From: Rhodococcus spongiicola
Lineage (GTDB): Bacteria > Actinomycetota > Actinomycetes > Mycobacteriales > Mycobacteriaceae
DNA length: 64,000 nt
Direction: 5' to 3'
NCBI RefSeq assembly: GCF_004011835.1
Contig: NZ_RKLN01000007.1
Coordinates: 62,001 to 126,000, forward strand
Shown here: in pieces, positions 1 to 64,000 of the stretch
Numbering within the stretch: position 1 is the stretch's first letter
How the letters are laid out: each line of letters begins with the position of its first letter
The notes under the pieces: generated by a model
Told to the model about the DNA's origin: nothing
The model's database searches: none
The model's input: the letters and a program-made list of their open reading frames with translations, nothing else
Made by a program: the position numbers and the translations under genes

Positions 1-853
1 CGCCGCGCTGCGCATCGCGAACACGCGAGCTGATCGTGCCCATTACGCCGAAATCATCGGAGACACCCGGTGGACCTGGAACGGCGTCGGAGACGACGAC
101 GAACGGATTCGCAGCCAGCATCCAGGAGGTTCGTTCGGTGTGCATGAAGGTTTGCGACGTCGTCTCCGTCTGACTGCACACGTACTGACCGCCGTCGGGC
201 CCCGGGGACCATCCTTCCACCCGTGGAAGTCGAATCTCGTCAGCCGACAGGGCTGAACTCAAACCGAACGCGATCGGGGTGCCGACGGTGAACGCCGCAA
301 CCAGCAGGTACGTCGCCGTCACCGCGAACAGGGGGCGGTGCGAGCGAGCCGAGATGCCGACCCCGATCGCGCACATCAGCCCCAACTCGACGGCCACCAT
401 CAGCACGAACACAGGAAGGCTCGCGATGTGGACGCCACCCCGACTCATCGCCCATACGAGTGCGGGCAGGGCGGCCGCGAGAAACGCCAGGGATACGGCC
501 CATGCTGCGATCCACTTGCCCCACAACAGTTGTCCGGGGCGCAGGAGGGTGTTCTGCAGAATCGCGAGCGTTCCAGCTGCCCGGTCACCACTGATCGAGT
601 TGGCCGAGAAGGCCGGGACGACGAGGAGGGCGAATAGCAGTACGAATCCGACGACGAGCTCGAAGACGAACTGGCCCGCCATGTCATTGGCAGCTGTGGT
701 CGCGTCGGCGAGGGCTGCGACGGCAGAGATGAGTACGAACCAGGCCACGAGGAGCACGTACCATCCACGGGTGCGCAGACGCTGCCGGAACTCGAGCCCG
801 AACACCGTCAGGACACCGTCGAGGTAGTTCGGTGAGGGTCGCGTGCTCGTCAC
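1..853 (-). CDS. ABC-2 type exporter, membrane permease subunit (C-terminus outside window)
   Basis: Membrane-spanning subunit of an ABC-2 exporter; it pairs with the ATPase gene immediately upstream. The frame starts at a GTG at 853 that overlaps the ATPase stop by 4 bp (GTGA) and is still open at base 1, so about 284 residues are visible and the end is missing. Hydrophobic segments lie near residues 32-49, 64-82, 114-134, 145-165 and 174-195. The cytoplasmic motif SGDRAAGTLAIL (residues 88-99) is the ERxxGTLE-like signature of this permease class. After the fifth segment a polar, probably extracytoplasmic loop begins. Substrate is unknown. Tight coupling to the ATPase supports one translation unit. 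Confidence 0.88.
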   Translation of the reverse strand, partial: MTSTRPSPNYLDGVLTVFGLEFRQRLRTRGWYVLLVAWFVLISAVAALADATTAANDMAGQFVFELVVGFVLLFALLVVPAFSANSISGDRAAGTLAILQNTLLRPGQLLWGKWIAAWAVSLAFLAAALPALVWAMSRGGVHIASLPVFVLMVAVELGLMCAIGVGISARSHRPLFAVTATYLLVAAFTVGTPIAFGLSSALSADEIRLPRVEGWSPGPDGGQYVCSQTETTSQTFMHTERTSWMLAANPFVVVSDAVPGPPGVSDDFGVMGTISSRVRDAQRG

Positions 854-1788
854 AGGCTTTCCTCCTGCATGTTCAGGTACGTCTGTTCCCAGGTGCCGGT
901 CGACGGGCCGAAGGAGGTAACCGAGACACCTGCGGCCACCAGGTCGCGCAGCACGGTGGCTGCCTCGGATTCGTTCTCGACAACGATCACGCGGTCCCCG
1001 GGGCGCCTCTCGGTGGAGGTATCGAGCCTGCGTGCGTCCCGCTGCAGTACGGCGTCGAGTGCTTCCGAGTCCAACGCCCTGACGGTGAAACGTCGGACCT
1101 GGGCGCCGGCTTCGGCGACCGTCTGGGTGCGCACTGTGCGCCCGTCGGCCACGAACACAGCGCGGTCCGCGGTTTCGTCGAGGTCGGCCAGGACGTGAGA
1201 ACTGACTACTACCGTGCATCCCGCGGCTGCCAACCGGCGCAGCAGAACCCGCAGTTCGATGCGGCCACCCGGGTCGAGGCCCGACGCGGGTTCGTCGAGC
1301 AGCAACACTCGCGGGTTGTTGACCAGCGCGCGGGCCAGGGAGAGTCGTTGCTGCTGCCCGCGCGAGAGAGCGCGGGCGGGGGCGTCGGCGAGGTCTTCAA
1401 GGTTGACGGTGTGAAGTAGATCGTCCGCCCGCCGCCGCGCCCCCGCGGGCGCGATTCCGTAGAGACGGCCCATGGCGACGAGAATCTCGCGGGCGGTCAA
1501 CGACTCCCACGTCCCGAGTGTGTCGGGCATCCAGCCCAACACGGCTCGCACCGCGGAGGTATCGGTGAGCGGGTCGAGACCACAAATCTCGATCGTGCCG
1601 TGGTCGGGGCGCAGGAGTGAGGCCAACATCAGCAACAGGGTCGTCTTGCCGGATCCGTTGGGTCCGATAAGTGCGGTGACCTCACCGGGCTCTGCGACGA
1701 AATCCATTTCGTGGACGGCTTGGACGTTGCCGAACGCGCGGGCCAACCCCCTAGCGCGGATGCCTGTGTCGGTGGTCGGTGCGATCAC
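850..1788 (-). CDS. ABC transporter ATP-binding protein
   Basis: Cytoplasmic ATPase that powers the ABC-2 permease encoded after it. In 312 residues it has Walker A GPNGSGKT (42-49), the signature LSRGQQ (141-146), Walker B VLLLDEP (161-167) and the switch His in VVVSSHVL. The Q-loop region reads GWMPD (85-89), a form common in ABC-2-associated ATPases. Residues after about 220 form the usual variable C-terminal extension. It is the second gene of a leftward trio: a two-TM small protein 28 bp upstream, then this gene, then the permease with a 4-bp overlap. Whether it exports a drug, lipid or peptide cannot be told from sequence. Confidence 0.93.
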   Translation of the reverse strand: MIAPTTDTGIRARGLARAFGNVQAVHEMDFVAEPGEVTALIGPNGSGKTTLLLMLASLLRPDHGTIEICGLDPLTDTSAVRAVLGWMPDTLGTWESLTAREILVAMGRLYGIAPAGARRRADDLLHTVNLEDLADAPARALSRGQQQRLSLARALVNNPRVLLLDEPASGLDPGGRIELRVLLRRLAAAGCTVVVSSHVLADLDETADRAVFVADGRTVRTQTVAEAGAQVRRFTVRALDSEALDAVLQRDARRLDTSTERRPGDRVIVVENESEAATVLRDLVAAGVSVTSFGPSTGTWEQTYLNMQEESL

Positions 1789-1816
1789 CGACCGAACACT
1801 ACTGCCTCTTGGAGAG

Positions 1817-2071
1817 TCAGGACGATTGCGACGCGGATTCGGGCTTGCGATCCGCGAGCACGACGCGACGCACCCACCACACGACGACCGCCGCGCCGGC
1901 CGCCGTCAGCACGGCGGTCTGCAACACCTGGGTCGAGGCGAGGACAAGGACGAAAACAAGGAATCCGGCGGCGATCGCCTCGAGCTTGTAAAGCGGCCAT
2001 GCGGTACCGGCGACATCGACGGTGGCGTACCCGTCGGGGCGGGCGCGCCGGGAGAGTGCCGTAGTGGTCAT
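1817..2071 (-). CDS. Small two-TM membrane protein of the ABC exporter operon
   Basis: About 84 residues with two hydrophobic stretches (VFVLVLASTQVLQTAVL and TAAGAAVVVWWV) and a charged tail. I do not recognise a named family. The ATG at 2071 is preferred over a GTG three codons upstream because GAGAGG lies 8 bp before it, while the GTG would sit inside that ribosome binding site. It ends 28 bp before the ATPase start, so it is probably the first gene of the exporter operon and could be an accessory subunit. A DUF385 reductase gene is divergent across about 165 bp. Confidence 0.6.
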   Translation of the reverse strand: MTTTALSRRARPDGYATVDVAGTAWPLYKLEAIAAGFLVFVLVLASTQVLQTAVLTAAGAAVVVWWVRRVVLADRKPESASQSS

Positions 2072-2235
2072 TTCGTGCACCTCTCTCGCGCATTGTTTCG
2101 GTACGTCCGGTCGATCTGTTCAGAGTAGCGATACTGACAAGTTCGGTCCACCGAATACCCGGATGCGATTGGGGGAAATCACTCTATTGGGACATCGGGT
2201 AGTCCAGACGTCTTGCAAGGTGTTGACTCGATGCC

Positions 2236-2673
2236 ATGCCAATCATCGGTGAATACGAACCCAGCCCGTCGTCGTGGTCCGCGAACCAGGTTGACCTCTA
2301 CGAACGTTCCGGTGGTACGGAGGGAACGACGCTGGAGGGCCAGCCGGTTGTCATCCTGACCACCAAGGGGGCCAAATCCGGCAAGGTTCGCAAGACCCCG
2401 CTGATGCGCGTCGAGCACGACGGTCAGTACGCGGTGGTGGCGTCTCTGGGCGGTGCCCCCAAGCATCCGGTCTGGTACCACAACGTCGTTGCGAACCCGC
2501 TCGTCGAGCTGCAGGACGGCCCGGCAAAGCAGGACATGACGGCGCGAGAGGTCACCGGAGACGAGAAGGCCGAGTGGTGGGCGCGCGCGGTCGAGGTGTG
2601 GCCTGAGTATGCGAATTACCAGAAGAAGACCACACGAGAGATCCCAGTCTTCGTGTTGACACCGAAGAAGTAG
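2236..2673 (+). CDS. F420/deazaflavin-dependent nitroreductase family protein (DUF385)
   Basis: A 145-residue protein of the actinobacterial DUF385 family, related to the deazaflavin-dependent nitroreductase Ddn and the flavin/deazaflavin oxidoreductases. These proteins use reduced F420 to reduce quinones or nitro compounds. Family hallmarks visible are [18 protein letters not shown] (about 38-55), the central [15 protein letters not shown] block, and the aromatic C-terminal helix ending in [13 protein letters not shown] at 2236 is chosen; another ATG lies 5 bp upstream in a different frame. It stands alone, divergent from the exporter operon and 71 bp before ilvA. The physiological substrate is unknown; quinone protection is the family-based guess. 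Confidence 0.85.
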
Positions 2674-2744
2674 AGGGTCGACCGCGGTCGGCGACGCGGC
2701 GGGTCGGTTGCGCGTGGGCGCGCGCGTAGTGGGAAAATGCGTGG

Positions 2745-4109
2745 GTGCCAAACTCGCCGGAACTCGCAGAACTGAAGGTAACCCCGTCCGCGCTGACCGC
2801 GGACGAGATCGATGCCGCCGCCGAGCGAATTGCGCACATTATCGACGCGACGCCCCTCCAGCTCAGTGAGCGGCTGTCGGCGCTGACCGGAGCTCGGGTC
2901 TACCTCAAGCGCGAGGATCTGCAGGTGGTCCGCTCCTACAAGCTGCGCGGCGCCTACAACTTGATCACACAGCTCAGCGGTACCGAGCGCGCCGCCGGAG
3001 TCGTCACGGCCAGCGCGGGCAACCACGCTCAGGGTGTCGCGTTCGCGTGCCGCACGATGGAGATCCAAGGACGCATCTACGTCCCGGCCAACACCCCGAA
3101 GCAGAAGCGCGACCGGATCATGGTGCACGGTGGCGACTTCGTTCAGCTCATCCCGACCGGGGAGACGTACGACGCCGCCGCGGCGGCGGCCGCCGCCGAC
3201 GTCGAGCGGACCGGGGCGACGATGGTCCCGCCGTTCGACGATGCCCGTACCGCCGCCGGTCAAGGCACCATCGCAGCCGAGATCCTCGAACAGTTGGGGC
3301 AGACGCCCGACAGTGTCGTCGTCCCGGTCGGTGGCGGTGGGTGCATCGCAGGCATCGCCACGTACCTGCGCGAGCGCGCACCCCGGACCGCGATCGTCGG
3401 TGTGGAGCCGGTTGGCGCGGCGTCCATGACCGCGGCCCTGGTGGCCGGCGGTCCGGTCACACTGCCCGACGTCGAGCCGTTCGTCGACGGCGCCGCCGTC
3501 AGGAGGGTCGGAGACCTGCCGTATGCGGTGGTGTCGGACCTCGGCGCAAGTGTCGTCTCGCATGCCTCGCTGCCGCTGGTGGCAGGTACGCGTGCGGGCC
3601 GCCTGCCCGGAAAGGGGTCTGCGAACTTCGTGATGACGCAGGTCGACGAGGGGGCGATCTGCACCGCGATGCTCGAGCTGTATCAGAACGAGGGCATCAT
3701 CGCCGAGCCGGCGGGGGCGCTTTCGGTCACAGCGCTCGGTCAGCTCGACCTCGAACCGGGCAGCATCGTCGTGTGCCTGATCTCGGGCGGCAACAATGAC
3801 GTCTCCCGCTACGGCGAGATTCTCGAGCGATCGCTCGTGCACCTAGGGCTCAAGCACTATTTCCTCGTGGACTTCCCACAGGAGCCGGGGGCGTTGCGCG
3901 GGTTCCTCGACGAGGTGCTCGGGCCGGACGACGACATCACCTTGTTCGAGTACGTCAAGCGCAACAACCGTGAGACGGGTGCGGCGCTGGTCGGAATCGA
4001 GCTCGGTTCGGCCGACGCCCTGCCGGCTCTGCTCGATCGGATGAGCAATTCGCGCATCCAGGTGGAGCAACTCGAGCCGGGGTCGCCCGCGTACCGCTAC
4101 CTCACGTAG
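2745..4109 (+). CDS. ilvA: Threonine ammonia-lyase (threonine dehydratase)
   Basis: PLP enzyme that deaminates L-threonine to 2-oxobutyrate, the first step toward isoleucine. The 454-residue length matches the short, single-ACT-like-domain type found in corynebacteria and bacilli. The PLP lysine is in SYKLRGAYN (K66), the phosphate-binding glycine loop is VGGGGCIAGI, and SAGNHAQG is the conserved substrate-loop block. Residues from about 365 (HYFLVDFPQEPGALR) form the C-terminal regulatory ACT-like domain, the usual site of isoleucine feedback. Starts at GTG 2745. Its last 8 bases overlap the convergent TetR gene's end, so the two transcripts would be antisense at their tails. Confidence 0.95.
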   Translation: MPNSPELAELKVTPSALTADEIDAAAERIAHIIDATPLQLSERLSALTGARVYLKREDLQVVRSYKLRGAYNLITQLSGTERAAGVVTASAGNHAQGVAFACRTMEIQGRIYVPANTPKQKRDRIMVHGGDFVQLIPTGETYDAAAAAAAADVERTGATMVPPFDDARTAAGQGTIAAEILEQLGQTPDSVVVPVGGGGCIAGIATYLRERAPRTAIVGVEPVGAASMTAALVAGGPVTLPDVEPFVDGAAVRRVGDLPYAVVSDLGASVVSHASLPLVAGTRAGRLPGKGSANFVMTQVDEGAICTAMLELYQNEGIIAEPAGALSVTALGQLDLEPGSIVVCLISGGNNDVSRYGEILERSLVHLGLKHYFLVDFPQEPGALRGFLDEVLGPDDDITLFEYVKRNNRETGAALVGIELGSADALPALLDRMSNSRIQVEQLEPGSPAYRYLT

Positions 4110-4656
4110 CGGGGTCGTCGCCCTCGGGCTGGTTGGTTCCGAGCAGACGGTTCACCACCTTGCGGTGGAGGTCCCGGTCCGGCTGGGGCAGTCCGAGCAG
4201 AGCGGCGAGGTAGATGCCGTCTCCGACGAGCCGGACAATCTCGGCCTGGACTGGGTCGTCGATTTCAGCGGCAAGCCCCGCATCCCAGGAATGCATCACG
4301 TCCGCGACGGCCTGCTGGACCTCGTCGTGTCTGCCGTCGGCGCTGCGCATCGCGGCGAGCATCGAGCGGAACAGCGCGATCTCCTCATCCGACTCGGTCT
4401 CGGGGCACTGGAGGTAGATCTCGGACACGGTGCCTCCCCTCGAGACGGCGTCGGCCAGTTGTCGGTCGGAGCGTTCGCCGAGTCGACGCACCATTGATGC
4501 GAGCAGGGATTCCTTGGTGGGGAAGTGGTACAGCAGTCCACCCTTGGAAACCCCTGCCGCTGCCGCGACGCCCTCGAGGGTGACCTGGGCGACACCGACG
4601 TCGAGCAGAAGTCGTTCGAGGGCGTCGAGGATGCGATCACGTGTGTCGGAAACCAT
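4102..4656 (-). CDS. TetR-family regulator of the divergent drug exporter
   Basis: Predicted repressor of 184 residues. The N-terminal HTH covers roughly residues 5-50, with the classic block GVSKGGLLYHFPTKESLLASMV as helix-turn-helix plus start of the ligand domain. The remainder is a ligand-binding/dimerisation domain of unknown specificity. An upstream in-frame start would add 16 residues, but ATG at 4656 puts the start directly before the HTH. The intergenic region to the divergent DHA2 exporter holds two near-identical 19-bp operator candidates, so this protein very likely controls both its own gene and the pump, released by a pump substrate. Confidence 0.88.
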   Translation of the reverse strand: MVSDTRDRILDALERLLLDVGVAQVTLEGVAAAAGVSKGGLLYHFPTKESLLASMVRRLGERSDRQLADAVSRGGTVSEIYLQCPETESDEEIALFRSMLAAMRSADGRHDEVQQAVADVMHSWDAGLAAEIDDPVQAEIVRLVGDGIYLAALLGLPQPDRDLHRKVVNRLLGTNQPEGDDPAT

Positions 4657-4663
4657 ATCGTGC

Positions 4664-4682
4664 ACTGTACCGGCTGGACGGT
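4664..4682 (+). promoter_or_regulatory. TetR operator copy 1
   Basis: ACTGTACCGGCTGGACGGT, with the inverted arms ACCG and CGGT around a 6-bp centre. An almost identical copy (one base different) lies 40 bp away. It is only 7 bp upstream of the TetR start codon. Confidence 0.65.
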
Positions 4683-4703
4683 CGGCTGCTAAGCTGATCC
4701 GCA

Positions 4704-4722
4704 ACTGTACCGGCCGGACGGT
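4704..4722 (+). promoter_or_regulatory. TetR operator copy 2
   Basis: ACTGTACCGGCCGGACGGT, the second copy in the TetR/exporter divergent promoter. The centre is CCGGCCGG-like and symmetric. It sits about 50 bp before the exporter start, where a repressor would block RNA polymerase. Confidence 0.65.
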
Positions 4723-4771
4723 GAAGATCCTGATGCTTCGCGTCTATCGATCAGGAGTAGGAAGTGGATGC

Positions 4772-6286
4772 ATGTCAGTGAGCATGGTGCGGGACCGTCA
4801 CGAGGTGACGGCGAGTCGGAAGGACTGGCTCGGGCTGGTCGTGCTCGCCTTCGCGGTCCTACTCATCGCGGTGGATGCCACCGTGCTCGACCTCGCGCTG
4901 CCGTTCATCAGCGAGGACCTGACACCGAGCAGCACCCAGTTGCTCTGGATCATCGACGTCTACTCCTTCGTCCTCGCCGGTCTGCTCGTCACGATGGGTA
5001 CCCTCGGCGACCGCATCGGTCGTCGGAAACTGCTGCTCATCGGTGCTGCCGGGTTCGGCCTGGCGTCCCTGATCGCAGCATGGGCGTCGAGTCCGGAGAT
5101 GCTGATCGGAGCCCGTGTGCTGCAAGGTGTCTCGGGCGCGACACTCATGCCCGCCACTCTCGGTCTGATCCGCGCGATCTTCGTCAACCCGCGCCAGCGC
5201 ACCACCGCCATCGGTGTGTGGGCTGCCATGGCCGGCGGCGGCGCAGCGGCCGGGCCGCTGATCGGCGGCTGGCTGCTCGAGCACTACTGGTGGGGTGCGG
5301 TATTCCTGATCAACATCCCCGTGATGATCGGCCTCGTGGTCCTCGGCCCGCTCGTGATCCCGGAGTCCAAGGATCCGAGGCCGGGTCGATTCGACCTGAC
5401 CAGCGCGGGACTCGCGATGCTCACGACCGTGCCGATCGTGTACGCGGTCAAGGAAACGGCGGTGCACGGCCCAGACTGGGGACTGACCGGGATCGGGGTC
5501 ATGGGCGCGATCGCGGGCTGGATCTTCGTCCGACGCCAGCGGACGCTCGACCATCCGATGATCGACCTGTCGCTGTTCGCCCGACCGGCCTTCTCCACGG
5601 CGGTCCTGACGAATCTTCTCTCGGTCTTCGCTCTCGCCGGCATCCTGTTCTTCGGCTCGCAGTATCTCCAGCTGGTGCTGGGATATCGCCCTCTCGAAGC
5701 CGGATTGCTGATGCTCCCGGGCATGGTGGTCAGCGCATTCGCCTCGCTGGTTGCGGCGTGGCTGGTGCGATGGTGGGCGCCGGGGCGCGTGCTGGGGGCC
5801 GGCCTGGTGGTCGCCGCGTTCGGTGCGGCCGCCATGATGATGCTGCGTCCCGACGGCGGACCGCAGGCGTTCGTCGTGGGGTTCGTACTGGCTGGTGCGG
5901 GTGTCGGAATCGCGCTCACCCTGACGAATGACCTGGTGGTCAGCTCGGTCGAGCCGGCGCGGGCGGGCGCGGCATCCGCGGTCTCGGAGACGGCCTACGA
6001 ACTCGGCATCGCTCTCGGTACCGCAGTACTCGGCAGCGTCGTGCTCGGGATCTTCCGGCGCGGCATCGACATCTCGGGACTGACGCCCGACCAGGCGCAC
6101 GTCGCCCAGGACACCCTCGGCGGCACGGTCGGGCTGTCACACTCGCTTCCGCCGGACCAGGCCACCGCCCTTGTGGATTCGGCACAGTCGTCCTTCGTGG
6201 ACGGTATGCATCTCGCGGCCGGGTCCACGGCGATGGTGCTCCTCGTGACCGGAGTCCTGGTGGTGCGGCTGCTTCGGCAACGCTGA
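4772..6286 (+). CDS. MFS multidrug exporter, DHA2 (14-TM) family
   Basis: Proton-driven drug exporter of 504 residues, the size of the LfrA/SmvA-like DHA2 pumps. The first helix carries LIAVDATVLDLALPFI (antiporter motif D1 region), followed by WIIDVYSF, the loop motif GDRIGRRKLLL (motif A) and GVSGATLMPATLGL (motif C-like in helix 5). Fourteen hydrophobic segments can be followed to the C-terminus. ATG 4772 is chosen, with GGAAG upstream; an open frame extends further but would cross the operators. It is divergent from a TetR gene with duplicated operators, so it is probably substrate-inducible. Similarity to LfrA is by eye only, and drug specificity is not inferable. Confidence 0.88.
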   Translation: MSVSMVRDRHEVTASRKDWLGLVVLAFAVLLIAVDATVLDLALPFISEDLTPSSTQLLWIIDVYSFVLAGLLVTMGTLGDRIGRRKLLLIGAAGFGLASLIAAWASSPEMLIGARVLQGVSGATLMPATLGLIRAIFVNPRQRTTAIGVWAAMAGGGAAAGPLIGGWLLEHYWWGAVFLINIPVMIGLVVLGPLVIPESKDPRPGRFDLTSAGLAMLTTVPIVYAVKETAVHGPDWGLTGIGVMGAIAGWIFVRRQRTLDHPMIDLSLFARPAFSTAVLTNLLSVFALAGILFFGSQYLQLVLGYRPLEAGLLMLPGMVVSAFASLVAAWLVRWWAPGRVLGAGLVVAAFGAAAMMMLRPDGGPQAFVVGFVLAGAGVGIALTLTNDLVVSSVEPARAGAASAVSETAYELGIALGTAVLGSVVLGIFRRGIDISGLTPDQAHVAQDTLGGTVGLSHSLPPDQATALVDSAQSSFVDGMHLAAGSTAMVLLVTGVLVVRLLRQR

Positions 6287-6314
6287 GGGTCTGCGGGTCC
6301 CCTGGTGGGTCGGT

Positions 6315-6860
6315 TCAGCTGGTGGTGACGGTCAGTCCGAGGTTGATCACGGTGACGTCGACGTCGAGGTCGTCGGCCTGGTCGAGCAGTGTGGTCACGG
6401 TCAACTGTGTCAGGTACTGGTGGGGTCCGTCGTTGACGACGGTGTAGCGGGTGGTGGCGGACAGCGTCCACTGCTCGACCGTGTAGACGCCCCGGACGAA
6501 TACCGATGGGTGGCCCTGATAGGGAACGTGATTCGACTCGTATTCGCGCCAGTCGGGAAGGCGTCGGGAGTCGGCGAAGGCACAGTTCAGCAGTTGTTCG
6601 GCGTCGACTGTCGTGGAGAGTTTGCCGTGTAGGAGCACCGCGTTGGGACACCAACTGTCTTTGATGTGGGTGGGATTGACGAGGGCGGTGTAGGCGCCGG
6701 GTACCGCCTCGGGTGGGGCTGGGACCCATCCAGGGAGTTGCGGGATCGCCACGGTCACCGGCGCGGTGGTGTCCGGGTGACATGGGGTACAGGTCACCAG
6801 TTGGGCCTCGAGGTATTCCTGCACGGTCATCGTGTCCGACCCGGTGGGAAATTCAGGCAT
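6315..6860 (-). CDS. LpqN/LpqT-family protein without signal peptide
   Basis: A 181-residue protein resembling the LpqN/LpqT lipoprotein family of mycolata: the fold blocks IPQLPGWVP, HGKLSTTVDAEQLLNCAF and the final TVTTLLDQADDLDVDVTVI are of that type. Unlike LpqN itself it has no signal peptide or lipobox, so it is probably cytosolic or exported by another route. The start at 6860 overlaps the previous gene's stop by 8 bp, which fits translational coupling; a second ATG ten codons in is possible. It is the last gene of a four-gene cassette with type VII secretion features, which suggests a chaperone or adaptor role, though this is inference. Confidence 0.65.
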   Translation of the reverse strand: MPEFPTGSDTMTVQEYLEAQLVTCTPCHPDTTAPVTVAIPQLPGWVPAPPEAVPGAYTALVNPTHIKDSWCPNAVLLHGKLSTTVDAEQLLNCAFADSRRLPDWREYESNHVPYQGHPSVFVRGVYTVEQWTLSATTRYTVVNDGPHQYLTQLTVTTLLDQADDLDVDVTVINLGLTVTTS

Positions 6861-7806
6861 CGGGCGCCGTCTTCTTTGCCAGTCTTGCGGCGCGGAATCG
6901 TTCGCGCAGCGGTGGGGGCGTGAGGAGTTCGCGGGCGTCGGGCCGGGCGACGATTCCGCGTTGGTCGGGGTTGTCCTTCAGGAAGCGAAGCAGGGCGAGG
7001 AGGGTGTTCGGCTCGGCGACGAGTTGATAGGCCATCAGGGTGATCTCGTTCTCGCCGTCGAATTTCAGTTGCTGCCCGGCGGGAATGCGCGTCGACGACT
7101 GCAGTGTGATCCGGGGGTTACGTGCCTCGGTCCATCCGGCCCCGGTGACCAGTTCGTCGGCCGCAATGTGTGCGATGTCCTCCCACCGGAGGAAGGCGTC
7201 GTAGGTCTTGAAGGAGAGTCCGCGCCACTGCCGGACGTGCCGGCGGACGCCGGTCGGGTAGATGCTGACGGTGGTAGGCAGTCGAATGGCCAGGAGAAAC
7301 AGGGCAACGACTAGTGCGACGCCACCGCAAATCCCCATGTAGTTGGCCCCCGAGTTGGTCTCGCGGCCAAAGGGCAGCAGCGTTTCGCCGATCCCCAGAT
7401 ACCAAGCGACGGTGGTCGACAGCCCGCCCACCGCGGTACCACCAAGCATGGTGATCATTGTCGCGTACTGGAGACGTTCCTTGGGGATCCGAATACCCTT
7501 TCCGTATCGGACATCGCGGCAGGCTGCGATTCTGCTCGGCAGTCCGATTGAACGAAACCCAGTACGGCCCAAGTACCCAACGGTCACTGCCGCGAACATT
7601 ATCGTGAGTACCGTGAATCCGACGACCAGTGTGGGTTGGTCCTCATTGGCGGCCTTTACCGAAGCGAATACCCCGAGACAGGCGAACGCGGCAAGGAATA
7701 CGGCTACGAGGAGCTGTCCGTATCGAAGGGATTGTGGCCACTGCCACTCTGGATGACCGCTGGGTAGTTCTTGCCTGATCGTGGGGTTGTTGCTCAAGTT
7801 TCTCAT
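6853..7806 (-). CDS. Four-TM membrane protein with cytosolic PH-like domain; candidate immunity protein
   Basis: 317 residues; not a family I can name with certainty. Four hydrophobic segments are visible (first LLVAVFLAAFACLGVF, second VVGFTVLTIMFAAVTVGYL, third around MITMLGGTAVGG, fourth GGVALVVALFLLAI). They are followed by a soluble half of about 130 residues with a PH-like pattern (SIYPTGVRRHVR...FLRWEDIAHIAAD). ATG 7806 has AAGGA 5 bp upstream and is preferred to the ATG two codons earlier. It lies 80 bp after the gene for a WXG protein with a glycine-zipper tail. Multi-pass membrane proteins in this position protect producers from membrane-depolarising type VII toxins in Firmicutes; that role is a hypothesis here. 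Confidence 0.6.
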   Translation of the reverse strand: MRNLSNNPTIRQELPSGHPEWQWPQSLRYGQLLVAVFLAAFACLGVFASVKAANEDQPTLVVGFTVLTIMFAAVTVGYLGRTGFRSIGLPSRIAACRDVRYGKGIRIPKERLQYATMITMLGGTAVGGLSTTVAWYLGIGETLLPFGRETNSGANYMGICGGVALVVALFLLAIRLPTTVSIYPTGVRRHVRQWRGLSFKTYDAFLRWEDIAHIAADELVTGAGWTEARNPRITLQSSTRIPAGQQLKFDGENEITLMAYQLVAEPNTLLALLRFLKDNPDQRGIVARPDARELLTPPPLRERFRAARLAKKTAPDA

Positions 7807-7886
7807 TCCCATCCTTGGACATTCTCGAACGACGCCATTCCGTATGGAACGTGAAGTTTCCGAGCCGGCAGCGCCCGGATACGGCA

Positions 7887-8888
7887 CTAGTCCCAGGCCC
7901 ACTGGAGAAGCTTCGACCCACCCCATGCCGCGAACCCGCCAACGACCGCTCCCGCAACCAGGCCGACGGCCGTGCCTGCACCTGGAACTACCGATCCTGC
8001 AGCGCCTCCTGACATTGCGCCGGATGCAATCGAGCTGGCAATGGCACCGAACGCGAAACCTGCCGCTGCACCGGCTCCTTCGGTGACGACGGCCTTGGTC
8101 GGATCCATTCCGCCTTTGATGTCATTCGCGATGGCGGGAACGGTGCCGATAACGGCACCGAACGGGCCCAGGCCGCGCCCGATCGTCCGCGCCACGTCGT
8201 CCGCCGAGGCAGCTGCGGCGCTGGTTAGGGCCGTACCGGTCTTGTCGGCCACCACCCCGATCGTGGATGCGGCGACGGTGGCCGGCCAGTCCGGTTCCCA
8301 CGAGAACCCGCCGTCGTCTCTGTCGACGACATTGCCTGGCATGACCGCCAGCCCCGCTTGTTTCAGCCCATCGACTGCGGTCTGGATGCGAGCGGCCGCG
8401 TCGACCGCAGACTCGTCTGCCTGCCTCAACGCATCGGCGACGACGAGGGTGAGTTCGGCGGCCTCCTGCAGGATTCGCAGCCGGACAGCCTCTCGGCTGT
8501 GCTCCGGGGCCAACACAACCCAGGCGACTTTGCCGGTCGGGTCGACCCACCCGTCGTCCTCGACAGCGAATCCGCGTGCGCGCGCATCCGCGACGACGGA
8601 AACCAGATGTGATCGCGCCCCGTCCACGATTGCCGCCGCTTCCCGAAACTGCGCGGCCACTTCCTCGAGAGCGCCGGCCACGGCCCGGCCCAACGATTTC
8701 TCCTGCACCACCCGTTCGGCCGCGACGGTGGCCGCCGCGCCGTGCCAGGTTTCGGCGAGCGCATCCTGTTCGGCGGCCACGGAGTCGAACTGTCCGTCCA
8801 GTCCGGTGACGATCGCGTCGATGCCCTCGGCCGTCGTTCGGAGCGACTCGGGCGTCCAGCCGGTGACCTCGGAGACGGTCAGGCTCAC
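7887..8888 (-). CDS. WXG-containing type VII secretion substrate with glycine-zipper C-terminus
   Basis: 333 residues. The first 150 are predicted helical and include a W-H-G (residues 48-50), matching the WXG turn of ESX/LXG substrates. A linker (about 150-200) leads to a hydrophobic, Gly/Ala-rich C-terminus (about 260-330) containing stretches such as GAGAAAGFAFGAIASSIAS and GAGTAVGLVAGAVVGG, typical of glycine-zipper membrane-inserting domains. The GTG start overlaps the stop of the EspC-like gene by 4 bp. The architecture (secretion domain plus membrane-active tail, small WXG-like partner upstream, membrane protein downstream) resembles depolarising type VII toxins. No enzymatic toxin domain is seen, so a structural secreted protein is the alternative. 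Confidence 0.6.
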   Translation of the reverse strand: MSLTVSEVTGWTPESLRTTAEGIDAIVTGLDGQFDSVAAEQDALAETWHGAAATVAAERVVQEKSLGRAVAGALEEVAAQFREAAAIVDGARSHLVSVVADARARGFAVEDDGWVDPTGKVAWVVLAPEHSREAVRLRILQEAAELTLVVADALRQADESAVDAAARIQTAVDGLKQAGLAVMPGNVVDRDDGGFSWEPDWPATVAASTIGVVADKTGTALTSAAAASADDVARTIGRGLGPFGAVIGTVPAIANDIKGGMDPTKAVVTEGAGAAAGFAFGAIASSIASGAMSGGAAGSVVPGAGTAVGLVAGAVVGGFAAWGGSKLLQWAWD

Positions 8889-9178
8889 GCCGGAACGTTC
8901 ATCGCGTGCAGCATGCCGGTGAAGTCTGCCTCGGAGACTTCGTACTCACCGGCTGTGCCGTGCGCGATCTCGGAGATCTCAGTCAGCCGGGAATGGAGGT
9001 TGCCCAACGCTGCGCCGGTCGCCTCGAGGCCGGCGACGCACACCTTGGCGAACTCGGTCCCCGGCAGCGCGGCCTCGGAGTCCGCGAACGGAGTGCTCAC
9101 ATCGGTGCCGATGATCGTGTCGGCCACATCGGTGATCGCTGTAGCGAACCGCCGCAGCATCTCGGCATCGACGTTCAA
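8885..9178 (-). CDS. EspC-like type VII (ESX) secretion-associated protein
   Basis: 97 residues of the ESX-1 EspC type: the amphipathic N-terminus LNVDAEMLRRFATAI is the family's opening, and helices continue to a C-terminal Y-E-V-S-E (79-83), which fits the YxxxD/E export signal of ESX substrates. The best start is TTG 9178, preceded by a G-rich Shine-Dalgarno; an open frame continues far upstream but has no family similarity. It is followed with a 4-bp overlap by the WXG/glycine-zipper protein, so it probably works as that protein's secretion partner. No ESX core component (EccC, EccB, MycP) lies in the window. Confidence 0.7.
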   Translation of the reverse strand: MNVDAEMLRRFATAITDVADTIIGTDVSTPFADSEAALPGTEFAKVCVAGLEATGAALGNLHSRLTEISEIAHGTAGEYEVSEADFTGMLHAMNVPA

Positions 9179-9303
9179 CGAACTGCCCCCCTCGAATGAG
9201 TCACTCAGCCAGACAACGTAGCAGTGCTGTGTACCGGTGGGCGGGCACGGCCCCGGGACCGGTGGACAATGCACCCTCCAACCAGGCGCCCCCACACGCG
9301 TCG

Positions 9304-11085
9304 TCACCGACGACTTGTACCCACCCGGATAGGGGCAGCGTCGAGCACGGCGAACGAGTGACCGGGCAGCACGATTGCCGACGCCGTCTCGTCGACCTCC
9401 GGTTCGTCCCACCACAGCAAGGGGACGCCACCGACCGGTACCGTCACCGAGCCCGGGCCCAGGTTGCACACGATCCGTAGGTCCCCCCGGATCAGCGCGA
9501 TCCAGCGCTCGTCCTCGTCGTACTCCACCTTGAGATGCTCGAGCCACGGGTCGGTGAGGTCGGCGCGGCTGTGCCGCAGCGAGATCAGCCGGCGATAGCA
9601 GTCGAGCAGTCGAGCGTGGGTCGGTTGCTGCGGCTCGGTCCAGTCGAGCTTCGACCGCAGGAACGTTTCGGGGTCCTGGGGATCGGGGATGTCGTCGGTG
9701 CTCCAGCCGTGCTCGGCGAACTCGCGTCGTCGTCCCTGTGCCGTGGACTCTCCGAGTTCGGGCTCGGGGTGGGATGTGAAGTACTGGAACGGTGTTCGTG
9801 CACCCCATTCCTCGCCCATGAACAGCATCGGTGTGTACGGCGAGCACAGCACCAGCGCTGCCTTGACCGCGAGCTGCCCGCTGGTGAGGTACTCGCTCGG
9901 CCTATCGCCGGTCGCGCGGTTCCCGATCTGATCGTGGGTGCATGTGTACGCGAGCATTGCGTCGGCGGGAATTCTTCGAATGTCTATGGGGCGACCATGA
10001 TTGCGACCTCGGAATGTGGAGTAGGTTCCGCTGTGGAAGTAGCCGTGGAGGAGGGTGTGCGCCAGCGCCTGAAGGGAGCCGAAATCGCCGTAGTATCCCT
10101 GACGCTCGCTGGACACCGCGGCGTGGATCGCGTGATGGACATCGTCGTCCCACTGCGCGCTCAGTCCGTACCCGCCGGCAACCCGGGCCGTGATGATCTT
10201 GGGGTCGTTGAGGTCGCTCTCCGCGATGAGTGTGAGCGGCCTTCGTAGGTGCGTCGACAGGGTGTGGACCTCGATCGACAGTTCCTCGAGCAGGTGGGTG
10301 GCGCTGTTGTCGACGAGCGCGTGCACGGCGTCCAGGCGAAGTGCGTCGATGTGGAACTCGCGGAACCAGCGCAGGGCGTTCTCGATGATGAACCGGCGGA
10401 CCTCACCGCTGTCCTTGTCGGACAGATTGATGACGCGGCCCCATGAGGTCGCGCCGTCGGCGAGGTACGGCCCGAACCTGTCGAGGTAGTTGCCGGAGGG
10501 TCCGAGATGGTTGTAGACAACGTCCAGCACAACCGCGAGACCACGGCCGTGGCACGCGTCGACGAACCGTTGCAGACCGTCGGGTCCGCCGTATGCCTCA
10601 TGGACCGCGTACCAGAGGACGCCGTCGTATCCCCAGTTGTGGGTGCCGTTGAACGCGGCGACCGGCATCAACTCGACGAAACTCACGCCGAGTTCGACGA
10701 GATGATCGAGTTTCTCGATCGCGGCATCGAACGTGCCTTCCGAGGTGAACGTCCCGACGTGAAGTTCATAGACGACGCTGCCGGCGAGTTGGCATCCCGT
10801 CCACATGGTGTCGGTCCACCCGGCGGGATCGAGGTCGTGCAGTTGCGAGAGGAGGTGCACGCCCTCGGGCTGGCGCGGCGACCGCGGATCGGGGAGCACC
10901 GTCGGGGACTCGTCGAGCACGAAACCGTACCGCGCCCCCAGTTCGGCGTCGACATCGGCACGCCACCACCCGTCGGGTGAGCGGCTCATGTCGTGTTCGG
11001 TCCCATCGACATGGACGCGGACCGATCGGGGAATCGGGGCCCAGACCTCGAATGTGTGCACGTGATCAGCATGCACCGAGTGCAT
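9304..11085 (-). CDS. treZ: Malto-oligosyltrehalose trehalohydrolase
   Basis: GH13 enzyme that releases trehalose from the end of maltooligosyl-trehalose made by TreY. The protein is 593 residues from ATG 11085. N-terminal residues (FEVWAPIPRSVRVHVDG) form the CBM48-like beta domain. Catalytic blocks are DVVYNHLG, the nucleophile in LRLDAVHAL (D252), the acid/base in LIAESDLND (E289) and the transition-state Asp in CTHDQIGNR (D385), all in normal order. An open frame continues upstream, but the start is fixed by the domain onset. It is separated from treY by a gene on the opposite strand. Two 16-bp direct repeats lie just upstream of its start. Confidence 0.95.
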   Translation of the reverse strand: MHSVHADHVHTFEVWAPIPRSVRVHVDGTEHDMSRSPDGWWRADVDAELGARYGFVLDESPTVLPDPRSPRQPEGVHLLSQLHDLDPAGWTDTMWTGCQLAGSVVYELHVGTFTSEGTFDAAIEKLDHLVELGVSFVELMPVAAFNGTHNWGYDGVLWYAVHEAYGGPDGLQRFVDACHGRGLAVVLDVVYNHLGPSGNYLDRFGPYLADGATSWGRVINLSDKDSGEVRRFIIENALRWFREFHIDALRLDAVHALVDNSATHLLEELSIEVHTLSTHLRRPLTLIAESDLNDPKIITARVAGGYGLSAQWDDDVHHAIHAAVSSERQGYYGDFGSLQALAHTLLHGYFHSGTYSTFRGRNHGRPIDIRRIPADAMLAYTCTHDQIGNRATGDRPSEYLTSGQLAVKAALVLCSPYTPMLFMGEEWGARTPFQYFTSHPEPELGESTAQGRRREFAEHGWSTDDIPDPQDPETFLRSKLDWTEPQQPTHARLLDCYRRLISLRHSRADLTDPWLEHLKVEYDEDERWIALIRGDLRIVCNLGPGSVTVPVGGVPLLWWDEPEVDETASAIVLPGHSFAVLDAAPIRVGTSRR

Positions 11086-11107
11086 GCATACCGCACCGGT
11101 CTGAGCG

Positions 11108-11146
11108 GGTGCGGTTTCGGTCACAGGCCAGGTGCGGTTTCGGTCA
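11108..11146 (+). repeat. Pair of 16-bp direct repeats upstream of treZ
   Basis: GGTGCGGTTTCGGTCA occurs at 11108-11123 and again, identical, at 11131-11146, a 23-bp period (about two helical turns). It lies between the divergent treZ and methyltransferase starts and may be a regulator binding pair. A 10-bp tandem repeat CGACAAGGTT follows at 11199-11218, close to the methyltransferase start. Confidence 0.6.
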
Positions 11147-11232
11147 TTCGGAGGACAATCGACGATGGACCGAACCGGAGCCGACGACGTTCCAGAGTCG
11201 ACAAGGTTCGACAAGGTTGAGGAGATGCTGCA

Positions 11233-12084
11233 ATGAACCAACCTCGTGGAGTGGGCGTGACAGCGGTCTTCGTTGCCGCGGCGCGCGCCCTCGAGAGCGC
11301 GCGAGACGATCGATTGTTCAACGACCCTTGGGCAGGCGAGTTCGTCCGCCATTCGGGTTGGAATCCACCGACGGACGAGCTTGACGACTCCAGTCGCGAT
11401 GAGTTGGCAACCTGGGTGGCCGTGCGCACGAAATTCCTCGATGACTTCGCGCTGGATTCCGTCGACACCGGATGCGGGCAGGTGGTTCTACTCGGGGCTG
11501 GACTCGACACACGCGCGTTCCGACTGCCATGGCTTCGGCAGGTCAACGTCTACGAACTCGACACACCCGACATGGTGGATTTCAAGGCAGCTGTGCTGGG
11601 TGACACCACCCCGGAGGTGGCAGTACGGGTAGTCGTGCCGGTCGACCTCCGCGAGGACTGGCCGGCGGCGCTCCGCGACGCAGGATTCCGGTCGGACATC
11701 CCGACGGCGTGGATCCTGGAAGGGTTGCTGCTGTATCTGCCCGACGATGCGGTCGCCACGCTGATGGACGGCATCGGCAAGTTGTCGGCTCCCGGGAGCG
11801 CAATAGGCGCGTCGATCACCAACGTCGACCCTACGGCGACGATGAGTGACGCGCACGTGGTTCGTGACACCTTGATCAGTCGGGAAGGATGGCTGTCCTT
11901 GCTGCACTGGAACGGTCCTGAGGACCCAGTGGCCTGGTTCGGCTCCCACGGCTGGCGTGCGACCGCGTTGCCGACCGAGGAACTCGCGCAGCGGTACGGG
12001 CGGACGATGCCCGACAAGTCCGTGCTGACACAGGTGCGGCCCGGGGTCCGGTGGTTGGTCTCCGCCGTGCGGAACCAGGACTAG
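11233..12084 (+). CDS. SAM-dependent methyltransferase, LCM/PF04072 family
   Basis: 283-residue methyltransferase of the family abundant in mycobacteria and rhodococci (annotated as S-adenosylmethionine-dependent methyltransferases of the leucine carboxyl methyltransferase superfamily). The SAM site is VVLLGAGLDTRAFRL (around 81-95), preceded by the family helix RTKFLDDF and followed by the acidic strand VYELDTP. The block WILEGLLLYLPDDAV is also diagnostic. ATG 11233 has GAGGAG 8 bp upstream. Its substrate is unknown. It is transcribed opposite to the tre genes and sits exactly between treY and treZ, probably inserted there. Confidence 0.9.
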   Translation: MNQPRGVGVTAVFVAAARALESARDDRLFNDPWAGEFVRHSGWNPPTDELDDSSRDELATWVAVRTKFLDDFALDSVDTGCGQVVLLGAGLDTRAFRLPWLRQVNVYELDTPDMVDFKAAVLGDTTPEVAVRVVVPVDLREDWPAALRDAGFRSDIPTAWILEGLLLYLPDDAVATLMDGIGKLSAPGSAIGASITNVDPTATMSDAHVVRDTLISREGWLSLLHWNGPEDPVAWFGSHGWRATALPTEELAQRYGRTMPDKSVLTQVRPGVRWLVSAVRNQD

Positions 12085-12134
12085 GAAAACACGACTAGGA
12101 AAATACCCAGAGTCGCCACGTCGCACTGTGACGC

Positions 12135-14516
12135 TCACGGGCAATCCAGTCGGACCAGTAGAGCAACCGGCAACCGATCGAACACCTTCGACAGCGGGGT
12201 GGATCCGGAGTACAGCTCGCCGGTGAGGCGATCGAACCAGCTACCAGTGGGAAGCGCGACGCTCGAACTGCCCCAGCCGGTCTCGTGCAGGCTGACGCTG
12301 TGCCGGGTCGCCAACGCGATGACGTCGGAGGCCGTGTCTGCGGGGCCCCTGGCGAATCCGAGTAGGTGGTCCCGGGCCGACCCGACGCCGAACACCGGCC
12401 GGTAATGGCCGCCGACGAAACTGTCCGGACGTTCCCGGCGCAGTCGGAGCGCCACACGCGTCACTTGCATCTTCGTGGCCCCGGAATCGTCGATCGGTGG
12501 CACCTCGACACCGGGGGTGTCCAACGACTTGAGCAGGGTGCGGCGGAGCTCATAGTCCACGGGTCGACGATTGTCGGGATCGACCAGCGAGTCTTCCCAC
12601 AGCTCGGTGCCCTGATAGACGTCCGGGATGCCAGGTCCGCAAAGTTGCAGGAGTTTGCGGCCCATCGCGTCCGACCAGCCGTGCGGCGCGAGTTGGCGCG
12701 CCACGAGCCCGATGCTGCGACCGACCGGACCGTCGAGCACCCGGTCGACCCATCCGTGCACGGCGTGTTCGAAGTGCCGGTCGATCTCTGTCCACGACGT
12801 GCGAGTCCCGGCTTCACGAATGGACTTCTCGGCGAACCGGTGCAGCCGGTCACGGAACTCGTGCGAAGGGGCCTCACCGGCGTCGTCAACTGGCCAGATG
12901 CCGAACATGTTCTGCCACAAGAACAATCCGGTCACGCCGTCGGGGCTGGGCGTCGACATCTCCCAGTCGGCGACGCAGCGCACCCACAGTTCCGGCACCT
13001 GGGAGAGCACGCCGATTCGGGCCCGGACATCCTCGCCGCGCTTGGTGTCGTGCGTCGACAGGGTGGTCATGGTTCGTGGCCACCGGCGGGCCCGTTCGGC
13101 GGCCCGCACGTGGAACTCGGCGGGCGCGATACCGAACCGGCCCGGGTCGCCACCCACTTCCTGGAGCGACACGAGCCTGGCCGTGCGGTAGAACAGGCGA
13201 TCTTCGACGGCCTTCGCGGTCACAGCGCCACATACCTGCTCGAAACGCGTCCGCGACTCCGTACCCACGATGAGTGCGCCGGCAAGTGTCGTCATGGCGG
13301 CTTCCCACTCGGGATGAGCGTCGAGGACGTCCGCGATCATGCGGGGCAGGGCGACGGCGAGCGTTGAGTAGTCCGTGCGGTATGCCGGTGCCGACGCCAA
13401 GAGCTCGGCGAGTGCGTCGCGCAGTGCGTCCGGGTTGCAGAAGGCCGGTGAGTCTCGCAGGATCGCGCGCGACAGTCTCCGCACCTCGGGTGCCAGGTCG
13501 GTGCAGGCCGCCAGTCTCCTCAGGTCAGTTTCGTTGCTGTGCAGCCACTCCCGATTCCCTGGTGCGCCCGCACGTGCGGCGAGTTCCGTGAGAGTCGCGG
13601 CGCCGGACCGATCGAGGAAGACGCCGTCGTACTCGGCGAGCGCGTCGTAGCCGGTGGTCCCGTCCACCGGTAACGTCGGATCCAGGGGTTCGTCCGCGGC
13701 GAGGATCTTCTCGATCACCAGTAGGCGGTCAGGTCCGATCAGCCCGCGAAGGCTCGTCAGGTATTCGGCGGGGTTGCTCAACCCGTCCGGGTGATCGACG
13801 CGGACGCCGTCGACGAGTTCGTCCCGGAGCCAGGACGAGAACTGGTGATGAGTCGTGTCGAAGACGCGTGGATCTTCCTGCCGAACCGCGGCCAGGTCGT
13901 TGATCGCGAAGAATCTCCGGTAGCCGACCTTCCCGTCGCGCCATCCGACCAGTCGATACGACTGACGGTTGTGCACCTCTCGCGGGTCTGCATCCTCGGT
14001 CCCCGGGGCGATCGGGAACCGCAGGTCGCCGACGGCGAGCAGGGGGGTGCCGTTGGTCCGGTCGATCCGCAGCGTGTTCAACTCGGAAACGTCCGCGAGC
14101 ACCGGCAGCGCGATTCGACCATCAGCACCGTTGTCCTCGCGCCAGTCGACGTCGAAGAAGCGTGCGAAGGGTGAGCGTTGGCCGTTCGTCAGCACGTCCC
14201 ACCACCAGCGGTTCTCGTTCGGCTTCGAGATGCCCATGTGGTTGGGCACGAGGTCGACGATCAGCCCCATGTGCCTCTCACGTAGTTCCGCGGACAGGGC
14301 CACCAGCGCTGCGCGGCCTCCGAGTTCCGTCGAGACGGTGGTCGGGTCGGTGACGTCGTAGCCGTGCGTCGATCCGGATGTCGCGGTGAGGATCGGTGAC
14401 AGGTACAGATGCGAGACGCCGAGGCGGTCGAGATAGTCGGCGAGGCGTCGGGCGTCGTCGAGCGTGAACGAATCACCCCGCAGTTGGAGTCGGTAGGTAG
14501 CGGTGATCGGCTTCAT
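12135..14516 (-). CDS. treY: Maltooligosyl trehalose synthase
   Basis: GH13 intramolecular transglucosylase that converts the reducing-end alpha-1,4 bond of maltodextrins to the alpha,alpha-1,1 bond of trehalose. 793 residues, normal for the family. It opens with [19 protein letters not shown] and the [13 protein letters not shown] block. The nucleophile motif is VRVDHPDGL (D241), followed by [12 protein letters not shown] with the acid/base Glu. The insertion domain and C-terminal beta domain are present, ending [23 protein letters not shown] 14516 overlaps the treX stop by 4 bp (ATGA), so the two are translationally coupled. It makes trehalose from glycogen together with TreX and TreZ. Confidence 0.95.
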
Positions 14517-16630
14517 GTCGCTCTGTCCCGACACAGTACCAGCAGAGACCGGGACGGGACCGAGAGTGTCTCATCCGATGTCGTCGCGAGATCTGTTGCC
14601 CCGGTGGGGGAGTCGGTGTCGAGCACGCCTACCCATCGGGTGTCGGAGTCGTCGAGGGGAACGGTGAATTCGAGGTCCTCGTCGTGGGCGTTGAAGAACA
14701 GCAGGAACGAGTCGTCCACCACTCGATTGCCACGCCGGTCCGGTTCGGGGATCGCGTCACCGCCCAGATACACGACGAGGCCCCTGCCGAACTCGCTGCC
14801 CCAGTCCTCGGCGGTCATCTCCCTGCCCGACGGGGTGAGCCACGCGATGTCGCGGCGGTGCTCGCCGTGAGTCGGGCGGCCCGCGAAGAACCGGCGTCGC
14901 CGGAACACCGGGTGCGCGGCCCGCAGTGCGGTCGCCCGCCGGGTGAAGGCGAGCAGATCGGTGTTCGACTCGCGGAGCGACCAGTCCATCCACGACAACG
15001 GCGAGTCGTGGCAGTAGGCGTTGTTGTTGCCGTACTGGGTGCGGCCCATCTCGTCACCGTGAGCGAGCATCGGGGTGCCCTGACTGAGCAGCAACGTCGC
15101 CAGGATGTTCCGCCGCTGGCGGGCCCGCAGCGTGAGGATCCTGGGATCGTCGGTGGGGCCCTCGACACCGCAGTTCCAGGAGCGGTTGTAGCTCTCGCCG
15201 TCTTGGTTGTTCTCGCCGTTGTCCTCATTGTGCTTCTCGTCGTACGAAACGAGGTCGGTGAGAGTGAACCCGTCGTGCGCGGTGACGAAGTTGATGCTCG
15301 CACCGGGGCGGCGTCCGGTGGCCTCGTACAGGTCCGACGATCCGGTCAGCCGGGATGCGAACTCACCGAGAGTGGACGGTTCGCCGCGCCAGTAATCGCG
15401 AACGGTGTCGCGATACTTGCCGTTCCACTCGGTCCACAGACCTGGGAAGTTGCCGACCTGGTATCCGCCCTCGCCGACGTCCCACGGCTCGGCGATCAGC
15501 TTGACCTGACTGACCACCGGGTCCTGTTGAACCAGGTTGAAGAACGCGGAAAGCCGGTCCACGTCGTGTAGTTCACGTGCCAGTGTCGACGCGAGATCGA
15601 AGCGGAACCCGTCGACGTGCATCTCGGTTACCCAGTAGCGCAGCGAGTCCATGATGAGTTGGAGTGTGTGCGGATGACGGGCGTTCAGGCTGTTTCCGGT
15701 ACCGGTGTAGTCCTTGTACAGGGCCGGATCGTCGTCGTCGAGTCGGTAGTAGGCAGCGTTGTCGATACCACGGAAGACGATCGTCGGGCCGAGGTGATCG
15801 CCTTCGGCGGTGTGGTTGTAGACGACGTCGAGGATGACCTCTATCCCGGCCTCGTGGAACGTGCGGACCATTGTCTTGAATTCGGTGACCACCCCACTGG
15901 GCTTGGTCGCCGAGGAGTATTCCGTGTGCGGCGCCAGAAATCCGACGGTGTTGTAGCCCCAGAAGTTCCGCAGCCCTTGGTCCAGCAGGACCTTGTCGTG
16001 CATGAACTGGTGCACTGGCATCAACTCGATCGCGGTGACGCCCAGCGATCGCAGATGACCGATCACCTCGTGATGGGCCAGTCCGGCGTAGGTGCCGCGC
16101 AATTCTTCCGGCAACTCTGGATGCGTCGCGGTCATGCCCTTCACGTGCGCCTCGTAGATGAGAGTCTCGTGGTAGGGCGTGCGTGGCGGCCGATCCGCAC
16201 CCCACTCGAAGAAGGGGTTGATGACCACCGTCGTCATGGTGTGGCCCAGGGAGTCCTCACCGTATGTGTAGAGCGACGGATGGTTGTCGAAGGTGCCGTC
16301 GAATGCCTTACCGTACGGGTCGAGCAGCAGCTTCGACGGATCGCAGCGCAGGCCGGCCGACGGGTCGTACCGACCGTGCACTCGGAACCCGTAACGCTGT
16401 CCCGGGCCGACCGACGGCAGGTACGCATGCCAGACGTATCCGTCCACCTCGTCGAGTGGGAGTCGTGTCTCCGCACCGTCCTTCGCAATCAGGCACAATT
16501 CGACCGTGTCAGCCACCTCGGAGAACAGCGAGAAGTTCGTGCCACCGCCGTCGTAGGTGGCGCCGAGGGGGTACGCGCTGCCCGGCCACACCTCGACCCG
16601 CGGGCTTCCCGACGGATCGTTGCGCTCCAT
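14513..16630 (-). CDS. treX: Glycogen debranching enzyme (isoamylase type)
   Basis: GH13 isoamylase-type debranching enzyme (TreX/GlgX) that removes alpha-1,6 branches to supply linear maltodextrins to TreY. 705 residues from ATG 16630; the start coincides with the N-terminal domain [20 protein letters not shown]. Motifs in order are [10 protein letters not shown], the nucleophile in DGFRFDLAS (D345), the acid/base in [14 protein letters not shown] and [11 protein letters not shown]. First gene of the leftward treX-treY operon. A divergent small secreted-protein gene starts about 115 bp away. The name glgX is equally used; context with treY/treZ favours treX. Confidence 0.95.
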
Positions 16631-16745
16631 GCTGGGAAACCTTAGCCGTTCGGTGACCGGTTCTCTTGCGGGACGAGATCGGCGGAATCTCGTCGTAGCG
16701 TTACCGTGGGAGAACGTACACATACAGACCCGAGAGGTGGGGACG

Positions 16746-17009
16746 ATGCCTTCGATCGGCAACGTACGGAGGGTCGCTGCAGTGGTCGGACCTGCCGCGA
16801 TCGGCATCGCGGCACTGGTCGGCAGTGCGGGCACGGCGAACGCCGAGGAAACCCCGGCAGCCCCCGGGATCCTGGAAATCGAACTCGACTTAGCGGACGG
16901 AGGACCCACCGCCGAAGTCGAGTTCGTCGACCTGGAGGGCGCACATCGCGAGATCCAGGTCGACCTCCAGACCGGTCAAATCGTCGAGGAAGAACCCGAG
17001 GACGATTGA
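16746..17009 (+). CDS. Small secreted protein with PepSY-like repeat
   Basis: 87 residues. A signal peptide is clear: basic start, then [20 protein letters not shown] and a signal-peptidase-like site at TANA-EE (around 33-35). The mature acidic part contains one beta-alpha-beta unit ([33 protein letters not shown]) resembling half of a PepSY module, and ends in a Glu/Asp-rich tail. ATG 16746 is preceded by GAGAGGTGG. No operon partner is obvious: UPF0182 lies 265 bp downstream and treX is divergent. Secretion to the cell envelope is well supported; a protease-inhibitory or envelope-sensing role would be a guess. Confidence 0.72.
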
Positions 17010-17273
17010 GTTCCACTCAGTCGGAATAAGTTCTGCGATCAGTTCGGCGATGAAGGGGCGTACGCCCTCCTCGAACCCGAGGATCAGCGGGCCGCCGAAA
17101 GCATCACCGGCGCGCGCCATTCTGGACACCGGTGCCGCGCCGAACGGCGGTGCGCAAGCCGGCGACCATAGCAGGCCCCCTCCGGTAATATCGTTCGCAC
17201 GGACGCGTCGACGTGATGACGCGACGGAAGCGTCATCGTGGTTCCCGGACGCGCGCCGATGGGAGCGTGGGAC

Positions 17274-20180
17274 GTGAGTGAACGCGAGGTCATAGGTATT
17301 CCCCGGCTGCCCAAGTCTGTCCGGTGGGTGCTGGTCGCGTTCCTGATCGTCGTGGTAGCGACCATCGTTCTCCGGTTCGCCGTCGGTGTGTACATCGATT
17401 GGCTCTGGTTCGGTGAGGTCGGATTTCGCCAGGTTTGGCTGACGGTTCTCGCCTCGCGCCTGTTGCTGTTCGTCGGGTTTGGCCTGCTCGTCGGAGGGAT
17501 CGTCTTCGGGGCGATGTGGCTTGCCTATCGGCACCGGCCACCGCTGTTCGCCGCGTCCCGGGCGGCGGGCCAAGATCCGGTACAACCCCTGCGCACGGCG
17601 ATCGCGCGACGGCCCTTGCTGACAGGACTCGCGGTAGCCGGCGCCATCGGCGTCATCTGCGGCCTCGTCGCACAGGCCAGTTGGTCGACCCTGCAACTGT
17701 TCCTGCGCGGCGGGTCGTTCGGGCTGACCGATCCCCAGTTCGGTCACGATGTCGGGTTCTACGTCTTCGACCTGCCGTTCTACCGAATGGTGGTCAACTG
17801 GCTGTTCGTTGCGCTCGTGTTGGCATTCCTCGCCTCGCTCGCGGCTCACTACGTGTTGGGTGGTATCCGATTCTCCGGTAGAGAGACCGGCTTGACCTCT
17901 GCCGCGCGGGTCCAGCTCGCGATCCTGGTGGGGAGCTTCATCCTGGTCAAGGCCCTCGCGTATTGGCTCGACCGGTACTCCCTGTTGTCGAGTCGCAGCA
18001 AGGAGCCGACCTTCGCCGGCGCGGGTTACACCGATATCAACGCCGTTCTTCCCTCCCGGCTGATTCTGTTCGCGATCGCGGTGCTCTGTGCCGGCGTCGT
18101 CTTCACCGCCGTCGTGGTCCGGGACCTGCGAATACCTGCGATGGCCGTCGCGCTTCTGGTGTTCTCCTCGGTGCTGGTCGGTGGGCTGTGGCCTTTCGCG
18201 ATCGAACAGCTGTCGGTGCGACCGAACGCCGCCGATATGGAGCGCCCGTACATCGAGCGAAACATCGCTGCGACTCGAGATGCCTACGCGGTGGGACCTG
18301 ACCGTGTCGAGTATCGCGACTATCCGGGCGTGGGCACCGAACCCCCTCCGGAGGTGCCCGCCGACGTCGTGACGATCGCCAACACCCGGCTACTCGATCC
18401 CAACATTCTCTCCCGTACCTTCACGCAGCAGCAGCAGCTCAAGAACTTCTACAGTTTTCCGCCGACGCTCGACATCGACCGGTACGAGATCGACGGGCAA
18501 CGCCGTGACTTCGTGGTCGCCGTGCGCGAGTTGACGCCGGACGCACTCAGTGACAACCAGCGGCACTGGGTCAATCGGCACACCGTTTACACGCACGGAA
18601 ACGGGTTCGTGGCCGCACCGGCGAACCGGGTCAATGCGGCGGTTCGTGACACGGGGGGCGATACAGCCAGCAGCAACAGCGGCTATCCGATCTATGCGGT
18701 GAGCGACATCGCGACCCAGGCATCGGGGCAGCAGATGATCCCGGTCGACCAACCGCGCATCTACTACGGCGAGGTCATCGCCGAAGCAGACCCGGACTAC
18801 GCCATCGTCGGTGGCGGCGACCAACCGCGCGAATACGACACCGATACCTCGAAGTACACCTATTCGGGTGCTGGCGGAGTGCCCATCGGTTCCTGGCCGA
18901 ACCGGCTGGCCTTCGCCCTGAACTACTTCGAACGAAACATCGTGTTCTCCAGAGCGATCGGACCGGATTCGAAGATTCTCTTCCACCGGGATCCCCGTGA
19001 ACGCGTCGAACTGGTCGCACCGTGGCTGACCACGGATGACAACCCGTACCCGGCCGTCGTCGACGGAAGAATCGTCTGGATCGTCGACGCCTACACCAGC
19101 ATTGACGGCTACCCGTACGCCAAGCGCAGCACGCTCGACCTGCGTGCGATCGACGAGCAGGAAACCCTGACCCCACCCAACGAGATCTCGTACGTCCGCA
19201 ACTCCATCAAGGCCACCGTCGATGCCTACGACGGCACCGTCAAACTCTTCCAGATCGACGACAACGATCCGGTGCTCGAGGCCTGGATGAAGGTCTTCCC
19301 AGGCTCGGTCGAACCGCCGGAGAGTATCAGTGACGAGCTGCGTTCACACTTCCGGTACCCGGAGGGCCTCTTCGCCGTCCAGCGTGAGATCCTCGCGAAG
19401 TACCATGTCGAAGAGCCTCGAGAGTTCTTCACCACCAACGCATTCTGGTCCGTTCCCAGTGACCCGACCGACGAGACGAACATCCACCAGCCACCGTTCT
19501 ACGTGCTGCTTGGTGAGCCGGGTAGCACCCAGCCCTCGTTCCGGCTGTCGGGCGCGATGGTCGGATTCAACCGGGAGTTCCTGTCCGCCTACATCTCGGC
19601 GAATTCCGATCCCGAGAACTACGGCGAAATAACCATCTTGCAGCTGCCGACCGACACCCTCACCCAGGGCCCCCAGCAGATCCAGAACTCGATGATCTCC
19701 GATACCCGCGTCGCGTCCGAACGTACGCTTCTCGAACGATCGAACCGGATCCAGTACGGAAACCTCTTGACGCTTCCGATAGCCGAAGGCGGGGTTCTGT
19801 ACGTCGAACCTCTCTTCACGGAGAGAATCCAGACAACACCAAACGGGTCGACGTTCCCGCAACTTGCGCGAGTGCTCGTCAGCTATCGCGAACCCGGAAC
19901 CGGTGGCGTTCGAGTGGGTTACGCGCCGACCCTCGCGGAGGCGCTCACCCAAGTCTTCGGTCCAGCAACGGGTAACCTGGCCACTCCGCCCGGCGGGGGT
20001 CCAGGCACTCCTCTGGCCAGTCCAGAGATCACTGAACCTGTCGCGCCGCCCGCTGCTTCTCCTTCGCCCGCCGTGGAGCCCGGGACGCTGGAACAGCTGA
20101 ACTCCGGACTCAACGCCATTCAGGCGGAACTCGAGCGCCTGCAACGAGCGATCGACGAGTTGGAACAGTCTGGCGGATAG
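17274..20180 (+). CDS. UPF0182 family large membrane protein
   Basis: 968 residues, of the conserved actinobacterial UPF0182 family (function unknown). Seven or so TM helices occupy about residues 17-330 (first VLVAFLIVVVATIVLRFAV), after which about 550 residues are predicted outside the membrane. The conserved blocks FTQQQQLKNFYSFPP, YGEVIAEADPDYAIV and HRDPRERVELVAPWLT are present. The C-terminus is a Pro-rich linker followed by a short coiled coil (LNAIQAELERLQRAIDELEQ). GTG 17274 has GGGAGCGTGGGA upstream; ATG 17259 or GTG 17238 are alternatives. It is monocistronic and faces a convergent SRPBCC gene. Confidence 0.9.
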   Translation: MSEREVIGIPRLPKSVRWVLVAFLIVVVATIVLRFAVGVYIDWLWFGEVGFRQVWLTVLASRLLLFVGFGLLVGGIVFGAMWLAYRHRPPLFAASRAAGQDPVQPLRTAIARRPLLTGLAVAGAIGVICGLVAQASWSTLQLFLRGGSFGLTDPQFGHDVGFYVFDLPFYRMVVNWLFVALVLAFLASLAAHYVLGGIRFSGRETGLTSAARVQLAILVGSFILVKALAYWLDRYSLLSSRSKEPTFAGAGYTDINAVLPSRLILFAIAVLCAGVVFTAVVVRDLRIPAMAVALLVFSSVLVGGLWPFAIEQLSVRPNAADMERPYIERNIAATRDAYAVGPDRVEYRDYPGVGTEPPPEVPADVVTIANTRLLDPNILSRTFTQQQQLKNFYSFPPTLDIDRYEIDGQRRDFVVAVRELTPDALSDNQRHWVNRHTVYTHGNGFVAAPANRVNAAVRDTGGDTASSNSGYPIYAVSDIATQASGQQMIPVDQPRIYYGEVIAEADPDYAIVGGGDQPREYDTDTSKYTYSGAGGVPIGSWPNRLAFALNYFERNIVFSRAIGPDSKILFHRDPRERVELVAPWLTTDDNPYPAVVDGRIVWIVDAYTSIDGYPYAKRSTLDLRAIDEQETLTPPNEISYVRNSIKATVDAYDGTVKLFQIDDNDPVLEAWMKVFPGSVEPPESISDELRSHFRYPEGLFAVQREILAKYHVEEPREFFTTNAFWSVPSDPTDETNIHQPPFYVLLGEPGSTQPSFRLSGAMVGFNREFLSAYISANSDPENYGEITILQLPTDTLTQGPQQIQNSMISDTRVASERTLLERSNRIQYGNLLTLPIAEGGVLYVEPLFTERIQTTPNGSTFPQLARVLVSYREPGTGGVRVGYAPTLAEALTQVFGPATGNLATPPGGGPGTPLASPEITEPVAPPAASPSPAVEPGTLEQLNSGLNAIQAELERLQRAIDELEQSGG

Positions 20181-20248
20181 GCCAGGAAGCGACGATCGCC
20201 ACCCGAGCCCGAGATGATCCGTGTTCGACGATCAGCTCAGTGATCGGT

Positions 20249-20800
20249 TCACCCAGTTATGGTCGGGCCAGCCTTGAATCGCCGGGTGCTTCCTCGACGG
20301 GCTGCTCGGTCGAGTTGGGCCTGCTTGCGTGGAGACGGCACGCCGTTCTCCACGTAGTGCGCCAGGTCCGCCAGCACTCGCCGACCGGCGCGTCGAAGCA
20401 TGATCAGCATCCACCAGCCTGCCAGTAGGCCGAACACACCTCGGGTGGTGACGAGGGCGTCGTAGCTGACCACACTATGTTGCTCGTCCACGGGAGTGAC
20501 GGTCCAGCTGTTGCGTGCGACCGACAGGAAGCGCGGCTTCTGCTCGGCCTCATAGGTCAAGCTTCGCGCGGAGTCGTCGTAGGCAACGATCGCTTCGGTC
20601 ACGTACGGGGCTACCCGGATGCCAGTTTGGCAGACTCGGCCCGCGACCGGTGCCTCGTCCACGGTCGGGGCAGAACCCGGGATAGCCGCGGAGGCGGGAA
20701 CGTCGGTGGCCCACTCGCCGATCTTGTCGAACCGACGGCCGATGACGTCCCAGACGGCCTCGACAGGCGCTACGATCTCAGCATTGTTGGACAGCTTCAT
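20249..20800 (-). CDS. SRPBCC-family (polyketide cyclase/START-like) protein
   Basis: About 183 residues with the SRPBCC pattern: SNNAEIVAPVEAVWDVIGRRFDKIGEW at the N-terminus, a central beta sheet (RVAPYVTEAIVAYDDSARSL) and a C-terminal helix ending in basic residues. These proteins bind small hydrophobic ligands; no catalytic residues can be named. ATG 20800 is used; a start four codons upstream is possible. It is divergent from an XRE/MmyB-type regulator across 86 bp, so the regulator may control it. A weak 6-bp-stem hairpin (20229-20246) lies between its end and the UPF0182 stop. Confidence 0.75.
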   Translation of the reverse strand: MKLSNNAEIVAPVEAVWDVIGRRFDKIGEWATDVPASAAIPGSAPTVDEAPVAGRVCQTGIRVAPYVTEAIVAYDDSARSLTYEAEQKPRFLSVARNSWTVTPVDEQHSVVSYDALVTTRGVFGLLAGWWMLIMLRRAGRRVLADLAHYVENGVPSPRKQAQLDRAARRGSTRRFKAGPTITG

Positions 20801-20886
20801 GTCTTCGAGCATGGTCTCGTCTCGCCGGCAAGTCGATTCCTTAAGAGGGAATCGGCGAATTTTCGTGCACCTGAAACGCTGATGTC

Positions 20887-21672
20887 ATGACTCGTGGAGA
20901 GCCCGGGACCACCAGCCCTTTCGGTGCTCAGCTGCGGCGCTGGCGAGGCAGTCGCGGACTCAGCCAGCTTGCGTTGGCGGCGGCGGTGGGCTCCACGTCG
21001 CGTCATATGTCGTTTCTGGAGACGGGTAGGTCGCGTCCCAGCGAACAGATGGTGATGCGGCTCGGCGAGGCGCTCGGAATTCCTTTGCGTGAACAGAATC
21101 GGCTGCTCGAGGCCGCCGGCCTACCCGCCGCCTATCCTGAGGTGGCGCTGGAGGATGCCGATCTGGCGCCGTTTCGCGCCGCGATCAACCAGCTGCTGAC
21201 AGCGCACATGCCCTACCCGGCCGTCGTCGTCGATGAACACTGGAACGTGTTGCTCGCCAATCGAGCGAGCGCTGCATTCTTCGGTGACGCGCTGGTCGGT
21301 AGCAACCTTGCGCATCGATACTTTGCAGACCCAGCCGCCGCCGAGGCGATCGTCAACTGGCCACAGGTGGCTTGGGCCGGCATGGACCGATTGCGGCAGC
21401 AGCTTGCACTGAGACCGTTCGATGACACACTGCGCGAGCTTGCGGTGCTCGCTGAGCGGGCCACTGCGGGTCTGCCTCGCCCGTCTCCGCCGGCAGAGGG
21501 ATTGGTGGTGTGCCCGTGGTTTCGGGTTGGCGGGCAGGTGATTCGGACGATCGGGATGGCCGCCCGGTTCGATACGACGAGCGCGGTGACGCTGGAGGAG
21601 CTTCGGGTCGAGTTGCTGTATCCCCTCGATAGCGATGCGGAGCGGTTCTTCCGGGAGGCGGGGACGACGTAA
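20887..21672 (+). CDS. XRE-family regulator with MmyB-like ligand domain
   Basis: 261-residue transcription factor. The N-terminal lambda-repressor-type HTH (about 12-66) has LSQLALAAAVGSTSRHMSFLETGRSRPS, the recognition block of this subgroup. The rest is the MmyB-like PAS-type domain with AVVVDEHWNVLLANRAS and a C-terminal LRVELLYPLDSDAERFF; relatives bind fatty acids or other small ligands. In actinomycetes such regulators usually control the adjacent divergent oxidoreductase or hydrolase gene, here the SRPBCC protein. ATG 20887. No clear operator was found in the 86-bp gap. Confidence 0.88.
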   Translation: MTRGEPGTTSPFGAQLRRWRGSRGLSQLALAAAVGSTSRHMSFLETGRSRPSEQMVMRLGEALGIPLREQNRLLEAAGLPAAYPEVALEDADLAPFRAAINQLLTAHMPYPAVVVDEHWNVLLANRASAAFFGDALVGSNLAHRYFADPAAAEAIVNWPQVAWAGMDRLRQQLALRPFDDTLRELAVLAERATAGLPRPSPPAEGLVVCPWFRVGGQVIRTIGMAARFDTTSAVTLEELRVELLYPLDSDAERFFREAGTT

Positions 21673-22077
21673 CCGGCGGACCATGACCGCCACCAGGAGT
21701 CGTCCGGTATCGCCTACCAGGGTTGGTATTCGCGGGTTTTGCGCTGGATGTCGGGGTTGGGGGAGCTTGGTTTCCAAGCGTGGGGAGGTGGTATCCAGAA
21801 AAACCGTTGCGGGACAACCGAACAAGACAAGTCAAAGGGACGAACTCTGCAAGATGCCAGGGGGACGACAATCAGACATTCTCGACGCCCGCGAGAACGG
21901 GATCGCGGTGGTGCCTTTGAGCCCAATCGATTCAGGGGGCACCGAGAGTATCGTGGGAGTTCCGTCGACCAAACAATGAGCCGCGTCACCTGTCGTCTAC
22001 CTGTCCGGACTTCTAATGCCCAGCGGCACAACAATATCGATCAACAAGGACGTCGACGGACGAAAACAGAGAATGGT
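21673..22077. other. 405-bp non-coding stretch before the DLH gene
   Basis: Base composition is lower in GC than the flanking genes and no frame on either strand has a credible protein. It separates the XRE regulator from the dienelactone hydrolase gene and probably holds that gene's promoter. I could not place -35/-10 boxes, a riboswitch or repeats with confidence. Confidence 0.5.
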
Positions 22078-23325
22078 GTGATTGTTGTGGGTCAGTACGT
22101 GGATGTGACCAAGCAGTCCGGAGAGTCGTTCGCTGCCTACCTGTCTCTCCCCACACAGGGCTCAGGGCCGGGGCTGATTCTGCTCCAGGAGATCTTCGGG
22201 ATAAACGACTACATGCGTGCCATGGCGGACCGGTACGCCGAAGAGGGCTATGTGGTAATGGTGCCCGACCTGTTCTGGCGCTCCGGGCCTCGACAGGAGC
22301 TCGGCTACGACGAGGAGGGATTCAAACGTGGCCTGGCGCTCCGGAATGAGCTCGTGGAGGATCTCGTCGTCGAGGACATCGGAGACACGGTTCGTGCCCT
22401 CCGCGCGCGGGGCGAACACGCAGGCGGAGTGGGTGCGATCGGCTACTGCCTCGGCGGACTCTTCGCATACCTGTCCGCTCTGCGTCTGGACATCGATTGT
22501 GCGGTCAGCTACTACGGCGTAGGCGTCCAAGACGCCCTCGGCGAGGCGGGTCTCCTGAAGGTGCCCATGGTTTTCCATCTCGCGGAACTTGACAAGTACT
22601 GCCCGGACGCAGCACGGAATGCGATCAGGGCGGCCTTCGAGGGCAACGATTTGGTCCGCATCTACGACTACGCCGGCGTCGATCATGCCTTCGCCACTCA
22701 CGGCCGGGACGTGTACGACCCGGCTGCGGCAGGGTTGGCCTATTCGCGGACGCTCTTGGTGCTCCGGGAGACGATAGGTCCGCGGTACGACCTTTCGGCG
22801 CTCTGGGACAGTCACACGTACTACGAGTTCGAAGCCCGCGACGTGCCTGCGACGATGTCAACGATGGTCGACGAACCCTATGTCAACCACATTCCGACGA
22901 TGACCGGCGGTGTCGGGCAAGAAGACGTCGCCCGCTTCTATTCGCATCACTTCATTCCCGGCATTCCCGAGGACACGAAAATGATCCCGATATCTCGCAC
23001 TGTCGGGGCGGACCGGGTGGTCGACGAGATGCTCTTCTGCTTCACCCACGACCGCGAGATCGAGTGGATGCTGCCAGGAGTTGCACCCACTGGACGTTAC
23101 GTCGAGATCCCGCTGGTTGCCGTAGTGACCCTGCGCGGCAACAAGTTGTACAACGAACACATCTACTGGGATCAGGCCAGTCTTCTGGTGCAGATTGGCT
23201 CACTCGATCCCGAGCATCTTCCGGTCACGGGAGTCGAGCAGGCGAAGAAGTTGGTGGACAAATCGCTGCCATCGAACGAACTGATGCCGAGTTGGCCCGC
23301 CAGCAAAGGAAAGCCCGTCGCATAG
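22078..23325 (+). CDS. Dienelactone hydrolase fused to an NTF2/SnoaL-like domain
   Basis: 415 residues in two parts. Residues 1 to about 235 form a dienelactone-hydrolase alpha/beta fold with the expected triad: nucleophile Cys in GYCLGG (C124), Asp in ELDKYCP (D172) and His in GVDHAF (H203). The motif LILLQEIFGIND supplies the conserved Glu. Residues from about 255 (LWDSHTYYEFE, VDEPYVNHIPTMTGG, FYSHHFIP) form an NTF2/SnoaL-like alpha+beta barrel. DLH opens lactone rings in chloroaromatic or muconolactone degradation; the fused domain may add an isomerase or binding role. The start is uncertain: GTG 22078 or GTG 22087, neither with a strong ribosome binding site. It stands alone. Confidence 0.83.
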   Translation: MIVVGQYVDVTKQSGESFAAYLSLPTQGSGPGLILLQEIFGINDYMRAMADRYAEEGYVVMVPDLFWRSGPRQELGYDEEGFKRGLALRNELVEDLVVEDIGDTVRALRARGEHAGGVGAIGYCLGGLFAYLSALRLDIDCAVSYYGVGVQDALGEAGLLKVPMVFHLAELDKYCPDAARNAIRAAFEGNDLVRIYDYAGVDHAFATHGRDVYDPAAAGLAYSRTLLVLRETIGPRYDLSALWDSHTYYEFEARDVPATMSTMVDEPYVNHIPTMTGGVGQEDVARFYSHHFIPGIPEDTKMIPISRTVGADRVVDEMLFCFTHDREIEWMLPGVAPTGRYVEIPLVAVVTLRGNKLYNEHIYWDQASLLVQIGSLDPEHLPVTGVEQAKKLVDKSLPSNELMPSWPASKGKPVA

Positions 23326-23402
23326 GGCGGGCGCTCACGCCCCAACTTCGGTCAGTGTGCTGTGCCGATGATCGTGCGAGGAGGAGGTCGAGGTGTGGTT
23401 AT

Positions 23403-23615
23403 TCATCGAGTCGCCCGGCGTTCTGATGGCCACGTGTCATGCGCGTACCAGACAACCCAGTAGACCGGGAAGAAGACGACCGCACCTACCGACACAAGCT
23501 TGCCGGCGCCGCGTCGACGCTGTCCGATTGCTGTGAGCACGCCAAAAGAAAGATAGGTGCCTACTGTCAGGAATAGGAAGAGCGCTACGAGAAGCCACAG
23601 CACCTGTCTGAACAT
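23403..23615 (-). CDS. Small two-TM membrane protein
   Basis: About 70 residues with two hydrophobic helices (VLWLLVALFLFLTVGTYLSF and VGAVVFFPVYWVVWYA) separated by a basic loop GQRRRGAGK. No family is recognised. ATG 23615 immediately precedes the first helix; an ATG 15 codons upstream is possible. It lies 100 bp after the pentapeptide-repeat gene in the same direction and convergent to the DLH gene. Hydrophobicity with positive-inside flanks supports a real gene, but evidence is limited. Confidence 0.5.
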   Translation of the reverse strand: MFRQVLWLLVALFLFLTVGTYLSFGVLTAIGQRRRGAGKLVSVGAVVFFPVYWVVWYAHDTWPSERRATR

Positions 23616-23717
23616 ACCGTCGACTGCGGATCGCAAGTGCCAATTTGAGATGGCGGGCATCCCGCAAGGACGTCGTCGATAGCCTCGAACCGCCTGTTTT
23701 GCCGATGGCGCCACCTC

Positions 23718-24293
23718 TCAGTCGACCGAGGTGCCGTCCGGCATGGTGGCCTCGGTGATATCTGCGCCGTCCAGGACAGCGGTGATGATGTTCGCCCCGG
23801 TCAGGTTGGCCTTCCCCAGGTAGGCGCTGATCAGGATGGCGCCGGTCAGGTCGGCGTCACCGAGATAGGCGCCGGTCATGTACGCGCCGGTGAGGTCCGC
23901 TCCAGCGAGGTCCGCGTACCCGAGGAAGGTTGACGTCAGATACGCCATCGTCAGGTCAGCATCCCGCAGGCGGGCCCGCGTGAGGTACGCGCCGGTGAAG
24001 TTGGCATCGTGGGCGATCACGCCGGTGAGATCGGCTCGTGCCAGGTCGGCGCCGACGAGCTCGGCCGACGTCAGATTGGCGCCCGCGAGGCCGGCATCCG
24101 TAAGGTCCGCTCCCGACAGGTCGGCGCCGGTGAGGTCCACACCCGCCAGGTTCGCTCCCGCCAGGTTCGCGCCCGCCAGACCGGCGTCGACGAGGCTGAC
24201 GTTCCCCGAGTCACCCAGCGACCGAAGGGAATTCCAAGCGGTGACATCAGAGCGGAGCAGGTCGAGAGGCTGCGCGTGTGCTGTCGATGTCAT
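23718..24293 (-). CDS. Pentapeptide-repeat protein
   Basis: 191 residues. After about 35 leader residues it consists of some 29 consecutive pentapeptides of the form (D/N/Y)L(T/A)GA, e.g. NLAGA, DLTGA, YLTRA, predicted to fold as a right-handed quadrilateral beta-helix. Length is close to the mycobacterial gyrase-protecting protein MfpA, but the usual MfpA neighbours (the mfpBCDE conservon genes) are absent. ATG 24293 is used, with GGGGG upstream. It is divergent from a TetR gene with two perfect palindromes between them, so its expression is probably inducible. Possible roles: topoisomerase protection by DNA mimicry, or an unrelated scaffold. Confidence 0.85.
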   Translation of the reverse strand: MTSTAHAQPLDLLRSDVTAWNSLRSLGDSGNVSLVDAGLAGANLAGANLAGVDLTGADLSGADLTDAGLAGANLTSAELVGADLARADLTGVIAHDANFTGAYLTRARLRDADLTMAYLTSTFLGYADLAGADLTGAYMTGAYLGDADLTGAILISAYLGKANLTGANIITAVLDGADITEATMPDGTSVD

Positions 24294-24365
24294 CGAACCC
24301 CCGAATGGAACGAACACTGGTGGCTGTCCACCATCTGCCGAGCCAGTTGGCACTACCCAACGTCA

Positions 24366-24382
24366 GGTTGACGGCGTCAACC
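24366..24382 (+). promoter_or_regulatory. TetR operator, copy 1
   Basis: GGTTGACGGCGTCAACC, a perfect palindrome apart from its central bases (arms GGTTGACG / CGTCAACC). It sits 73 bp before the pentapeptide-repeat gene start. Confidence 0.75.
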
Positions 24383-24394
24383 TAGCAGCGAGTT

Positions 24395-24409
24395 GTTGAC
24401 AGCGTCAAC
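24395..24409 (+). promoter_or_regulatory. TetR operator, copy 2
   Basis: GTTGACAGCGTCAAC, the same palindrome as the copy 28 bp away (centre to centre). It sits 20 bp before the TetR start codon, consistent with autorepression. Confidence 0.75.
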
Positions 24410-24428
24410 CTCCTCCTATTCTGCGGAG

Positions 24429-25025
24429 GTGAAGGAACAGACCGGGGACACGCGTCGTGCTCTCATCTCCGCCGCCAGTGATCTCCTGGCGCAGGGCGGA
24501 CCGGCTCACGTCACAATGCGAGCAGTCGGCGCCGCCGCCAACGTGTCGCGGACCGCGCCGTACCGCCACTTCCGAGACAAGGACGACCTCCTGAGCACGG
24601 TCGCCGCCGAGAACCTGGCCTTCGTGAAAGCAGAGATGCAGCGCGCAGCTGCGAACCCCACGACAGCCTCCACACCGCTGTTCCGCGCCTGCCTTGCCTA
24701 CGTCCGCGTCGCGTGGGAATACCCGAACCACTACCGACTCGAATTCGGAGGCGACTACGCGTTCAAGCCGAGCCAGGCGCTGGAAGAGGCCGCCACTGAT
24801 TTCAACGGGTACTTCAATGAACTCGTCGTCGAGTCGCAGCGGAGCAACACCCTCATCGCCGACGATGTCCGAGACGTCGGCCCACTGCTCTGGGTCTTGC
24901 TGCACGGACTGGCCATGTCCAATCACCTGGTCGCTCACCGGGCGTGCGACACCGAGACCGGCTATGAGACCGGCGATTTGTCGCGTGTACTTGGTCTGGC
25001 TCTGCGGAACCTGGCCCCGTACTGA
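24429..25025 (+). CDS. TetR-family regulator of the pentapeptide-repeat gene
   Basis: 198 residues; N-terminal HTH with TRRALISAASDLLAQGG and NVSRTAPYRHFRDKDDLLSTV, then the C-terminal domain of the TetR_C_13/WHG type (FRACLAYVRVAWEYPNHYRLEFG), common in regulators of drug and stress genes. GTG 24429 is the first plausible start; the GGAGG directly before it is unusually close, so initiation may be weak or partly leaderless. Two palindromes lie in the 135-bp divergent promoter. Regulates itself and the pentapeptide-repeat gene (inference from layout). Confidence 0.86.
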   Translation: MKEQTGDTRRALISAASDLLAQGGPAHVTMRAVGAAANVSRTAPYRHFRDKDDLLSTVAAENLAFVKAEMQRAAANPTTASTPLFRACLAYVRVAWEYPNHYRLEFGGDYAFKPSQALEEAATDFNGYFNELVVESQRSNTLIADDVRDVGPLLWVLLHGLAMSNHLVAHRACDTETGYETGDLSRVLGLALRNLAPY

Positions 25026-25245
25026 CCTCACCCTGCCGGGACCAGATCGAACCCAGAACGGATCAGGTTTACGCCTGCTCGGCATTCAGGTCCGTACATA
25101 TCCGGATAGTTCAATACCTTACTGTCCCAATAGAGCTCAGTTGTTTGAGCAAGGTCGTCGAGTTGAGGCCGTGCGTTGGTGGCGTGGAAGCGAGTCGCAC
25201 TCAACTTCCCTTGTACAGGCGCGTCCGGCGTGCGGTGGCAGGTTC

Positions 25246-25746
25246 CTACCGCTTCGCGGGCGGAATGAATCGGTCGATGATTCGTTGAGGGTCTACGGCT
25301 TCCGGTCGAAGTCGCCGGAGCAGTGCGTCGAGCACCATGCCGTCGAGCGCGGTTGCCAACAGGGCAGCATCGGCGTGCGACAAGCCGTGTGCGCGCAGAA
25401 CTGCAACGAGGCGCTCCCTGCCGTGAACCATTACCGCAGCGAGTTCTGCGTCGTGAAACGAAGCGACGATAAGTTCGTAGCGGGCGCGGGTTCTCCCCGC
25501 CTCTGAACCGAGCCACCGTGCAACCTGCTGTTGCGGGGTTTCGCCTGGTGCTGGTAAGTCCCCGTCGAGTAGGTGACGGACCATCTCCAGAACGAGGCCA
25601 CGCTGGTTCGTGAAGTGGTGTCGTGCGCTGCCGTGTGGGACGCCGGCCTCGTCTTCGACCCCTCGCATCGACCAGCCTCGGAACCCGACTCTGCCGAGTA
25701 GCTCCAAACCAGCATCGAGTAGGGCCTCCCGCGTGGACTTCTCCAT
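25246..25746 (-). CDS. TetR-family regulator
   Basis: 166 residues, shorter than most TetR proteins. HTH block: TREALLDAGLELLGRVGFRG then VPHGSARHHFTNQRGLVLEMV. The C-terminal domain (RTRARYELIVASFHDAELAAVM) resembles that of the YxaF/LmrA type. The start codon ATG 25746 lies inside one of two copies of a perfect 14-bp palindrome, so binding would also block translation initiation; strong autorepression is expected. Divergent from a 35-residue membrane peptide gene, which is the only evident target. Confidence 0.85.
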   Translation of the reverse strand: MEKSTREALLDAGLELLGRVGFRGWSMRGVEDEAGVPHGSARHHFTNQRGLVLEMVRHLLDGDLPAPGETPQQQVARWLGSEAGRTRARYELIVASFHDAELAAVMVHGRERLVAVLRAHGLSHADAALLATALDGMVLDALLRRLRPEAVDPQRIIDRFIPPAKR

Positions 25747-25753
25747 GTGGAGA
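25740..25753 (+). promoter_or_regulatory. TetR operator overlapping the tetR start codon
   Basis: TCTCCATGTGGAGA, palindromic arms TCTCCA / TGGAGA with a central T:G. It includes the regulator's own ATG on the minus strand. Confidence 0.75.
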
Positions 25754-25772
25754 GTTTATCGTGATCCAGTCC

Positions 25773-25786
25773 TCTCCACGTGGAGA
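25773..25786 (+). promoter_or_regulatory. TetR operator, second copy
   Basis: TCTCCACGTGGAGA, a perfect 14-bp palindrome 33 bp from the first copy and 24 bp before the small membrane peptide's start codon. Confidence 0.75.
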
Positions 25787-25809
25787 ACTTCTTTGGATCG
25801 GAGCATCTG

Positions 25810-25917
25810 ATGGTGATCTTTTTCGACATCCTTCTTGCACTCGCTATAGCCCTGACGCTCTGGTTCTCCGGCTATGTCGTCTACCGCTCGGTATTCGGGG
25901 AATCGCGCCGGGGGTAA
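25810..25917 (+). CDS. 35-residue single-TM membrane peptide
   Basis: A short gene below usual length cut-offs. Translation begins MVIFFDILLALAIALTLW, a continuous hydrophobic helix of about 20 residues, then GYVVYRSVFGESRRG, a short basic tail, and a TAA stop. A CGGAG ribosome binding site is placed 6 bp before the ATG. It is divergent from a TetR gene and downstream of paired perfect palindromes, which is the strongest evidence that it is real. It could be a small regulator of a membrane protein, a stress peptide or a toxin-like hydrophobic peptide; no family is recognised. Confidence 0.6.
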   Translation: MVIFFDILLALAIALTLWFSGYVVYRSVFGESRRG

Positions 25918-26136
25918 GCCGTCGCGGCTCACCCTCGAACTCGACCGTGCCGCGTCGCTCCGCGCCATGCTCCCGATGTGTCCAGAGGTGCGGCATCGCA
26001 CTTCGGCGTCGTGCAGGAAGTCCTTGGCCGATCCGGGAAGTCGCGGCATCATTCTCCAGCGCGAATTCTGGTTCCGCGCTATGGGTTTCGCAGACGCGAC
26101 CCCGTGTTTACCGGCCATCTGGGTAGCAGGATCTGC

Positions 26137-27183
26137 TCAGGGTGTTACCTCGAGCTCGGCCGCATCGGGTCCGATGCAGGAGAGTTGACCGAGGCGACTC
26201 CTGATTCTCCCCATGTCGAGGGGGAGGTGTGCACCGTTGGTGAGGAAGTCCAGGGTAGTACTGGCGAGGAACACGGGGGTGACGTCGCGGTCGTAGAGTA
26301 CGTCGATGGCGTTGGCGAACCGCTGTGCTGGTTCGCGGCCTGCCGTGCGAAGGTCAGGTATGTCGCTGATCACCCACTTCTGGAACTCCCCGGCCAACGC
26401 GAGGTAGTCGACCGGGGCAGTGGTCCGTCCGCACAGGTCGGTGAATTCGATCCACAGCCATCCGTCGGCCGCGCGGCGAACGTGCACGGGGTGTCCGGCC
26501 GGCGCGAGTGTCGTGCGTTCGTCTGGATCCGGTGCGCTGAGACCGAGGTGTTCGACCTGACTCGGAGATCCCGGGCTGACCCAGAATCCGGCGGCGAACC
26601 CGGCCTCGTGGCTCGAGATGGTGCGGTAGTCGACGGGGCCGTCGACGGCGACGATAGTCAGGGTCCGTTCGATCAGCTCGATGGTGGGCACGAAGTCGTC
26701 GTGGAACAGCGGATTGGGCAGCAAGGATTGTGGTGGGTAGTTCGAGGTCAAGATGACCCGGATCTCCCGATCGAGGAGCGCGGGAAGTAGTCGGGCGATG
26801 AACTTGCCGTCCGCGGGATCGTGAACGTGGAACTCGTCGAAGCACACGACGTCCAGCGCGCCGAGGAGATCACCGAGGGCCGCACTGAGATCGTTGCCGT
26901 TTCTCCGGATAGCCAGGTGTAAGTCGCCGAAGAACTCGTGGAAGTGAATCCGCCTCTTCCGGCTGGTCGGCAGCGCTGCGAAGTACGTCGCCATCAGCCA
27001 GCTCTTTCCCCGACCCGCGGGTCCCCACAGGTACAGATTCCGATCTGCAGTCGCGAGGGCTGCTACGGCTCGCCGCTGCGCATCATCGAGCGTGAATCCC
27101 AATTCCTCCGCTGCCGTGACGAATACAGCAGGATCCAGCTGTAAGGGGCGGCTTGATTGTGAAGCTCGACGACTCCAACGCAT
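26137..27183 (-). CDS. zapE: AFG1/ZapE-family ATPase
   Basis: 348-residue AAA-type ATPase of the ZapE/AFG1 family (ZapE modulates FtsZ rings in E. coli; AFG1 is mitochondrial). The N-terminal block FTLDDAQRRAVAALA precedes Walker A GPAGRGKS (54-61). The family hallmark HFHEFFGDLH follows, then Walker B VVCFDEFHVHD (113-121, D116/E117) and the sensor ILTSNYPPQSLLPNPLFHDDFVP. The C-terminal domain carries WIEFTDLCGRTTAPVDYLALA, typical of the family. Start ATG 27183. Divergent from a TetR gene across 41 bp. A role in division is inferred from the family only. Confidence 0.9.
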   Translation of the reverse strand: MRWSRRASQSSRPLQLDPAVFVTAAEELGFTLDDAQRRAVAALATADRNLYLWGPAGRGKSWLMATYFAALPTSRKRRIHFHEFFGDLHLAIRRNGNDLSAALGDLLGALDVVCFDEFHVHDPADGKFIARLLPALLDREIRVILTSNYPPQSLLPNPLFHDDFVPTIELIERTLTIVAVDGPVDYRTISSHEAGFAAGFWVSPGSPSQVEHLGLSAPDPDERTTLAPAGHPVHVRRAADGWLWIEFTDLCGRTTAPVDYLALAGEFQKWVISDIPDLRTAGREPAQRFANAIDVLYDRDVTPVFLASTTLDFLTNGAHLPLDMGRIRSRLGQLSCIGPDAAELEVTP

Positions 27184-27224
27184 GGCGAAACTCTACTATC
27201 CTAGAGGCTTGAGAGGATCGAGAC

Positions 27225-27821
27225 ATGTCTCACCGTCGTTCACGCCGTGACCTCATATGCGATGCCGCGTTGGATCTCGCTGCCGAGGGCGGGAACCACG
27301 CGCTCACTCACCAGGGAGTCGACGCACGACTCGACTTGCCACGCGGTTCGACCTCGTACTACTACCGCACCCGCCGCGCCCTGGTGTCCGCCGCTATCGC
27401 GCACCTGACGTGCCGGTCGAGCGAGCAGTTCCGCGACGCGGCACCATCAGTCCCTCCAAAAACGACAAGGGAAGCAGCGAGCCTGATCGCGGCCCAGTTC
27501 GAAGCGCTGTTGGGAGACCGCCGTCGAGACGTGCTCGCCCGATACGCACTCATGGCAGATGCAGCAGGTGATGACGAACTACGCGAGGGTCTGGCATCGT
27601 GCCTGTTCTCACTTCCAGCAGCGACGGCACTGATGGATTCCCTGGGTGCATCCGACCCCAAGGTTGCCGCGCGAGATCTGATCACCCTGCTCGAGGGGTT
27701 GGTTTTCGACTACGCCTTCGGGGCGAGGACGCTGAGCGCGGACGCTTCCCCCGTCGATCGAACCGAGACGCTGCGGACTTCCGTTCGCCTCTGGATCGAC
27801 GCACTCGTTGCGAGCCGATGA
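27225..27821 (+). CDS. TetR-family regulator
   Basis: 198 residues with HTH RRDLICDAALDLAAEGG and LPRGSTSYYYRTRRALVSAAI; the STSYYYRTR recognition helix is of the TetR subgroup with three consecutive Tyr. C-terminal domain contains LLEGLVFDYAFGART. ATG 27225. The 41-bp gap to zapE contains an imperfect inverted repeat, ATCCT (27198-27202) and AGGAT (27214-27218), a possible operator. An MBL-fold hydrolase gene starts 43 bp downstream in the same direction and may be co-transcribed and regulated. Confidence 0.85.
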   Translation: MSHRRSRRDLICDAALDLAAEGGNHALTHQGVDARLDLPRGSTSYYYRTRRALVSAAIAHLTCRSSEQFRDAAPSVPPKTTREAASLIAAQFEALLGDRRRDVLARYALMADAAGDDELREGLASCLFSLPAATALMDSLGASDPKVAARDLITLLEGLVFDYAFGARTLSADASPVDRTETLRTSVRLWIDALVASR

Positions 27822-27864
27822 CGAGTTGCGGGACGAAAACCGGCATGCCGCATAGGGTTGGTCC

Positions 27865-28608
27865 GTGACAGTTGTGGACGAAGTAGCACCCAACGTGTTC
27901 CGTGCTTCCGGGACAGACGTGAACGTAGTGATCCTGCGGGACGGTGGCGACCTGACCCTCATCGACGGCGGCTATCCCGGTGATGTCGGCGCCGTGGAAG
28001 GTGCAATCCGGTCGCTCGGCCGAGGTCCGGAAGATGTGCAGGGAATGTTGCTCACCCATGCGCACATCGACCACATGGGCGCGATCGTCGCCTTCCACGA
28101 ACGCTACGGCATTCCAGTGTTCACGGACCCAACCGAAGTCGCTCATGCGCGAAGGGATTACCTCGAGCAGGCAACGGGTAAGGACTTCGTCCCGATGCTG
28201 TACAAGCACGGCGTGCTGCCGTGGTTGCTACGCGTCGCCCGCGCCGGAGCAACCCGGTCGCTCTCGGTCGACGACGCCCAGGCGTTCGCGGCGAGCGGCC
28301 CCCTTGACCTGCCCGGTACTCCAGTCCCGGTGGCTACCCACGGGCACACGTCCGGACACAGCGCATATCACGTCTCCCACCACGGTGTGGTCATTACCGG
28401 TGATGCACTGGTCACGGCGCATCCGCTGTCGAAAGTTCGTGGCCCGCAACTGCTCCCGAAGGTCTTCGACCACGGGAAGCAGGACACCGTCGCGGCTCTG
28501 GATCACCTTGCCGTTCTGGACGCCGAGACCATCGTGCCCGGGCACGGTCCCGCGATGTCCATGCCCATCGCCGAGGCCGTCGAGCAAGCACGTGAGCGAA
28601 GCCGGTGA
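27865..28608 (+). CDS. MBL-fold metallo-hydrolase
   Basis: 247 residues of the metallo-beta-lactamase superfamily. The zinc motif is THAHIDHMG (H65, H67, D69, H70); further ligands are in ATHGHTSGHS and in VVITGDALVT (Asp), and the final His in VPGHGP. This is a single-domain, glyoxalase II/RNase Z-like hydrolase; substrate unknown (thioester, lactone or phosphodiester are possible). GTG 27865 is used. It follows the TetR gene by 43 bp and is ended by a strong stem-loop shared with the convergent glucanase gene. Confidence 0.87.
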   Translation: MTVVDEVAPNVFRASGTDVNVVILRDGGDLTLIDGGYPGDVGAVEGAIRSLGRGPEDVQGMLLTHAHIDHMGAIVAFHERYGIPVFTDPTEVAHARRDYLEQATGKDFVPMLYKHGVLPWLLRVARAGATRSLSVDDAQAFAASGPLDLPGTPVPVATHGHTSGHSAYHVSHHGVVITGDALVTAHPLSKVRGPQLLPKVFDHGKQDTVAALDHLAVLDAETIVPGHGPAMSMPIAEAVEQARERSR

Positions 28609-28648
28609 GTGCCGCAGCGGACCGATCTCCTACGCTCACGCCCGTAGG

Positions 28649-28690
28649 GGGTCGCCAGCTCCCTGACACGTAGTCGGGAACTGGCGACCC
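28649..28690. terminator. Bidirectional stem-loop between MBL and GH64 genes
   Basis: GGGTCGCCAGCTCCC at 28649-28663 pairs with GGGAACTGGCGACCC at 28676-28690: 15 bp with a single mismatch, 12-nt loop. It lies between two convergent genes. There is no long U tract, as is usual in actinomycetes. Confidence 0.78.
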
Positions 28691-28702
28691 TCATCTAGTG
28701 GG

Positions 28703-30079
28703 CTACGACCCGAAGAACGATGTGCCGCCGTTATCAGGCGCTGGGTTGGGGGTCGGCTGCGGGTTGGGGGTCGGTTCCGGGGTTGGGGTGGGCTCCGGGT
28801 TCGGGGTCGGTTCCGGGGTGGGAGTGGGTTCCGGGTTGGGGGTCGGCTCCGGGTTAGGTGTCGGCTCCGGAGTACCGGGCTCCTCCCCACCACCGTCACC
28901 TGGGTTGGCCGCGAACTCCGTCAGTGTGATCGTCCACGAGGTCGGGGCGTGGTCCTGGACGTACGAAGCGAAGTCGCTGACGTCGTCGAAAGCGAACCCG
29001 TACGCATGGCCGTTGACGGTGTTCTCGTGCATCGCCCGGGAGTAGTGGCTGGTGATCTCGTTCTTGTAGAAGAGTGAGGGGTCGAGGACGGGCTGATCGG
29101 CGTAGTCGAGCAGCGTCGACCGGTTGAGGGCCGAGCCCAGGATCGCGGCAACCGGCCCGGAGAGGCCGTCGTTCGGGGCGATCAGGGCGCCGTCACAGAA
29201 GAACACGTCCTTGGTGCTCGGTTTCCTGACGGGTGCAACCCCACCGTCGAATTCGAGTACGTCGCCGCGGACTCGACCGGTGTAGGTGACGCCCGTGAGG
29301 TGGTTGGTCACTCTCAAGTCGGTGGTGGCGTACTTGCGCCACACCTCGTTGACGTACTCGTCGTAGTAGGTGGGAGAGAACATTCCGGAGTTGATGCCGT
29401 GACCAGGCGCGATCACCCGGAAGTTGTCGCCGACGATGAGCGACGCGAATTCGGGGCGACTTGCGAGGTCGGCGAAGATCCTCTCTCGGCCGCCGGGGAT
29501 CAGGGTGCCCGTGGTCTGGGAGCGCTCGCCTTCCAACTGGATCGCCAACGGCACGCTGAACTGGTCGACCATGGTGGTGTTGCAGAACATGCCGAGGTCG
29601 TTGAGGGTGAACTCGACCGAGTCGTGTAGCACCCTGAAGGCCGGGTCGCTCTCCACCCAGCCGGCCGGGTACTGCAATGCCTTTCTGCCGGCACCGTCGG
29701 TGACCGCTTTGAACTCCAGTTCGCCGTCGATGGCGAAGTAGATTCGTCCCGACATCTGTGGGATTTCGAAGGTCGTGTCTCCGCTGTTGGACAGCGGGAT
29801 TCCCATGTCGAGGACGCTTCCGTCAGGAGCGTCCGCGGGGACCGGCGTGAAGACCCCGCTGCGGTTGACGAATCCTTGCTGACCGGAGTGGTTCACCCCC
29901 GGGATGTACATCGTGATCGCGCTGTTACCAAAGGCGCCGCTGGCGTTGACTACTTTCGTGGTGAGGTTGGTAGCCGCCCGCGCGCGGGGTGTTAGGGCTG
30001 GGACGAGGGACGATAGAACCGGTGTTCCCAGGGCCGCCGCACCGATTGCGGATCCGAGGAAGGCTCTTCTGCTCAACAT
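28703..30079 (-). CDS. Secreted GH64 beta-1,3-glucanase with PEPTPN-repeat tail
   Basis: 458 residues. A Tat signal ([16 protein letters not shown], cleavage near ARA-AT) exports the folded enzyme. The catalytic part is a GH64/thaumatin-like laminaripentaose-producing glucanase: [12 protein letters not shown] at the start, [44 protein letters not shown], and the final [16 protein letters not shown]. The C-terminal about 50 residues are P-E-P-T-P-N/T repeats ending GGTSFFGS, probably a cell-wall spanning or spacer region. ATG 30079 has CGGAG 8 bp upstream; the GTG three codons earlier is less likely. It would attack fungal beta-1,3-glucan outside the cell. Confidence 0.88.
28743..28871. repeat. 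Tandem 18-bp coding repeats (PEPTPN/T)
   Basis: About seven degenerate 18-bp units of the type GGTTGGGGGTCGGCTCCG, all in frame at the 3' end of the glucanase gene. The GGTTGGGGGT runs make the region G-rich on the plus strand, so copy number may vary by slippage between strains. Confidence 0.85.
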
Positions 30080-30249
30080 TGACTGCACTCCGGGTTCGAG
30101 ATGTTACCGAGCTGTTATCTCGGAGGTGCGCGAGTTTTACACGCCTCACGGAGGAGCGCAACCGAACGGACGCTTGTTATAGTGTGAATCCTGCAGGAAT
30201 GCATCCAAGCCGCGGGGTCGACGTCACCGAGGGTGTGCGTCGGGCGCAG

Positions 30250-31680
30250 TCACCGAGGCTGTGCGTCGCGCACTGTGGACATCAGCTCGGGGAGGTTCCC
30301 GGCGTTGATCAGCTCGAATGTCTTGTCCGCGACGAGCAGGATGTCGCTGTGGGACAGACCGCGACAAGCGTTGAGCTCGAACTTCGTAGTCAGCTCCTCG
30401 TCGGACAGGGGGTTCTCGGGACCGCCGCGGTTGTGGCTGACCCGAGATTCGTGCCATCGCCCATCACGAGTTCTGACCCGAAGCACCGCCGGAAACTGGT
30501 GCGGGTACAGCTTGTTGCAGCTGTCGTCGTCGTGGCAGGTCGCGAGCGCCGCCAGCGCGAGGGTCCTCGGGTCGCGTGCCGCCTCGTCGGTGAAATCGGT
30601 GTGGCCGATACCGAGCCCGCTCCCTCCGAGGAGTGCGCGCGCGACCGTGTAGGGCCCCGAAAAGGCTGCGTGGTAGCCGGATTCAGGTGCCGTCTTGGCC
30701 GCCGGGGGCTCTGCGATGGTGCGCAGAACCGGTGCTGGAACGCCGAGGTCGATCTCGAGGATCTCGTCCGGATCGACCCCTCGGGAACGCAGGTCCCGCG
30801 CCGCATCGATACCGGCGTGCGTGAAATGGTTGCAGGGGTATGGCTTGAAGAAAATTCCCGGCAGTTCCCAGTGCTGTCCGAGGCGATCGACAACCTTGTC
30901 GACGTCGGCACGGTCACCGCAGAACGCGTGCAGGAAGCCGAATCGACCCTCGATGACCGTGGGCGGCCCGGTGAGGCCGTGACGCGCCAGCTGTGCTGCC
31001 CCCACACCCGAGTGCGCTGCCCACCCGCAGTGAGCGCGTTTGACAGTGCCCCCGGTCCGGTTCGCCTCGAGCAGGCCGGCACCGAAGCTGGCGGCGATGC
31101 CCATCGCGTCTGCGATGCCCCTGCTGTCGAGTCCGTAGAGCGAGGCAGCTGCCGCGGCGGACCCGACTGCGCCGCAGATCGAGGTCGCGTGCAGGCCGCG
31201 CTCGAAGAACTCCGAGTTGCCGAGATCCTCGTCGTAGCCACCCATTCCGAGCCGCACCGCGATCTCGATTCCCACGCCCGCGGCATCCAGGAGGCTCGGT
31301 CCGTCAGCCCCAACGGCCTCGGCGACTGCGAGTGCGGTGGGGACGACGGATGCGGACGGATGCAGCACCGAGGGCAGGTGGGTGTCGTCGGAATCCATCG
31401 AATGTGCGAGAGTGCCGTTGACGAGTGCGGCCGTTGCGGCGGGGAACCGGGAGCCGGTTCCGATCGCGGACGCCTCCTCCGTTCCGGACCACTCACGGGC
31501 GACGGCCGTGGCAGCCGTGGCGGACGGCTGGCCTAGCGCGGCAATGGAGTTCCCGAGAACATCGAGGATTCGTCGGGCGACGTCCCTCCTCAGCGTCGAG
31601 GGAAGCCCGTGGTCCCGCGTCGTCACGGCCAGATCGGCAAGCCTGCCGACGACGGTCTGGTGAGCGTTCTGCCGGCTCAT
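30250..31680 (-). CDS. MmgE/PrpD-family protein
   Basis: 476 residues of the MmgE/PrpD family (2-methylcitrate dehydratase, cis-aconitate decarboxylase, iminodisuccinate epimerase). Diagnostic blocks are GNSIAALGQPSATAA, NGTLAHSMDSDDTHLPSVLHPSA, GGTVKRAHCGWAAHSGV, and the C-terminal FKPYPCNHFTHAGIDA. ATG 31680 overlaps the previous gene's stop by 4 bp. It is last in the leftward iclR operon. It probably dehydrates, decarboxylates or epimerises a hydroxy- or unsaturated dicarboxylic acid in the island's pathway; which of these cannot be read from sequence. Confidence 0.88.
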   Translation of the reverse strand: MSRQNAHQTVVGRLADLAVTTRDHGLPSTLRRDVARRILDVLGNSIAALGQPSATAATAVAREWSGTEEASAIGTGSRFPAATAALVNGTLAHSMDSDDTHLPSVLHPSASVVPTALAVAEAVGADGPSLLDAAGVGIEIAVRLGMGGYDEDLGNSEFFERGLHATSICGAVGSAAAAASLYGLDSRGIADAMGIAASFGAGLLEANRTGGTVKRAHCGWAAHSGVGAAQLARHGLTGPPTVIEGRFGFLHAFCGDRADVDKVVDRLGQHWELPGIFFKPYPCNHFTHAGIDAARDLRSRGVDPDEILEIDLGVPAPVLRTIAEPPAAKTAPESGYHAAFSGPYTVARALLGGSGLGIGHTDFTDEAARDPRTLALAALATCHDDDSCNKLYPHQFPAVLRVRTRDGRWHESRVSHNRGGPENPLSDEELTTKFELNACRGLSHSDILLVADKTFELINAGNLPELMSTVRDAQPR

Positions 31681-32519
31681 CGGCCGACCAGCGCCACCGG
31701 GCGCACCGGCGAACCGGTCCCGCCCGTGATACGTAGCGGTGCCATCACGAACGTGAATTCGGTGAGCCCGCGCCGCGACGCGTCCTCGAGGTTCAGGTGC
31801 TCGATGATGTGAATTCCGTTGTCCACGAGCAGTACCCGGTGCACTGGTAGTACGCTGTGGCCTTTGCCGGGTGGTATGTGCTCGAACGCTGTCGTATCGG
31901 CACCCGCGGCGACGATTCCTGTGGCAGCGAGCCAGTTCGCCGCGCTGACGTCGGCACCCGGGACGCCGTCGGTCTGGCCGAGATAGCGGTCGGGCGTGTC
32001 GAAGTGTCGTGCCCATCCTGTGCGAATCAGCGCGACGTCGCCTTGCTCGGGTACCACACCGGCGAGCTCGGCGGCGTTGCGGAGGTCGCCTTCGGTCACG
32101 GGCTGCCCGGCATCGAGCACGTCCACACCACGTACCCGCGCCACGTCCAGCAGAACTCCGCGTCGGATGAGAAACGGGATCGATTCGGCGCCCAACTCGG
32201 CGAAGCGCCCACCACGTTGTGCTTCCTGCGCGTCGATTCCACCGTGCAGCTTGCCCTCGTGGCTGACGTGAGAAAGCGCGTCGACGTGGGTTCCGACGTG
32301 ACCGCCGGTGATGATGATCTCGTTCGATGCGGAGCCGCCGTCCGGCCGCACCATGTCCCCGTGCCGGCGGATGAGGATCATGCGGAAGCCGGGGTGATTC
32401 GGCGAGCACGGCATGCCGGTCGAATGGGGGTGGCCGAGTTCGACGACATCGAGTCGACTCGACGCGACGGCGTCGAGGAGGGAGTCGGTGCGCTCGGTCG
32501 TGGCAGCGTTCTCGGTCAT
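31677..32519 (-). CDS. Cyclase-family metal-dependent hydrolase
   Basis: 280 residues of the 'cyclase' family, which includes kynurenine formamidase and isatin hydrolase; these are metal-dependent amide or ring hydrolases. The metal motif is GGHVGTHVDALSHVS (H-x-G-T-H-x-D...H). Also present are LGHPHSTGMPCSPNHPGF at the N-terminus, VALIRTGWARH and the C-terminal GIHIIEHLNLEDAS, where a second conserved His/Glu pair occurs. ATG 32519 overlaps the CitE-like gene's stop (ATGA). Second amide-hydrolysing enzyme in the island, besides the dihydropyrimidinase-like one, which points to a nitrogenous or cyclic substrate. Confidence 0.88.
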   Translation of the reverse strand: MTENAATTERTDSLLDAVASSRLDVVELGHPHSTGMPCSPNHPGFRMILIRRHGDMVRPDGGSASNEIIITGGHVGTHVDALSHVSHEGKLHGGIDAQEAQRGGRFAELGAESIPFLIRRGVLLDVARVRGVDVLDAGQPVTEGDLRNAAELAGVVPEQGDVALIRTGWARHFDTPDRYLGQTDGVPGADVSAANWLAATGIVAAGADTTAFEHIPPGKGHSVLPVHRVLLVDNGIHIIEHLNLEDASRRGLTEFTFVMAPLRITGGTGSPVRPVALVGR

Positions 32520-33355
32520 GCATTTCTCCTCGCGTGTTCGTATCGTTCGGCCCGATCCAGGACGACGCGCGCGTTGGCGATCACGGCCGGGTCGATGAAC
32601 CGGCCATCGGTGTCCAGCACGGCGGATTCGCCGTTGCATTCGGACCGCGTTGCACTGCCGACCACGCGTCGAGCCGTTTCGACCTCGGCGGCGTCGGGGG
32701 TATAGGCGGCATTGACCGGCGCGATCTGGCTTGGGTGCACGACCGACCGCCCGAAGAATCCCTGGGTGAGTCCCAGCCGCGACGACTCGGCCAACCCGTC
32801 GAGATCGGCGACATCGGTCCACACACTCTGCACCGGCGAGCCGAGTTGGGCAGCGCGCGCGGCGGCGACGATCCAGCCGCGAGCCCACACGAGCCCGTCC
32901 GGCCTGACCCGCAGGTCGGCGGCCAGGTCGGCTTCGCCGAGTGCGATTCCGGTGACCCGAGGGTGGCACCGAGCTAGTTCGGGGGCGCCCAGCAAACCGG
33001 CCGCGGACTCCACGAGTGCATGGACCTCGAAGCAGACCCGTTCTGCGATCGAGGCGAGCACCGCGGGAACCTCCGCCTTGGGCACTCGAATGCCCGCGGG
33101 CCGGGCGTCGGCATGCATCAGCGCGTCGACCTCCGCCTCCGCGCATGCTCCGCTTCCGGCGCTGATTCGAACCCAGATCGTTCGATCCGGGTGGGCCTCT
33201 AGAGCATCGAGTGCATTCGCGAGGGCAAGGGTTTTGGCGTGCACGGGAACTGCGTCCTCGAGGTCGATGACCACGGCGTCGGCCGGGCCGGCAACCGCCT
33301 TCTCGATCCGGTCCGCGCGGTGCCCCGGCACATACAGCCAGCTGCGGGGGGTCAT
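32516..33355 (-). CDS. CitE-like acyl-CoA lyase (HpcH/HpaI aldolase superfamily)
   Basis: 279 residues, close to citrate lyase beta subunit-like proteins such as malyl-CoA and citramalyl-CoA lyases. Conserved points: PRSWLYVPGHRADRIEKA, AVVIDLEDAVP (Mg-binding region), IRVPKAE, the Glu in ALVESAAGL, the Asp in LGEADLAADL and QGFFGRSVVHPSQI (CoA pocket). ATG 33355 overlaps the iclR stop by 4 bp. It is predicted to cleave a hydroxyacyl-CoA into acetyl-CoA or pyruvate plus a second product, matching the CoA transferase on the other arm of the island. Confidence 0.88.
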   Translation of the reverse strand: MTPRSWLYVPGHRADRIEKAVAGPADAVVIDLEDAVPVHAKTLALANALDALEAHPDRTIWVRISAGSGACAEAEVDALMHADARPAGIRVPKAEVPAVLASIAERVCFEVHALVESAAGLLGAPELARCHPRVTGIALGEADLAADLRVRPDGLVWARGWIVAAARAAQLGSPVQSVWTDVADLDGLAESSRLGLTQGFFGRSVVHPSQIAPVNAAYTPDAAEVETARRVVGSATRSECNGESAVLDTDGRFIDPAVIANARVVLDRAERYEHARRNA

Positions 33356-34146
33356 TCGACTGCTGCCGTGGAGGGGACGTCGGCGGGATATCCGAGGTTG
33401 CGTGAGATGCGTGACGCGGCGTCCTTCAGTGTGCCCTCGTACGCGGTGCACGCCTCGGGCGTCATCCGGTAGGCGGGGCCGCAGACCGACACCGAGCCGA
33501 CAACCGTCCCGTCGGCTCCGAACACCGGGGCCGCGATCGACCCGGCCCCCTCTTGCCGCTCACCGACGGATCGACACACACCGTGCTCACGCGCTTCTCG
33601 GAGGGTGTCGCGGAGAAGGTCCGGCTCGATGATCGTCGTCGAGGTCAGCCTGCCGAGCGGTTGAGCGAGCACGTCCTCCTGTTGCTGTAACGGGAGGAAC
33701 GCCAAGATGATTCGGCCGGACGAGCCGGTGTGCAAGTCGAAGCGACGACCGAGTTCGACGGTCATCTTGATCTCTCGGTCGCTTTCGACTTGATCGAGAT
33801 AGACCCGCCCTCCGGGGACGCGCGCGGAGACGGTGGCGGTTTCGCCGGTAGCCCGCTGTAGGTCGAGGAGCGCATCCTGCGCGGCGCGGCGCAGCGGCGA
33901 GACGTCGATTGCCCGCGCACCCAACGTCGCCGCGGCCGGGCCCAGAAGGTAACGACGTGTTGCGGTGTCGTACAGGAGCAGACCGCACTCGACGAACGTC
34001 GTGAGGATGCGGTGCGTGACGGCTTTGGACAGGCCGGTCGAACGGGCGATCTCCGATACCCCGAGGGCGCTGGCGCTACGGCCGAATTCCAGCAGAACCT
34101 CGGCCGCCCGCGCTGTCGCGACAGTTCCTCCGGTGGAGGTCTCCAT
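33352..34146 (-). CDS. IclR-family regulator
   Basis: 264 residues. The N-terminal winged helix includes VLLEFGRSASALGVSEIARSTGLSKAVTHRILTTF; the C-terminal effector-binding (GAF-like) domain runs from about 95 to 250 with SSGRIILAFLP, RSVGERQEGAGSIAAPVF and VGSVSVCGPAYRM. ATG 34146 has GGAGA just upstream. First gene of the leftward operon and divergent from the rightward operon, with CCGC-N3-GCGG-type dyads between; it is the obvious regulator of both arms and its effector is probably the pathway substrate or an intermediate. Confidence 0.92.
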   Translation of the reverse strand: METSTGGTVATARAAEVLLEFGRSASALGVSEIARSTGLSKAVTHRILTTFVECGLLLYDTATRRYLLGPAAATLGARAIDVSPLRRAAQDALLDLQRATGETATVSARVPGGRVYLDQVESDREIKMTVELGRRFDLHTGSSGRIILAFLPLQQQEDVLAQPLGRLTSTTIIEPDLLRDTLREAREHGVCRSVGERQEGAGSIAAPVFGADGTVVGSVSVCGPAYRMTPEACTAYEGTLKDAASRISRNLGYPADVPSTAAVE

Positions 34147-34191
34147 GCTGTCTCCATTCTCCGATCGGCCCGGGAACACCCCCTTCGTGTG

Positions 34192-34206
34192 TACCGCGCA
34201 GCGGAA
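34192..34206 (+). promoter_or_regulatory. Candidate IclR operator 1
   Basis: TACCGCGCAGCGGAA with arms CCGC / GCGG, 46 bp before the iclR start. The half-site GTTCCGCTAT recurs at 34246-34255. Confidence 0.55.
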
Positions 34207-34300
34207 CAAATGTCTAGGGGGTTTCCATGCCATGTACCGGGTGTCGTTCCGCTATCAAATCGTATAGCAGGTCTTGTGCGTCCATTCGTGGGAGTGCATA

Positions 34301-34355
34301 GTGCAATAGACCACACTAAAGTGGTCCGCTAAGCGGAACGTTTGGTCTAGTGCAA
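34301..34355 (+). promoter_or_regulatory. Nested inverted repeats in the divergent promoter, including candidate IclR operator 2
   Basis: Outer arms GTGCAATAGACCA (34301-34313) and TGGTCTAGTGCAA (34343-34355) match at 11 of 13 positions when one is reversed and complemented. Inside are ACCAC...GTGGT and GTCCGCTAAGCGGAAC (34324-34339), a CCGCT-A-AGCGG dyad similar to operator 1. The region lies 42-96 bp before the FAD oxidoreductase start. Confidence 0.6.
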
Positions 34356-34396
34356 CGTCTAATCCAAAGCGCTGACGCGGAGCACGAGGAGGAACC

Positions 34397-35806
34397 ATGG
34401 ACGGTCCGGATGTCGACTTGGTCGTCGCCGGTGCAGGCGGCGGATTGGTCGCCGCGCTACGTGCTGCCGAAATGGGCGCGAGCGTTCTCGTCGTGGATGC
34501 CGACGCAGACTTTCGGCGCGGCAACAACACCTCGATGTGCACGGCGATGATCCCGGCGGCAGGAACGCGCTGGCAGAGGGTGGCGAACGTTGACGACAGC
34601 CCCGACAGGTTCCTGGGGGACATCGCTCGCAAAACGAAGGGCACGGCGGATCTGCGGTTGGCGCGAGCACTCGCCGACGTGAGCGCCCCCATGGTTACCT
34701 GGCTGGCGGACTCCCTCGGCTTGGACCTGCACCTGGTCACCGATTTCCGCTATCCGGGTCACAGCGCGGACAGGTGTCACACCATCGCCGGACGACACGG
34801 GTCGCAGTTGCTCGGCCATCTCGTGGATCGGACTCGCCGGCACCCGGGGATCGAACTGATCGCACCGATGAGTCTGCAGAATGTCTCGACGGAGTACGGC
34901 AGGGTCACGGGTGTCGAGATCGCCAGCCCCGACGGTGCCGGCGAGCACGTCACAGCCGGAGCAGTGCTCCTCGCCACCAACGGATTTGGCGCCGACGCCG
35001 GCCTGGTGCGGCAATGGATACCGGAGATCGCCGACTGCCACTACCACGGCGGTCAGTACAGCCGGGGGGACGCGCTCCGCATAGGACGAGCCCTGGGCGC
35101 GGACACTGCTTTCCTTGACGCCTACCAGGGGCACGCGGCCTTGTCGTCGCGCTGCAAGACACTGGTGGGATGGGCGACGGTCCTGCACGGCGGGATCATC
35201 GTCAACAAGGAAGGCCAGCGGTTCGCACCGGAAACGACAGGCTACTCGGAGTTCGCCGCCTTGCTGGCCGCACAGCCGGAAAGTGCCGGCTGGATCATCA
35301 TCGACGAACACATCGCCGACCTGTGCAGCACCTTCGACGACTTCCGCGCGGTCACAGAGAACGGTGCACTGGTCGAGGCAGCGAGCGCGCACGAACTCGC
35401 GGAACGACTGCACCTGCCCGCCGACGTTCTCGAAGACGAGATCTCGGCGTCGCACCGTGCCGCCGCCGGGCTCGAGCCCGACCGGCAGGGGCGAATCGAC
35501 GACCGACACGCACTCACCCCGAACTACATCGGGATCGGCATCACTCCCGCCCTGTTCCACACACAGGGCGGCCTGGTGGTCGATGGTTCGGCTCGCGTCC
35601 TCGACGAACGTGACCACGCGCCGATAGAGGGGCTCTACGCCTCAGGCGGCGCCGCCACCGGGATCTCCGGCAAAGGAGCTGGCGGATACCTCGCCGGCAA
35701 CGGTCTCATCACCGCGCTCGGGCTCGCCTTCCTGGCGGCAGAAGACGTGGGGCAGCAGAAGACGTGGGCAGCCGGGTCGGCGTCCGGTTCCCGTGCCATC
35801 AGTTGA
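34397..35806 (+). CDS. FAD-dependent oxidoreductase, fumarate reductase/ketosteroid dehydrogenase-like
   Basis: 469 residues, FAD_binding_2 family. The Rossmann motif is GAGGGLVAALRAAEMGASVLVVDA (12-35, dinucleotide-binding glycines at 12, 14, 15), and the C-terminal FAD closure is GLYASGGAATGISGKGAGGYLAGNG. The middle substrate domain contains HTQGGLVVD. No signal peptide, so cytoplasmic. Such enzymes reduce or form C=C bonds next to a carbonyl or carboxylate. ATG 34397 has AGGAGGAA upstream, the strongest ribosome binding site of the island. First gene of the rightward operon; likely acts on the imported substrate. Confidence 0.85.
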   Translation: MDGPDVDLVVAGAGGGLVAALRAAEMGASVLVVDADADFRRGNNTSMCTAMIPAAGTRWQRVANVDDSPDRFLGDIARKTKGTADLRLARALADVSAPMVTWLADSLGLDLHLVTDFRYPGHSADRCHTIAGRHGSQLLGHLVDRTRRHPGIELIAPMSLQNVSTEYGRVTGVEIASPDGAGEHVTAGAVLLATNGFGADAGLVRQWIPEIADCHYHGGQYSRGDALRIGRALGADTAFLDAYQGHAALSSRCKTLVGWATVLHGGIIVNKEGQRFAPETTGYSEFAALLAAQPESAGWIIIDEHIADLCSTFDDFRAVTENGALVEAASAHELAERLHLPADVLEDEISASHRAAAGLEPDRQGRIDDRHALTPNYIGIGITPALFHTQGGLVVDGSARVLDERDHAPIEGLYASGGAATGISGKGAGGYLAGNGLITALGLAFLAAEDVGQQKTWAAGSASGSRAIS

Positions 35807-35872
35807 CCCCCACAGGACAAAGGCCCAGACACGACAGAGGCCCAGGAGAAGGGCCAAGACAGGAGAAGGGTA

Positions 35873-37333
35873 ATGAGCAGCTACCTGATCAAGAACGGCA
35901 CCGTGGTCCGTGGCGGCCGTTCGGGTCCCGCGGAAGGCGAGCACAGCGACGTCCTCATCGAGGACGGGAGGATCTCCGCCATCGGGCCGGGCCTGCGTGC
36001 CGACAACGCCGAAATCGTGGATGCGACAGACAAGCTCGTCTTCCCCGGCGTGGTCGACGCGCACCAGCACTGGGGTATCTACAACCCGCTCGCCGAAGAC
36101 ACCGTCACCGAATCCCGCGCCAGCGCACAAGGTGGCGTCACCACTGCACTGACCTATATGCGGACCGGTCAGTACTACCTCAACAAGGGTGGCGCATATT
36201 CCGACTTCTTCCCCGAGGTGCTCGACGCCTCGAACGGGCGGTCGTACGTCGACTACGCATTCCATCTCGCGCCGATGTCGAAGCAGCACATCGACGAGAT
36301 TCCCACACTCGCCGCAGACCAGGGCGTGACGTCGTTCAAGATCTTCATGTTCTACGGCAGCCACGGGTTGCACGGACGCTCGACCTCGCAGAGCGACTTC
36401 CTGATGATCCCCGAGGACGAACGGTACGACCTCGCTCACTTCGAGTTCGTCATGCGGGGAATCCAGAAGGCCCGCGAGCAGATGCCCGAACTGGCGCCCC
36501 ACATCTCGTTGTCGCTGCACTGTGAGACCGCGGAGATCATGACCGCGTACACCAAGCTCGTCGAAGAGGAGGGGAAGCTCACCGGACTCGCCGCGTACAG
36601 CGCGTCACGGCCCCAGCACTCCGAGGGGCTCGCGGTGACCATCGCGTCGTTCCTCGCCGACGAGACCGGGCTGCCGAACATCAACCTGCTGCACCTGAGC
36701 TCCGCGAAGGCCATGAAGGCAGCGATGAAGATGGCGGAGGCCTTCCCGCACGTCGACTTCCGACGTGAGGTGACCATCGGCCACCTCCTCACCGACATCG
36801 ACACCGCAAATGGGCTCGGGGCAAAGGTCAACCCACCGATCCGTCCCCGCGAGGACGTCGAGGCGCTGTGGGAGCACATGCTTGCCGGCAATGTCGATTG
36901 GGTGGTCTCCGATCACGCCTGCTGCAAGGAGGAGATGAAGTTTGGCGACAACCAGGACGACATCTTCGCTGCGAAGTCGGGGTTCGGGGGCACGGAGTAC
37001 TTGCTCGCCGGGCTGGTGACCGAGGGCCGCAAACGCGGACTCTCGCTGCGTCGCATCGCGCAATTGACCGCCACCGACCCGGCCGACCGCTACGGCCTGC
37101 CCGGAAAAGGCCGGCTCGCGGAAGGCTTCGACGCCGACATCGCGATCGTCGACCCGAATCGGACGTGGACGGTGCGGGCGGAGGATTCGGAATCCACCCA
37201 GGAGTACACGCCGTTCGAGGGCTTCGAGCTCACAGCCGCGGTGACGGACACCTTCGTGCGGGGCCATCGCGTTCTCGCGGGCGGCACCGTGACCGGCGAC
37301 CCTGTCGGCCACTACCTGTCGCGGCCCTACTGA
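35873..37333 (+). CDS. Dihydropyrimidinase/hydantoinase-like amidohydrolase
   Basis: 486-residue cyclic-amide hydrolase. All binuclear metal ligands of the dihydropyrimidinase group can be assigned: HQH (H64, H66), the carboxylated Lys in SFKIFMF (K156), LSLHCET (H216), LLHLSSA (H274) and SDHACC (D347). Opens with YLIKNGTVVRGG and closes with the small beta domain ADIAIVDPNRTW. Length is normal. It should open a hydantoin-, dihydropyrimidine- or cyclic-imide-like ring. ATG 35873 follows GGAGAAGGG. The 66 bp before it contain degenerate repeats of AGGCCCAGACACGACA-type sequence. Confidence 0.88.
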   Translation: MSSYLIKNGTVVRGGRSGPAEGEHSDVLIEDGRISAIGPGLRADNAEIVDATDKLVFPGVVDAHQHWGIYNPLAEDTVTESRASAQGGVTTALTYMRTGQYYLNKGGAYSDFFPEVLDASNGRSYVDYAFHLAPMSKQHIDEIPTLAADQGVTSFKIFMFYGSHGLHGRSTSQSDFLMIPEDERYDLAHFEFVMRGIQKAREQMPELAPHISLSLHCETAEIMTAYTKLVEEEGKLTGLAAYSASRPQHSEGLAVTIASFLADETGLPNINLLHLSSAKAMKAAMKMAEAFPHVDFRREVTIGHLLTDIDTANGLGAKVNPPIRPREDVEALWEHMLAGNVDWVVSDHACCKEEMKFGDNQDDIFAAKSGFGGTEYLLAGLVTEGRKRGLSLRRIAQLTATDPADRYGLPGKGRLAEGFDADIAIVDPNRTWTVRAEDSESTQEYTPFEGFELTAAVTDTFVRGHRVLAGGTVTGDPVGHYLSRPY

Positions 37334-37344
37334 GGATCGAATTC

Positions 37345-38562
37345 GTGACCAACACAACTGATTCCGGGCGCGTGGCGGGACCACTTCGGGGCTTCCGCGT
37401 CATCGACGTCTCGACCATACTCGCGGGGCCGCTCGCCGCCCAGATCCTCGGCGACTTCGGTGCCGAGGTGATCAAGATCGAGCATCCGCGAAAGCCCGAC
37501 GGCATGCGCGGCCACGGTCTCGACAAGGACGGTGTGCCGCTGTGGTGGAAGATGATCAGCCGCAACAAGCAAACGGTCACCCTTGACCTCAGCACCACAG
37601 ACGGGCAGGGCATCTTCCGGGACCTCGCGGCCACAGCAGACGTGGTGATCGAGAACTTTCGGCCCGGCACGTTCGAGCGATGGGGTTTGTCGTACGACGT
37701 ACTCTCGGCAGTCAATCCCGGTTTGATCTTGCTGCGCGTGACTGGTTTCGGGCAGAAGGGGCCGTACTCCAAGCGCCCGGCGTTCGGCACCCTGGTCGAG
37801 TCGATGAGCGGCTTCGCGCACCTGACCGGTCCGCCCGACGGTCCGCCGACGCTTCCCGCGTTCGGCCTGGCCGACTCGATTGCGGGTATCGCCGGATCGT
37901 CGGCGGTGTCCATGGCTCTGCTCGAACGCGAGCGAAACGGGGGCACCGGCCAGCAGGTCGATCTCGATCTGCTCACCCCCATCATGACCGCGGTCGGCCC
38001 AGGCGTGATGTATGCCGATCAACTCGGAATCGATCAGGAACGCACCGGAAATCGGTCGCAGAACAACGCGCCTCGAAACCTGTACCGGACCAAGGACGAC
38101 CAGTGGGTCGCCATCTCCACGAGCGCACACGCGATCGCGGAGCGGGTCATGCGCATCGTCGGCCACCCCGAAGTGATCGACGAGGACTGGTTCGCGACAG
38201 GGCGGCAACGGGCCCAGCACGCGGATCTACTCGACGCCTACGTCGGCGACTGGATCGCCGAGCGGACACGCGACGAGGTGACCGAGGTCTTCGAGGATGC
38301 CGGTGCAGCGGTAGCTCCGGTGTACCGCCCGAGCGACCTGCTGCGTGATCCACAGGTGGTCGACACCGACATGATCACCGCCGTGGACGACGAGGAACTC
38401 GGTCCGATGCGAATGCAGAACGTGATGTGGCGGATGGGTGGATCGCCGGGCTCGATCCGTCACACCGGCCGGTCGGCGGGAGCGGACACCGATCGCGTCC
38501 TCTCCGCACTGGGTCGAACACCCCACGACCTCGACGACCTGCGCGAGCGCGGCGTCATCTGA
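37345..38562 (+). CDS. CaiB/BaiF (family III) CoA transferase with altered active-site motif
   Basis: 405 residues of the family III CoA transferases. Hallmarks: STILAGPLAAQILGDFGAEVIKIE, DVVIENFRPGTFERWGLSYD, LRVTGFGQKGPYSKRP and the C-terminal APVYRPSDLLRDPQ. The position of the usual catalytic Asp (RPGYD in formyl-CoA transferase) reads RPAFG, so Gly148 replaces it, with Glu152 four residues on. This variant forms a recognisable subgroup, and Glu152 may take over. GTG 37345 lies 11 bp after the amidohydrolase stop with GAGGA upstream. It would activate the ring-opened acid as its CoA ester, feeding the CitE-like lyase. Confidence 0.87.
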   Translation: MTNTTDSGRVAGPLRGFRVIDVSTILAGPLAAQILGDFGAEVIKIEHPRKPDGMRGHGLDKDGVPLWWKMISRNKQTVTLDLSTTDGQGIFRDLAATADVVIENFRPGTFERWGLSYDVLSAVNPGLILLRVTGFGQKGPYSKRPAFGTLVESMSGFAHLTGPPDGPPTLPAFGLADSIAGIAGSSAVSMALLERERNGGTGQQVDLDLLTPIMTAVGPGVMYADQLGIDQERTGNRSQNNAPRNLYRTKDDQWVAISTSAHAIAERVMRIVGHPEVIDEDWFATGRQRAQHADLLDAYVGDWIAERTRDEVTEVFEDAGAAVAPVYRPSDLLRDPQVVDTDMITAVDDEELGPMRMQNVMWRMGGSPGSIRHTGRSAGADTDRVLSALGRTPHDLDDLRERGVI

Positions 38563-38603
38563 CAGGGCCACATCAGCGGTTACATCATGCAGGGGAGCAA
38601 GCC

Positions 38604-39920
38604 TTGAAATCGCGTTGGTTGACCATCGGCATCGTCCTCGGGCTGGTGGTGGTGAACTACATCGATCGCAGCGCGATTTCCTACGCGGCGAGCGATCTAC
38701 GAGACGAATTCGGGATCAGCGCCGGGCATTACGGTGTGATCAGCTCCGCTTTCTCGATCGGGTACATGCTGTTCGCACTGCTGTCCGGCCCACTGGTCGA
38801 CCGCTTCGGACCACGCCGGGTGCTCATTGTGGGCATGTTCATCTGGGCGGCTGCTACTGCCCTGACACCGCTTGCCGGCGGGTTCATCGGATTGGTCCTG
38901 CTGCGCATCTTCCTCGGCGCCGGGGAAGCTCCGTGCTTCCCGGCTGCGACCCGCATCGCCAGCCGTTGGCTTCCGATCCAAGAACGAGGCAAGGCGCTCG
39001 CCCTGATCGGTGGCGTGGCGGTATCCGGCAGCCTGTTGGTGGGCGGACCCATCCTTACCCAGCTGATCGCATTCACCGGCTGGAAGGGCATGTTCGTGAT
39101 CTTGGGGGTCGCCGGTGTCGCGTGGGTGTTCGTTGCGCTGCCCTGGCTGAAGAACTCACCGAGTGAGGCATCCTTCGTCTCAGAGGAAGAGCTTCGCTAC
39201 ATCCGTGAGGGTCAGGTGGAGGGCGAGGATACCGGCCACGAGTCGAAGGCTGAGTGGGGAAAGGTCCTCCGCAACCGCAACCTGTGGGTCGTGGGTCTGG
39301 GCTATTTCGCTTGGGGGTTCATGTTCTGGGTGTTCATGTTCTGGCTCCCGCAGTACCTCGAGCACTCGTTCGGACTCTCCATCCAAGCTATCGGCGCGTT
39401 CTCGGTTGCGCCGTGGGCGGCAGGTGTCGTTGGCGCGCTCGCCGGCGGGATCATCGTCGACCGTGTCTACAAGCGCACCGAGAGCATTCGGTCGCGGTTC
39501 GTCATCATCGGTGTCGCCCTGCTGCTCGCCGGAGCGTCAGTGGCACCGATCCTGTTCGTGCCTGGCAACTTGACGGTTGCGCTGATCTGCATTTCGGCGG
39601 GTGTCGGTTTCGGCTTCATCACCGGGGGCATCTGGTGGGTAGCTTCGATCGACGCGGCTCCGACACAGCCGGGCACCGCTGCAGGCTTCGCCGACGCGTG
39701 CTTCGCGCTGGCGGGAATCGTCGCACCGACCGTCGTGGGCTTCATCGTCAACCAGAGCGGAAGCTACGACGGCGGATTCGTCGTGATGTCAGTTCTGTGT
39801 CTCGTAGGCGCTACCGCGATGCTCTTCTTCACCGAGGAGCAGGAAAGGCACCCCACCGACTCCGCGAATCCTCCCGATGAGTCCGCAGACGTGGAAGTGT
39901 CCGATAGGACGGTAGGTTGA
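38604..39920 (+). CDS. MFS transporter, ACS (anion:cation symporter) type
   Basis: 438 residues, 12 TM helices. N-terminal NYIDRSAISYAASDLRDEFG and the loop GPLVDRFGPRRVLI are characteristic of the ACS family, which imports organic anions such as tartrate, phthalate or galactarate. The first helix starts right after a TTG at 38604, preceded by AGGGGAGC 6 bp upstream; the longer in-frame extension would overlap the CoA transferase. Final gene of the rightward operon, so it is the likely importer of the island's substrate, suggesting that substrate is an organic acid. Confidence 0.87.
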   Translation: MKSRWLTIGIVLGLVVVNYIDRSAISYAASDLRDEFGISAGHYGVISSAFSIGYMLFALLSGPLVDRFGPRRVLIVGMFIWAAATALTPLAGGFIGLVLLRIFLGAGEAPCFPAATRIASRWLPIQERGKALALIGGVAVSGSLLVGGPILTQLIAFTGWKGMFVILGVAGVAWVFVALPWLKNSPSEASFVSEEELRYIREGQVEGEDTGHESKAEWGKVLRNRNLWVVGLGYFAWGFMFWVFMFWLPQYLEHSFGLSIQAIGAFSVAPWAAGVVGALAGGIIVDRVYKRTESIRSRFVIIGVALLLAGASVAPILFVPGNLTVALICISAGVGFGFITGGIWWVASIDAAPTQPGTAAGFADACFALAGIVAPTVVGFIVNQSGSYDGGFVVMSVLCLVGATAMLFFTEEQERHPTDSANPPDESADVEVSDRTVG

Positions 39921-39952
39921 CCGGTTCGGGTTGAGCGGGCCAGGTGGACCGG

Positions 39953-42028
39953 TCACCACCACCCGGTCGCTGGACCGAGGGCAAGCCCGAGGGGAGGCGC
40001 AAGAGTCCGGGAGTACGTCGCGGTGAGGTGGTTCGAGTCGCGGTAGATCAGAACGTTTCCCTCGATGACCTGGCAGCGATCGGTGCGGCAAACAGCGTCG
40101 GACAGATCGAGCAGCCGAACGTTCGGCAGTTGCGCGGCTGCGGTCGGCGCGGGGTCGACCGGTGACAGGACCGCGTCGCGGTCGATACCGCACGATTCGG
40201 CGTTGCCGCCTCGTCCGGCGAGGCAGTCCGAGGCCCGGTACTCGACGCCATCGCGTTCGAGCCATGGTGTGTCGCGTATCGCGACCACCGGGAGCTGCCG
40301 ATCGGCGAGGGCCTGCCACAACGCGACGTAGCCGGCGGGGGTGTAGTCGCCGGGACCGTCGGGCCGCGGGCGGGTCGAGGTGCTGAACACGACGTCGGGG
40401 GGCATCGCGTCGAGCGCGTCGATCACGCTATACGTCCACTGCTCGCATTCGCCGATTTCCGAGTCGGGTCCGGGTGGCAACACCGCCGGGCATCCCACCT
40501 TCAGGTAGGTCTGCACTCGAAAGTTGTGTTCTCGGCCGAGGATGTCGAGGGCTGGTTGCCAGTTCTCGGCGTGTGAGCCTCCGATGAGTGCGAGCGTGCG
40601 GGCACTGTTGGGGTCACCGTACGTGCAGGTGCGCGCGAACGTCTCACCATCCTGCGCCAGGCAGCCGTCGGGCGTGGAGTCCGGGAGGTCCGCATGAGCG
40701 ACGAACCGCGACGGTTGTTCTCGCTCCGGAGGTGCGTCGGCGCCTTCTGTGAGTGCCGCGGCGCCGGGATAGATCAGCGGGTCGAGTTCGGTCTGTTGTG
40801 TGGACTCGTCCGCCCTGCGGTCGATGAACGCGGTCAAGGACACTGACCCCCCGGCGATCGCGACCGCGACCACGGAGACGGAGGCGATCAGCACCGTCTT
40901 GGTACGTCCCGATCCGGAGGGTCGACGAATCGGTGTTTCGATCAGTCTGGTGGTCGCCTCCGCGAGCACCAGGGACAGCCCGATGACGACGAGACCGCCC
41001 GTGAATCCGGCGTCGGGCTTGTCGAGCAACACGAGATACCCGATCAGGAGCGGCCAGTGCCACAGGTACAGCGCGTAGGCCATGTCTCCGAGACGGTGCA
41101 GCGGGCGAGTCGTGAGCAGACGAGTGACCGGGTTGTCAGTGCCGTTGTCGGAGTCGGACCCGGAATATCCGGCCATGATCAGGGCCAGGGCCGCGCCCAC
41201 CGGAACCAGAGCCCACGGTCCCGGGAACTGGTTGCGGCCGTCGAGAAACACCCCGCACCCGATAAGGACCGCGAGACCCGCGAAGGACAGCAGGATCCGC
41301 GTCGATCGGGGGAAGCGCAACCACGGCGCGACGCACGCCAGGAGACCGCCGGCCAGCAACTCCCACATGCGTGCGCCGGTGTCGTAGTAGAGCCAGGTCT
41401 GCGGCATCGAACTGGTCGCCGCGTAGATGAACGAGGCTGCCGTGAACACCGCGAGCAGGACCGTGAGCGGCAGCCGAACCGGATAGCCCCGTGACCGCAA
41501 CAACCACGCCACGCCAAATACCACCGCCAGTGCGGCTAGATAGAACTGGCCTTGGACCGAGATCGACCACAGGTGCTGCAGCGGACTGACGGACGGATCC
41601 GCAGCCAGATAGTCGCTCGCCGTATCGGCAAGGTGCCAGTTCTGTAGGAAAAGCAGCGATGCCGTCGTCTGTCTCGCAGTGTCGTACCAGGCCGTCGCGG
41701 GGTAGTGGAGGATCGTGAACGCAGCGACCACCGCGAGGATCAGTACCAGCGCAGGTGCGAGACGGCGGGTAACGCGCCGCACGACCGGGACCGGATCCAA
41801 CGGCTTCATCGACTCGGCGGTCCGCAGCAGAGAGCCTACGAAGAAGAATCCTGACAATGTGAGGAAGATGTCGACGCCGCCGGAGACGCGGCCGAACCAC
41901 ACGTGGTAGACCACGACGAGGGCGATTGCCAGACCGCGAACGCCATCGAGGTCGCCCCTGCGAACTGTGGGGACGCGGTTCGCCGAGCCCAGCTGCCCGG
42001 TGGATCTATCGGCGGGTTGGAGGAACAC
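39953..42028 (-). CDS. Acyltransferase-3 membrane protein with SGNH domain (OafA/YrhL type)
   Basis: 691 residues. The N-terminal about 380 residues hold roughly ten TM helices with the acyltransferase-3 motifs [19 protein letters not shown] and [14 protein letters not shown] (catalytic His in YHVW). Residues about 440-690 form a periplasmic SGNH hydrolase-like domain with [12 protein letters not shown] (Ser) and YRDSNHLT (Asp/His). Such proteins O-acetylate cell-wall sugars, lipids or secondary metabolites at the outer face of the membrane. GTG 42028 is used. Its end lies 32 bp after the convergent MFS gene; it is divergent from bioA. Confidence 0.88.
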
Positions 42029-42158
42029 GCAATCCTCTTCGGTGTGCTGGGTGGGGCTGAAATCGGGTCGACGCGCACCGCGGACCGAGAGTCGACGGCA
42101 CTTCCCTCACGTTACCTGTTGCAGCGAGCGATCAGCTGGGCGCCTACAGTCGGGCGGC

Positions 42159-43469
42159 GTGAACTCCGTGCGCATGCCCTCCGATCGGATCGTCGAAATC
42201 GACACCAACCACTTGTGGCACCCCTATGGAGCATTTCCGGCCTCGACCGGCCCGCTCGTCGTCGAGTCGGCGGAGGGCGCTCGGCTGACCTTGGCGGACG
42301 GCACCGAACTGGTCGACGGAATGAGTTCCTGGTGGTCGGCTATCCACGGCTACCGCAACCCGGTCCTCGACGCCGCCGTCACCGACCAGCTCGGCCGCAT
42401 GAGTCATGTGATGTTCGGCGGGCTCACCCACGCGCCCGCTGCCCGCCTCGCGGAGCTGTTGGTCCAAATCACACCGGAAGGTCTCGACAAGGTGTTCCTT
42501 GCGGATTCCGGTTCCGTGTCGGTCGAGGTTGCCATCAAGATGTGCCTGCAGTTCTGGAGGAGCACGGGCCGACCAGAGAAGCATCGCCTACTGACCTGGC
42601 GGGGCGGCTATCACGGAGACACGTTCGCACCGATGAGTGTCTGTGATCCGGACGGCGGCATGCACTCGATGTGGACCGACGTCCTCGTCCAGCAGGTGTT
42701 CGCGCCTGCGCCTCCGCGAGACTTCGACCCTGTCTACGTCGCCGAATTCGAACGAATCGTGGTCGAGCACCGCGACGAACTAGCCGCGGTCATCGTCGAA
42801 CCCGTCGTTCAGGGCGCGGGCGGCATGCGTTTCCACCACCCCGACTACCTGCGGGAGCTACGCAGGATGTGTGACGAGCACGGCCTACTCCTGGTGTTCG
42901 ACGAGATCGCGACCGGTTTCGGCCGCACCGGCGAACTGTTCGCCGCCGACCATGCCGGAGTCACGCCGGATGTCATGTGCGTCGGCAAGGCGCTCACAGG
43001 CGGCTACCTCACCCTCGCCGCGACCCTCTGCAAGGAGTCGATAGCGGAGACGATCAGTGCGGGCCCGGGCGGCGGCATCATGCACGGTCCGACGTTCATG
43101 GCGAACCCGATGGCCTGCGCCGTCGCGGCCGCTGCGGTGGAGTTGCTGCTCGCGCGGGACTGGCGCGCCGAGGTCTCCGCGTTGAACGAGGGTCTCGAAC
43201 GTGGCCTGGCTCCGGCACGAGATGTGCCGGGTGTCGCGGACGTGCGGGTCCTTGGCGGAGTCGGAGTAATCGAACTCTCCGATCCCGTCGACATGCAGTC
43301 CGCGACAGATGCGGCCGTCGCTTCCGGAGTGTGGCTTCGACCGTTCCGGAACCTGATCTATGCGATGCCCCCGTACGTGTGTTCCGTCGACGAGGTCGAC
43401 CGCATCGCGGCCGGCATGGTCGCGGCCGCCCACAGCCAAGTGCGACTATCCGCGCTGCCTCACAATTGA
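42159..43469 (+). CDS. bioA: Adenosylmethionine-8-amino-7-oxononanoate aminotransferase
   Basis: PLP aminotransferase that makes 7,8-diaminononanoate from KAPA, using SAM as amino donor. 436 residues. Typical BioA blocks: HLWHPYGAF at the N-terminus, [73 protein letters not shown], and the PLP lysine in VGKALTGGY (K277). GTG 42159 is used; GTG 42168 and ATG 42174 are alternatives and no strong ribosome binding site is visible. A BioQ-type box follows its stop, so bioF-bioD may also have their own promoter. Confidence 0.95.
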
Positions 43470-43482
43470 CGCTGCCTCCCAA

Positions 43483-43497
43483 TTGAACGGCGTTCAA
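43483..43497 (+). promoter_or_regulatory. BioQ-type operator
   Basis: TTGAACGGCGTTCAA, a perfect palindrome around a 3-bp centre, matching the TGAAC-N3-GTTCA box bound by the TetR-type biotin regulator BioQ in corynebacteria and mycobacteria. It lies 14 bp before the bioF start, so a bound repressor would overlap the promoter. Confidence 0.82.
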
Positions 43498-43510
43498 GTC
43501 TGCTTGTATC

Positions 43511-44692
43511 GTGCTTTGGGTGGGTATCGAACGCACCGGCGGCGCTGTATGTGCTGCATTGTCCTGGCTGGACGACGTCGAGAGAGAGCGGCAAGCGGCC
43601 GGTCTCCGGCGTGAGCTGCGTCCACGCAGTGTCGCCGACCCCCTGATCGATCTCGCCTCCAACGACTACCTCGGGCTCGTTCGGCATCCGGAGGTGTTGG
43701 CAGGCGCCGTGGATGCCCTCAATCGTTGGGGCGGCGGAGCGACCGGTTCTCGACTGGTCACCGGCACGACATCCGATCACGAATTGCTCGAACGTGAGCT
43801 CGCCGAGTTCGTCGGCTCCGAGGCCGGTCTGGTGTTCGCGAGCGGCTATGCGGCCAATCTCGGCGCGGTGACTGCGCTTTCGGGCAAGGGCTCACTGATC
43901 GTCTCCGACGCCGGCTGCCACGCGTCCCTGGTCGACGCGTGCCGCCTCTCCGGGGCGCGGGTCGTCGTCGCTCCCCACGCCGATGTCGCGTTCGTCGCCC
44001 GGGCACTCGCCGAGCGCACCGAGGAACGCGCGCTCGTGCTTACCGATTCGGTTTTCAGCGCTGACGGCGATCTCGCCCCGCTGCTCGAACTCCACCGCGT
44101 GTGCCGGGAGCATCGAGCAGTCCTGCTCGTCGACGAGGCGCACGGTATCGGCATCCGCGGTCACGGCGGCCGTGGGCTCGTCGAGGAGGTCGGCCTGGCC
44201 GGAGCGCCGGACGTCGTCGTCACCGCGAGCCTGTCGAAGTCGCTGGCCAGCCAGGGTGGCGTGGTGCTGGCATCGGCCAAGGTACGAGCCCATCTCGTCG
44301 ATGCCGCCCGCACGTTCATCTTCGACACCGGCCTTGCCCCGGCTGCGGTGGGTGCTGCCCGGGCGGCGTTGGCTGTGCTGATCCGGGAACCCGAGCGCGT
44401 GACCGCAGTACTCGACCGGGCGGGGCAGCTCGCCCGGATCGCTGGAAGCGACGAGCCCCAATCGGCTGTGGTGTCGGTCATCCTCGGTGATCCGGACCTA
44501 GCGTTGGCGGCGGCCACGGCATGTCGGGAGCGAGGGCTGCACGTGGGCTGCTTTCGTCCGCCCTCCGTGCCGGCCGGTACCTCGCGTCTGCGTTTGACGG
44601 CGCGTGCGACGATCGACACGGAAGAGATGTCACACATTGAATCCGTTCTGTCCGAAGTGCTTTGGGACCGGATGGTGGCGGCTCCGGCATGA
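43511..44692 (+). CDS. bioF: 8-amino-7-oxononanoate synthase
   Basis: PLP enzyme that condenses pimeloyl-thioester with alanine to form KAPA. 393 residues from GTG 43511; the conserved protein only begins at [18 protein letters not shown], so a TTG at 43559 is an equally likely start. Landmarks: [54 protein letters not shown] and the PLP lysine in [13 protein letters not shown] (K243). No ribosome binding site is seen before 43511, and leaderless initiation is possible. Overlaps bioD by 4 bp. Likely repressed by BioQ through the box just upstream. Confidence 0.95.
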
Positions 44693-45378
44693 GCGTGTTG
44701 GTTGTGTCGGGGACGTCAACGGATGTAGGCAAGACCGTCGTCACCGCCGCGCTCGCGGCAGCACTGAGTGCGGCGGGCCGTTCGGTCGCGGTGTGCAAGC
44801 CCGCGCAGACCGGTGTCGGTCCGGATGAGCCGGGTGACATGGCAGAGGTGACGCGCTTGAGCGGCGTGAGCACGACAGTCGAGTTGGCCCGCTTTCCCGA
44901 GCCGCTCGCCCCGGACACCGCAGCACGGCGCAGTGGGATACCGCTGGTGACCCGTGCCGAGGTGTTGTCGGCGGTGAGAGAGCTCGACGCCCGGCACGAC
45001 GTCACGCTGGTCGAGGGCGCCGGTGGGTTGCTGGTACGCCTCGGCGCCGGCGGGTTCACGGTCCGCGATCTCGCCGTTGACCTGGACGCTCCCGTTGTCG
45101 TGGTTGCGGCTCCGGGTCTGGGCACCCTCAATCACTGCGCGCTGACGGCGGAAGCGCTCGCCTCGGCGCGCGTCAAGTGCAGTGGATTCGTCGTCGGTTC
45201 ATGGCCGCGACACCCCGACCTTGCGGCTCGGTGCAATCTCGACGACCTTCCGGTCGTCACCGGGTCGTCACTGGTGGGACGTGTTCCGGAAGGGGTCGCG
45301 GGACCGGACGCGTCTGGGTTCGCAGCTGCCGCGGCCGGGTGGTTCGATCCCGACTGGCTCGAAACGCTGGCATCCTGA
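44689..45378 (+). CDS. bioD: Dethiobiotin synthetase
   Basis: ATP-dependent carboxylase that closes the ureido ring of dethiobiotin. 229 residues. The P-loop is GTSTDVGKT (8-16), the classical BioD form; CKPAQTG follows, then [13 protein letters not shown] and the C-terminal nucleotide pocket. ATG 44689 overlaps the bioF stop (ATGA). With bioA and bioF it completes the pathway to dethiobiotin; bioB is not in the window. Confidence 0.95.
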
Positions 45379-45514
45379 CAATCCGCGCACCGAGGCGGTG
45401 CTTCACGTACTGTGAGTGCCATCACATCGTGTAGGCGGAGCGGGTGGCGGACCGACAGTTGAGCCGCCGCGCCGATCCGACTGAGTACTCGACCAGTGCT
45501 TTTCGGAGGTACGG

Positions 45515-45799
45515 ATGACCACCACCGAGGTGATGGAGTTGCAGCGCACCATCGGCCATCTCCGCCAGTGCGTGGGGTCGCTGCGAAACATCTACGGCGA
45601 TGCGACTGTCGTGCGCCGACTCGCCAACGACGTCGACCGTCTCGACATCGACGCCAGCGAACTGGACGAATCGCCGCCGCGCCCGACAGCTGGCGTCACT
45701 ACCGAGCGTGTGCAGGTGCCCGACACCCCGTACGACCGTTCGCTGTGGCAGGGCGCGGACGACGAGGGTCTCGGCGGCAACCCGCACGAGAACGCGTGA
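45515..45799 (+). CDS. Conserved hypothetical protein of the Sdh1 operon (Rv0250c-like)
   Basis: 94 residues, cytoplasmic: a helical N-terminus (VMELQRTIGHLRQCVGSLRNIYGD) followed by a low-complexity polar tail. Size and position match Rv0250c of M. tuberculosis, the gene preceding the Sdh1 anchor. A GGAGGT-type site precedes ATG 45515. Its stop overlaps the GTG of the next gene by 4 bp, so it is translationally coupled to the membrane anchor. Function unknown; an assembly or subunit role in Sdh1 is possible. Confidence 0.78.
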   Translation: MTTTEVMELQRTIGHLRQCVGSLRNIYGDATVVRRLANDVDRLDIDASELDESPPRPTAGVTTERVQVPDTPYDRSLWQGADDEGLGGNPHENA

Positions 45800-46614
45800 G
45801 GGCGCCGCGCGTGGCCGAGATCGGCGTTCCGTCGCCGGCTCGGGCGGCGATTGCTGCGCGCACACTGCGCACCGACCGGTGGTGGCTTGCTCCGCTGCTC
45901 ACCACTCTCGGGCTGACGGTGTTCGTCGTGTACGCGACGATCCGCGCGTTCGTGCGCACCGCGTACTGGGTGGACGAATATCACTATCTGACGCCGTTCT
46001 ACTCGCCGTGCGTCAGCGCGTCTTGTGTTCCCGGTGCGAGTCACCTCGGCGTCTGGGTCGGCGAGCTGCCGATGTGGATCCCGCTCGCCTTCCTCTCGCT
46101 GCCGTTCCTGCTGGCTTTCCGGCTGACCTGCTACTACTACCGTAGGGCCTACTACCGTTCGATCTGGTTGGCGCCACCCGCGTGTGCCGTCGCCGAACCG
46201 CACGCTCGCTACACAGGTGAGACGCGGCTACCGCTGATAATTCAGAACGCGCACCGCTACTTCTTCTACTTCGCGGTCGTCATCTCGCTGATCAACACGT
46301 ACGACGCTATCCGTGCGTACCAGGGGCCGAACGGTAGTTTCGGTCTCGGTCTCGGCACGCTGATCATCACGGCGAACGTGATCCTGTTGTGGGCGTACAC
46401 GGTCTCGTGCCACTCGTGTCGCCACGTGACGGGTGGTCGCCTCAAGCACTTTTCTGCACACCCGGTCCGCTACCGGCTATGGACGTGGGTGAGCAGACTC
46501 AACACTCGGCACATGCAGTTCGCGTGGATCACGCTGGGGACGCTCATCCTCACCGACTTCTACATCATGCTGGTTGCGAGCGGCACCATCTCGGACCTGC
46601 GACTGATCAACTGA
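45796..46614 (+). CDS. Sdh1-type succinate dehydrogenase membrane anchor (Rv0249c-like)
   Basis: 272 residues with five TM helices at about 31-51, 93-111, 155-171, 184-204 and 243-262, the arrangement of single-polypeptide anchors. Length is within a residue or so of Rv0249c. Conserved His and Cys occur in QNAHRYFFY and VSCHSCRH, and an outside-facing loop has two cysteines (PCVSASCVPG). GTG 45796 overlaps the upstream stop (GTGA); GTG 45811 is an alternative. It should anchor the flavoprotein and iron-sulfur subunits and reduce menaquinone. Confidence 0.82.
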   Translation: MRAPRVAEIGVPSPARAAIAARTLRTDRWWLAPLLTTLGLTVFVVYATIRAFVRTAYWVDEYHYLTPFYSPCVSASCVPGASHLGVWVGELPMWIPLAFLSLPFLLAFRLTCYYYRRAYYRSIWLAPPACAVAEPHARYTGETRLPLIIQNAHRYFFYFAVVISLINTYDAIRAYQGPNGSFGLGLGTLIITANVILLWAYTVSCHSCRHVTGGRLKHFSAHPVRYRLWTWVSRLNTRHMQFAWITLGTLILTDFYIMLVASGTISDLRLIN

Positions 46615-46683
46615 GTTCCGACCATTCCGGCGTCACGGAACGATCCGGCGTCACGAAGCGATTCAGCGAGAGGGGCAGTTTGC

Positions 46684-48615
46684 ATGGCCGAGGTCGAACG
46701 ACACCGCTACGACGTGGTGGTCATCGGCGCCGGTGGCGCGGGTCTGCGAGCGGTCATCGAGGCGCGGGAGCGGGGGCTCTCGGTGGCCGTGGTGTGCAAG
46801 TCGCTGTTCGGTAAGGCGCACACCGTCATGGCCGAGGGTGGCTGCGCGGCCGCGATGGGAAACGCGAACGCGAAGGACAACTGGGAGGTCCACTTCCGGG
46901 ACACGATGCGCGGCGGCAAGTTCCTCAACAACTGGCGGATGGCCGAGTTGCACGCACGCGAGGCACCCGACCGGGTCTGGGAACTCGAGACGTACGGCGC
47001 ACTGTTCGACCGCACCGAGGACGGCCGCATCAGTCAGCGCAATTTCGGCGGGCACACCTACCCGCGTCTTGCGCATGTCGGCGACCGCACCGGACTCGAG
47101 CTGATTCGCACCATGCAGCAGAAGATCGTCGCTCTGCAGCAGGAGGACTTCGCCGCGACCGGTGATTACGAGGCCCGTGTGAAGGTGTTCGCCGAGTGCA
47201 CGATCACTGAACTACTCAAGGACGGCGACCGAATCGCCGGCGCGTTCGGCTACTGGCGCGAGTCGGGTCGCTTCGTGCTGTTCGAGGCGCCCGCCATCGT
47301 CATGGCGACCGGTGGCATCGGCAAGTCGTTCAAGGTGACGTCCAACTCGTGGGAGTACACGGGGGATGGACATGCGCTCGCACTTCGCGCCGGGGCGAGC
47401 CTGATCAACATGGAGTTCGTCCAGTTCCATCCGACCGGCATGGTCTGGCCGCCGAGCGTCAAGGGCATCCTCGTCACCGAAGGCGTTCGTGGCGACGGAG
47501 GGGTCCTCAAGAACTCCGACGGTGAGCGGTTCATGTTCTCGTACATCCCGACGGTGTTCAAAGGGCAGTACGCGGAGACCGAGGAGGAGGCTGACCGTTG
47601 GTACTCCGACCCTGACAACAATCGGCGTACCCCGGACCTACTTCCGCGCGACGAGGTCGCCCGCGCCATCAACTCTGAGGTCAAGGCCGGCCGGTCAACC
47701 CCGCACGGCGGCGTCTACCTCGACATCGCGTCCCGAATGCCCACGGACGAGATCGTGCGGAGACTGCCGTCCATGCATCATCAGTTCAAGGAGCTCGCCG
47801 ACGTCGACATCACCAAGGAGCAGATGGAGGTCGGTCCCACCTGCCACTACGTCATGGGCGGTATCGAAGTCGATCCGGACACGGGATCGTCCACGGTGGC
47901 AGGCCTTTTCGCGGCGGGTGAGTGTTCGGGTGGCATGCATGGATCCAACCGGCTCGGGGGGAACTCGCTCTCGGACCTGCTCGTGTTCGGTCGGCGTGCG
48001 GGGCTTGGTGCGGCCGATTACGTCCAGTCGCTCGAGGCGCGCCCGGTCGTCGTCGAGGCCGACGTCACAGCTGCCGCCGGTGCGGCGGTCGCACCGTTCG
48101 ACTCGGCGGACACCGGCGCGGGCGAGAACCCGTACACGCTGCACACCGAACTGCAGCAGACGATGAACGACCTCGTCGGCATCATCCGCAACGAGGAGGA
48201 GATCGAGCGAGCCATCGCCAAGCTGGAAGCGATCAAGGCACGTCTTACTGGGGTGAGCGTCGAAGGGCACCGGCAGTTCAATCCGGGCTGGCACCTCGCG
48301 CTCGACCTATCGAACATGGTGCTGGTCAGCGAGTGTGTCGCACGCGCGGCACTGATGCGTACGGAGAGCCGCGGAGGCCACACCCGGGACGACTATCCGG
48401 ACATGGACGCGCAGTGGCGCTCGACGTTGCTGGTGTGCAGCACGGTGTCCGGCGATCGGGAGTGGAGAGAGGCTGCCGTTGTCCCGGATGTGATCGTCAC
48501 CCGCGAGGAGCAGCCACCCATGCGTTCGGACCTGCTGGGACTGTTCGAAGTCGACGAACTGGAGAAGTACTACACGGATGCCGAGTTGGAGGGGCACCCG
48601 GGAAGGGCGACGTGA
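46684..48615 (+). CDS. sdhA: Succinate dehydrogenase/fumarate reductase flavoprotein subunit
   Basis: 643 residues, like Rv0248c. The FAD-binding motif is VVVIGAGGAGLRAVIEARE (12-30); the covalent-FAD site is KAHTVMAEGG with H46. Substrate-site blocks QFHPTGM, HGGVYLDI, CHYVMGGIEVD and GSNRLGGNSL are intact, and the C-terminus has the RTESRGGHTRDDYP active-site helix. It oxidises succinate to fumarate on the inner face of the membrane and passes electrons to SdhB. ATG 46684 follows GAGAGGGGC. Located after the anchor by 69 bp and one base before the iron-sulfur gene, so the operon is anchor-SdhA-SdhB. Confidence 0.95.
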   Translation: MAEVERHRYDVVVIGAGGAGLRAVIEARERGLSVAVVCKSLFGKAHTVMAEGGCAAAMGNANAKDNWEVHFRDTMRGGKFLNNWRMAELHAREAPDRVWELETYGALFDRTEDGRISQRNFGGHTYPRLAHVGDRTGLELIRTMQQKIVALQQEDFAATGDYEARVKVFAECTITELLKDGDRIAGAFGYWRESGRFVLFEAPAIVMATGGIGKSFKVTSNSWEYTGDGHALALRAGASLINMEFVQFHPTGMVWPPSVKGILVTEGVRGDGGVLKNSDGERFMFSYIPTVFKGQYAETEEEADRWYSDPDNNRRTPDLLPRDEVARAINSEVKAGRSTPHGGVYLDIASRMPTDEIVRRLPSMHHQFKELADVDITKEQMEVGPTCHYVMGGIEVDPDTGSSTVAGLFAAGECSGGMHGSNRLGGNSLSDLLVFGRRAGLGAADYVQSLEARPVVVEADVTAAAGAAVAPFDSADTGAGENPYTLHTELQQTMNDLVGIIRNEEEIERAIAKLEAIKARLTGVSVEGHRQFNPGWHLALDLSNMVLVSECVARAALMRTESRGGHTRDDYPDMDAQWRSTLLVCSTVSGDREWREAAVVPDVIVTREEQPPMRSDLLGLFEVDELEKYYTDAELEGHPGRAT

Positions 48616-48616
48616 C

Positions 48617-49372
48617 ATGGGTTACGAGGCGAAGTTCCGGGTATGGCGGGGCGATGCTTCCGCCGGTGACCTGCGGGACTACGCGGTGGAGGTCAACGAG
48701 GGCGAAGTCGTCCTCGACATCATCCACCGTATCCAGGCCACCCTGGCTGCGGATCTGGCCGTGCGGTGGAACTGCAAGGCCGGCAAATGCGGCTCATGCT
48801 CAGCAGAGATCAACGGCCGCCCCCGATTGATGTGTATGACGCGGATGTCGACGTTCGCCGAGGACGAGACGGTCACGGTGACGCCGCTGCGCACCTTTCC
48901 GGTCATCCGTGACCTCGTCACCGACGTCTCGTTCAACTACACCAAGGCCCGCGAGATCCCGTCATTCACCCCGCCGCCCGGGCTGGCGCCGGGGGAGTAC
49001 CGGATGAAGCAGGCCGACGTGGAGCGCTCGCAGGAGTTCCGCAAGTGCATCGAGTGCTTCCTGTGTCAGAACACATGTCATGTGATTCGTGATCACGAGG
49101 AGAACGAGGAGGCGTTCGCCGGCCCGCGGTATCTCATGCGGATCGCCGAGCTCGAGATGCATCCGCTCGATACCGCTGATCGCCGCGACGCTGCCCAGGA
49201 CGAGTTCGGACTCGGCCTGTGCAACATCACCAAGTGCTGCACCGACGTGTGCCCGGAGGATATCCACATAACCGACAACGCCCTGATCCCGATGAAGGAG
49301 CGGGTGGTCGGCAAGCGATACGACCCGATCGTATGGCTCGGCAACCGGCTGTTCCGACGAGGCGGCCACTGA
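48617..49372 (+). CDS. sdhB: Succinate dehydrogenase/fumarate reductase iron-sulfur subunit
   Basis: 251 residues. The N-terminal [2Fe-2S] site has C53, C58, C61 and C73 (WNCKAGKCGSCSAEINGRPR then LMC). The C-terminal ferredoxin domain holds C144, C147, C150 (CIECFLC) and C154, and C202, C207/C208 and C212 (CCTDVCP), giving the [4Fe-4S] and [3Fe-4S] centres. ATG 48617 starts one base after the sdhA stop. It transfers electrons from FAD to menaquinone. Matches Rv0247c in size and order. Confidence 0.95.
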   Translation: MGYEAKFRVWRGDASAGDLRDYAVEVNEGEVVLDIIHRIQATLAADLAVRWNCKAGKCGSCSAEINGRPRLMCMTRMSTFAEDETVTVTPLRTFPVIRDLVTDVSFNYTKAREIPSFTPPPGLAPGEYRMKQADVERSQEFRKCIECFLCQNTCHVIRDHEENEEAFAGPRYLMRIAELEMHPLDTADRRDAAQDEFGLGLCNITKCCTDVCPEDIHITDNALIPMKERVVGKRYDPIVWLGNRLFRRGGH

Positions 49373-49401
49373 CCACGTCGACGTTCCGGTGACCTTGTGC
49401 G

Positions 49402-49452
49402 CCAGTCGGATTGGTGCACGCTCATACACAGTGAACCCCAGTCGGATCGGTT
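49402..49452 (+). repeat. Direct repeat upstream of the Hsp20 gene
   Basis: CCAGTCGGATTGGT (49402-49415) and CCAGTCGGATCGGT (49438-49451), one mismatch, 36 bp apart. Just upstream of CIRCE; may be an additional regulator site. Confidence 0.5.
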
Positions 49453-49477
49453 GGCACTCGCTCTAGGTGAGTGCTAA
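49451..49477 (+). promoter_or_regulatory. CIRCE element (HrcA operator)
   Basis: TTGGCACTC-N9-GAGTGCTAA, matching the TTAGCACTC-N9-GAGTGCTAA consensus with one mismatch in the left arm. It is 71 bp upstream of the Hsp20 start, predicting HrcA repression and heat induction. Confidence 0.87.
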
Positions 49478-49548
49478 TTTTGGAATGCACAGTTGATCTG
49501 CTGCCCGCCGGGTGGCGGGCACCGTGGATGCTCAGGAGGTGTATTGCT

Positions 49549-50025
49549 GTGCTGCGCTTCGATCCCTTCACAGACGTCGATGTCCTCACTCGAAGCCTGT
49601 TCTCGCACGCCATGGGCACGTCCCGTGTCCCACAGTTCATGCCCATGGATCTCTACCGCGTCGGCGACCACTATGTTCTCCACGCCGACCTGCCGGGCGT
49701 CGATCCCGGATCGGTCGATGTCAACGTCGAAAACGGCACCTTGACGCTCACCGCTCACCGCAGTGCGCCGTCCGAAGAACACGTGCAATGGCTCGCGTCC
49801 GAGCGATTCAGCGGAACCTATCGTCGGCAGCTGTCCCTCGGTGACGGTGTGGATACCGAGAACATCTCTGCCACTTACGAAAACGGCGTCCTGACCGTGA
49901 TGATCCCGGTTGCCGATCGTGCGAAGCCGAGGCGGATCGAGGTCACGCGGCTCGCGTCCGAGGCACCCCGCACCATCGAGGCCGGGAAGGGAGAAACAGC
50001 CAGCAAGGGAGAAGCATCGGGCTGA
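49549..50025 (+). CDS. Hsp20/alpha-crystallin small heat-shock protein
   Basis: ATP-independent holdase of 158 residues, nearly the length of Rv0251c (Acr2/Hsp). The alpha-crystallin domain runs from about 28 to 125: MDLYRVGDHYVLHADLPGVDPGSVDVNVENGTLTL, ending with the conserved ATYENGVLTVMIPV. The tail is short and Lys/Ala-rich. GTG 49549 lies behind a strong AGGAGGT with 9-bp spacing. It is downstream of the sdh operon, as in M. tuberculosis, but here preceded by a CIRCE element. Confidence 0.92.
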   Translation: MLRFDPFTDVDVLTRSLFSHAMGTSRVPQFMPMDLYRVGDHYVLHADLPGVDPGSVDVNVENGTLTLTAHRSAPSEEHVQWLASERFSGTYRRQLSLGDGVDTENISATYENGVLTVMIPVADRAKPRRIEVTRLASEAPRTIEAGKGETASKGEASG

Positions 50026-50170
50026 CGCGGGGCCGACGCAGTTGGCTGGCCGCCCTACCGGGCAGGGGCCTTCCCGCCGGTCGGGGTGTGCACGCGGGCG
50101 TGTTCTTTCTCCTCATCGTTGCGTCTCGCAATCGACAACAGTGATCGACACAAAATCGTCACTCGCCGCG

Positions 50171-50194
50171 CAACAACGATTCGTCGTATTGTTG
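50171..50194 (+). promoter_or_regulatory. Palindrome upstream of the NRPS gene
   Basis: CAACAACGA-TTCG-TCGTATTGTTG: arms pair with a 2-base bulge. Located in the 285-bp gap between hsp20 and the NRPS, about 120 bp before the NRPS start; a possible operator or RNA hairpin. No iron (IdeR) box was found. Confidence 0.4.
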
Positions 50195-50199
50195 GTGCA

Positions 50200-50268
50200 A
50201 TGACAACTATCGACCCAATTCCCGTGTCGCGGAGCGCTTCGAGCGTTCGCGTACGGAGGATCGGCTAA
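50200..50268 (+). CDS. Possible 22-residue leader peptide
   Basis: ATG at 50200 to TAA at 50268, MTTIDPIPVSRSASSVRVRR plus IG. It sits directly after the palindrome and 42 bp before the NRPS start, in the same reading frame but closed by a stop. Arg/Ser-rich. It may be a translated leader, or simply chance; no good ribosome binding site was found. Confidence 0.25.
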   Translation: MTTIDPIPVSRSASSVRVRRIG

Positions 50269-50310
50269 CACAGTCCCCGCTGAGTTGTCGGTATCGGGTG
50301 AACGCCCGAA

Positions 50311-53300
50311 GTGTCCGACCGAGCGGCCGCACATACAGCGATCCCGCTCGTGGAACTGCCATTGCTCATGGAACTGCCATTTCGAGTCGATGCGGCGCCC
50401 GGCATAACGGACGCCGGGGACAGTCTGCCCGAACTGAATGATCCGACCGCCGGATACTCCCGGCCGATCCCGCTCACGCCCGCGCAGATGGGACAGTGGT
50501 TCGCCCAGCAACTCGACCCAGACGTTCCTATGCTGGTCGCGCAGTACGTGGATATTCGGGAGACGGGGGCGCGACTCGATGTCCGACAACTGTCTCGGGC
50601 AACTTCTCAGGCGGCCCGTGAGTTCGGCGCGGGCCTGGTTCGCCTGGTTCTGGTGGATTCCCAGCCCCACCAGATCATCGACCCGAGAATCGTTACCGAC
50701 ACGAGGGTTGTCGATCTGCGTGACGAGCCGGACCCCGAGTCGGCGGCACGGGAGTGGATGCGATGCGATGTGGCGGCCCCGCTCGATCTGGTGCGGGACC
50801 GTCTCGGTGTGTCCGTGCTCCTCCGGATCGCGGATGACCGATGCTTCTGGTACTCGCGTGTGCACCACGTCGCGCTCGACGGCGTCGGGGCCGCGTCCAT
50901 GCTCTACCGGGCCGCAGACCTCTACAACGCCGCCGTCGAGGGACGCGAGCCGGCACCGAACCCCGCATCCGACCTCGACTCGGTATATGCGGCCGAAGCC
51001 GCCTACACCGGATCGAAGCGGTGGCACACCGACCGCGACTACTGGCTCGAGCGGATGTCGGGCATGCCCGAACGGTGCAGCCTGGCGGAGCGATCCGCAC
51101 CGGCTCACGCGCTCGGGCGCGAGGTCGGCGAATATCTCGCGCCGGAGACCGCGGCGGCCCTGGAGGATGCTCAGGAACGGCACGGCGCGAGCGTCGCGGC
51201 TCTGGTCGCGTCAGCGATTGCTGCGTATACCGCCCGCCACACCGGTGCCGAGGACATCGTCCTGAGCCTGCCCGTCTCGTCGCGCACCACAGCCGTCCTG
51301 CGACGGTCCGGAGGAACGCTCGCGAACGTTGTGCCACTGCGGGTGTCGATCGGCGGCGGCACGACCGTCTCGGAACTGGTCGCGGACGTGATGGGCGCGT
51401 TGTCCGGCGCATTGCGACACCAGCGGTATCGACACGAAGAGCTGCGACGGGACCGCGGTGATCGGGGAGCCGGTCGCGGATTCGCGGGCCCGCTGTTGAA
51501 CCTGATGATGTTTCCGACGGAGTTGCGGCTGGGCAAGACACAGACCTCGCTCGAGGTGGTCTCGTCCGGGCCGATCGAAGACTTGCTCTTCAACGTCTAT
51601 CGCTACGGCCCTTCGGGTCCGATTCGCCTGGACTTCAAGGCCAACCCGCAGCTCTACGACGATGAGACCCTGCACATGCACTACGAGCGGTTCAGCAGGC
51701 TCCTGCACGGTTTGCTGACCGCCGACCCCGACGCCCCGGTCGGGGACCTGCCGATCGTCGACGACGTCGCGCTGGCGGCGCAGTTGGCGGACTGGTACGT
51801 GCCTGCCACGCCGGCTTACGAGGCGCAGAGAACACCGGCGCAGAGAACACTGTCGGCCCTCGTCGCCAGGTGGGCGCGGCGCACCCCGGATCGGGTTGCT
51901 GTCGTGTCCGATGGGTACAGGCTGACGTACGACGAGTTGACGACACGGGCGAATCGGCTTGCGCGGCATCTCATCACACTGGGAGTCGGTCCGGAGACAT
52001 CGGTCGGGGTCGTCCTCGACCGATCGGCGGATTTGATCGTGGCGTTGGTGGCGATCGTCACCGCGGGCGGGGGATACGTCCCGGTCGCGACGGCCACGCC
52101 GGCGTCGCGCCGTGACTACGTGCTCGCTGATGCGAAGGTGTCTTGTGTTGTGACCGCGGCGAACTCGGCGGTCGAATTGGACGGCTGCGCTTGGCCGTTG
52201 GTGGTGCTCGATGATCCCGGGACCGGCAACATGCTGGAGTCGCTGTCCACGACCGCGGTGACCGACGCGGAGAGGGTGCGTCCCCTGGGCGGCGAGCACC
52301 TCGCGTACACGATCTATACCTCCGGGTCGACCGGGCGCCCCAAGGGCGTTCAGGTGAACCACCAGTCCGCGACGGCGCTGCTCGAAAGTGCCAAGACGGC
52401 GTTCGGAACGGCTGACGGCGCCGTCTGGACGGTGTTCCACTCGTACGCATTCGACTTCTCCGTGTGGGAGATCTGGGGTGCGCTCACCTCCGGTGGGACC
52501 CTCGTCGTGGTCGACCAGGACACGGTTCGCACGCCGGACGCGTTCGTCGAGCTGTTGCGGGGCGAACACGTGAACGTACTGGGCCAGACCCCAGCCGCCT
52601 TCTTCCAGTTCGCCGACGCCGAGCGTGCCGCCGGCCGACCACTGACCGAGCTGCAGCGGCTGCTCGTCGGCGGGGACGACTACGACCAGCACCGGATGGT
52701 GCCATGGCTCGAGAGGCATGAGGGCGATGGTTCGGCTCTCGTCAGCGTCTACGGCATCACCGAGACCACCGTCTTCCTCACGGGAATCCCGATCGATGTG
52801 GAGCGCGCAGCGACTCCGGGCAACCTGGTCGGCCGCGGCCTCCCGGGAGTCCGGCTGTATCTCTTGGATCGCCGGCTCCGGCCGGTCCCGGTAGGGGTGG
52901 TCGGGGAGATTTACGCGGGTGGTCCGCAGGTGGCTCGCGGCTACGGCGGGCGGTCCGGGCTGACGGCCGAACGGTTCATCGCGGATCCCTTCGCCGCCGA
53001 CGGTACCCGAATGTATCGTTCGGGAGATCTCGCTCGATGGGACACTGACGGTCGACTCGCGTTCCTCGGCCGCAGTGACTTTCAGGTCCAGGTGCGCGGA
53101 TTCCGAGTGGAGCCCGGCGAGATCGAATCGGCGCTCGTCGCATGCGACGGCGTCGCGCAGGCCGTGGTGGTGGCGCGGCGGGCGGAAGGTGAGCCCGCGA
53201 GGCTGGTCGCGTACGTGGTGCCGGAGACGGGTGTGATCCTCGACCCTCGTGCGGTGCGAACGGAAGTCGGGGGGATCCTGGCGCCATACATGGTTCCGGC

Positions 53301-56300
53301 GGCCGTCATGGTACTCGAACGCCTTCCGCTCACCGCGAACGGCAAGGTGGACCGCAAAGCGTTGCCGGAACCGGACTTCGGCACGTCGGCCGGGTCGGGC
53401 CGCGCGCCGGCCGGACCGGTCGAGGAGACCATCGCCGGCCTGTTCGCGCAGGTTCTCTGCACTGCCTCGGTCTCCGCGGAGGATTCGTTCTTCACGCTGG
53501 GCGGCGACTCGATCATGGCGATCCAGTTGGTGTCGCGGGCCAGGGAGGCCGGTCTGTCGTTCACACCTCACGACGTGTTCGAACGACTCTCGGTGGCGGG
53601 CTTGGCGGCCGTGGCTACCCCGGCCGAAGAATCCGCCGCGACCATCGAGGAACTGCCCGGTGGTGGTATAGGCAGGGTGACTGCTTCGCCGATCGTGCGG
53701 TGGCTCCTCGGCCGCAGTGGTCCGTGGTCGAGACTGTCGCAATCCGTCTGCGTGACGGCGCCGGCCGGGCTCACCCGGGCCGACCTGGACAGTGCGCTCC
53801 AAGCGGTACTCGACCACCACGACATGCTCCGGGCCCGATTCGATTCGGAAACAGCCGAATTCGATGTTCCGCCACCGGGGTCGACCGTGGCGGCCGATCT
53901 GGTCCGAAGAATCGCTGTGACGGGGCAGACCGATCTCGCCGCGGTCCTCACTGCGGCACGAGACGAGGCCGCCGATCGTCTCGACCCCGAGTCCGGAGGC
54001 ATGGTGCAGGCCGTGTGGTGCGATGGCGGCACCGACCGGCCCGGTCGTCTCCTGCTGGTGATCCACCACCTCGTTGTCGACGGGGTGTCCTGGCGGATTC
54101 TGCTACCGGATCTGGCATCCGCGTGGCAGCAGGTGCGCGCAGGTGACGCGCCGTACCTGCCGGCGGTCGGCACGTCGATGCGGACATGGGCGGACGCACT
54201 CACCGAATGGGCTCGGGCGGATAGCCCTGAGCACACTGCCGAGATCCGATACTGGCGAGAGGTGCTCGAGCAACCGGATCCGCCGCTCGGCCCCCGTGCT
54301 CTCGATCCGGGACGTGACCTCGCCTGCACCGTCTTGTCGCTGTCGGTGGACCTTCCCCCGAGCGCCACGGTGGCGATGTCGACCACAGTGCCCGAATCCG
54401 TTCACGGCAGCATCGACGACGCGATCCTCACCGGGCTGGCGATGAGCCTGGCGCAGTGGCGTCGTCGCCGCGGAACCCCCGCGACAAGCTTCCCGGTGAT
54501 GCTCGAGGGGCACGGTCGTGAGGAGCAGGTGGTGCCCGGTGCCGACCTGTCCCACACCGTCGGCTGGTTCACCGCCACCCATCCGGTCCGGCTCGACCTG
54601 TCGGGTGTCGACGTCGACGCCGCGTTCGATGGCCGGCCTGCGGCGGTGGAGACGCTCAAGATCGTCAAGGAGCAACTGCGGGAGGTGTCCGACCACGGGA
54701 TCGGTTACGGCGCACTGCGGTACCTGCGCGATGCCTCCGGCAGTCCCCTCGACGACCTGCCCCAGCCGCAGGTCAGCATCAACTACCTGGGCCGGACGGC
54801 CGTGGCGCAGGGTCAGGACGGCGATTGGCTTCCGGTCGACGAACTCGGCGACCTCGGCTCGTCGGTCGACCCCGAGATGCCCGTGGAGGCGGTGCTCGAC
54901 ATCAACCTCATCACAGTCGATACCCCGTCGGGCCCGATGGTGCGTGCGAACTTCGCGTACCCCAGCGGAATCCTCGACGCCACAGACGTCCGCGATCTCA
55001 CGGATCTGTGGCAATCGGCGTGTCACGCGCTTGCAACCGCGGCCGGGAAGCCAGGTGCGGGCGGACTGACGCCGTCGGACATCCCGCTGGTCCGACTCGA
55101 CCAGGAGGCCATCGAACGTCTCGAGGAGACGTGCCCGGGGATCGTCGAGGTGTGGCCTCTGTCGCCGCTGCAAGCTGGACTGCTGTTCCAGAACGAGATG
55201 TCGGGCGAGGGTGCCGACCCGTACGTGGTCCAGTTGGCGATGGACCTGCGCGGGCACGTCGACGCCGACCGGATGCGGCGGACGCTTCAGGAACTGTTGG
55301 ATCGCCACGAGATTCTGCGGGTCGCGTTCACCACCGGGCCGGGCGGTGATCCGCTGCAGCTGGTTCTGCGGCATGCCGAACTGCCCTGGGTGGTCGCGGA
55401 TCTTCGTGATGAGGCCGAGGCCGACAGGGTGCTGGCGGAGGACCGAGCACGCCGTTTCGACATGGGAACGGCTCCGCTGTTCCGGGCGCTGTTGATGCGC
55501 ATGGGGGACGACGGGTACCGACTCGTGCTCACCTACCATCACATCCTGCTCGACGGATGGTCGATGCCGCTGCTGGTGCGTGAGCTGTTGGAGCTCTACG
55601 CAGCGGAGGATTTCCGGACTGTTCCGGTCTCGGCGTCGTTCGCGAACTATCTGGCCTGGCTGGGAACGATCGACCTCGAGACGTCGACCAAGCGCTGGGT
55701 GGACGCCTTGGCCGACATCGACGAGCCGACCCTGCTCGCACCGTCCGGACGCGGCCGACTGTTGCCCACCGTGCCGCGGGCCGATCGACTGCACTTCACC
55801 GAGACGGAGACGGCCCGACTCGACACCGTCGCCCGCGAGCGCGGCGTCACGCTCAGCACGATCGTGCGGGCCGCATGGGCAATCGTGTTGGGGGCATGGA
55901 CGAGACGGGACGACGTCGTCTTCGGCGCGATCGTCTCGGGTCGGCCTCCCCAGATCAATGGCATCGAGGACATGGTCGGGTTGTTCATCAACACGATCCC
56001 GATCCGGGTGACCCTCCGCCCGGCCGACACATTGGGGGAGTTGCTCGATCGCGTACACGCTGACCAGGCAGCGCTGCTCGATCACGAACACCTAGGTCTC
56101 GCCGACATCGAGAGCGCGATCGGGTCTTCGGGACTGTTCGACACCATCACAGTATTCGAGTCGTACCCGATCGACCGCGGCGGCCTGACCCCCGACACCG
56201 ACATTGCCGGCCTACGGGTTTCGGACATCGCGGTCAATGACGCCACGCATTACCCGTTCGCGCTCGCCGCGATGGTCGACGGCGGGTTGCAGATCCGCAT

Positions 56301-59300
56301 CGACTACGCGCCCGCACTCTTCGATGCGCAAGAGGTCGACGCCGTCGCAACCCGTCTCGAGCGCGTGCTGCACGCGATCGCTGCCGATACGGATCAGACG
56401 TTGGCGGAACTGGTGCTGTTGCCGGATGCGGACTACCGTCGCCTGGCCCCGGTCCGCGGCCGGCCTGGACGACGGCACCGGACGCTGCCCGGGATCCTGG
56501 AGGACGCGGCTCGGATCGATCCGGATGCGGTGGCGCTGTCGTGCCAGTCAGGTTCGATCCGAACGCTCACGTACCGCGAACTCGACGAGCGTTCCACAAG
56601 GATGGCGCGACAACTGATCGAGGAGGGCGTCGGTCCCGAAGATGTCGTGGCTCTGGGCCTGACTCGCTCGATCGAGTTCGTCGAGGCGGTCTGGGCGGTC
56701 GCGAAGACGGGGGCCGCGTTCGTGCCGGTGGACCCGACGTACCCGCTCGAGCGAATCGATCACATGCTGGGGGATTCCGAAGCACGAGTGGGCCTGACCG
56801 TCGAGCGGTGGCGAGAACAACTGTCCGGCAGTGCCGCCGGAGTGTCCTGGCGCGCTCTCGACTCCGACACCTATCGGACCGAGTGTTCGAGGTACCCGGC
56901 GCGGCCGATCACCGACGCGGATCGTCGCGCGCCCCTGCGGATCGACAACCCTGCCTACCTGATCTACACCTCGGGTTCGACGGGCATTCCCAAGGGCGTC
57001 GTCGTCACACATCGGGGGCTTGGGAATCTTGTCGCGTCGGAACGTGAACTTCTCGCCGTGACCTCGGATGCCGTCGTCTCGCAGTTCGCCTCACCGAGCT
57101 TCGACGCCTCAATGTTCGAGATGGTCATGGCATTCGGATCGGGTGCACGTCTGGTGATCGCGCCCCCGGACGTCTACGGAGGCGAGGATCTGGCGCGTGG
57201 GCTCGCCGACCAAGGGATAACCCACGCGTTCTTCACCCCCAGCCTCCTCGGGTCCCTGCGCCCCGAGGGCCTGGACGGATTGCGGTCGGTCGTGGTCGCG
57301 GGTGAGGCTTGTCCTCCGGAACTGGTGGGACGATGGGCCCGTGGGCGCAGACTGGTCAACGGGTACGGGCCCACCGAGAGCACGGTGATGTCCAGCATCA
57401 GCCCCCCTCTCGCGCCCGACGACCCCGTCACGATCGGCGGGCCGGCGCCCGGATTCGTCCAAGTGGTGCTCGATGCCCGCCTGCAGCCCGTGCCGATCGG
57501 GATGCCGGGGGAGTTGTACCTCGGCGGACCGGCTCTCGCCCGCAGCTACCGCCGGCGCCCCGGGCTCACCGCCGCACGCTTCGTCGCGAACCCGTTCGTC
57601 GCCGCGACCGAGCACCCGACCGAAGCAGATGAGGGAACGATTCCCGGCGACCGGCTGTACCGAACCGGTGACATCGTCCGGTGGCGCGACGACCTGACGA
57701 TCGAATACATGGGTCGTAACGACTTCCAGGTCAAGGTGCGCGGCTTCCGGATCGAATTGGGCGAGATAGATGCGGCCCTGATGGACCACCCGAGTGTCGA
57801 GTTCGCCGCCACCCTCGGCCGAACGGCGCCGTCGGGAGAGACCGTGCTCGTCTCCTACGTTCGCGGTGACGATCCGGCAATCGATCCTGGCGAATTGATC
57901 CGTCATCTCACGGATCGGCTGCCCTCGCACATGGTCCCGGCATTGATCGTGCCGATCCGTGAGGTGCCGATGATGCCATCGGGCAAGCTCGACCGGAAGG
58001 CTCTGCCGGCACCCGATTTTCCGAGCCTCGTCGACGTCAACGGCGTTGCGGTGCTCACGCCGGTCGAGGAGATCGTTGCAGAACATCTGCGCGCCGTACT
58101 CGGTATCGATCGGATCGGACCGGACGACAGCTTCTTCGATCTGGGCGGGAACTCGCTCATGGCCACCCGGGTCACACGACGACTCGACGCGGCGCTCGAT
58201 GCCGACCTGGACGTCCGTGCGATCTTCGAAGCGCCCACCGTCCGAACCCTCGCCGCGCGGATACGTCTCGGTAGCGGGGACGTGCACCGTCCGGTGCTGC
58301 GGCCCTACGACTGGCCCGAGGTGCTGCCGGTGTCGTCGGCGCAGCTGCGGATGTGGTCGATCAACCAGCTCGACACCGCGTCGCCGGCCTACAACATCGT
58401 CATGGCCGTGCGGCTGCGCGGCGATCTCGACGAGCAGGCACTGATCGCCTCGGTCGGCGACGTCGTTGTCCGCCATTCGACCCTGCGCACGATGTACCCG
58501 GTGGTCGACGGCAGCCCCACCCAGCTGATAGTCGACCCCGAAGACATCCCACGGACCGAGCTGGTGACGGTGCCCGGCGCCGACGTTCCCGGGCATCTCG
58601 AGCAGTTCGCGTCGACGGGATTCGACGTGAGCCGAGAGGTTCCGCTGCGGGCACAACTGCTGCGGGTCTCCGGAACGGACCACGTCCTGGTGGTCGTCGC
58701 TCACCACATCACCGCCGACGGATTCTCGATGGCGACGCTCGCTCGGGATGTGGTGCGCGCCTACGAAAGCCGTCGACAGGGGCGGGCACCACAGTGGGCG
58801 CCACCGGCGGTCCAGTACGTCGACTTCACTCTTTGGCAGCACGACCTTCTCGGCGACCCCGACGATCCCGACTCGATGTACCGCCAACAGCTCGAGTTCT
58901 GGCGTGCGAACCTCGCCGGCATACCCGAGATCGTCCCGCTGCCCACCGACCGTCCGCGTCCGGCCCGGCAGTCCTTTCAGGGGGGCATCGTCGGGTTCGA
59001 CGTCGATGCCCGTACCCACACACAACTGGCAGAGCTTGCCCGGCACGCAAACGCAACCATGTTCATGATTGCGCACACGGCGCTGGCGGTACTCGTCGCG
59101 CGGTTGTCGAGCAGCGACGACATCGTGATCGGGACTCCGGTGTCGGGGCGTGGCGAGGCCGGTCTCGACGACGTGGTCGGCATGTTCGTCGGTACCCTCG
59201 TGCTCCGGACGCCGATCGACCCCGGCTCGGGATTCGAAGCCCTGCTCAGCACCGTCCGCGAGGTCGACCTGGCGGCGTTCTCCCGCACGGATATCCCCTT

Positions 59301-62300
59301 CGAGCGCCTGGTCGACGAACTGGCACCAGCCCGCTCGACGTCGCACGCCCCGCTGTTCCAGGTGCTCGTCGAGTACCGCACCGACATGTCCGGCTACCTG
59401 CGTCTTCCCGGGTTGGAGGTCGAAACGATCGACCACGACATCGGCGTCTCCAAGTTCGATCTGCAGCTGAGCGTGTCGGAGTCCTTCACACCGGACGGTG
59501 GACCCGCTGGGATGCGCCTCGAACTCACATATGCGACCGATCTGTGGGACCGGGCGACAGTCGAAGGATTCGCCGACCGGCTACGCCGGATCCTCGACGC
59601 AGGCGCAAACGACCCACGAGGTCCGGTCGGGGACATCGGGCTGCTCACCGCCGCCGAACTGGCAGCGATCACCGAGAGTGCGGTCGGAGAGGACGCATCG
59701 GGCGCGACTCTCGCGACCATGTTCCGCCGCGCCGTCGCCGAGTGCCCGGATTCGGTGGCAGTGGTGGACGGGCAGACCCGGGTGACGTACGCACAGCTCG
59801 ACAGCGATGCCAGACGGCTCGCGTCGCTGTTGGCCGCCCGGGGCGTTGCCGCCGAATCCATTGTGGCGCTGGCCTTACCGCGATCCGTCGACATGATAGT
59901 TGCGATAGTCGCAACCACCCTCGCCGGCGCGGCCTATCTGCCGATCGATCTCGGCTCGCCACCTGAGCGCATCGCGTTCGTGCTCGACGAGGCCGCACCC
60001 GCCTGTGTACTGACGACCACCGCCACGCGGGGGTTGTTCCGCACGATCGAGTCGCCGATCCTCGCGCTCGACGACCCGGGGTTCCGTGTCGAACTCGCCA
60101 TGCAGTCGGAGGCGTCGACATCGGCCGACTTCCTCGTGGCGCCGCGGCCGGACAGCGCCGCATACGTCATCTACACGTCCGGCTCCACCGGCAGGCCCAA
60201 GGGGGTCCTGGTGTCGCACCGCAGCGCCGTGGCGCTGCTCGCGAACGCGCACGCCGAGTTCGATCTCCGGCCCTCCGACACCTGGACACTCTTCCACTCG
60301 TTCGCGTTCGACGTGTCGGTGTGGGAGGTGTGGGGTCCGTTGTCCACCGGTGCGTCCACGGTGATCGTGGATCCGATGGTCGCCCGGTCGCCCGACCATT
60401 TCGTCGACCTGCTGCGCCGCGAGTCGGTCACCGTGCTCAACCAGACGCCCGCGTCGTTCTACCAGTTGGTCGACCACGCGACCAGCGAGGACCTTCCACT
60501 GAGGTACGTCTTCGTCGGCGGCGAGGAACTCGCGCTCGAACGAGTCCAGGACTGGTACTCACGCAGACCACCGGACGCCGACCAGGTGGTCGAGATGTAC
60601 GGGGTCACCGAGGCCACCGTGATCGACACCGACTTCGTCCTCGAACGAGCGACGCTCTCGCGGACGTCGGCGTCGGTGATCGGCGCACCGCTCCCCGGGG
60701 TCCGGGTCGACGTCCTGGATCCGCGCCTGCACCCCGTGCCCGCCGGGGTGGTCGGCGAGATCTACGTGTCCGGTGACGAGGTCGCGCGTGGGTACGTCGG
60801 CCGTCCGGGTCTGACGGCGTCGCGTTTCGTCGCGGCACCCGGAGGTGACGGGCGACGCATGTACCGCACCGGCGACCTCGGACGTCACGCGACCGACGGT
60901 CGACTCGAGTTCCTGGGACGCAGCGATTTCCAGGTTCAGGTGCATGGCTTCCGCATCGAGCTCGGGGAGATCGAATCCGCTCTCATGCGGTGCGATGGGG
61001 TTGCGCGGGCGGTGGTCACGTCGCGCCGCTACGATCCCAGCGCCGACGACCGATTGATCGGGTACGTCGTTCCGGAAGCCGGATGCGCACTCGACCCCCT
61101 CCGGACCCGTGACGAGGTCGACCTGTTGCTGCCGTCGTACATGGTGCCCGCGGCCGTCGTGGTGCTCGACCAACTGCCGGTCACCTCGAACGGCAAGATC
61201 GATCGAAAGGCGCTTCCCGAGCCCGACTTCGCGGCGTTCGCGGGACGGGGGCGGAGCCTATCCGGACCACTCGAGGAGCATCTCGCCGAGTTGTTCGCCG
61301 CAGTCCTCGACGTGCCGGCGGTCGCGGCCGACGATTCGTTCTTCACTCTGGGCGGAGACTCGATCACCGTCATTCAGTTCGTCTCCCGCGCCCGCGAGGC
61401 CGGAATCGCGCTCGACCCGCAGGACGTCTTCGACCATCCGACTGTCGAGCGACTCGCCATGGTCGCGCTTCCCGGTGGCGGAGCCGGGCAGCCGGACAGC
61501 GAGTTGGTGTGCATGCGTTCCGGAAACAGCGTGCCGCCCCTGATCTGCGTGCACCCGGCGATCGGACTGACCGGATGCTACGCGGGGCTGATCCCGTACG
61601 TTTCCGACGGCAGAGCGGTGTACGGGATCCAGTCGCCGGGCATGACCGATGGAGCCGATACTGCCCCCACGCTGACTGACCTGGCTCAGCGGTATGTCGA
61701 CCTGATCAGACGGGTACAGCCCCACGGGCCGTACCACCTGCTCGGGTATTCGGTCGGCGGAGCGATCGCCCATGCGATGGCCGTGCGTCTGCGAAACCTC
61801 GGTGAGGAGGTCGGTGCACTGATAATGCTCGACACCCAGACGGCCGAGTCCACTCCGAATGCGGGCGCCCCCTTCACGCCGAGCCTCGGGATGCTCTTCG
61901 CCGAGTTCGCCGGCGTCGACCAATTCGAGGGCGGTGGTGACCTGACCCCGGAGCGTGCGGCGCAGTTGCTGCACGACGATGGTGGCCCCTATGCAACTCT
62001 GACGGCCGCCGAAGTGCGGCGCCTGTACGACGACTACGTGCACACGGTCCACCTCAGCCAGGAGTATCGGCCGGAGGCGTTCGACGGCGACCTCGTGTAC
62101 TTCGCGGCCGTGGACGAGACGGGGGCGCCGAAGACAGGGGCGCCGAACATGGGGGCGGGGAACCGAACACCTTGGGAACCATACGTTTCCGGAGCGGTCC
62201 GGGTCCATCCGGTGAACAAGACACACAACCGGCTGACGACGCCGGACGCGCTCGAGGTGATCGGCCCGATCGTCGGCCGATACCTGAATGGCCGTGTCCG

Positions 62301-62304
62301 ATGA
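50311..62304 (+). CDS. Trimodular nonribosomal peptide synthetase, C-A-T-E-C-A-T-C-A-T-TE
   Basis: 3997 residues. Module 1: C domain with HHVALDG (H185), A1 with YTSGSTGRPKG (from 669), carrier Ser in LGGDS (S1067), epimerisation domain with HHLVVDG (H1252). Module 2: C with HHILLDG (H1743), A2 (YTSGSTGIPKG from 2219), carrier LGGNS (S2615). Module 3: C with HHITADG (H2798), A3 (from 3288), carrier LGGDS (S3684). Thioesterase GYSVGG (S3814). All catalytic motifs look intact. Specificity residues aligned by eye to GrsA: A1 DFWGVGVVFK, A2 DAFFVAGVMK, A3 DVWNFGMVIK; A1 and A3 are nearest to threonine-like codes, A2 is hydrophobic. Predicted product: N-acylated or otherwise capped D-X1/X2/X3 tripeptide. 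GTG 50311 start is uncertain. Only a VOC gene follows. Confidence 0.93.
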   Translation: MSDRAAAHTAIPLVELPLLMELPFRVDAAPGITDAGDSLPELNDPTAGYSRPIPLTPAQMGQWFAQQLDPDVPMLVAQYVDIRETGARLDVRQLSRATSQAAREFGAGLVRLVLVDSQPHQIIDPRIVTDTRVVDLRDEPDPESAAREWMRCDVAAPLDLVRDRLGVSVLLRIADDRCFWYSRVHHVALDGVGAASMLYRAADLYNAAVEGREPAPNPASDLDSVYAAEAAYTGSKRWHTDRDYWLERMSGMPERCSLAERSAPAHALGREVGEYLAPETAAALEDAQERHGASVAALVASAIAAYTARHTGAEDIVLSLPVSSRTTAVLRRSGGTLANVVPLRVSIGGGTTVSELVADVMGALSGALRHQRYRHEELRRDRGDRGAGRGFAGPLLNLMMFPTELRLGKTQTSLEVVSSGPIEDLLFNVYRYGPSGPIRLDFKANPQLYDDETLHMHYERFSRLLHGLLTADPDAPVGDLPIVDDVALAAQLADWYVPATPAYEAQRTPAQRTLSALVARWARRTPDRVAVVSDGYRLTYDELTTRANRLARHLITLGVGPETSVGVVLDRSADLIVALVAIVTAGGGYVPVATATPASRRDYVLADAKVSCVVTAANSAVELDGCAWPLVVLDDPGTGNMLESLSTTAVTDAERVRPLGGEHLAYTIYTSGSTGRPKGVQVNHQSATALLESAKTAFGTADGAVWTVFHSYAFDFSVWEIWGALTSGGTLVVVDQDTVRTPDAFVELLRGEHVNVLGQTPAAFFQFADAERAAGRPLTELQRLLVGGDDYDQHRMVPWLERHEGDGSALVSVYGITETTVFLTGIPIDVERAATPGNLVGRGLPGVRLYLLDRRLRPVPVGVVGEIYAGGPQVARGYGGRSGLTAERFIADPFAADGTRMYRSGDLARWDTDGRLAFLGRSDFQVQVRGFRVEPGEIESALVACDGVAQAVVVARRAEGEPARLVAYVVPETGVILDPRAVRTEVGGILAPYMVPAAVMVLERLPLTANGKVDRKALPEPDFGTSAGSGRAPAGPVEETIAGLFAQVLCTASVSAEDSFFTLGGDSIMAIQLVSRAREAGLSFTPHDVFERLSVAGLAAVATPAEESAATIEELPGGGIGRVTASPIVRWLLGRSGPWSRLSQSVCVTAPAGLTRADLDSALQAVLDHHDMLRARFDSETAEFDVPPPGSTVAADLVRRIAVTGQTDLAAVLTAARDEAADRLDPESGGMVQAVWCDGGTDRPGRLLLVIHHLVVDGVSWRILLPDLASAWQQVRAGDAPYLPAVGTSMRTWADALTEWARADSPEHTAEIRYWREVLEQPDPPLGPRALDPGRDLACTVLSLSVDLPPSATVAMSTTVPESVHGSIDDAILTGLAMSLAQWRRRRGTPATSFPVMLEGHGREEQVVPGADLSHTVGWFTATHPVRLDLSGVDVDAAFDGRPAAVETLKIVKEQLREVSDHGIGYGALRYLRDASGSPLDDLPQPQVSINYLGRTAVAQGQDGDWLPVDELGDLGSSVDPEMPVEAVLDINLITVDTPSGPMVRANFAYPSGILDATDVRDLTDLWQSACHALATAAGKPGAGGLTPSDIPLVRLDQEAIERLEETCPGIVEVWPLSPLQAGLLFQNEMSGEGADPYVVQLAMDLRGHVDADRMRRTLQELLDRHEILRVAFTTGPGGDPLQLVLRHAELPWVVADLRDEAEADRVLAEDRARRFDMGTAPLFRALLMRMGDDGYRLVLTYHHILLDGWSMPLLVRELLELYAAEDFRTVPVSASFANYLAWLGTIDLETSTKRWVDALADIDEPTLLAPSGRGRLLPTVPRADRLHFTETETARLDTVARERGVTLSTIVRAAWAIVLGAWTRRDDVVFGAIVSGRPPQINGIEDMVGLFINTIPIRVTLRPADTLGELLDRVHADQAALLDHEHLGLADIESAIGSSGLFDTITVFESYPIDRGGLTPDTDIAGLRVSDIAVNDATHYPFALAAMVDGGLQIRIDYAPALFDAQEVDAVATRLERVLHAIAADTDQTLAELVLLPDADYRRLAPVRGRPGRRHRTLPGILEDAARIDPDAVALSCQSGSIRTLTYRELDERSTRMARQLIEEGVGPEDVVALGLTRSIEFVEAVWAVAKTGAAFVPVDPTYPLERIDHMLGDSEARVGLTVERWREQLSGSAAGVSWRALDSDTYRTECSRYPARPITDADRRAPLRIDNPAYLIYTSGSTGIPKGVVVTHRGLGNLVASERELLAVTSDAVVSQFASPSFDASMFEMVMAFGSGARLVIAPPDVYGGEDLARGLADQGITHAFFTPSLLGSLRPEGLDGLRSVVVAGEACPPELVGRWARGRRLVNGYGPTESTVMSSISPPLAPDDPVTIGGPAPGFVQVVLDARLQPVPIGMPGELYLGGPALARSYRRRPGLTAARFVANPFVAATEHPTEADEGTIPGDRLYRTGDIVRWRDDLTIEYMGRNDFQVKVRGFRIELGEIDAALMDHPSVEFAATLGRTAPSGETVLVSYVRGDDPAIDPGELIRHLTDRLPSHMVPALIVPIREVPMMPSGKLDRKALPAPDFPSLVDVNGVAVLTPVEEIVAEHLRAVLGIDRIGPDDSFFDLGGNSLMATRVTRRLDAALDADLDVRAIFEAPTVRTLAARIRLGSGDVHRPVLRPYDWPEVLPVSSAQLRMWSINQLDTASPAYNIVMAVRLRGDLDEQALIASVGDVVVRHSTLRTMYPVVDGSPTQLIVDPEDIPRTELVTVPGADVPGHLEQFASTGFDVSREVPLRAQLLRVSGTDHVLVVVAHHITADGFSMATLARDVVRAYESRRQGRAPQWAPPAVQYVDFTLWQHDLLGDPDDPDSMYRQQLEFWRANLAGIPEIVPLPTDRPRPARQSFQGGIVGFDVDARTHTQLAELARHANATMFMIAHTALAVLVARLSSSDDIVIGTPVSGRGEAGLDDVVGMFVGTLVLRTPIDPGSGFEALLSTVREVDLAAFSRTDIPFERLVDELAPARSTSHAPLFQVLVEYRTDMSGYLRLPGLEVETIDHDIGVSKFDLQLSVSESFTPDGGPAGMRLELTYATDLWDRATVEGFADRLRRILDAGANDPRGPVGDIGLLTAAELAAITESAVGEDASGATLATMFRRAVAECPDSVAVVDGQTRVTYAQLDSDARRLASLLAARGVAAESIVALALPRSVDMIVAIVATTLAGAAYLPIDLGSPPERIAFVLDEAAPACVLTTTATRGLFRTIESPILALDDPGFRVELAMQSEASTSADFLVAPRPDSAAYVIYTSGSTGRPKGVLVSHRSAVALLANAHAEFDLRPSDTWTLFHSFAFDVSVWEVWGPLSTGASTVIVDPMVARSPDHFVDLLRRESVTVLNQTPASFYQLVDHATSEDLPLRYVFVGGEELALERVQDWYSRRPPDADQVVEMYGVTEATVIDTDFVLERATLSRTSASVIGAPLPGVRVDVLDPRLHPVPAGVVGEIYVSGDEVARGYVGRPGLTASRFVAAPGGDGRRMYRTGDLGRHATDGRLEFLGRSDFQVQVHGFRIELGEIESALMRCDGVARAVVTSRRYDPSADDRLIGYVVPEAGCALDPLRTRDEVDLLLPSYMVPAAVVVLDQLPVTSNGKIDRKALPEPDFAAFAGRGRSLSGPLEEHLAELFAAVLDVPAVAADDSFFTLGGDSITVIQFVSRAREAGIALDPQDVFDHPTVERLAMVALPGGGAGQPDSELVCMRSGNSVPPLICVHPAIGLTGCYAGLIPYVSDGRAVYGIQSPGMTDGADTAPTLTDLAQRYVDLIRRVQPHGPYHLLGYSVGGAIAHAMAVRLRNLGEEVGALIMLDTQTAESTPNAGAPFTPSLGMLFAEFAGVDQFEGGGDLTPERAAQLLHDDGGPYATLTAAEVRRLYDDYVHTVHLSQEYRPEAFDGDLVYFAAVDETGAPKTGAPNMGAGNRTPWEPYVSGAVRVHPVNKTHNRLTTPDALEVIGPIVGRYLNGRVR

Positions 62305-62319
62305 GCCGAAGGGGAATCC

Positions 62320-62688
62320 ATGTCCATTTCGTTGAACCACACCATCGTGCTCGCGCGGGACAAACAGGTGTCCGCGTCTTTCCTCACGACACTGTTCGGC
62401 CTGCCCGACGCCGTTCCCGTCGGTCCGTTCTTGGCCGTCCACCTCGACAACGACGTGACGCTGGACTTCGCCGATCCGCCGGTCGAGGTGCTGCCGCAGC
62501 ACTACGCCTTCCAGGTGACCGAGGAGGATTTCGACGTCATCTACGGGCGCATACTCGAGCGAGGGTTGGAGCACTGGGCGGATCCCCACAACACCCAACC
62601 GGGCGAGATCAACAGGAATAACGGCGGTCGCGGTGTCTATTTTCGTGATCCGGCCGGTCACAACCTCGAGATCCTCACCCGCCCCTAG
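62320..62688 (+). CDS. VOC-family (glyoxalase/dioxygenase fold) protein
   Basis: 122 residues; one vicinal-oxygen-chelate domain of two beta-alpha-beta-beta-beta units. Putative metal ligands: HTI (H7), the His in HYAFQVT and the Glu in GHNLEIL. AGGGGA precedes ATG 62320, which lies 15 bp after the NRPS stop, so the two genes are very likely one operon. It could modify the peptide, protect the producer by binding or inactivating it, or process a precursor. No closer family assignment is possible. Confidence 0.88.
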   Translation: MSISLNHTIVLARDKQVSASFLTTLFGLPDAVPVGPFLAVHLDNDVTLDFADPPVEVLPQHYAFQVTEEDFDVIYGRILERGLEHWADPHNTQPGEINRNNGGRGVYFRDPAGHNLEILTRP

Positions 62689-62771
62689 GAGTTCGGGGCT
62701 TCGCGGAGTGGATGTGGCGCAGGTATGTACGCATCCGGCTTCTTCGCTTCACGGCAAGTGGTGACCGGAGC

Positions 62772-63518
62772 ATGGATCGTCACCGATGCGAGTTCCGGAT
62801 CTACGGGGAGCTGAACGACTTCCTGCAGCCCCGGCTGAGGCGACGGAGTATCCCGCACGAGTTCGACGGTTCACCGTCGGTCAAGGATCGGATCGAATCG
62901 CTCGGTGTTCCCCACACCGAGGTCGACCTGATCATCGTCGACGGTGAACCCGTCGGGTTCGACCGCCGACTCTCCGGTGGTGAACGAGTTGCCGTCTACC
63001 CCACCTTCCGGTCCCTGGGGCTGGGCGACATCGCCCCGCTGCGTCCACCTTTGCCGGAACCACGGTTCGTGCTCGACGTTCATCTCGGCCGGCTCGCTCG
63101 CTACCTGCGGCTACTGGGTTTCGATACCGCCTATACGAACGACCGTTCCGACGACGAGCTTCTCGCGTTGTCGCGGGACGAGAGCCGAACCCTTCTCACG
63201 CGCGACGTCGGCTTGCTCGAACGCGCTGCCCTCGTTCACGGCGCCTTCCTGCACGAGACCGACCCCAGACTCCAACTGCGCGAGGTGATCGACCGGTTCC
63301 AGCTGCTCGAGCGCATCGCCCCGCTCACCCGATGTGCACGCTGCAACGGGCTGATTGGTCCCGCGGCGCCCGCGATGGCCCGGGCCCGCGTACCCGTCGG
63401 CGTGCTACGCGAGCACAGACTGTTCAGCCGTTGCTACGACTGCGGGCAGGTGTACTGGCCGGGTGGACATCTGAAGCGTCTGCGGACGCGACTGGCCGAG
63501 ATCGGCATCTGGTTCTGA
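62772..63518 (+). CDS. Mut7-C RNase-domain protein with N-terminal ubiquitin-like domain
   Basis: 248 residues. Residues 1 to about 85 look like the Mut7-C-associated ubiquitin/ThiS-like fold (FRIYGELNDFLQPR ... ERVAVYPTFRSL). Residues about 95-248 form a Mut7-C domain (PIN-like RNase) with RFVLDVHLGRLARYLRLLGF, TNDRSDDELLALS, RTLLTRDVGLLERA and a zinc ribbon CARCNGLI / CYDCGQVYWPG. ATG 62772 is chosen as it matches the ubiquitin-like onset; the frame extends 20 codons upstream. It lies 83 bp after the VOC gene on the same strand. Likely RNA processing; relation to the NRPS is doubtful. Confidence 0.85.
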   Translation: MDRHRCEFRIYGELNDFLQPRLRRRSIPHEFDGSPSVKDRIESLGVPHTEVDLIIVDGEPVGFDRRLSGGERVAVYPTFRSLGLGDIAPLRPPLPEPRFVLDVHLGRLARYLRLLGFDTAYTNDRSDDELLALSRDESRTLLTRDVGLLERAALVHGAFLHETDPRLQLREVIDRFQLLERIAPLTRCARCNGLIGPAAPAMARARVPVGVLREHRLFSRCYDCGQVYWPGGHLKRLRTRLAEIGIWF

Positions 63519-63558
63519 CCTCGCCCGTTCGTCACTCGGCCGCCAGGTGGCTGACTGT

Positions 63559-64000
63559 TCAGCCGCTGCTGCCACTGAGCGAGGACTGAGCGCAGTTGTA
63601 TTCGCCGGGTGGACACTCGAAAAGGTCACCCACGAAGGCGGTGGCGTCCGGTAGCGCGTCGAGCTGCGTCTCGAGATGGCCGCCCGGATACCTCCGGAAC
63701 GTGACCGGTTGCCGGTTGATTGCCAGGTCGGCGGCCAGCTTCAGGGCCAGTGGTGCCGGCACCATCAAGTCCGTCATGCCGTGGCCGAGGAACACGGGGC
63801 GGTCGTACCCGCTCACGGGTACCGCGAGCATGTCGTCGAGCGCCGCCAGCATGGCCGGATCGTCGACGTCGCGGACCACGAGGTCACCGATGGAGACGTC
63901 CTCTAGCACGGGGGCCATGTCGGCGTAGCACTCGGACTCGGCGGCGTCGACTGCGGCGCGGCCGACGTCGGACAGGTAGCCGTTGACATCGAGATCAGGG
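63559..64000 (-). CDS. Secretory lipase/alpha-beta hydrolase, C-terminal part
   Basis: The gene runs leftward and enters from the right edge, so only about 146 C-terminal residues are visible. GHGMTDLMVPAPLALKLA holds the catalytic Asp region and YPGGHLETQ the catalytic His of the secretory lipase (LIP) type; the nucleophile Ser is outside the window. Cysteines (ECYADM, ECPPGEYNC) suggest a disulfide-stabilised, exported enzyme. Signal peptide and start are not visible. Confidence 0.7.
   Translation of the reverse strand, partial: PDLDVNGYLSDVGRAAVDAAESECYADMAPVLEDVSIGDLVVRDVDDPAMLAALDDMLAVPVSGYDRPVFLGHGMTDLMVPAPLALKLAADLAINRQPVTFRRYPGGHLETQLDALPDATAFVGDLFECPPGEYNCAQSSLSGSSG

Follow-up and report, generated by a model that had tools for sequence, protein, structure and literature searches.

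The eight-gene island between positions 30,250 and 39,920 of a 64,000-nucleotide stretch of Rhodococcus spongiicola DNA (the window) is a functional unit, and was read, at about even confidence, as a pair of catabolic operons whose substrate would be a five-membered cyclic imide built on a C4 backbone, most probably a succinimide or maleimide alkylated on carbon. The pattern of enzyme slots in distant relatives, together with the logic of CoA activation, pointed to this substrate class, which would be degraded via alkylmaleate and alkylmalate.

Open reading frame coordinates and Pfam matches placed eight genes in total on two divergent arms (Table 1). This bore out the layout and families described in an earlier sequence-only reading, the outer coordinates of which were exact, and the ATGA overlap that it had described between leftward neighbours was present at 3 of 3 junctions. 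For the CoA transferase and MFS genes, the start codons given are uncertain; the 12-base spacing of the CoA transferase start is common to the window and the R. gordoniae record.

Table 1. Genes and operator-like sites of the island, with positions in the window.
Feature	Position	Strand	Evidence or remark
MmgE/PrpD-family protein	30250..31680	-	PF03972 209 bits, PF19305 118 bits
PF04199 'cyclase' metal hydrolase	31677..32519	-	PF04199 89 bits; ATGA overlap
CitE/HpcH-type acyl-CoA lyase	32516..33355	-	PF03328 90 bits; ATGA overlap
IclR-family regulator	33352..34146	-	PF01614 and PF09339; ATGA overlap
Operator-like palindrome GTACCGC-GCA-GCGGAAC	34191..34207	.	beside leftward arm
Operator-like palindrome GGTCCGC-TAA-GCGGAAC	34323..34339	.	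beside rightward arm
FAD_binding_2 flavoprotein of distinct family	34397..35806	+	PF00890
Dihydropyrimidinase/allantoinase-like amidohydrolase	35873..37333	+	Pfam and NCBIfam profile matches
CoA transferase family III	about 37345 (GTG)..38562	+	PF02515 378 bits
MFS importer, organic-anion (2A0114) type	about 38604 (TTG)..39920	+	PF07690 225 bits; TIGR00893 260 bits (cut-off 395)

Conservation across genomes was followed in samples of loci, namely 40 of the 54 amidohydrolase places and 80 of the 455 loci confirmed in genomes. The gene counts given here are from tblastn; some of the gene clusters were built with a crude caller and contain spurious antisense frames. The search for the same eight-gene set, which the sequence-only reading had proposed, returned the full set in 7 of 42 loci of one sample and in 16 of 80 of a second (14 with these eight genes only, 2 with others besides). 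At least two genomes are common to both samples (L034 = L081 and L035 = L080 in the divergent region). All eight genes occur together in Nocardia, Mycolicibacterium, a Rhodococcus plasmid and Arthrobacter sp. YD4, which belongs to another taxonomic order. Among 397 genomes, the amidohydrolase and the cyclase were both found in 51, one alone in 5 (1 and 4), and neither in 341, and 32 of 32 genomes with the flavoprotein also carried the amidohydrolase. A point against the cyclic imide reading is that the flavoprotein was absent within reach in 22/80 and 20/42 loci. Flanks of 8–10 kb cut islands short: the cyclase lay within the flanks in 39/80 and 28/42 loci, with more beyond the flank ends. Ten genomes with a cyclase-less flank were followed up, and 9 have a cyclase, the best-match coordinates of which adjoin the flank in 9 of 9 (judged from the coordinates to be the same contig). 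Around the 80 loci, no non-core family was seen in more than 11, the largest being an SDR.

Each of 22 divergent regions, of which 20 are distinct and one is that of the window, carried two palindromes resembling GTTCCGC-N3-GCGGAAC, and two or fewer mismatches were reached in 10 of 4,400 sequences of a Markov control. The two in the window start 132 bp apart, and the IclR protein would bind both, bringing both arms under its control. The conserved gene set and the paired palindromes of the 20 distinct divergent regions support the earlier proposal of one IclR-controlled catabolic unit. A chance neighbourhood was ruled out by the recurring gene sets, the paired palindromes and the amidohydrolase/cyclase co-occurrence.

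The amidohydrolase is the proposed cyclic imidase. Its assignment to an imide-hydrolysing family with an intact metal site holds at family level only: 16 of 16 aligned members share the metal ligands (H64, H66, K156, H216, H274, D347) and Tyr161, the counterpart of the Tyr of D-hydantoinases in the alignment, and scores against the NCBIfam models for allantoinase AllB (232 bits, cut-off 358) and D-hydantoinase (199 bits, cut-off 393) fell short. Phthalimide and similar cyclic imides are hydrolysed by dihydropyrimidinase-type enzymes, as described in an excerpt of PMC4437985. The cyclase scored well above the PF04199 cut-off of 23 bits, and its sequence match to isatin hydrolase was weak (E 3e-6). 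Its motif HxGTHxDxxxH, that of the PF04199 cyclase/isatin hydrolase/kynurenine formamidase superfamily, was invariant in 12 of 12 sequences, and the significant Foldseek matches of a low-confidence model (pLDDT 64) were members of this same superfamily (the uncharacterised cyclase 5ibz, isatin hydrolases and kynurenine formamidases). It is the proposed half-amide hydrolase; we know of no PF04199 enzyme with half-amidase activity. Isatin or indole-acetate breakdown was rejected, there being no dioxygenase among the eight genes and the cyclase being only distantly like isatin hydrolase.

Both Pfam domains of the MmgE/PrpD protein exceeded their cut-offs of 32 each, 2-methylcitrate dehydratase PrpD was matched at 42 bits against a cut-off of 950, and the nearest solved structures were IRG1-like, IDS-epimerase and cis-aconitate decarboxylase; the protein is proposed as the hydratase of the ring-opened unsaturated diacid, and could be an isomerase or epimerase. 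The CitE-like protein, with RipC/Ccl as its best NCBIfam match (159 bits, below the cut-off of 375), is the proposed 3-alkylmalyl/citramalyl-CoA lyase. The CoA transferase, proposed to activate the alkylmalate, matched the succinate-glutarate CoA-transferase model best, below cut-off, and is 45–48% identical to those of haloarchaeal islands. The MFS protein is 49% identical to that of an Acidiphilium island, which carries PuuE-like proteins. By Pfam, no itaconyl-CoA hydratase is encoded among the eight genes; in R. gordoniae, a MaoC gene is located outside the island, some 6 kb away. Aconitase-type hydratases and isocitrate-lyase-type lyases are likewise missing from the eight genes, and both occur in relatives.

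The flavoprotein had been called ene-reductase-like. Its FAD_binding_2 family stands and a reductase role is not clear, the position of Arg402 in fumarate reductases of the flavocytochrome c3 type being Tyr283 in the window, and 15 of 16 homologues in the alignment have Tyr there. Other flavocytochrome c3 substrate-site positions in the alignment are likewise unconserved, which makes a dicarboxylate site doubtful. H388, Y431 and Y283 are conserved across domains, and a structure bearing the title of an Arg402Tyr mutant (1jrz) was among the comparisons. NCBIfam scores were below cut-off for flavocytochrome c (205 bits, cut-off 285) and TcuA (144 bits, cut-off 369), and with Arg402 replaced, the protein was rejected as a fumarate reductase or TcuA proper; the same features set it apart from flavocytochrome c fumarate reductases, urocanate reductase and 3-ketosteroid dehydrogenases. 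Since its model tied between urocanate reductase, fumarate reductase and ketosteroid dehydrogenase, the fold gives no redox direction. In the context of the pathway, a dehydrogenated ring makes better sense, and the enzyme may be an imide alpha,beta-dehydrogenase rather than a reductase, the latter being possible.

Flavoprotein homologues of Proteobacteria and haloarchaea adjoin a ring hydrolase, an amidase, a hydratase and a C–C lyase of other families. Across 20 plasmid neighbourhoods (of 53 flavoprotein plasmid records, picked for annotation and genus spread and not at random), the ring hydrolase slot was filled in 17, the amidase slot in 16, the hydratase slot in 18 and the lyase slot in 16 (3, 4, 2 and 4 being without), and all four were filled in 13, with at most one slot in each of three 50-kb stretches elsewhere on such plasmids. 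Burkholderia arboris (an unannotated MmgE/PrpD match) and distant amidohydrolase matches stand outside this count. The ring hydrolases belong to three unrelated families (dihydropyrimidinase-like, HyuAB and PuuE-like), the amidase of the distant relatives to the isochorismatase family (PF00857), and the hydratase is LeuCD-like or MmgE/PrpD; among their tails is a LeuCD/aconitase-like hydratase with an isocitrate-lyase-type or HMGL lyase. A CoA transferase was present in 7 of 7 loci with a CitE or HMGL lyase, versus 1 of 9 in which the sole lyase was of the isocitrate-lyase/PEP-mutase type (Fisher p 0.0014), the exception being B. plantarii, where it stands beside an isocitrate-lyase-type lyase. 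One and the same route seems to have been put together by widely differing microbes, each drawing on its own enzyme families. Relatives of PuuE include the cyclic imide hydrolases HxnM and a P. putida enzyme, according to an excerpt of PMC9304392. L-serine ammonia-lyase genes lie near both Variovorax islands, as an amino-acid route might want, and a PF01177 racemase with hydantoin-racemase-like motifs, seen in 40 of 80 actinobacterial loci, would fit a hydantoin equally well.

In the proposed route, the MFS protein would import the cyclic imide, and the flavoprotein would desaturate its ring from succinimide to maleimide, an order and redox direction that we infer. The amidohydrolase would then hydrolyse the imide to the half-amide, from which the cyclase would release ammonia to leave alkylmaleate; MmgE/PrpD would hydrate this to alkylmalate, the CoA transferase would form the CoA ester, and the CitE-like lyase would split it into an oxo-acid and an acyl-CoA, the oxo-acid being pyruvate if the carbinol carbon carries a methyl. 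From the earlier scheme of reduction, ring opening, hydrolysis, activation and cleavage, hydrolytic opening and CoA activation followed by C–C cleavage are retained, and dehydrogenation is preferred to the reduction step. Unsaturated cyclic imides likewise survive from its candidate substrates, whereas pyridine-, pyrimidine- and isatin-like compounds fit less well, because the LeuCD/aconitase-like and isocitrate-lyase-type/HMGL tail of the relatives suits a C4 dicarboxylate.

The main rival, which we consider unlikely, is a 5-substituted hydantoin or dihydropyrimidine pathway, in which a racemase and a hydantoinase would be followed by the cyclase removing the carbamoyl group, and the skeleton would pass to the CoA-dependent lyase. 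The nearest, sub-threshold models of the amidohydrolase (allantoinase/hydantoinase), its Tyr161, the racemase in half of the 80 loci, the Variovorax ammonia-lyases and the capacity of HyuAB and PuuE-like proteins to open hydantoin or allantoin rings also speak for it. An amino-acid product would be expected, yet no non-core family recurs beyond the 11 loci given above, and none of the 8 clusters named among 34 listed is an aminotransferase or ammonia-lyase; the racemase query was unmatched in the window's genome, the R. gordoniae island lists no racemase, and the relatives' LeuCD-like hydratase and isocitrate-lyase-type/HMGL lyase suit an unsaturated dicarboxylate.

Two further readings are each improbable. 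In the first, a pyridine-type reduced N-heterocyclic carboxylate would be handled much like nicotinate in its reductive breakdown, with ring reduction by the flavoprotein and opening of an enamide or lactam by the amidohydrolase. The tail of nicotinate fermentation (dimethylmaleate hydratase and dimethylmalate lyase) matches that of the relatives, and in Sulfitobacter sp. S190 a gene annotated as 6-hydroxynicotinate reductase belongs to an operon next to the island; genes of this kind are, however, absent from the stretches covered at the islands of SK012 and S. pontiacus, the compact islands have neither a ring hydroxylase nor an Fe-S ring reductase, and a separate amidase would be superfluous after an enamidase. 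In the second, the same enzymes would act in another order, the imide being opened first and the flavoprotein then dehydrogenating an acyclic alkylsuccinate, as TcuA converts tricarballylate to cis-aconitate. TcuA is among the flavoprotein matches and a cis product would be acceptable to MmgE/PrpD and LeuCD, but the TcuA score is far below cut-off and the Arg402-aligned and other flavocytochrome c3 site residues are unconserved. A pathway for itaconate/mesaconate or citramalate, to which two unrelated hydrolases would have been added, is very unlikely: the CitE-like protein is nearest RipC/Ccl, the CoA transferase resembles mesaconate and succinate/glutarate transferases, and a Burkholderia arboris plasmid carries the CoA transferase (58%), CitE (39%) and MmgE/PrpD (57%) with no amidohydrolase or flavoprotein in the 14 kb covered, but the RipC score is less than half its cut-off, the island has no itaconyl-CoA hydratase, and the coincidence of amidohydrolase and cyclase in so many genomes shows that they are not accidental additions.

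The cyclic imide reading was compared with known systems. In Blastobacter, cyclic imide metabolism reportedly proceeds by an imidase and then a half-amidase to a dicarboxylate that enters the TCA cycle (Ogawa, Soong and Shimizu). The dihydropyrimidinase-like ring hydrolase and subsequent amide hydrolysis are alike, and the island adds a flavoprotein, a hydratase, CoA activation and a C–C lyase, additions that point to an alkylated diacid with no direct entry into the TCA cycle. Nicotinate fermentation in Eubacterium barkeri ends in dimethylmaleate hydratase and dimethylmalate lyase, which likewise lead from an alkylmaleate through an alkylmalate to pyruvate and an acid; their families (LeuCD-like and isocitrate lyase/PEP mutase) recur in several relatives, whereas the window has MmgE/PrpD, and a CoA transferase with CitE. 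In bacterial itaconate degradation (RipABC; Ict/Ich/Ccl), too, a CoA transferase acts ahead of a citramalyl-CoA lyase of the CitE type; that pathway differs in its itaconyl-CoA hydratase, in its CoA transferase and in lacking the amide hydrolases and flavoprotein. In the fungal nicotinate pathway, as excerpted from PMC9304392, the imidase HxnM opens a cyclic imide and the amidase HxnN frees ammonia, but the substrate is the six-membered 3-hydroxyglutarimide, both enzymes are unrelated to those of the island, and there is no CoA/lyase tail.

Literature matches on cyclic amidohydrolases, among open-licence papers represented mostly by title and abstract, were mainly enzymology and related work, and none described such an island or the bacterial breakdown of such imides. 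The complement, for which the sequence-only reading knew of no described pathway, is, to that extent, without a matching description, but it is not unique: islands of this family are widespread, and the eight genes represent one version of them. If the cyclic imide reading is true, these genes would constitute a set for carbon-alkylated cyclic imide breakdown, a process with no genetic description in the same titles and abstracts, and would show one pathway logic carried by enzyme families that differ between lineages, with CoA activation mainly where the lyase needs CoA. A more speculative and improbable extension would make this island, together with its relatives, the microbial route that has been missing for the imides in which haem and chlorophyll breakdown ends. 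The substrates would be hematinic acid imide, methylethyl- and methylvinyl-maleimide and their succinimides, the route having been assembled repeatedly from unrelated enzymes in bacteria and haloarchaea; since all these imides bear a ring methyl, hydration followed by cleavage could always give pyruvate with glutaryl-, butyryl- or crotonyl-CoA. From the cyclic imide reading, if true, a testable function would also follow for hundreds of genes labelled 'dihydroorotase-like', 'cyclase', 'MmgE/PrpD', 'CoA ester lyase' or 'FAD-binding', which are now annotated at superfamily level only, the amidohydrolase being present in 455 loci.

The island is a recurring unit. All eight genes were present in the window, in families that Pfam matched to the names given in the sequence-only reading, and each leftward start overlaps the preceding stop by ATGA, as had been noted there. 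G+C is 0.661 for the island and 0.657 for the window, so composition alone gives no foreign mark; no tRNA was found in the window using ARAGORN. A search of other genomes for the same eight-gene set, proposed in that reading, recovered it, for example on a Rhodococcus gordoniae plasmid, where gene order is identical to that in the window and the amidohydrolase is 87% identical, and in Arthrobacter sp. YD4. The R. gordoniae island has a further gene set (GntR, HyuA, HyuB, amidase; L031:158-6377) as its neighbour on the plasmid.

Features of the island and its flanks, in window coordinates
Feature	Coordinates	Strand	Description
Third palindrome	27428-27444		One mismatch; upstream of the gene at 27865-28608; may be chance
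Flanking gene	27865-28608		Metallo-beta-lactamase-fold-like
Secreted-looking protein	28703-30088	-	Directly downstream of island; Tat-like signal, long Pro-Glu-Thr-Asn repeat tail; possibly HtaA-like
Island	30250-39920		Eight genes
Leftward arm		-	IclR, CitE-like lyase, PF04199 cyclase, MmgE/PrpD
Rightward arm		+	Flavoprotein, amidohydrolase, CoA transferase III, MFS protein
Candidate operator palindrome	34191-34207		GTACCGC-GCA-GCGGAAC; one mismatch from GTTCCGC-N3-GCGGAAC
Candidate operator palindrome	34323-34339		GGTCCGC-TAA-GCGGAAC; one mismatch from GTTCCGC-N3-GCGGAAC
Flavoprotein	34397-35806	+	FAD_binding_2
Amidohydrolase	35873-37333	+	Dihydropyrimidinase-like
Acyltransferase-like frame	39953-42028	-	Right flank; called by eye
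BioA-like aminotransferase frame	41967-43469	+	Right flank; called by eye

Recurrence was counted in two sets of loci sharing at least two genomes. Among 42 amidohydrolase loci (40 of 54 places among the order's genomes, and two plasmids), all eight genes were found in 7, and the cyclase and MmgE/PrpD occurred together in 28, neither without the other at the chosen identity thresholds. Among 80 further loci from named genomes, all eight were found in 16, 14 of them with just this set; the 16 include Arthrobacter sp. YD4, whose membership of a different order suggests transfer of the whole block. Pairing was looser in the 80 loci, with the cyclase and window-type MmgE/PrpD together in 35, the cyclase only in 4 and MmgE/PrpD only in 9, several unpaired cases lying at cut edges. 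A survey of 397 genomes from the order gave the amidohydrolase in 52, the cyclase in 55 and both in 51, and all 32 genomes with the flavoprotein (E < 1e-100) had the amidohydrolase; since the genomes are related, Fisher values for this co-occurrence overstate independence. Only one genome (G054) has the amidohydrolase but lacks the cyclase; it is a draft in 550 contigs, and the contig carrying its amidohydrolase is 6,059 bases long.

In many Actinomycetota the island is longer, supplementing the flavoprotein, amidohydrolase, CoA transferase, CitE and IclR with an ABC transporter of the branched-chain type, a PF01177 racemase and a second MmgE/PrpD. Scripted identity thresholds gave, in the 80 loci, CoA transferase in 75, IclR in 66, flavoprotein in 58, CitE in 56, window-type MmgE/PrpD in 44, racemase in 40, cyclase in 39, second MmgE/PrpD in 29 and MFS in 17, all lower bounds because the flanks truncate islands; when 10 genomes with no cyclase in the flank were checked, 9 had it at coordinates adjoining the flank. 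Two cysteines of the racemase are conserved, lying in DCVLDP and NGCSAV-type motifs that probably resemble those of hydantoin racemase, and no match to the racemase was found in the window genome. Speculatively, racemase and second MmgE/PrpD could equalise stereoisomers. A divergent amidohydrolase subfamily (48% identical), at L072:9414-17356 and in L073, neighbours SDR, AMP-ligase, MaoC and luciferase-like genes with a second CoA transferase and MmgE/PrpD. At the Pseudonocardia sp. CNS-004 locus (L115), the flavoprotein, one permease and the second MmgE/PrpD each match as two pieces, perhaps through assembly frameshifts.

Neighbourhoods of the flavoprotein were compared in 20 of 53 plasmid records with a homologue, for four slots assigned mostly from record annotation, with families confirmed by profile or tblastn for part. 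A ring hydrolase was present in 17, an amidase in 16 (isochorismatase family, or cyclase in R. gordoniae), a hydratase in 18 (LeuCD-like or MmgE/PrpD) and a C-C lyase in 16 (isocitrate lyase/PEP mutase family, CitE or HMGL), and 13 neighbourhoods had every slot filled; three 50-kb stretches elsewhere on such plasmids held at most one slot each, one of them also having an amidase of another family. Apart from R. gordoniae, the ring hydrolase is dihydropyrimidinase-like (sharing 30-34% identity with that of the window) in Haloferax, Halomarina, two Natrinema, Halorubrum, two Variovorax and Methylobacterium, HyuAB in Azospirillum, Roseomonas, three Sulfitobacter and Sphingomonas, and a PuuE-like 'polysaccharide deacetylase' in Burkholderia plantarii and Acidiphilium (the latter with HyuAB too), for which allantoinase PuuE was the best NCBIfam match, at up to 142 bits against a cut-off of 425. 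Absent were ring hydrolase and amidase in Neorhizobium and Tistrella, hydratase in Halomarina, lyase in Variovorax SRS16 and PBL-E5, amidase and lyase in Sphingomonas JE1, and all four in Enterococcus, whose flavoprotein is the weakest match (30% identical). Four distant amidohydrolase matches lacking such a flavoprotein were mixed, three adjoining an isochorismatase with methylisocitrate-lyase-type or aconitase genes, and the fourth, in Variovorax PBL-E5, having no such neighbours.

In the compact Natrinema zhouii island, the window's genes are replaced slot by slot: IclR (26% identical), flavoprotein (39%), amidohydrolase (30%) and CoA transferase (45%) are kept, and isochorismatase, LeuCD, HMGL and TRAP stand for cyclase, MmgE/PrpD, CitE and MFS, respectively. 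Acidiphilium, with its different ring hydrolase, has, beside the flavoprotein, an MFS protein 49% identical to the window's; Sulfitobacter SK012 has an isocitrate-lyase-type lyase and no CoA transferase. CoA transferase was present in 7 of 7 loci with CitE or HMGL and in 1 of 9 with an isocitrate-lyase-type lyase alone, that one case being in B. plantarii, next to an acyl-CoA dehydrogenase. The S. pontiacus stretch has an additional, separate 'aldolase/citrate lyase family' gene. Other gene groups were also seen: F420 biosynthesis genes and an LLM flavin oxidoreductase adjoin another dihydropyrimidinase-like gene on the Variovorax sp. PBL-E5 plasmid (L074:2797-10769); three amidohydrolase-isochorismatase pairs lie inside 15 kb in Halomarina sp. 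BND7 (L171:8555-22994), one adjoining AtuA/DUF4387 genes and one a CoA transferase and CoA ester lyase; and a molybdopterin oxidoreductase and 6-hydroxynicotinate reductase operon adjoins the island in Sulfitobacter sp. S190 (L181:14143-21161).

LeuCD/aconitase-like enzymes hydrate cis dicarboxylates, and isocitrate-lyase-type and citramalyl-CoA-type lyases cleave malate-type acids. In the upstream slot stand three unrelated families, all known to open cyclic imides or ureides, mostly with an amidase alongside. Two reports describe hydrolysis of cyclic imides, e.g. phthalimide, by dihydropyrimidinase-family enzymes (PMC4437985), and opening of a cyclic imide by HxnM, related to P. putida imidase and PuuE, which an amidase then completes (PMC9304392). 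The simplest compound uniting both pathway halves would be a five-membered-ring imide derived from a C4 diacid, since maleimide directly yields a cis diacid; an alkyl group on the imide would explain the need for a C-C lyase. The flavoprotein would most likely convert succinimide to maleimide, and islands with no flavoprotein in the stretch examined (20 of 42 loci, 22 of 80) would take maleimides. The strongest rival is a hydantoin pathway. For the five-membered imide, tetrapyrrole-derived compounds would be attractive candidates for the natural substrate because each bears a methyl group. Searches of the open-licence literature, a scope omitting most subscription journals, yielded no account of the gene set.

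The divergent region of 250 bp holds both candidate operators. The pattern was derived from the window and relatives, and scored afterwards on 22 divergent regions (20 distinct, window included) of loci with IclR, flavoprotein and MFS. Two palindromes with at most 3 mismatches, one per arm, were found in all 22, spaced 132 bp apart in 17. The best site had 2 mismatches or better in 22 of 22 real regions, whereas among 4400 first-order Markov copies it reached 2 mismatches in 10 copies and 3 mismatches in 104. A single palindrome is not specific, since the whole genome has 48 matches (at most 2 mismatches) versus 22 for a reversed control; it is the conserved pair that speaks for the pattern as a putative operator.
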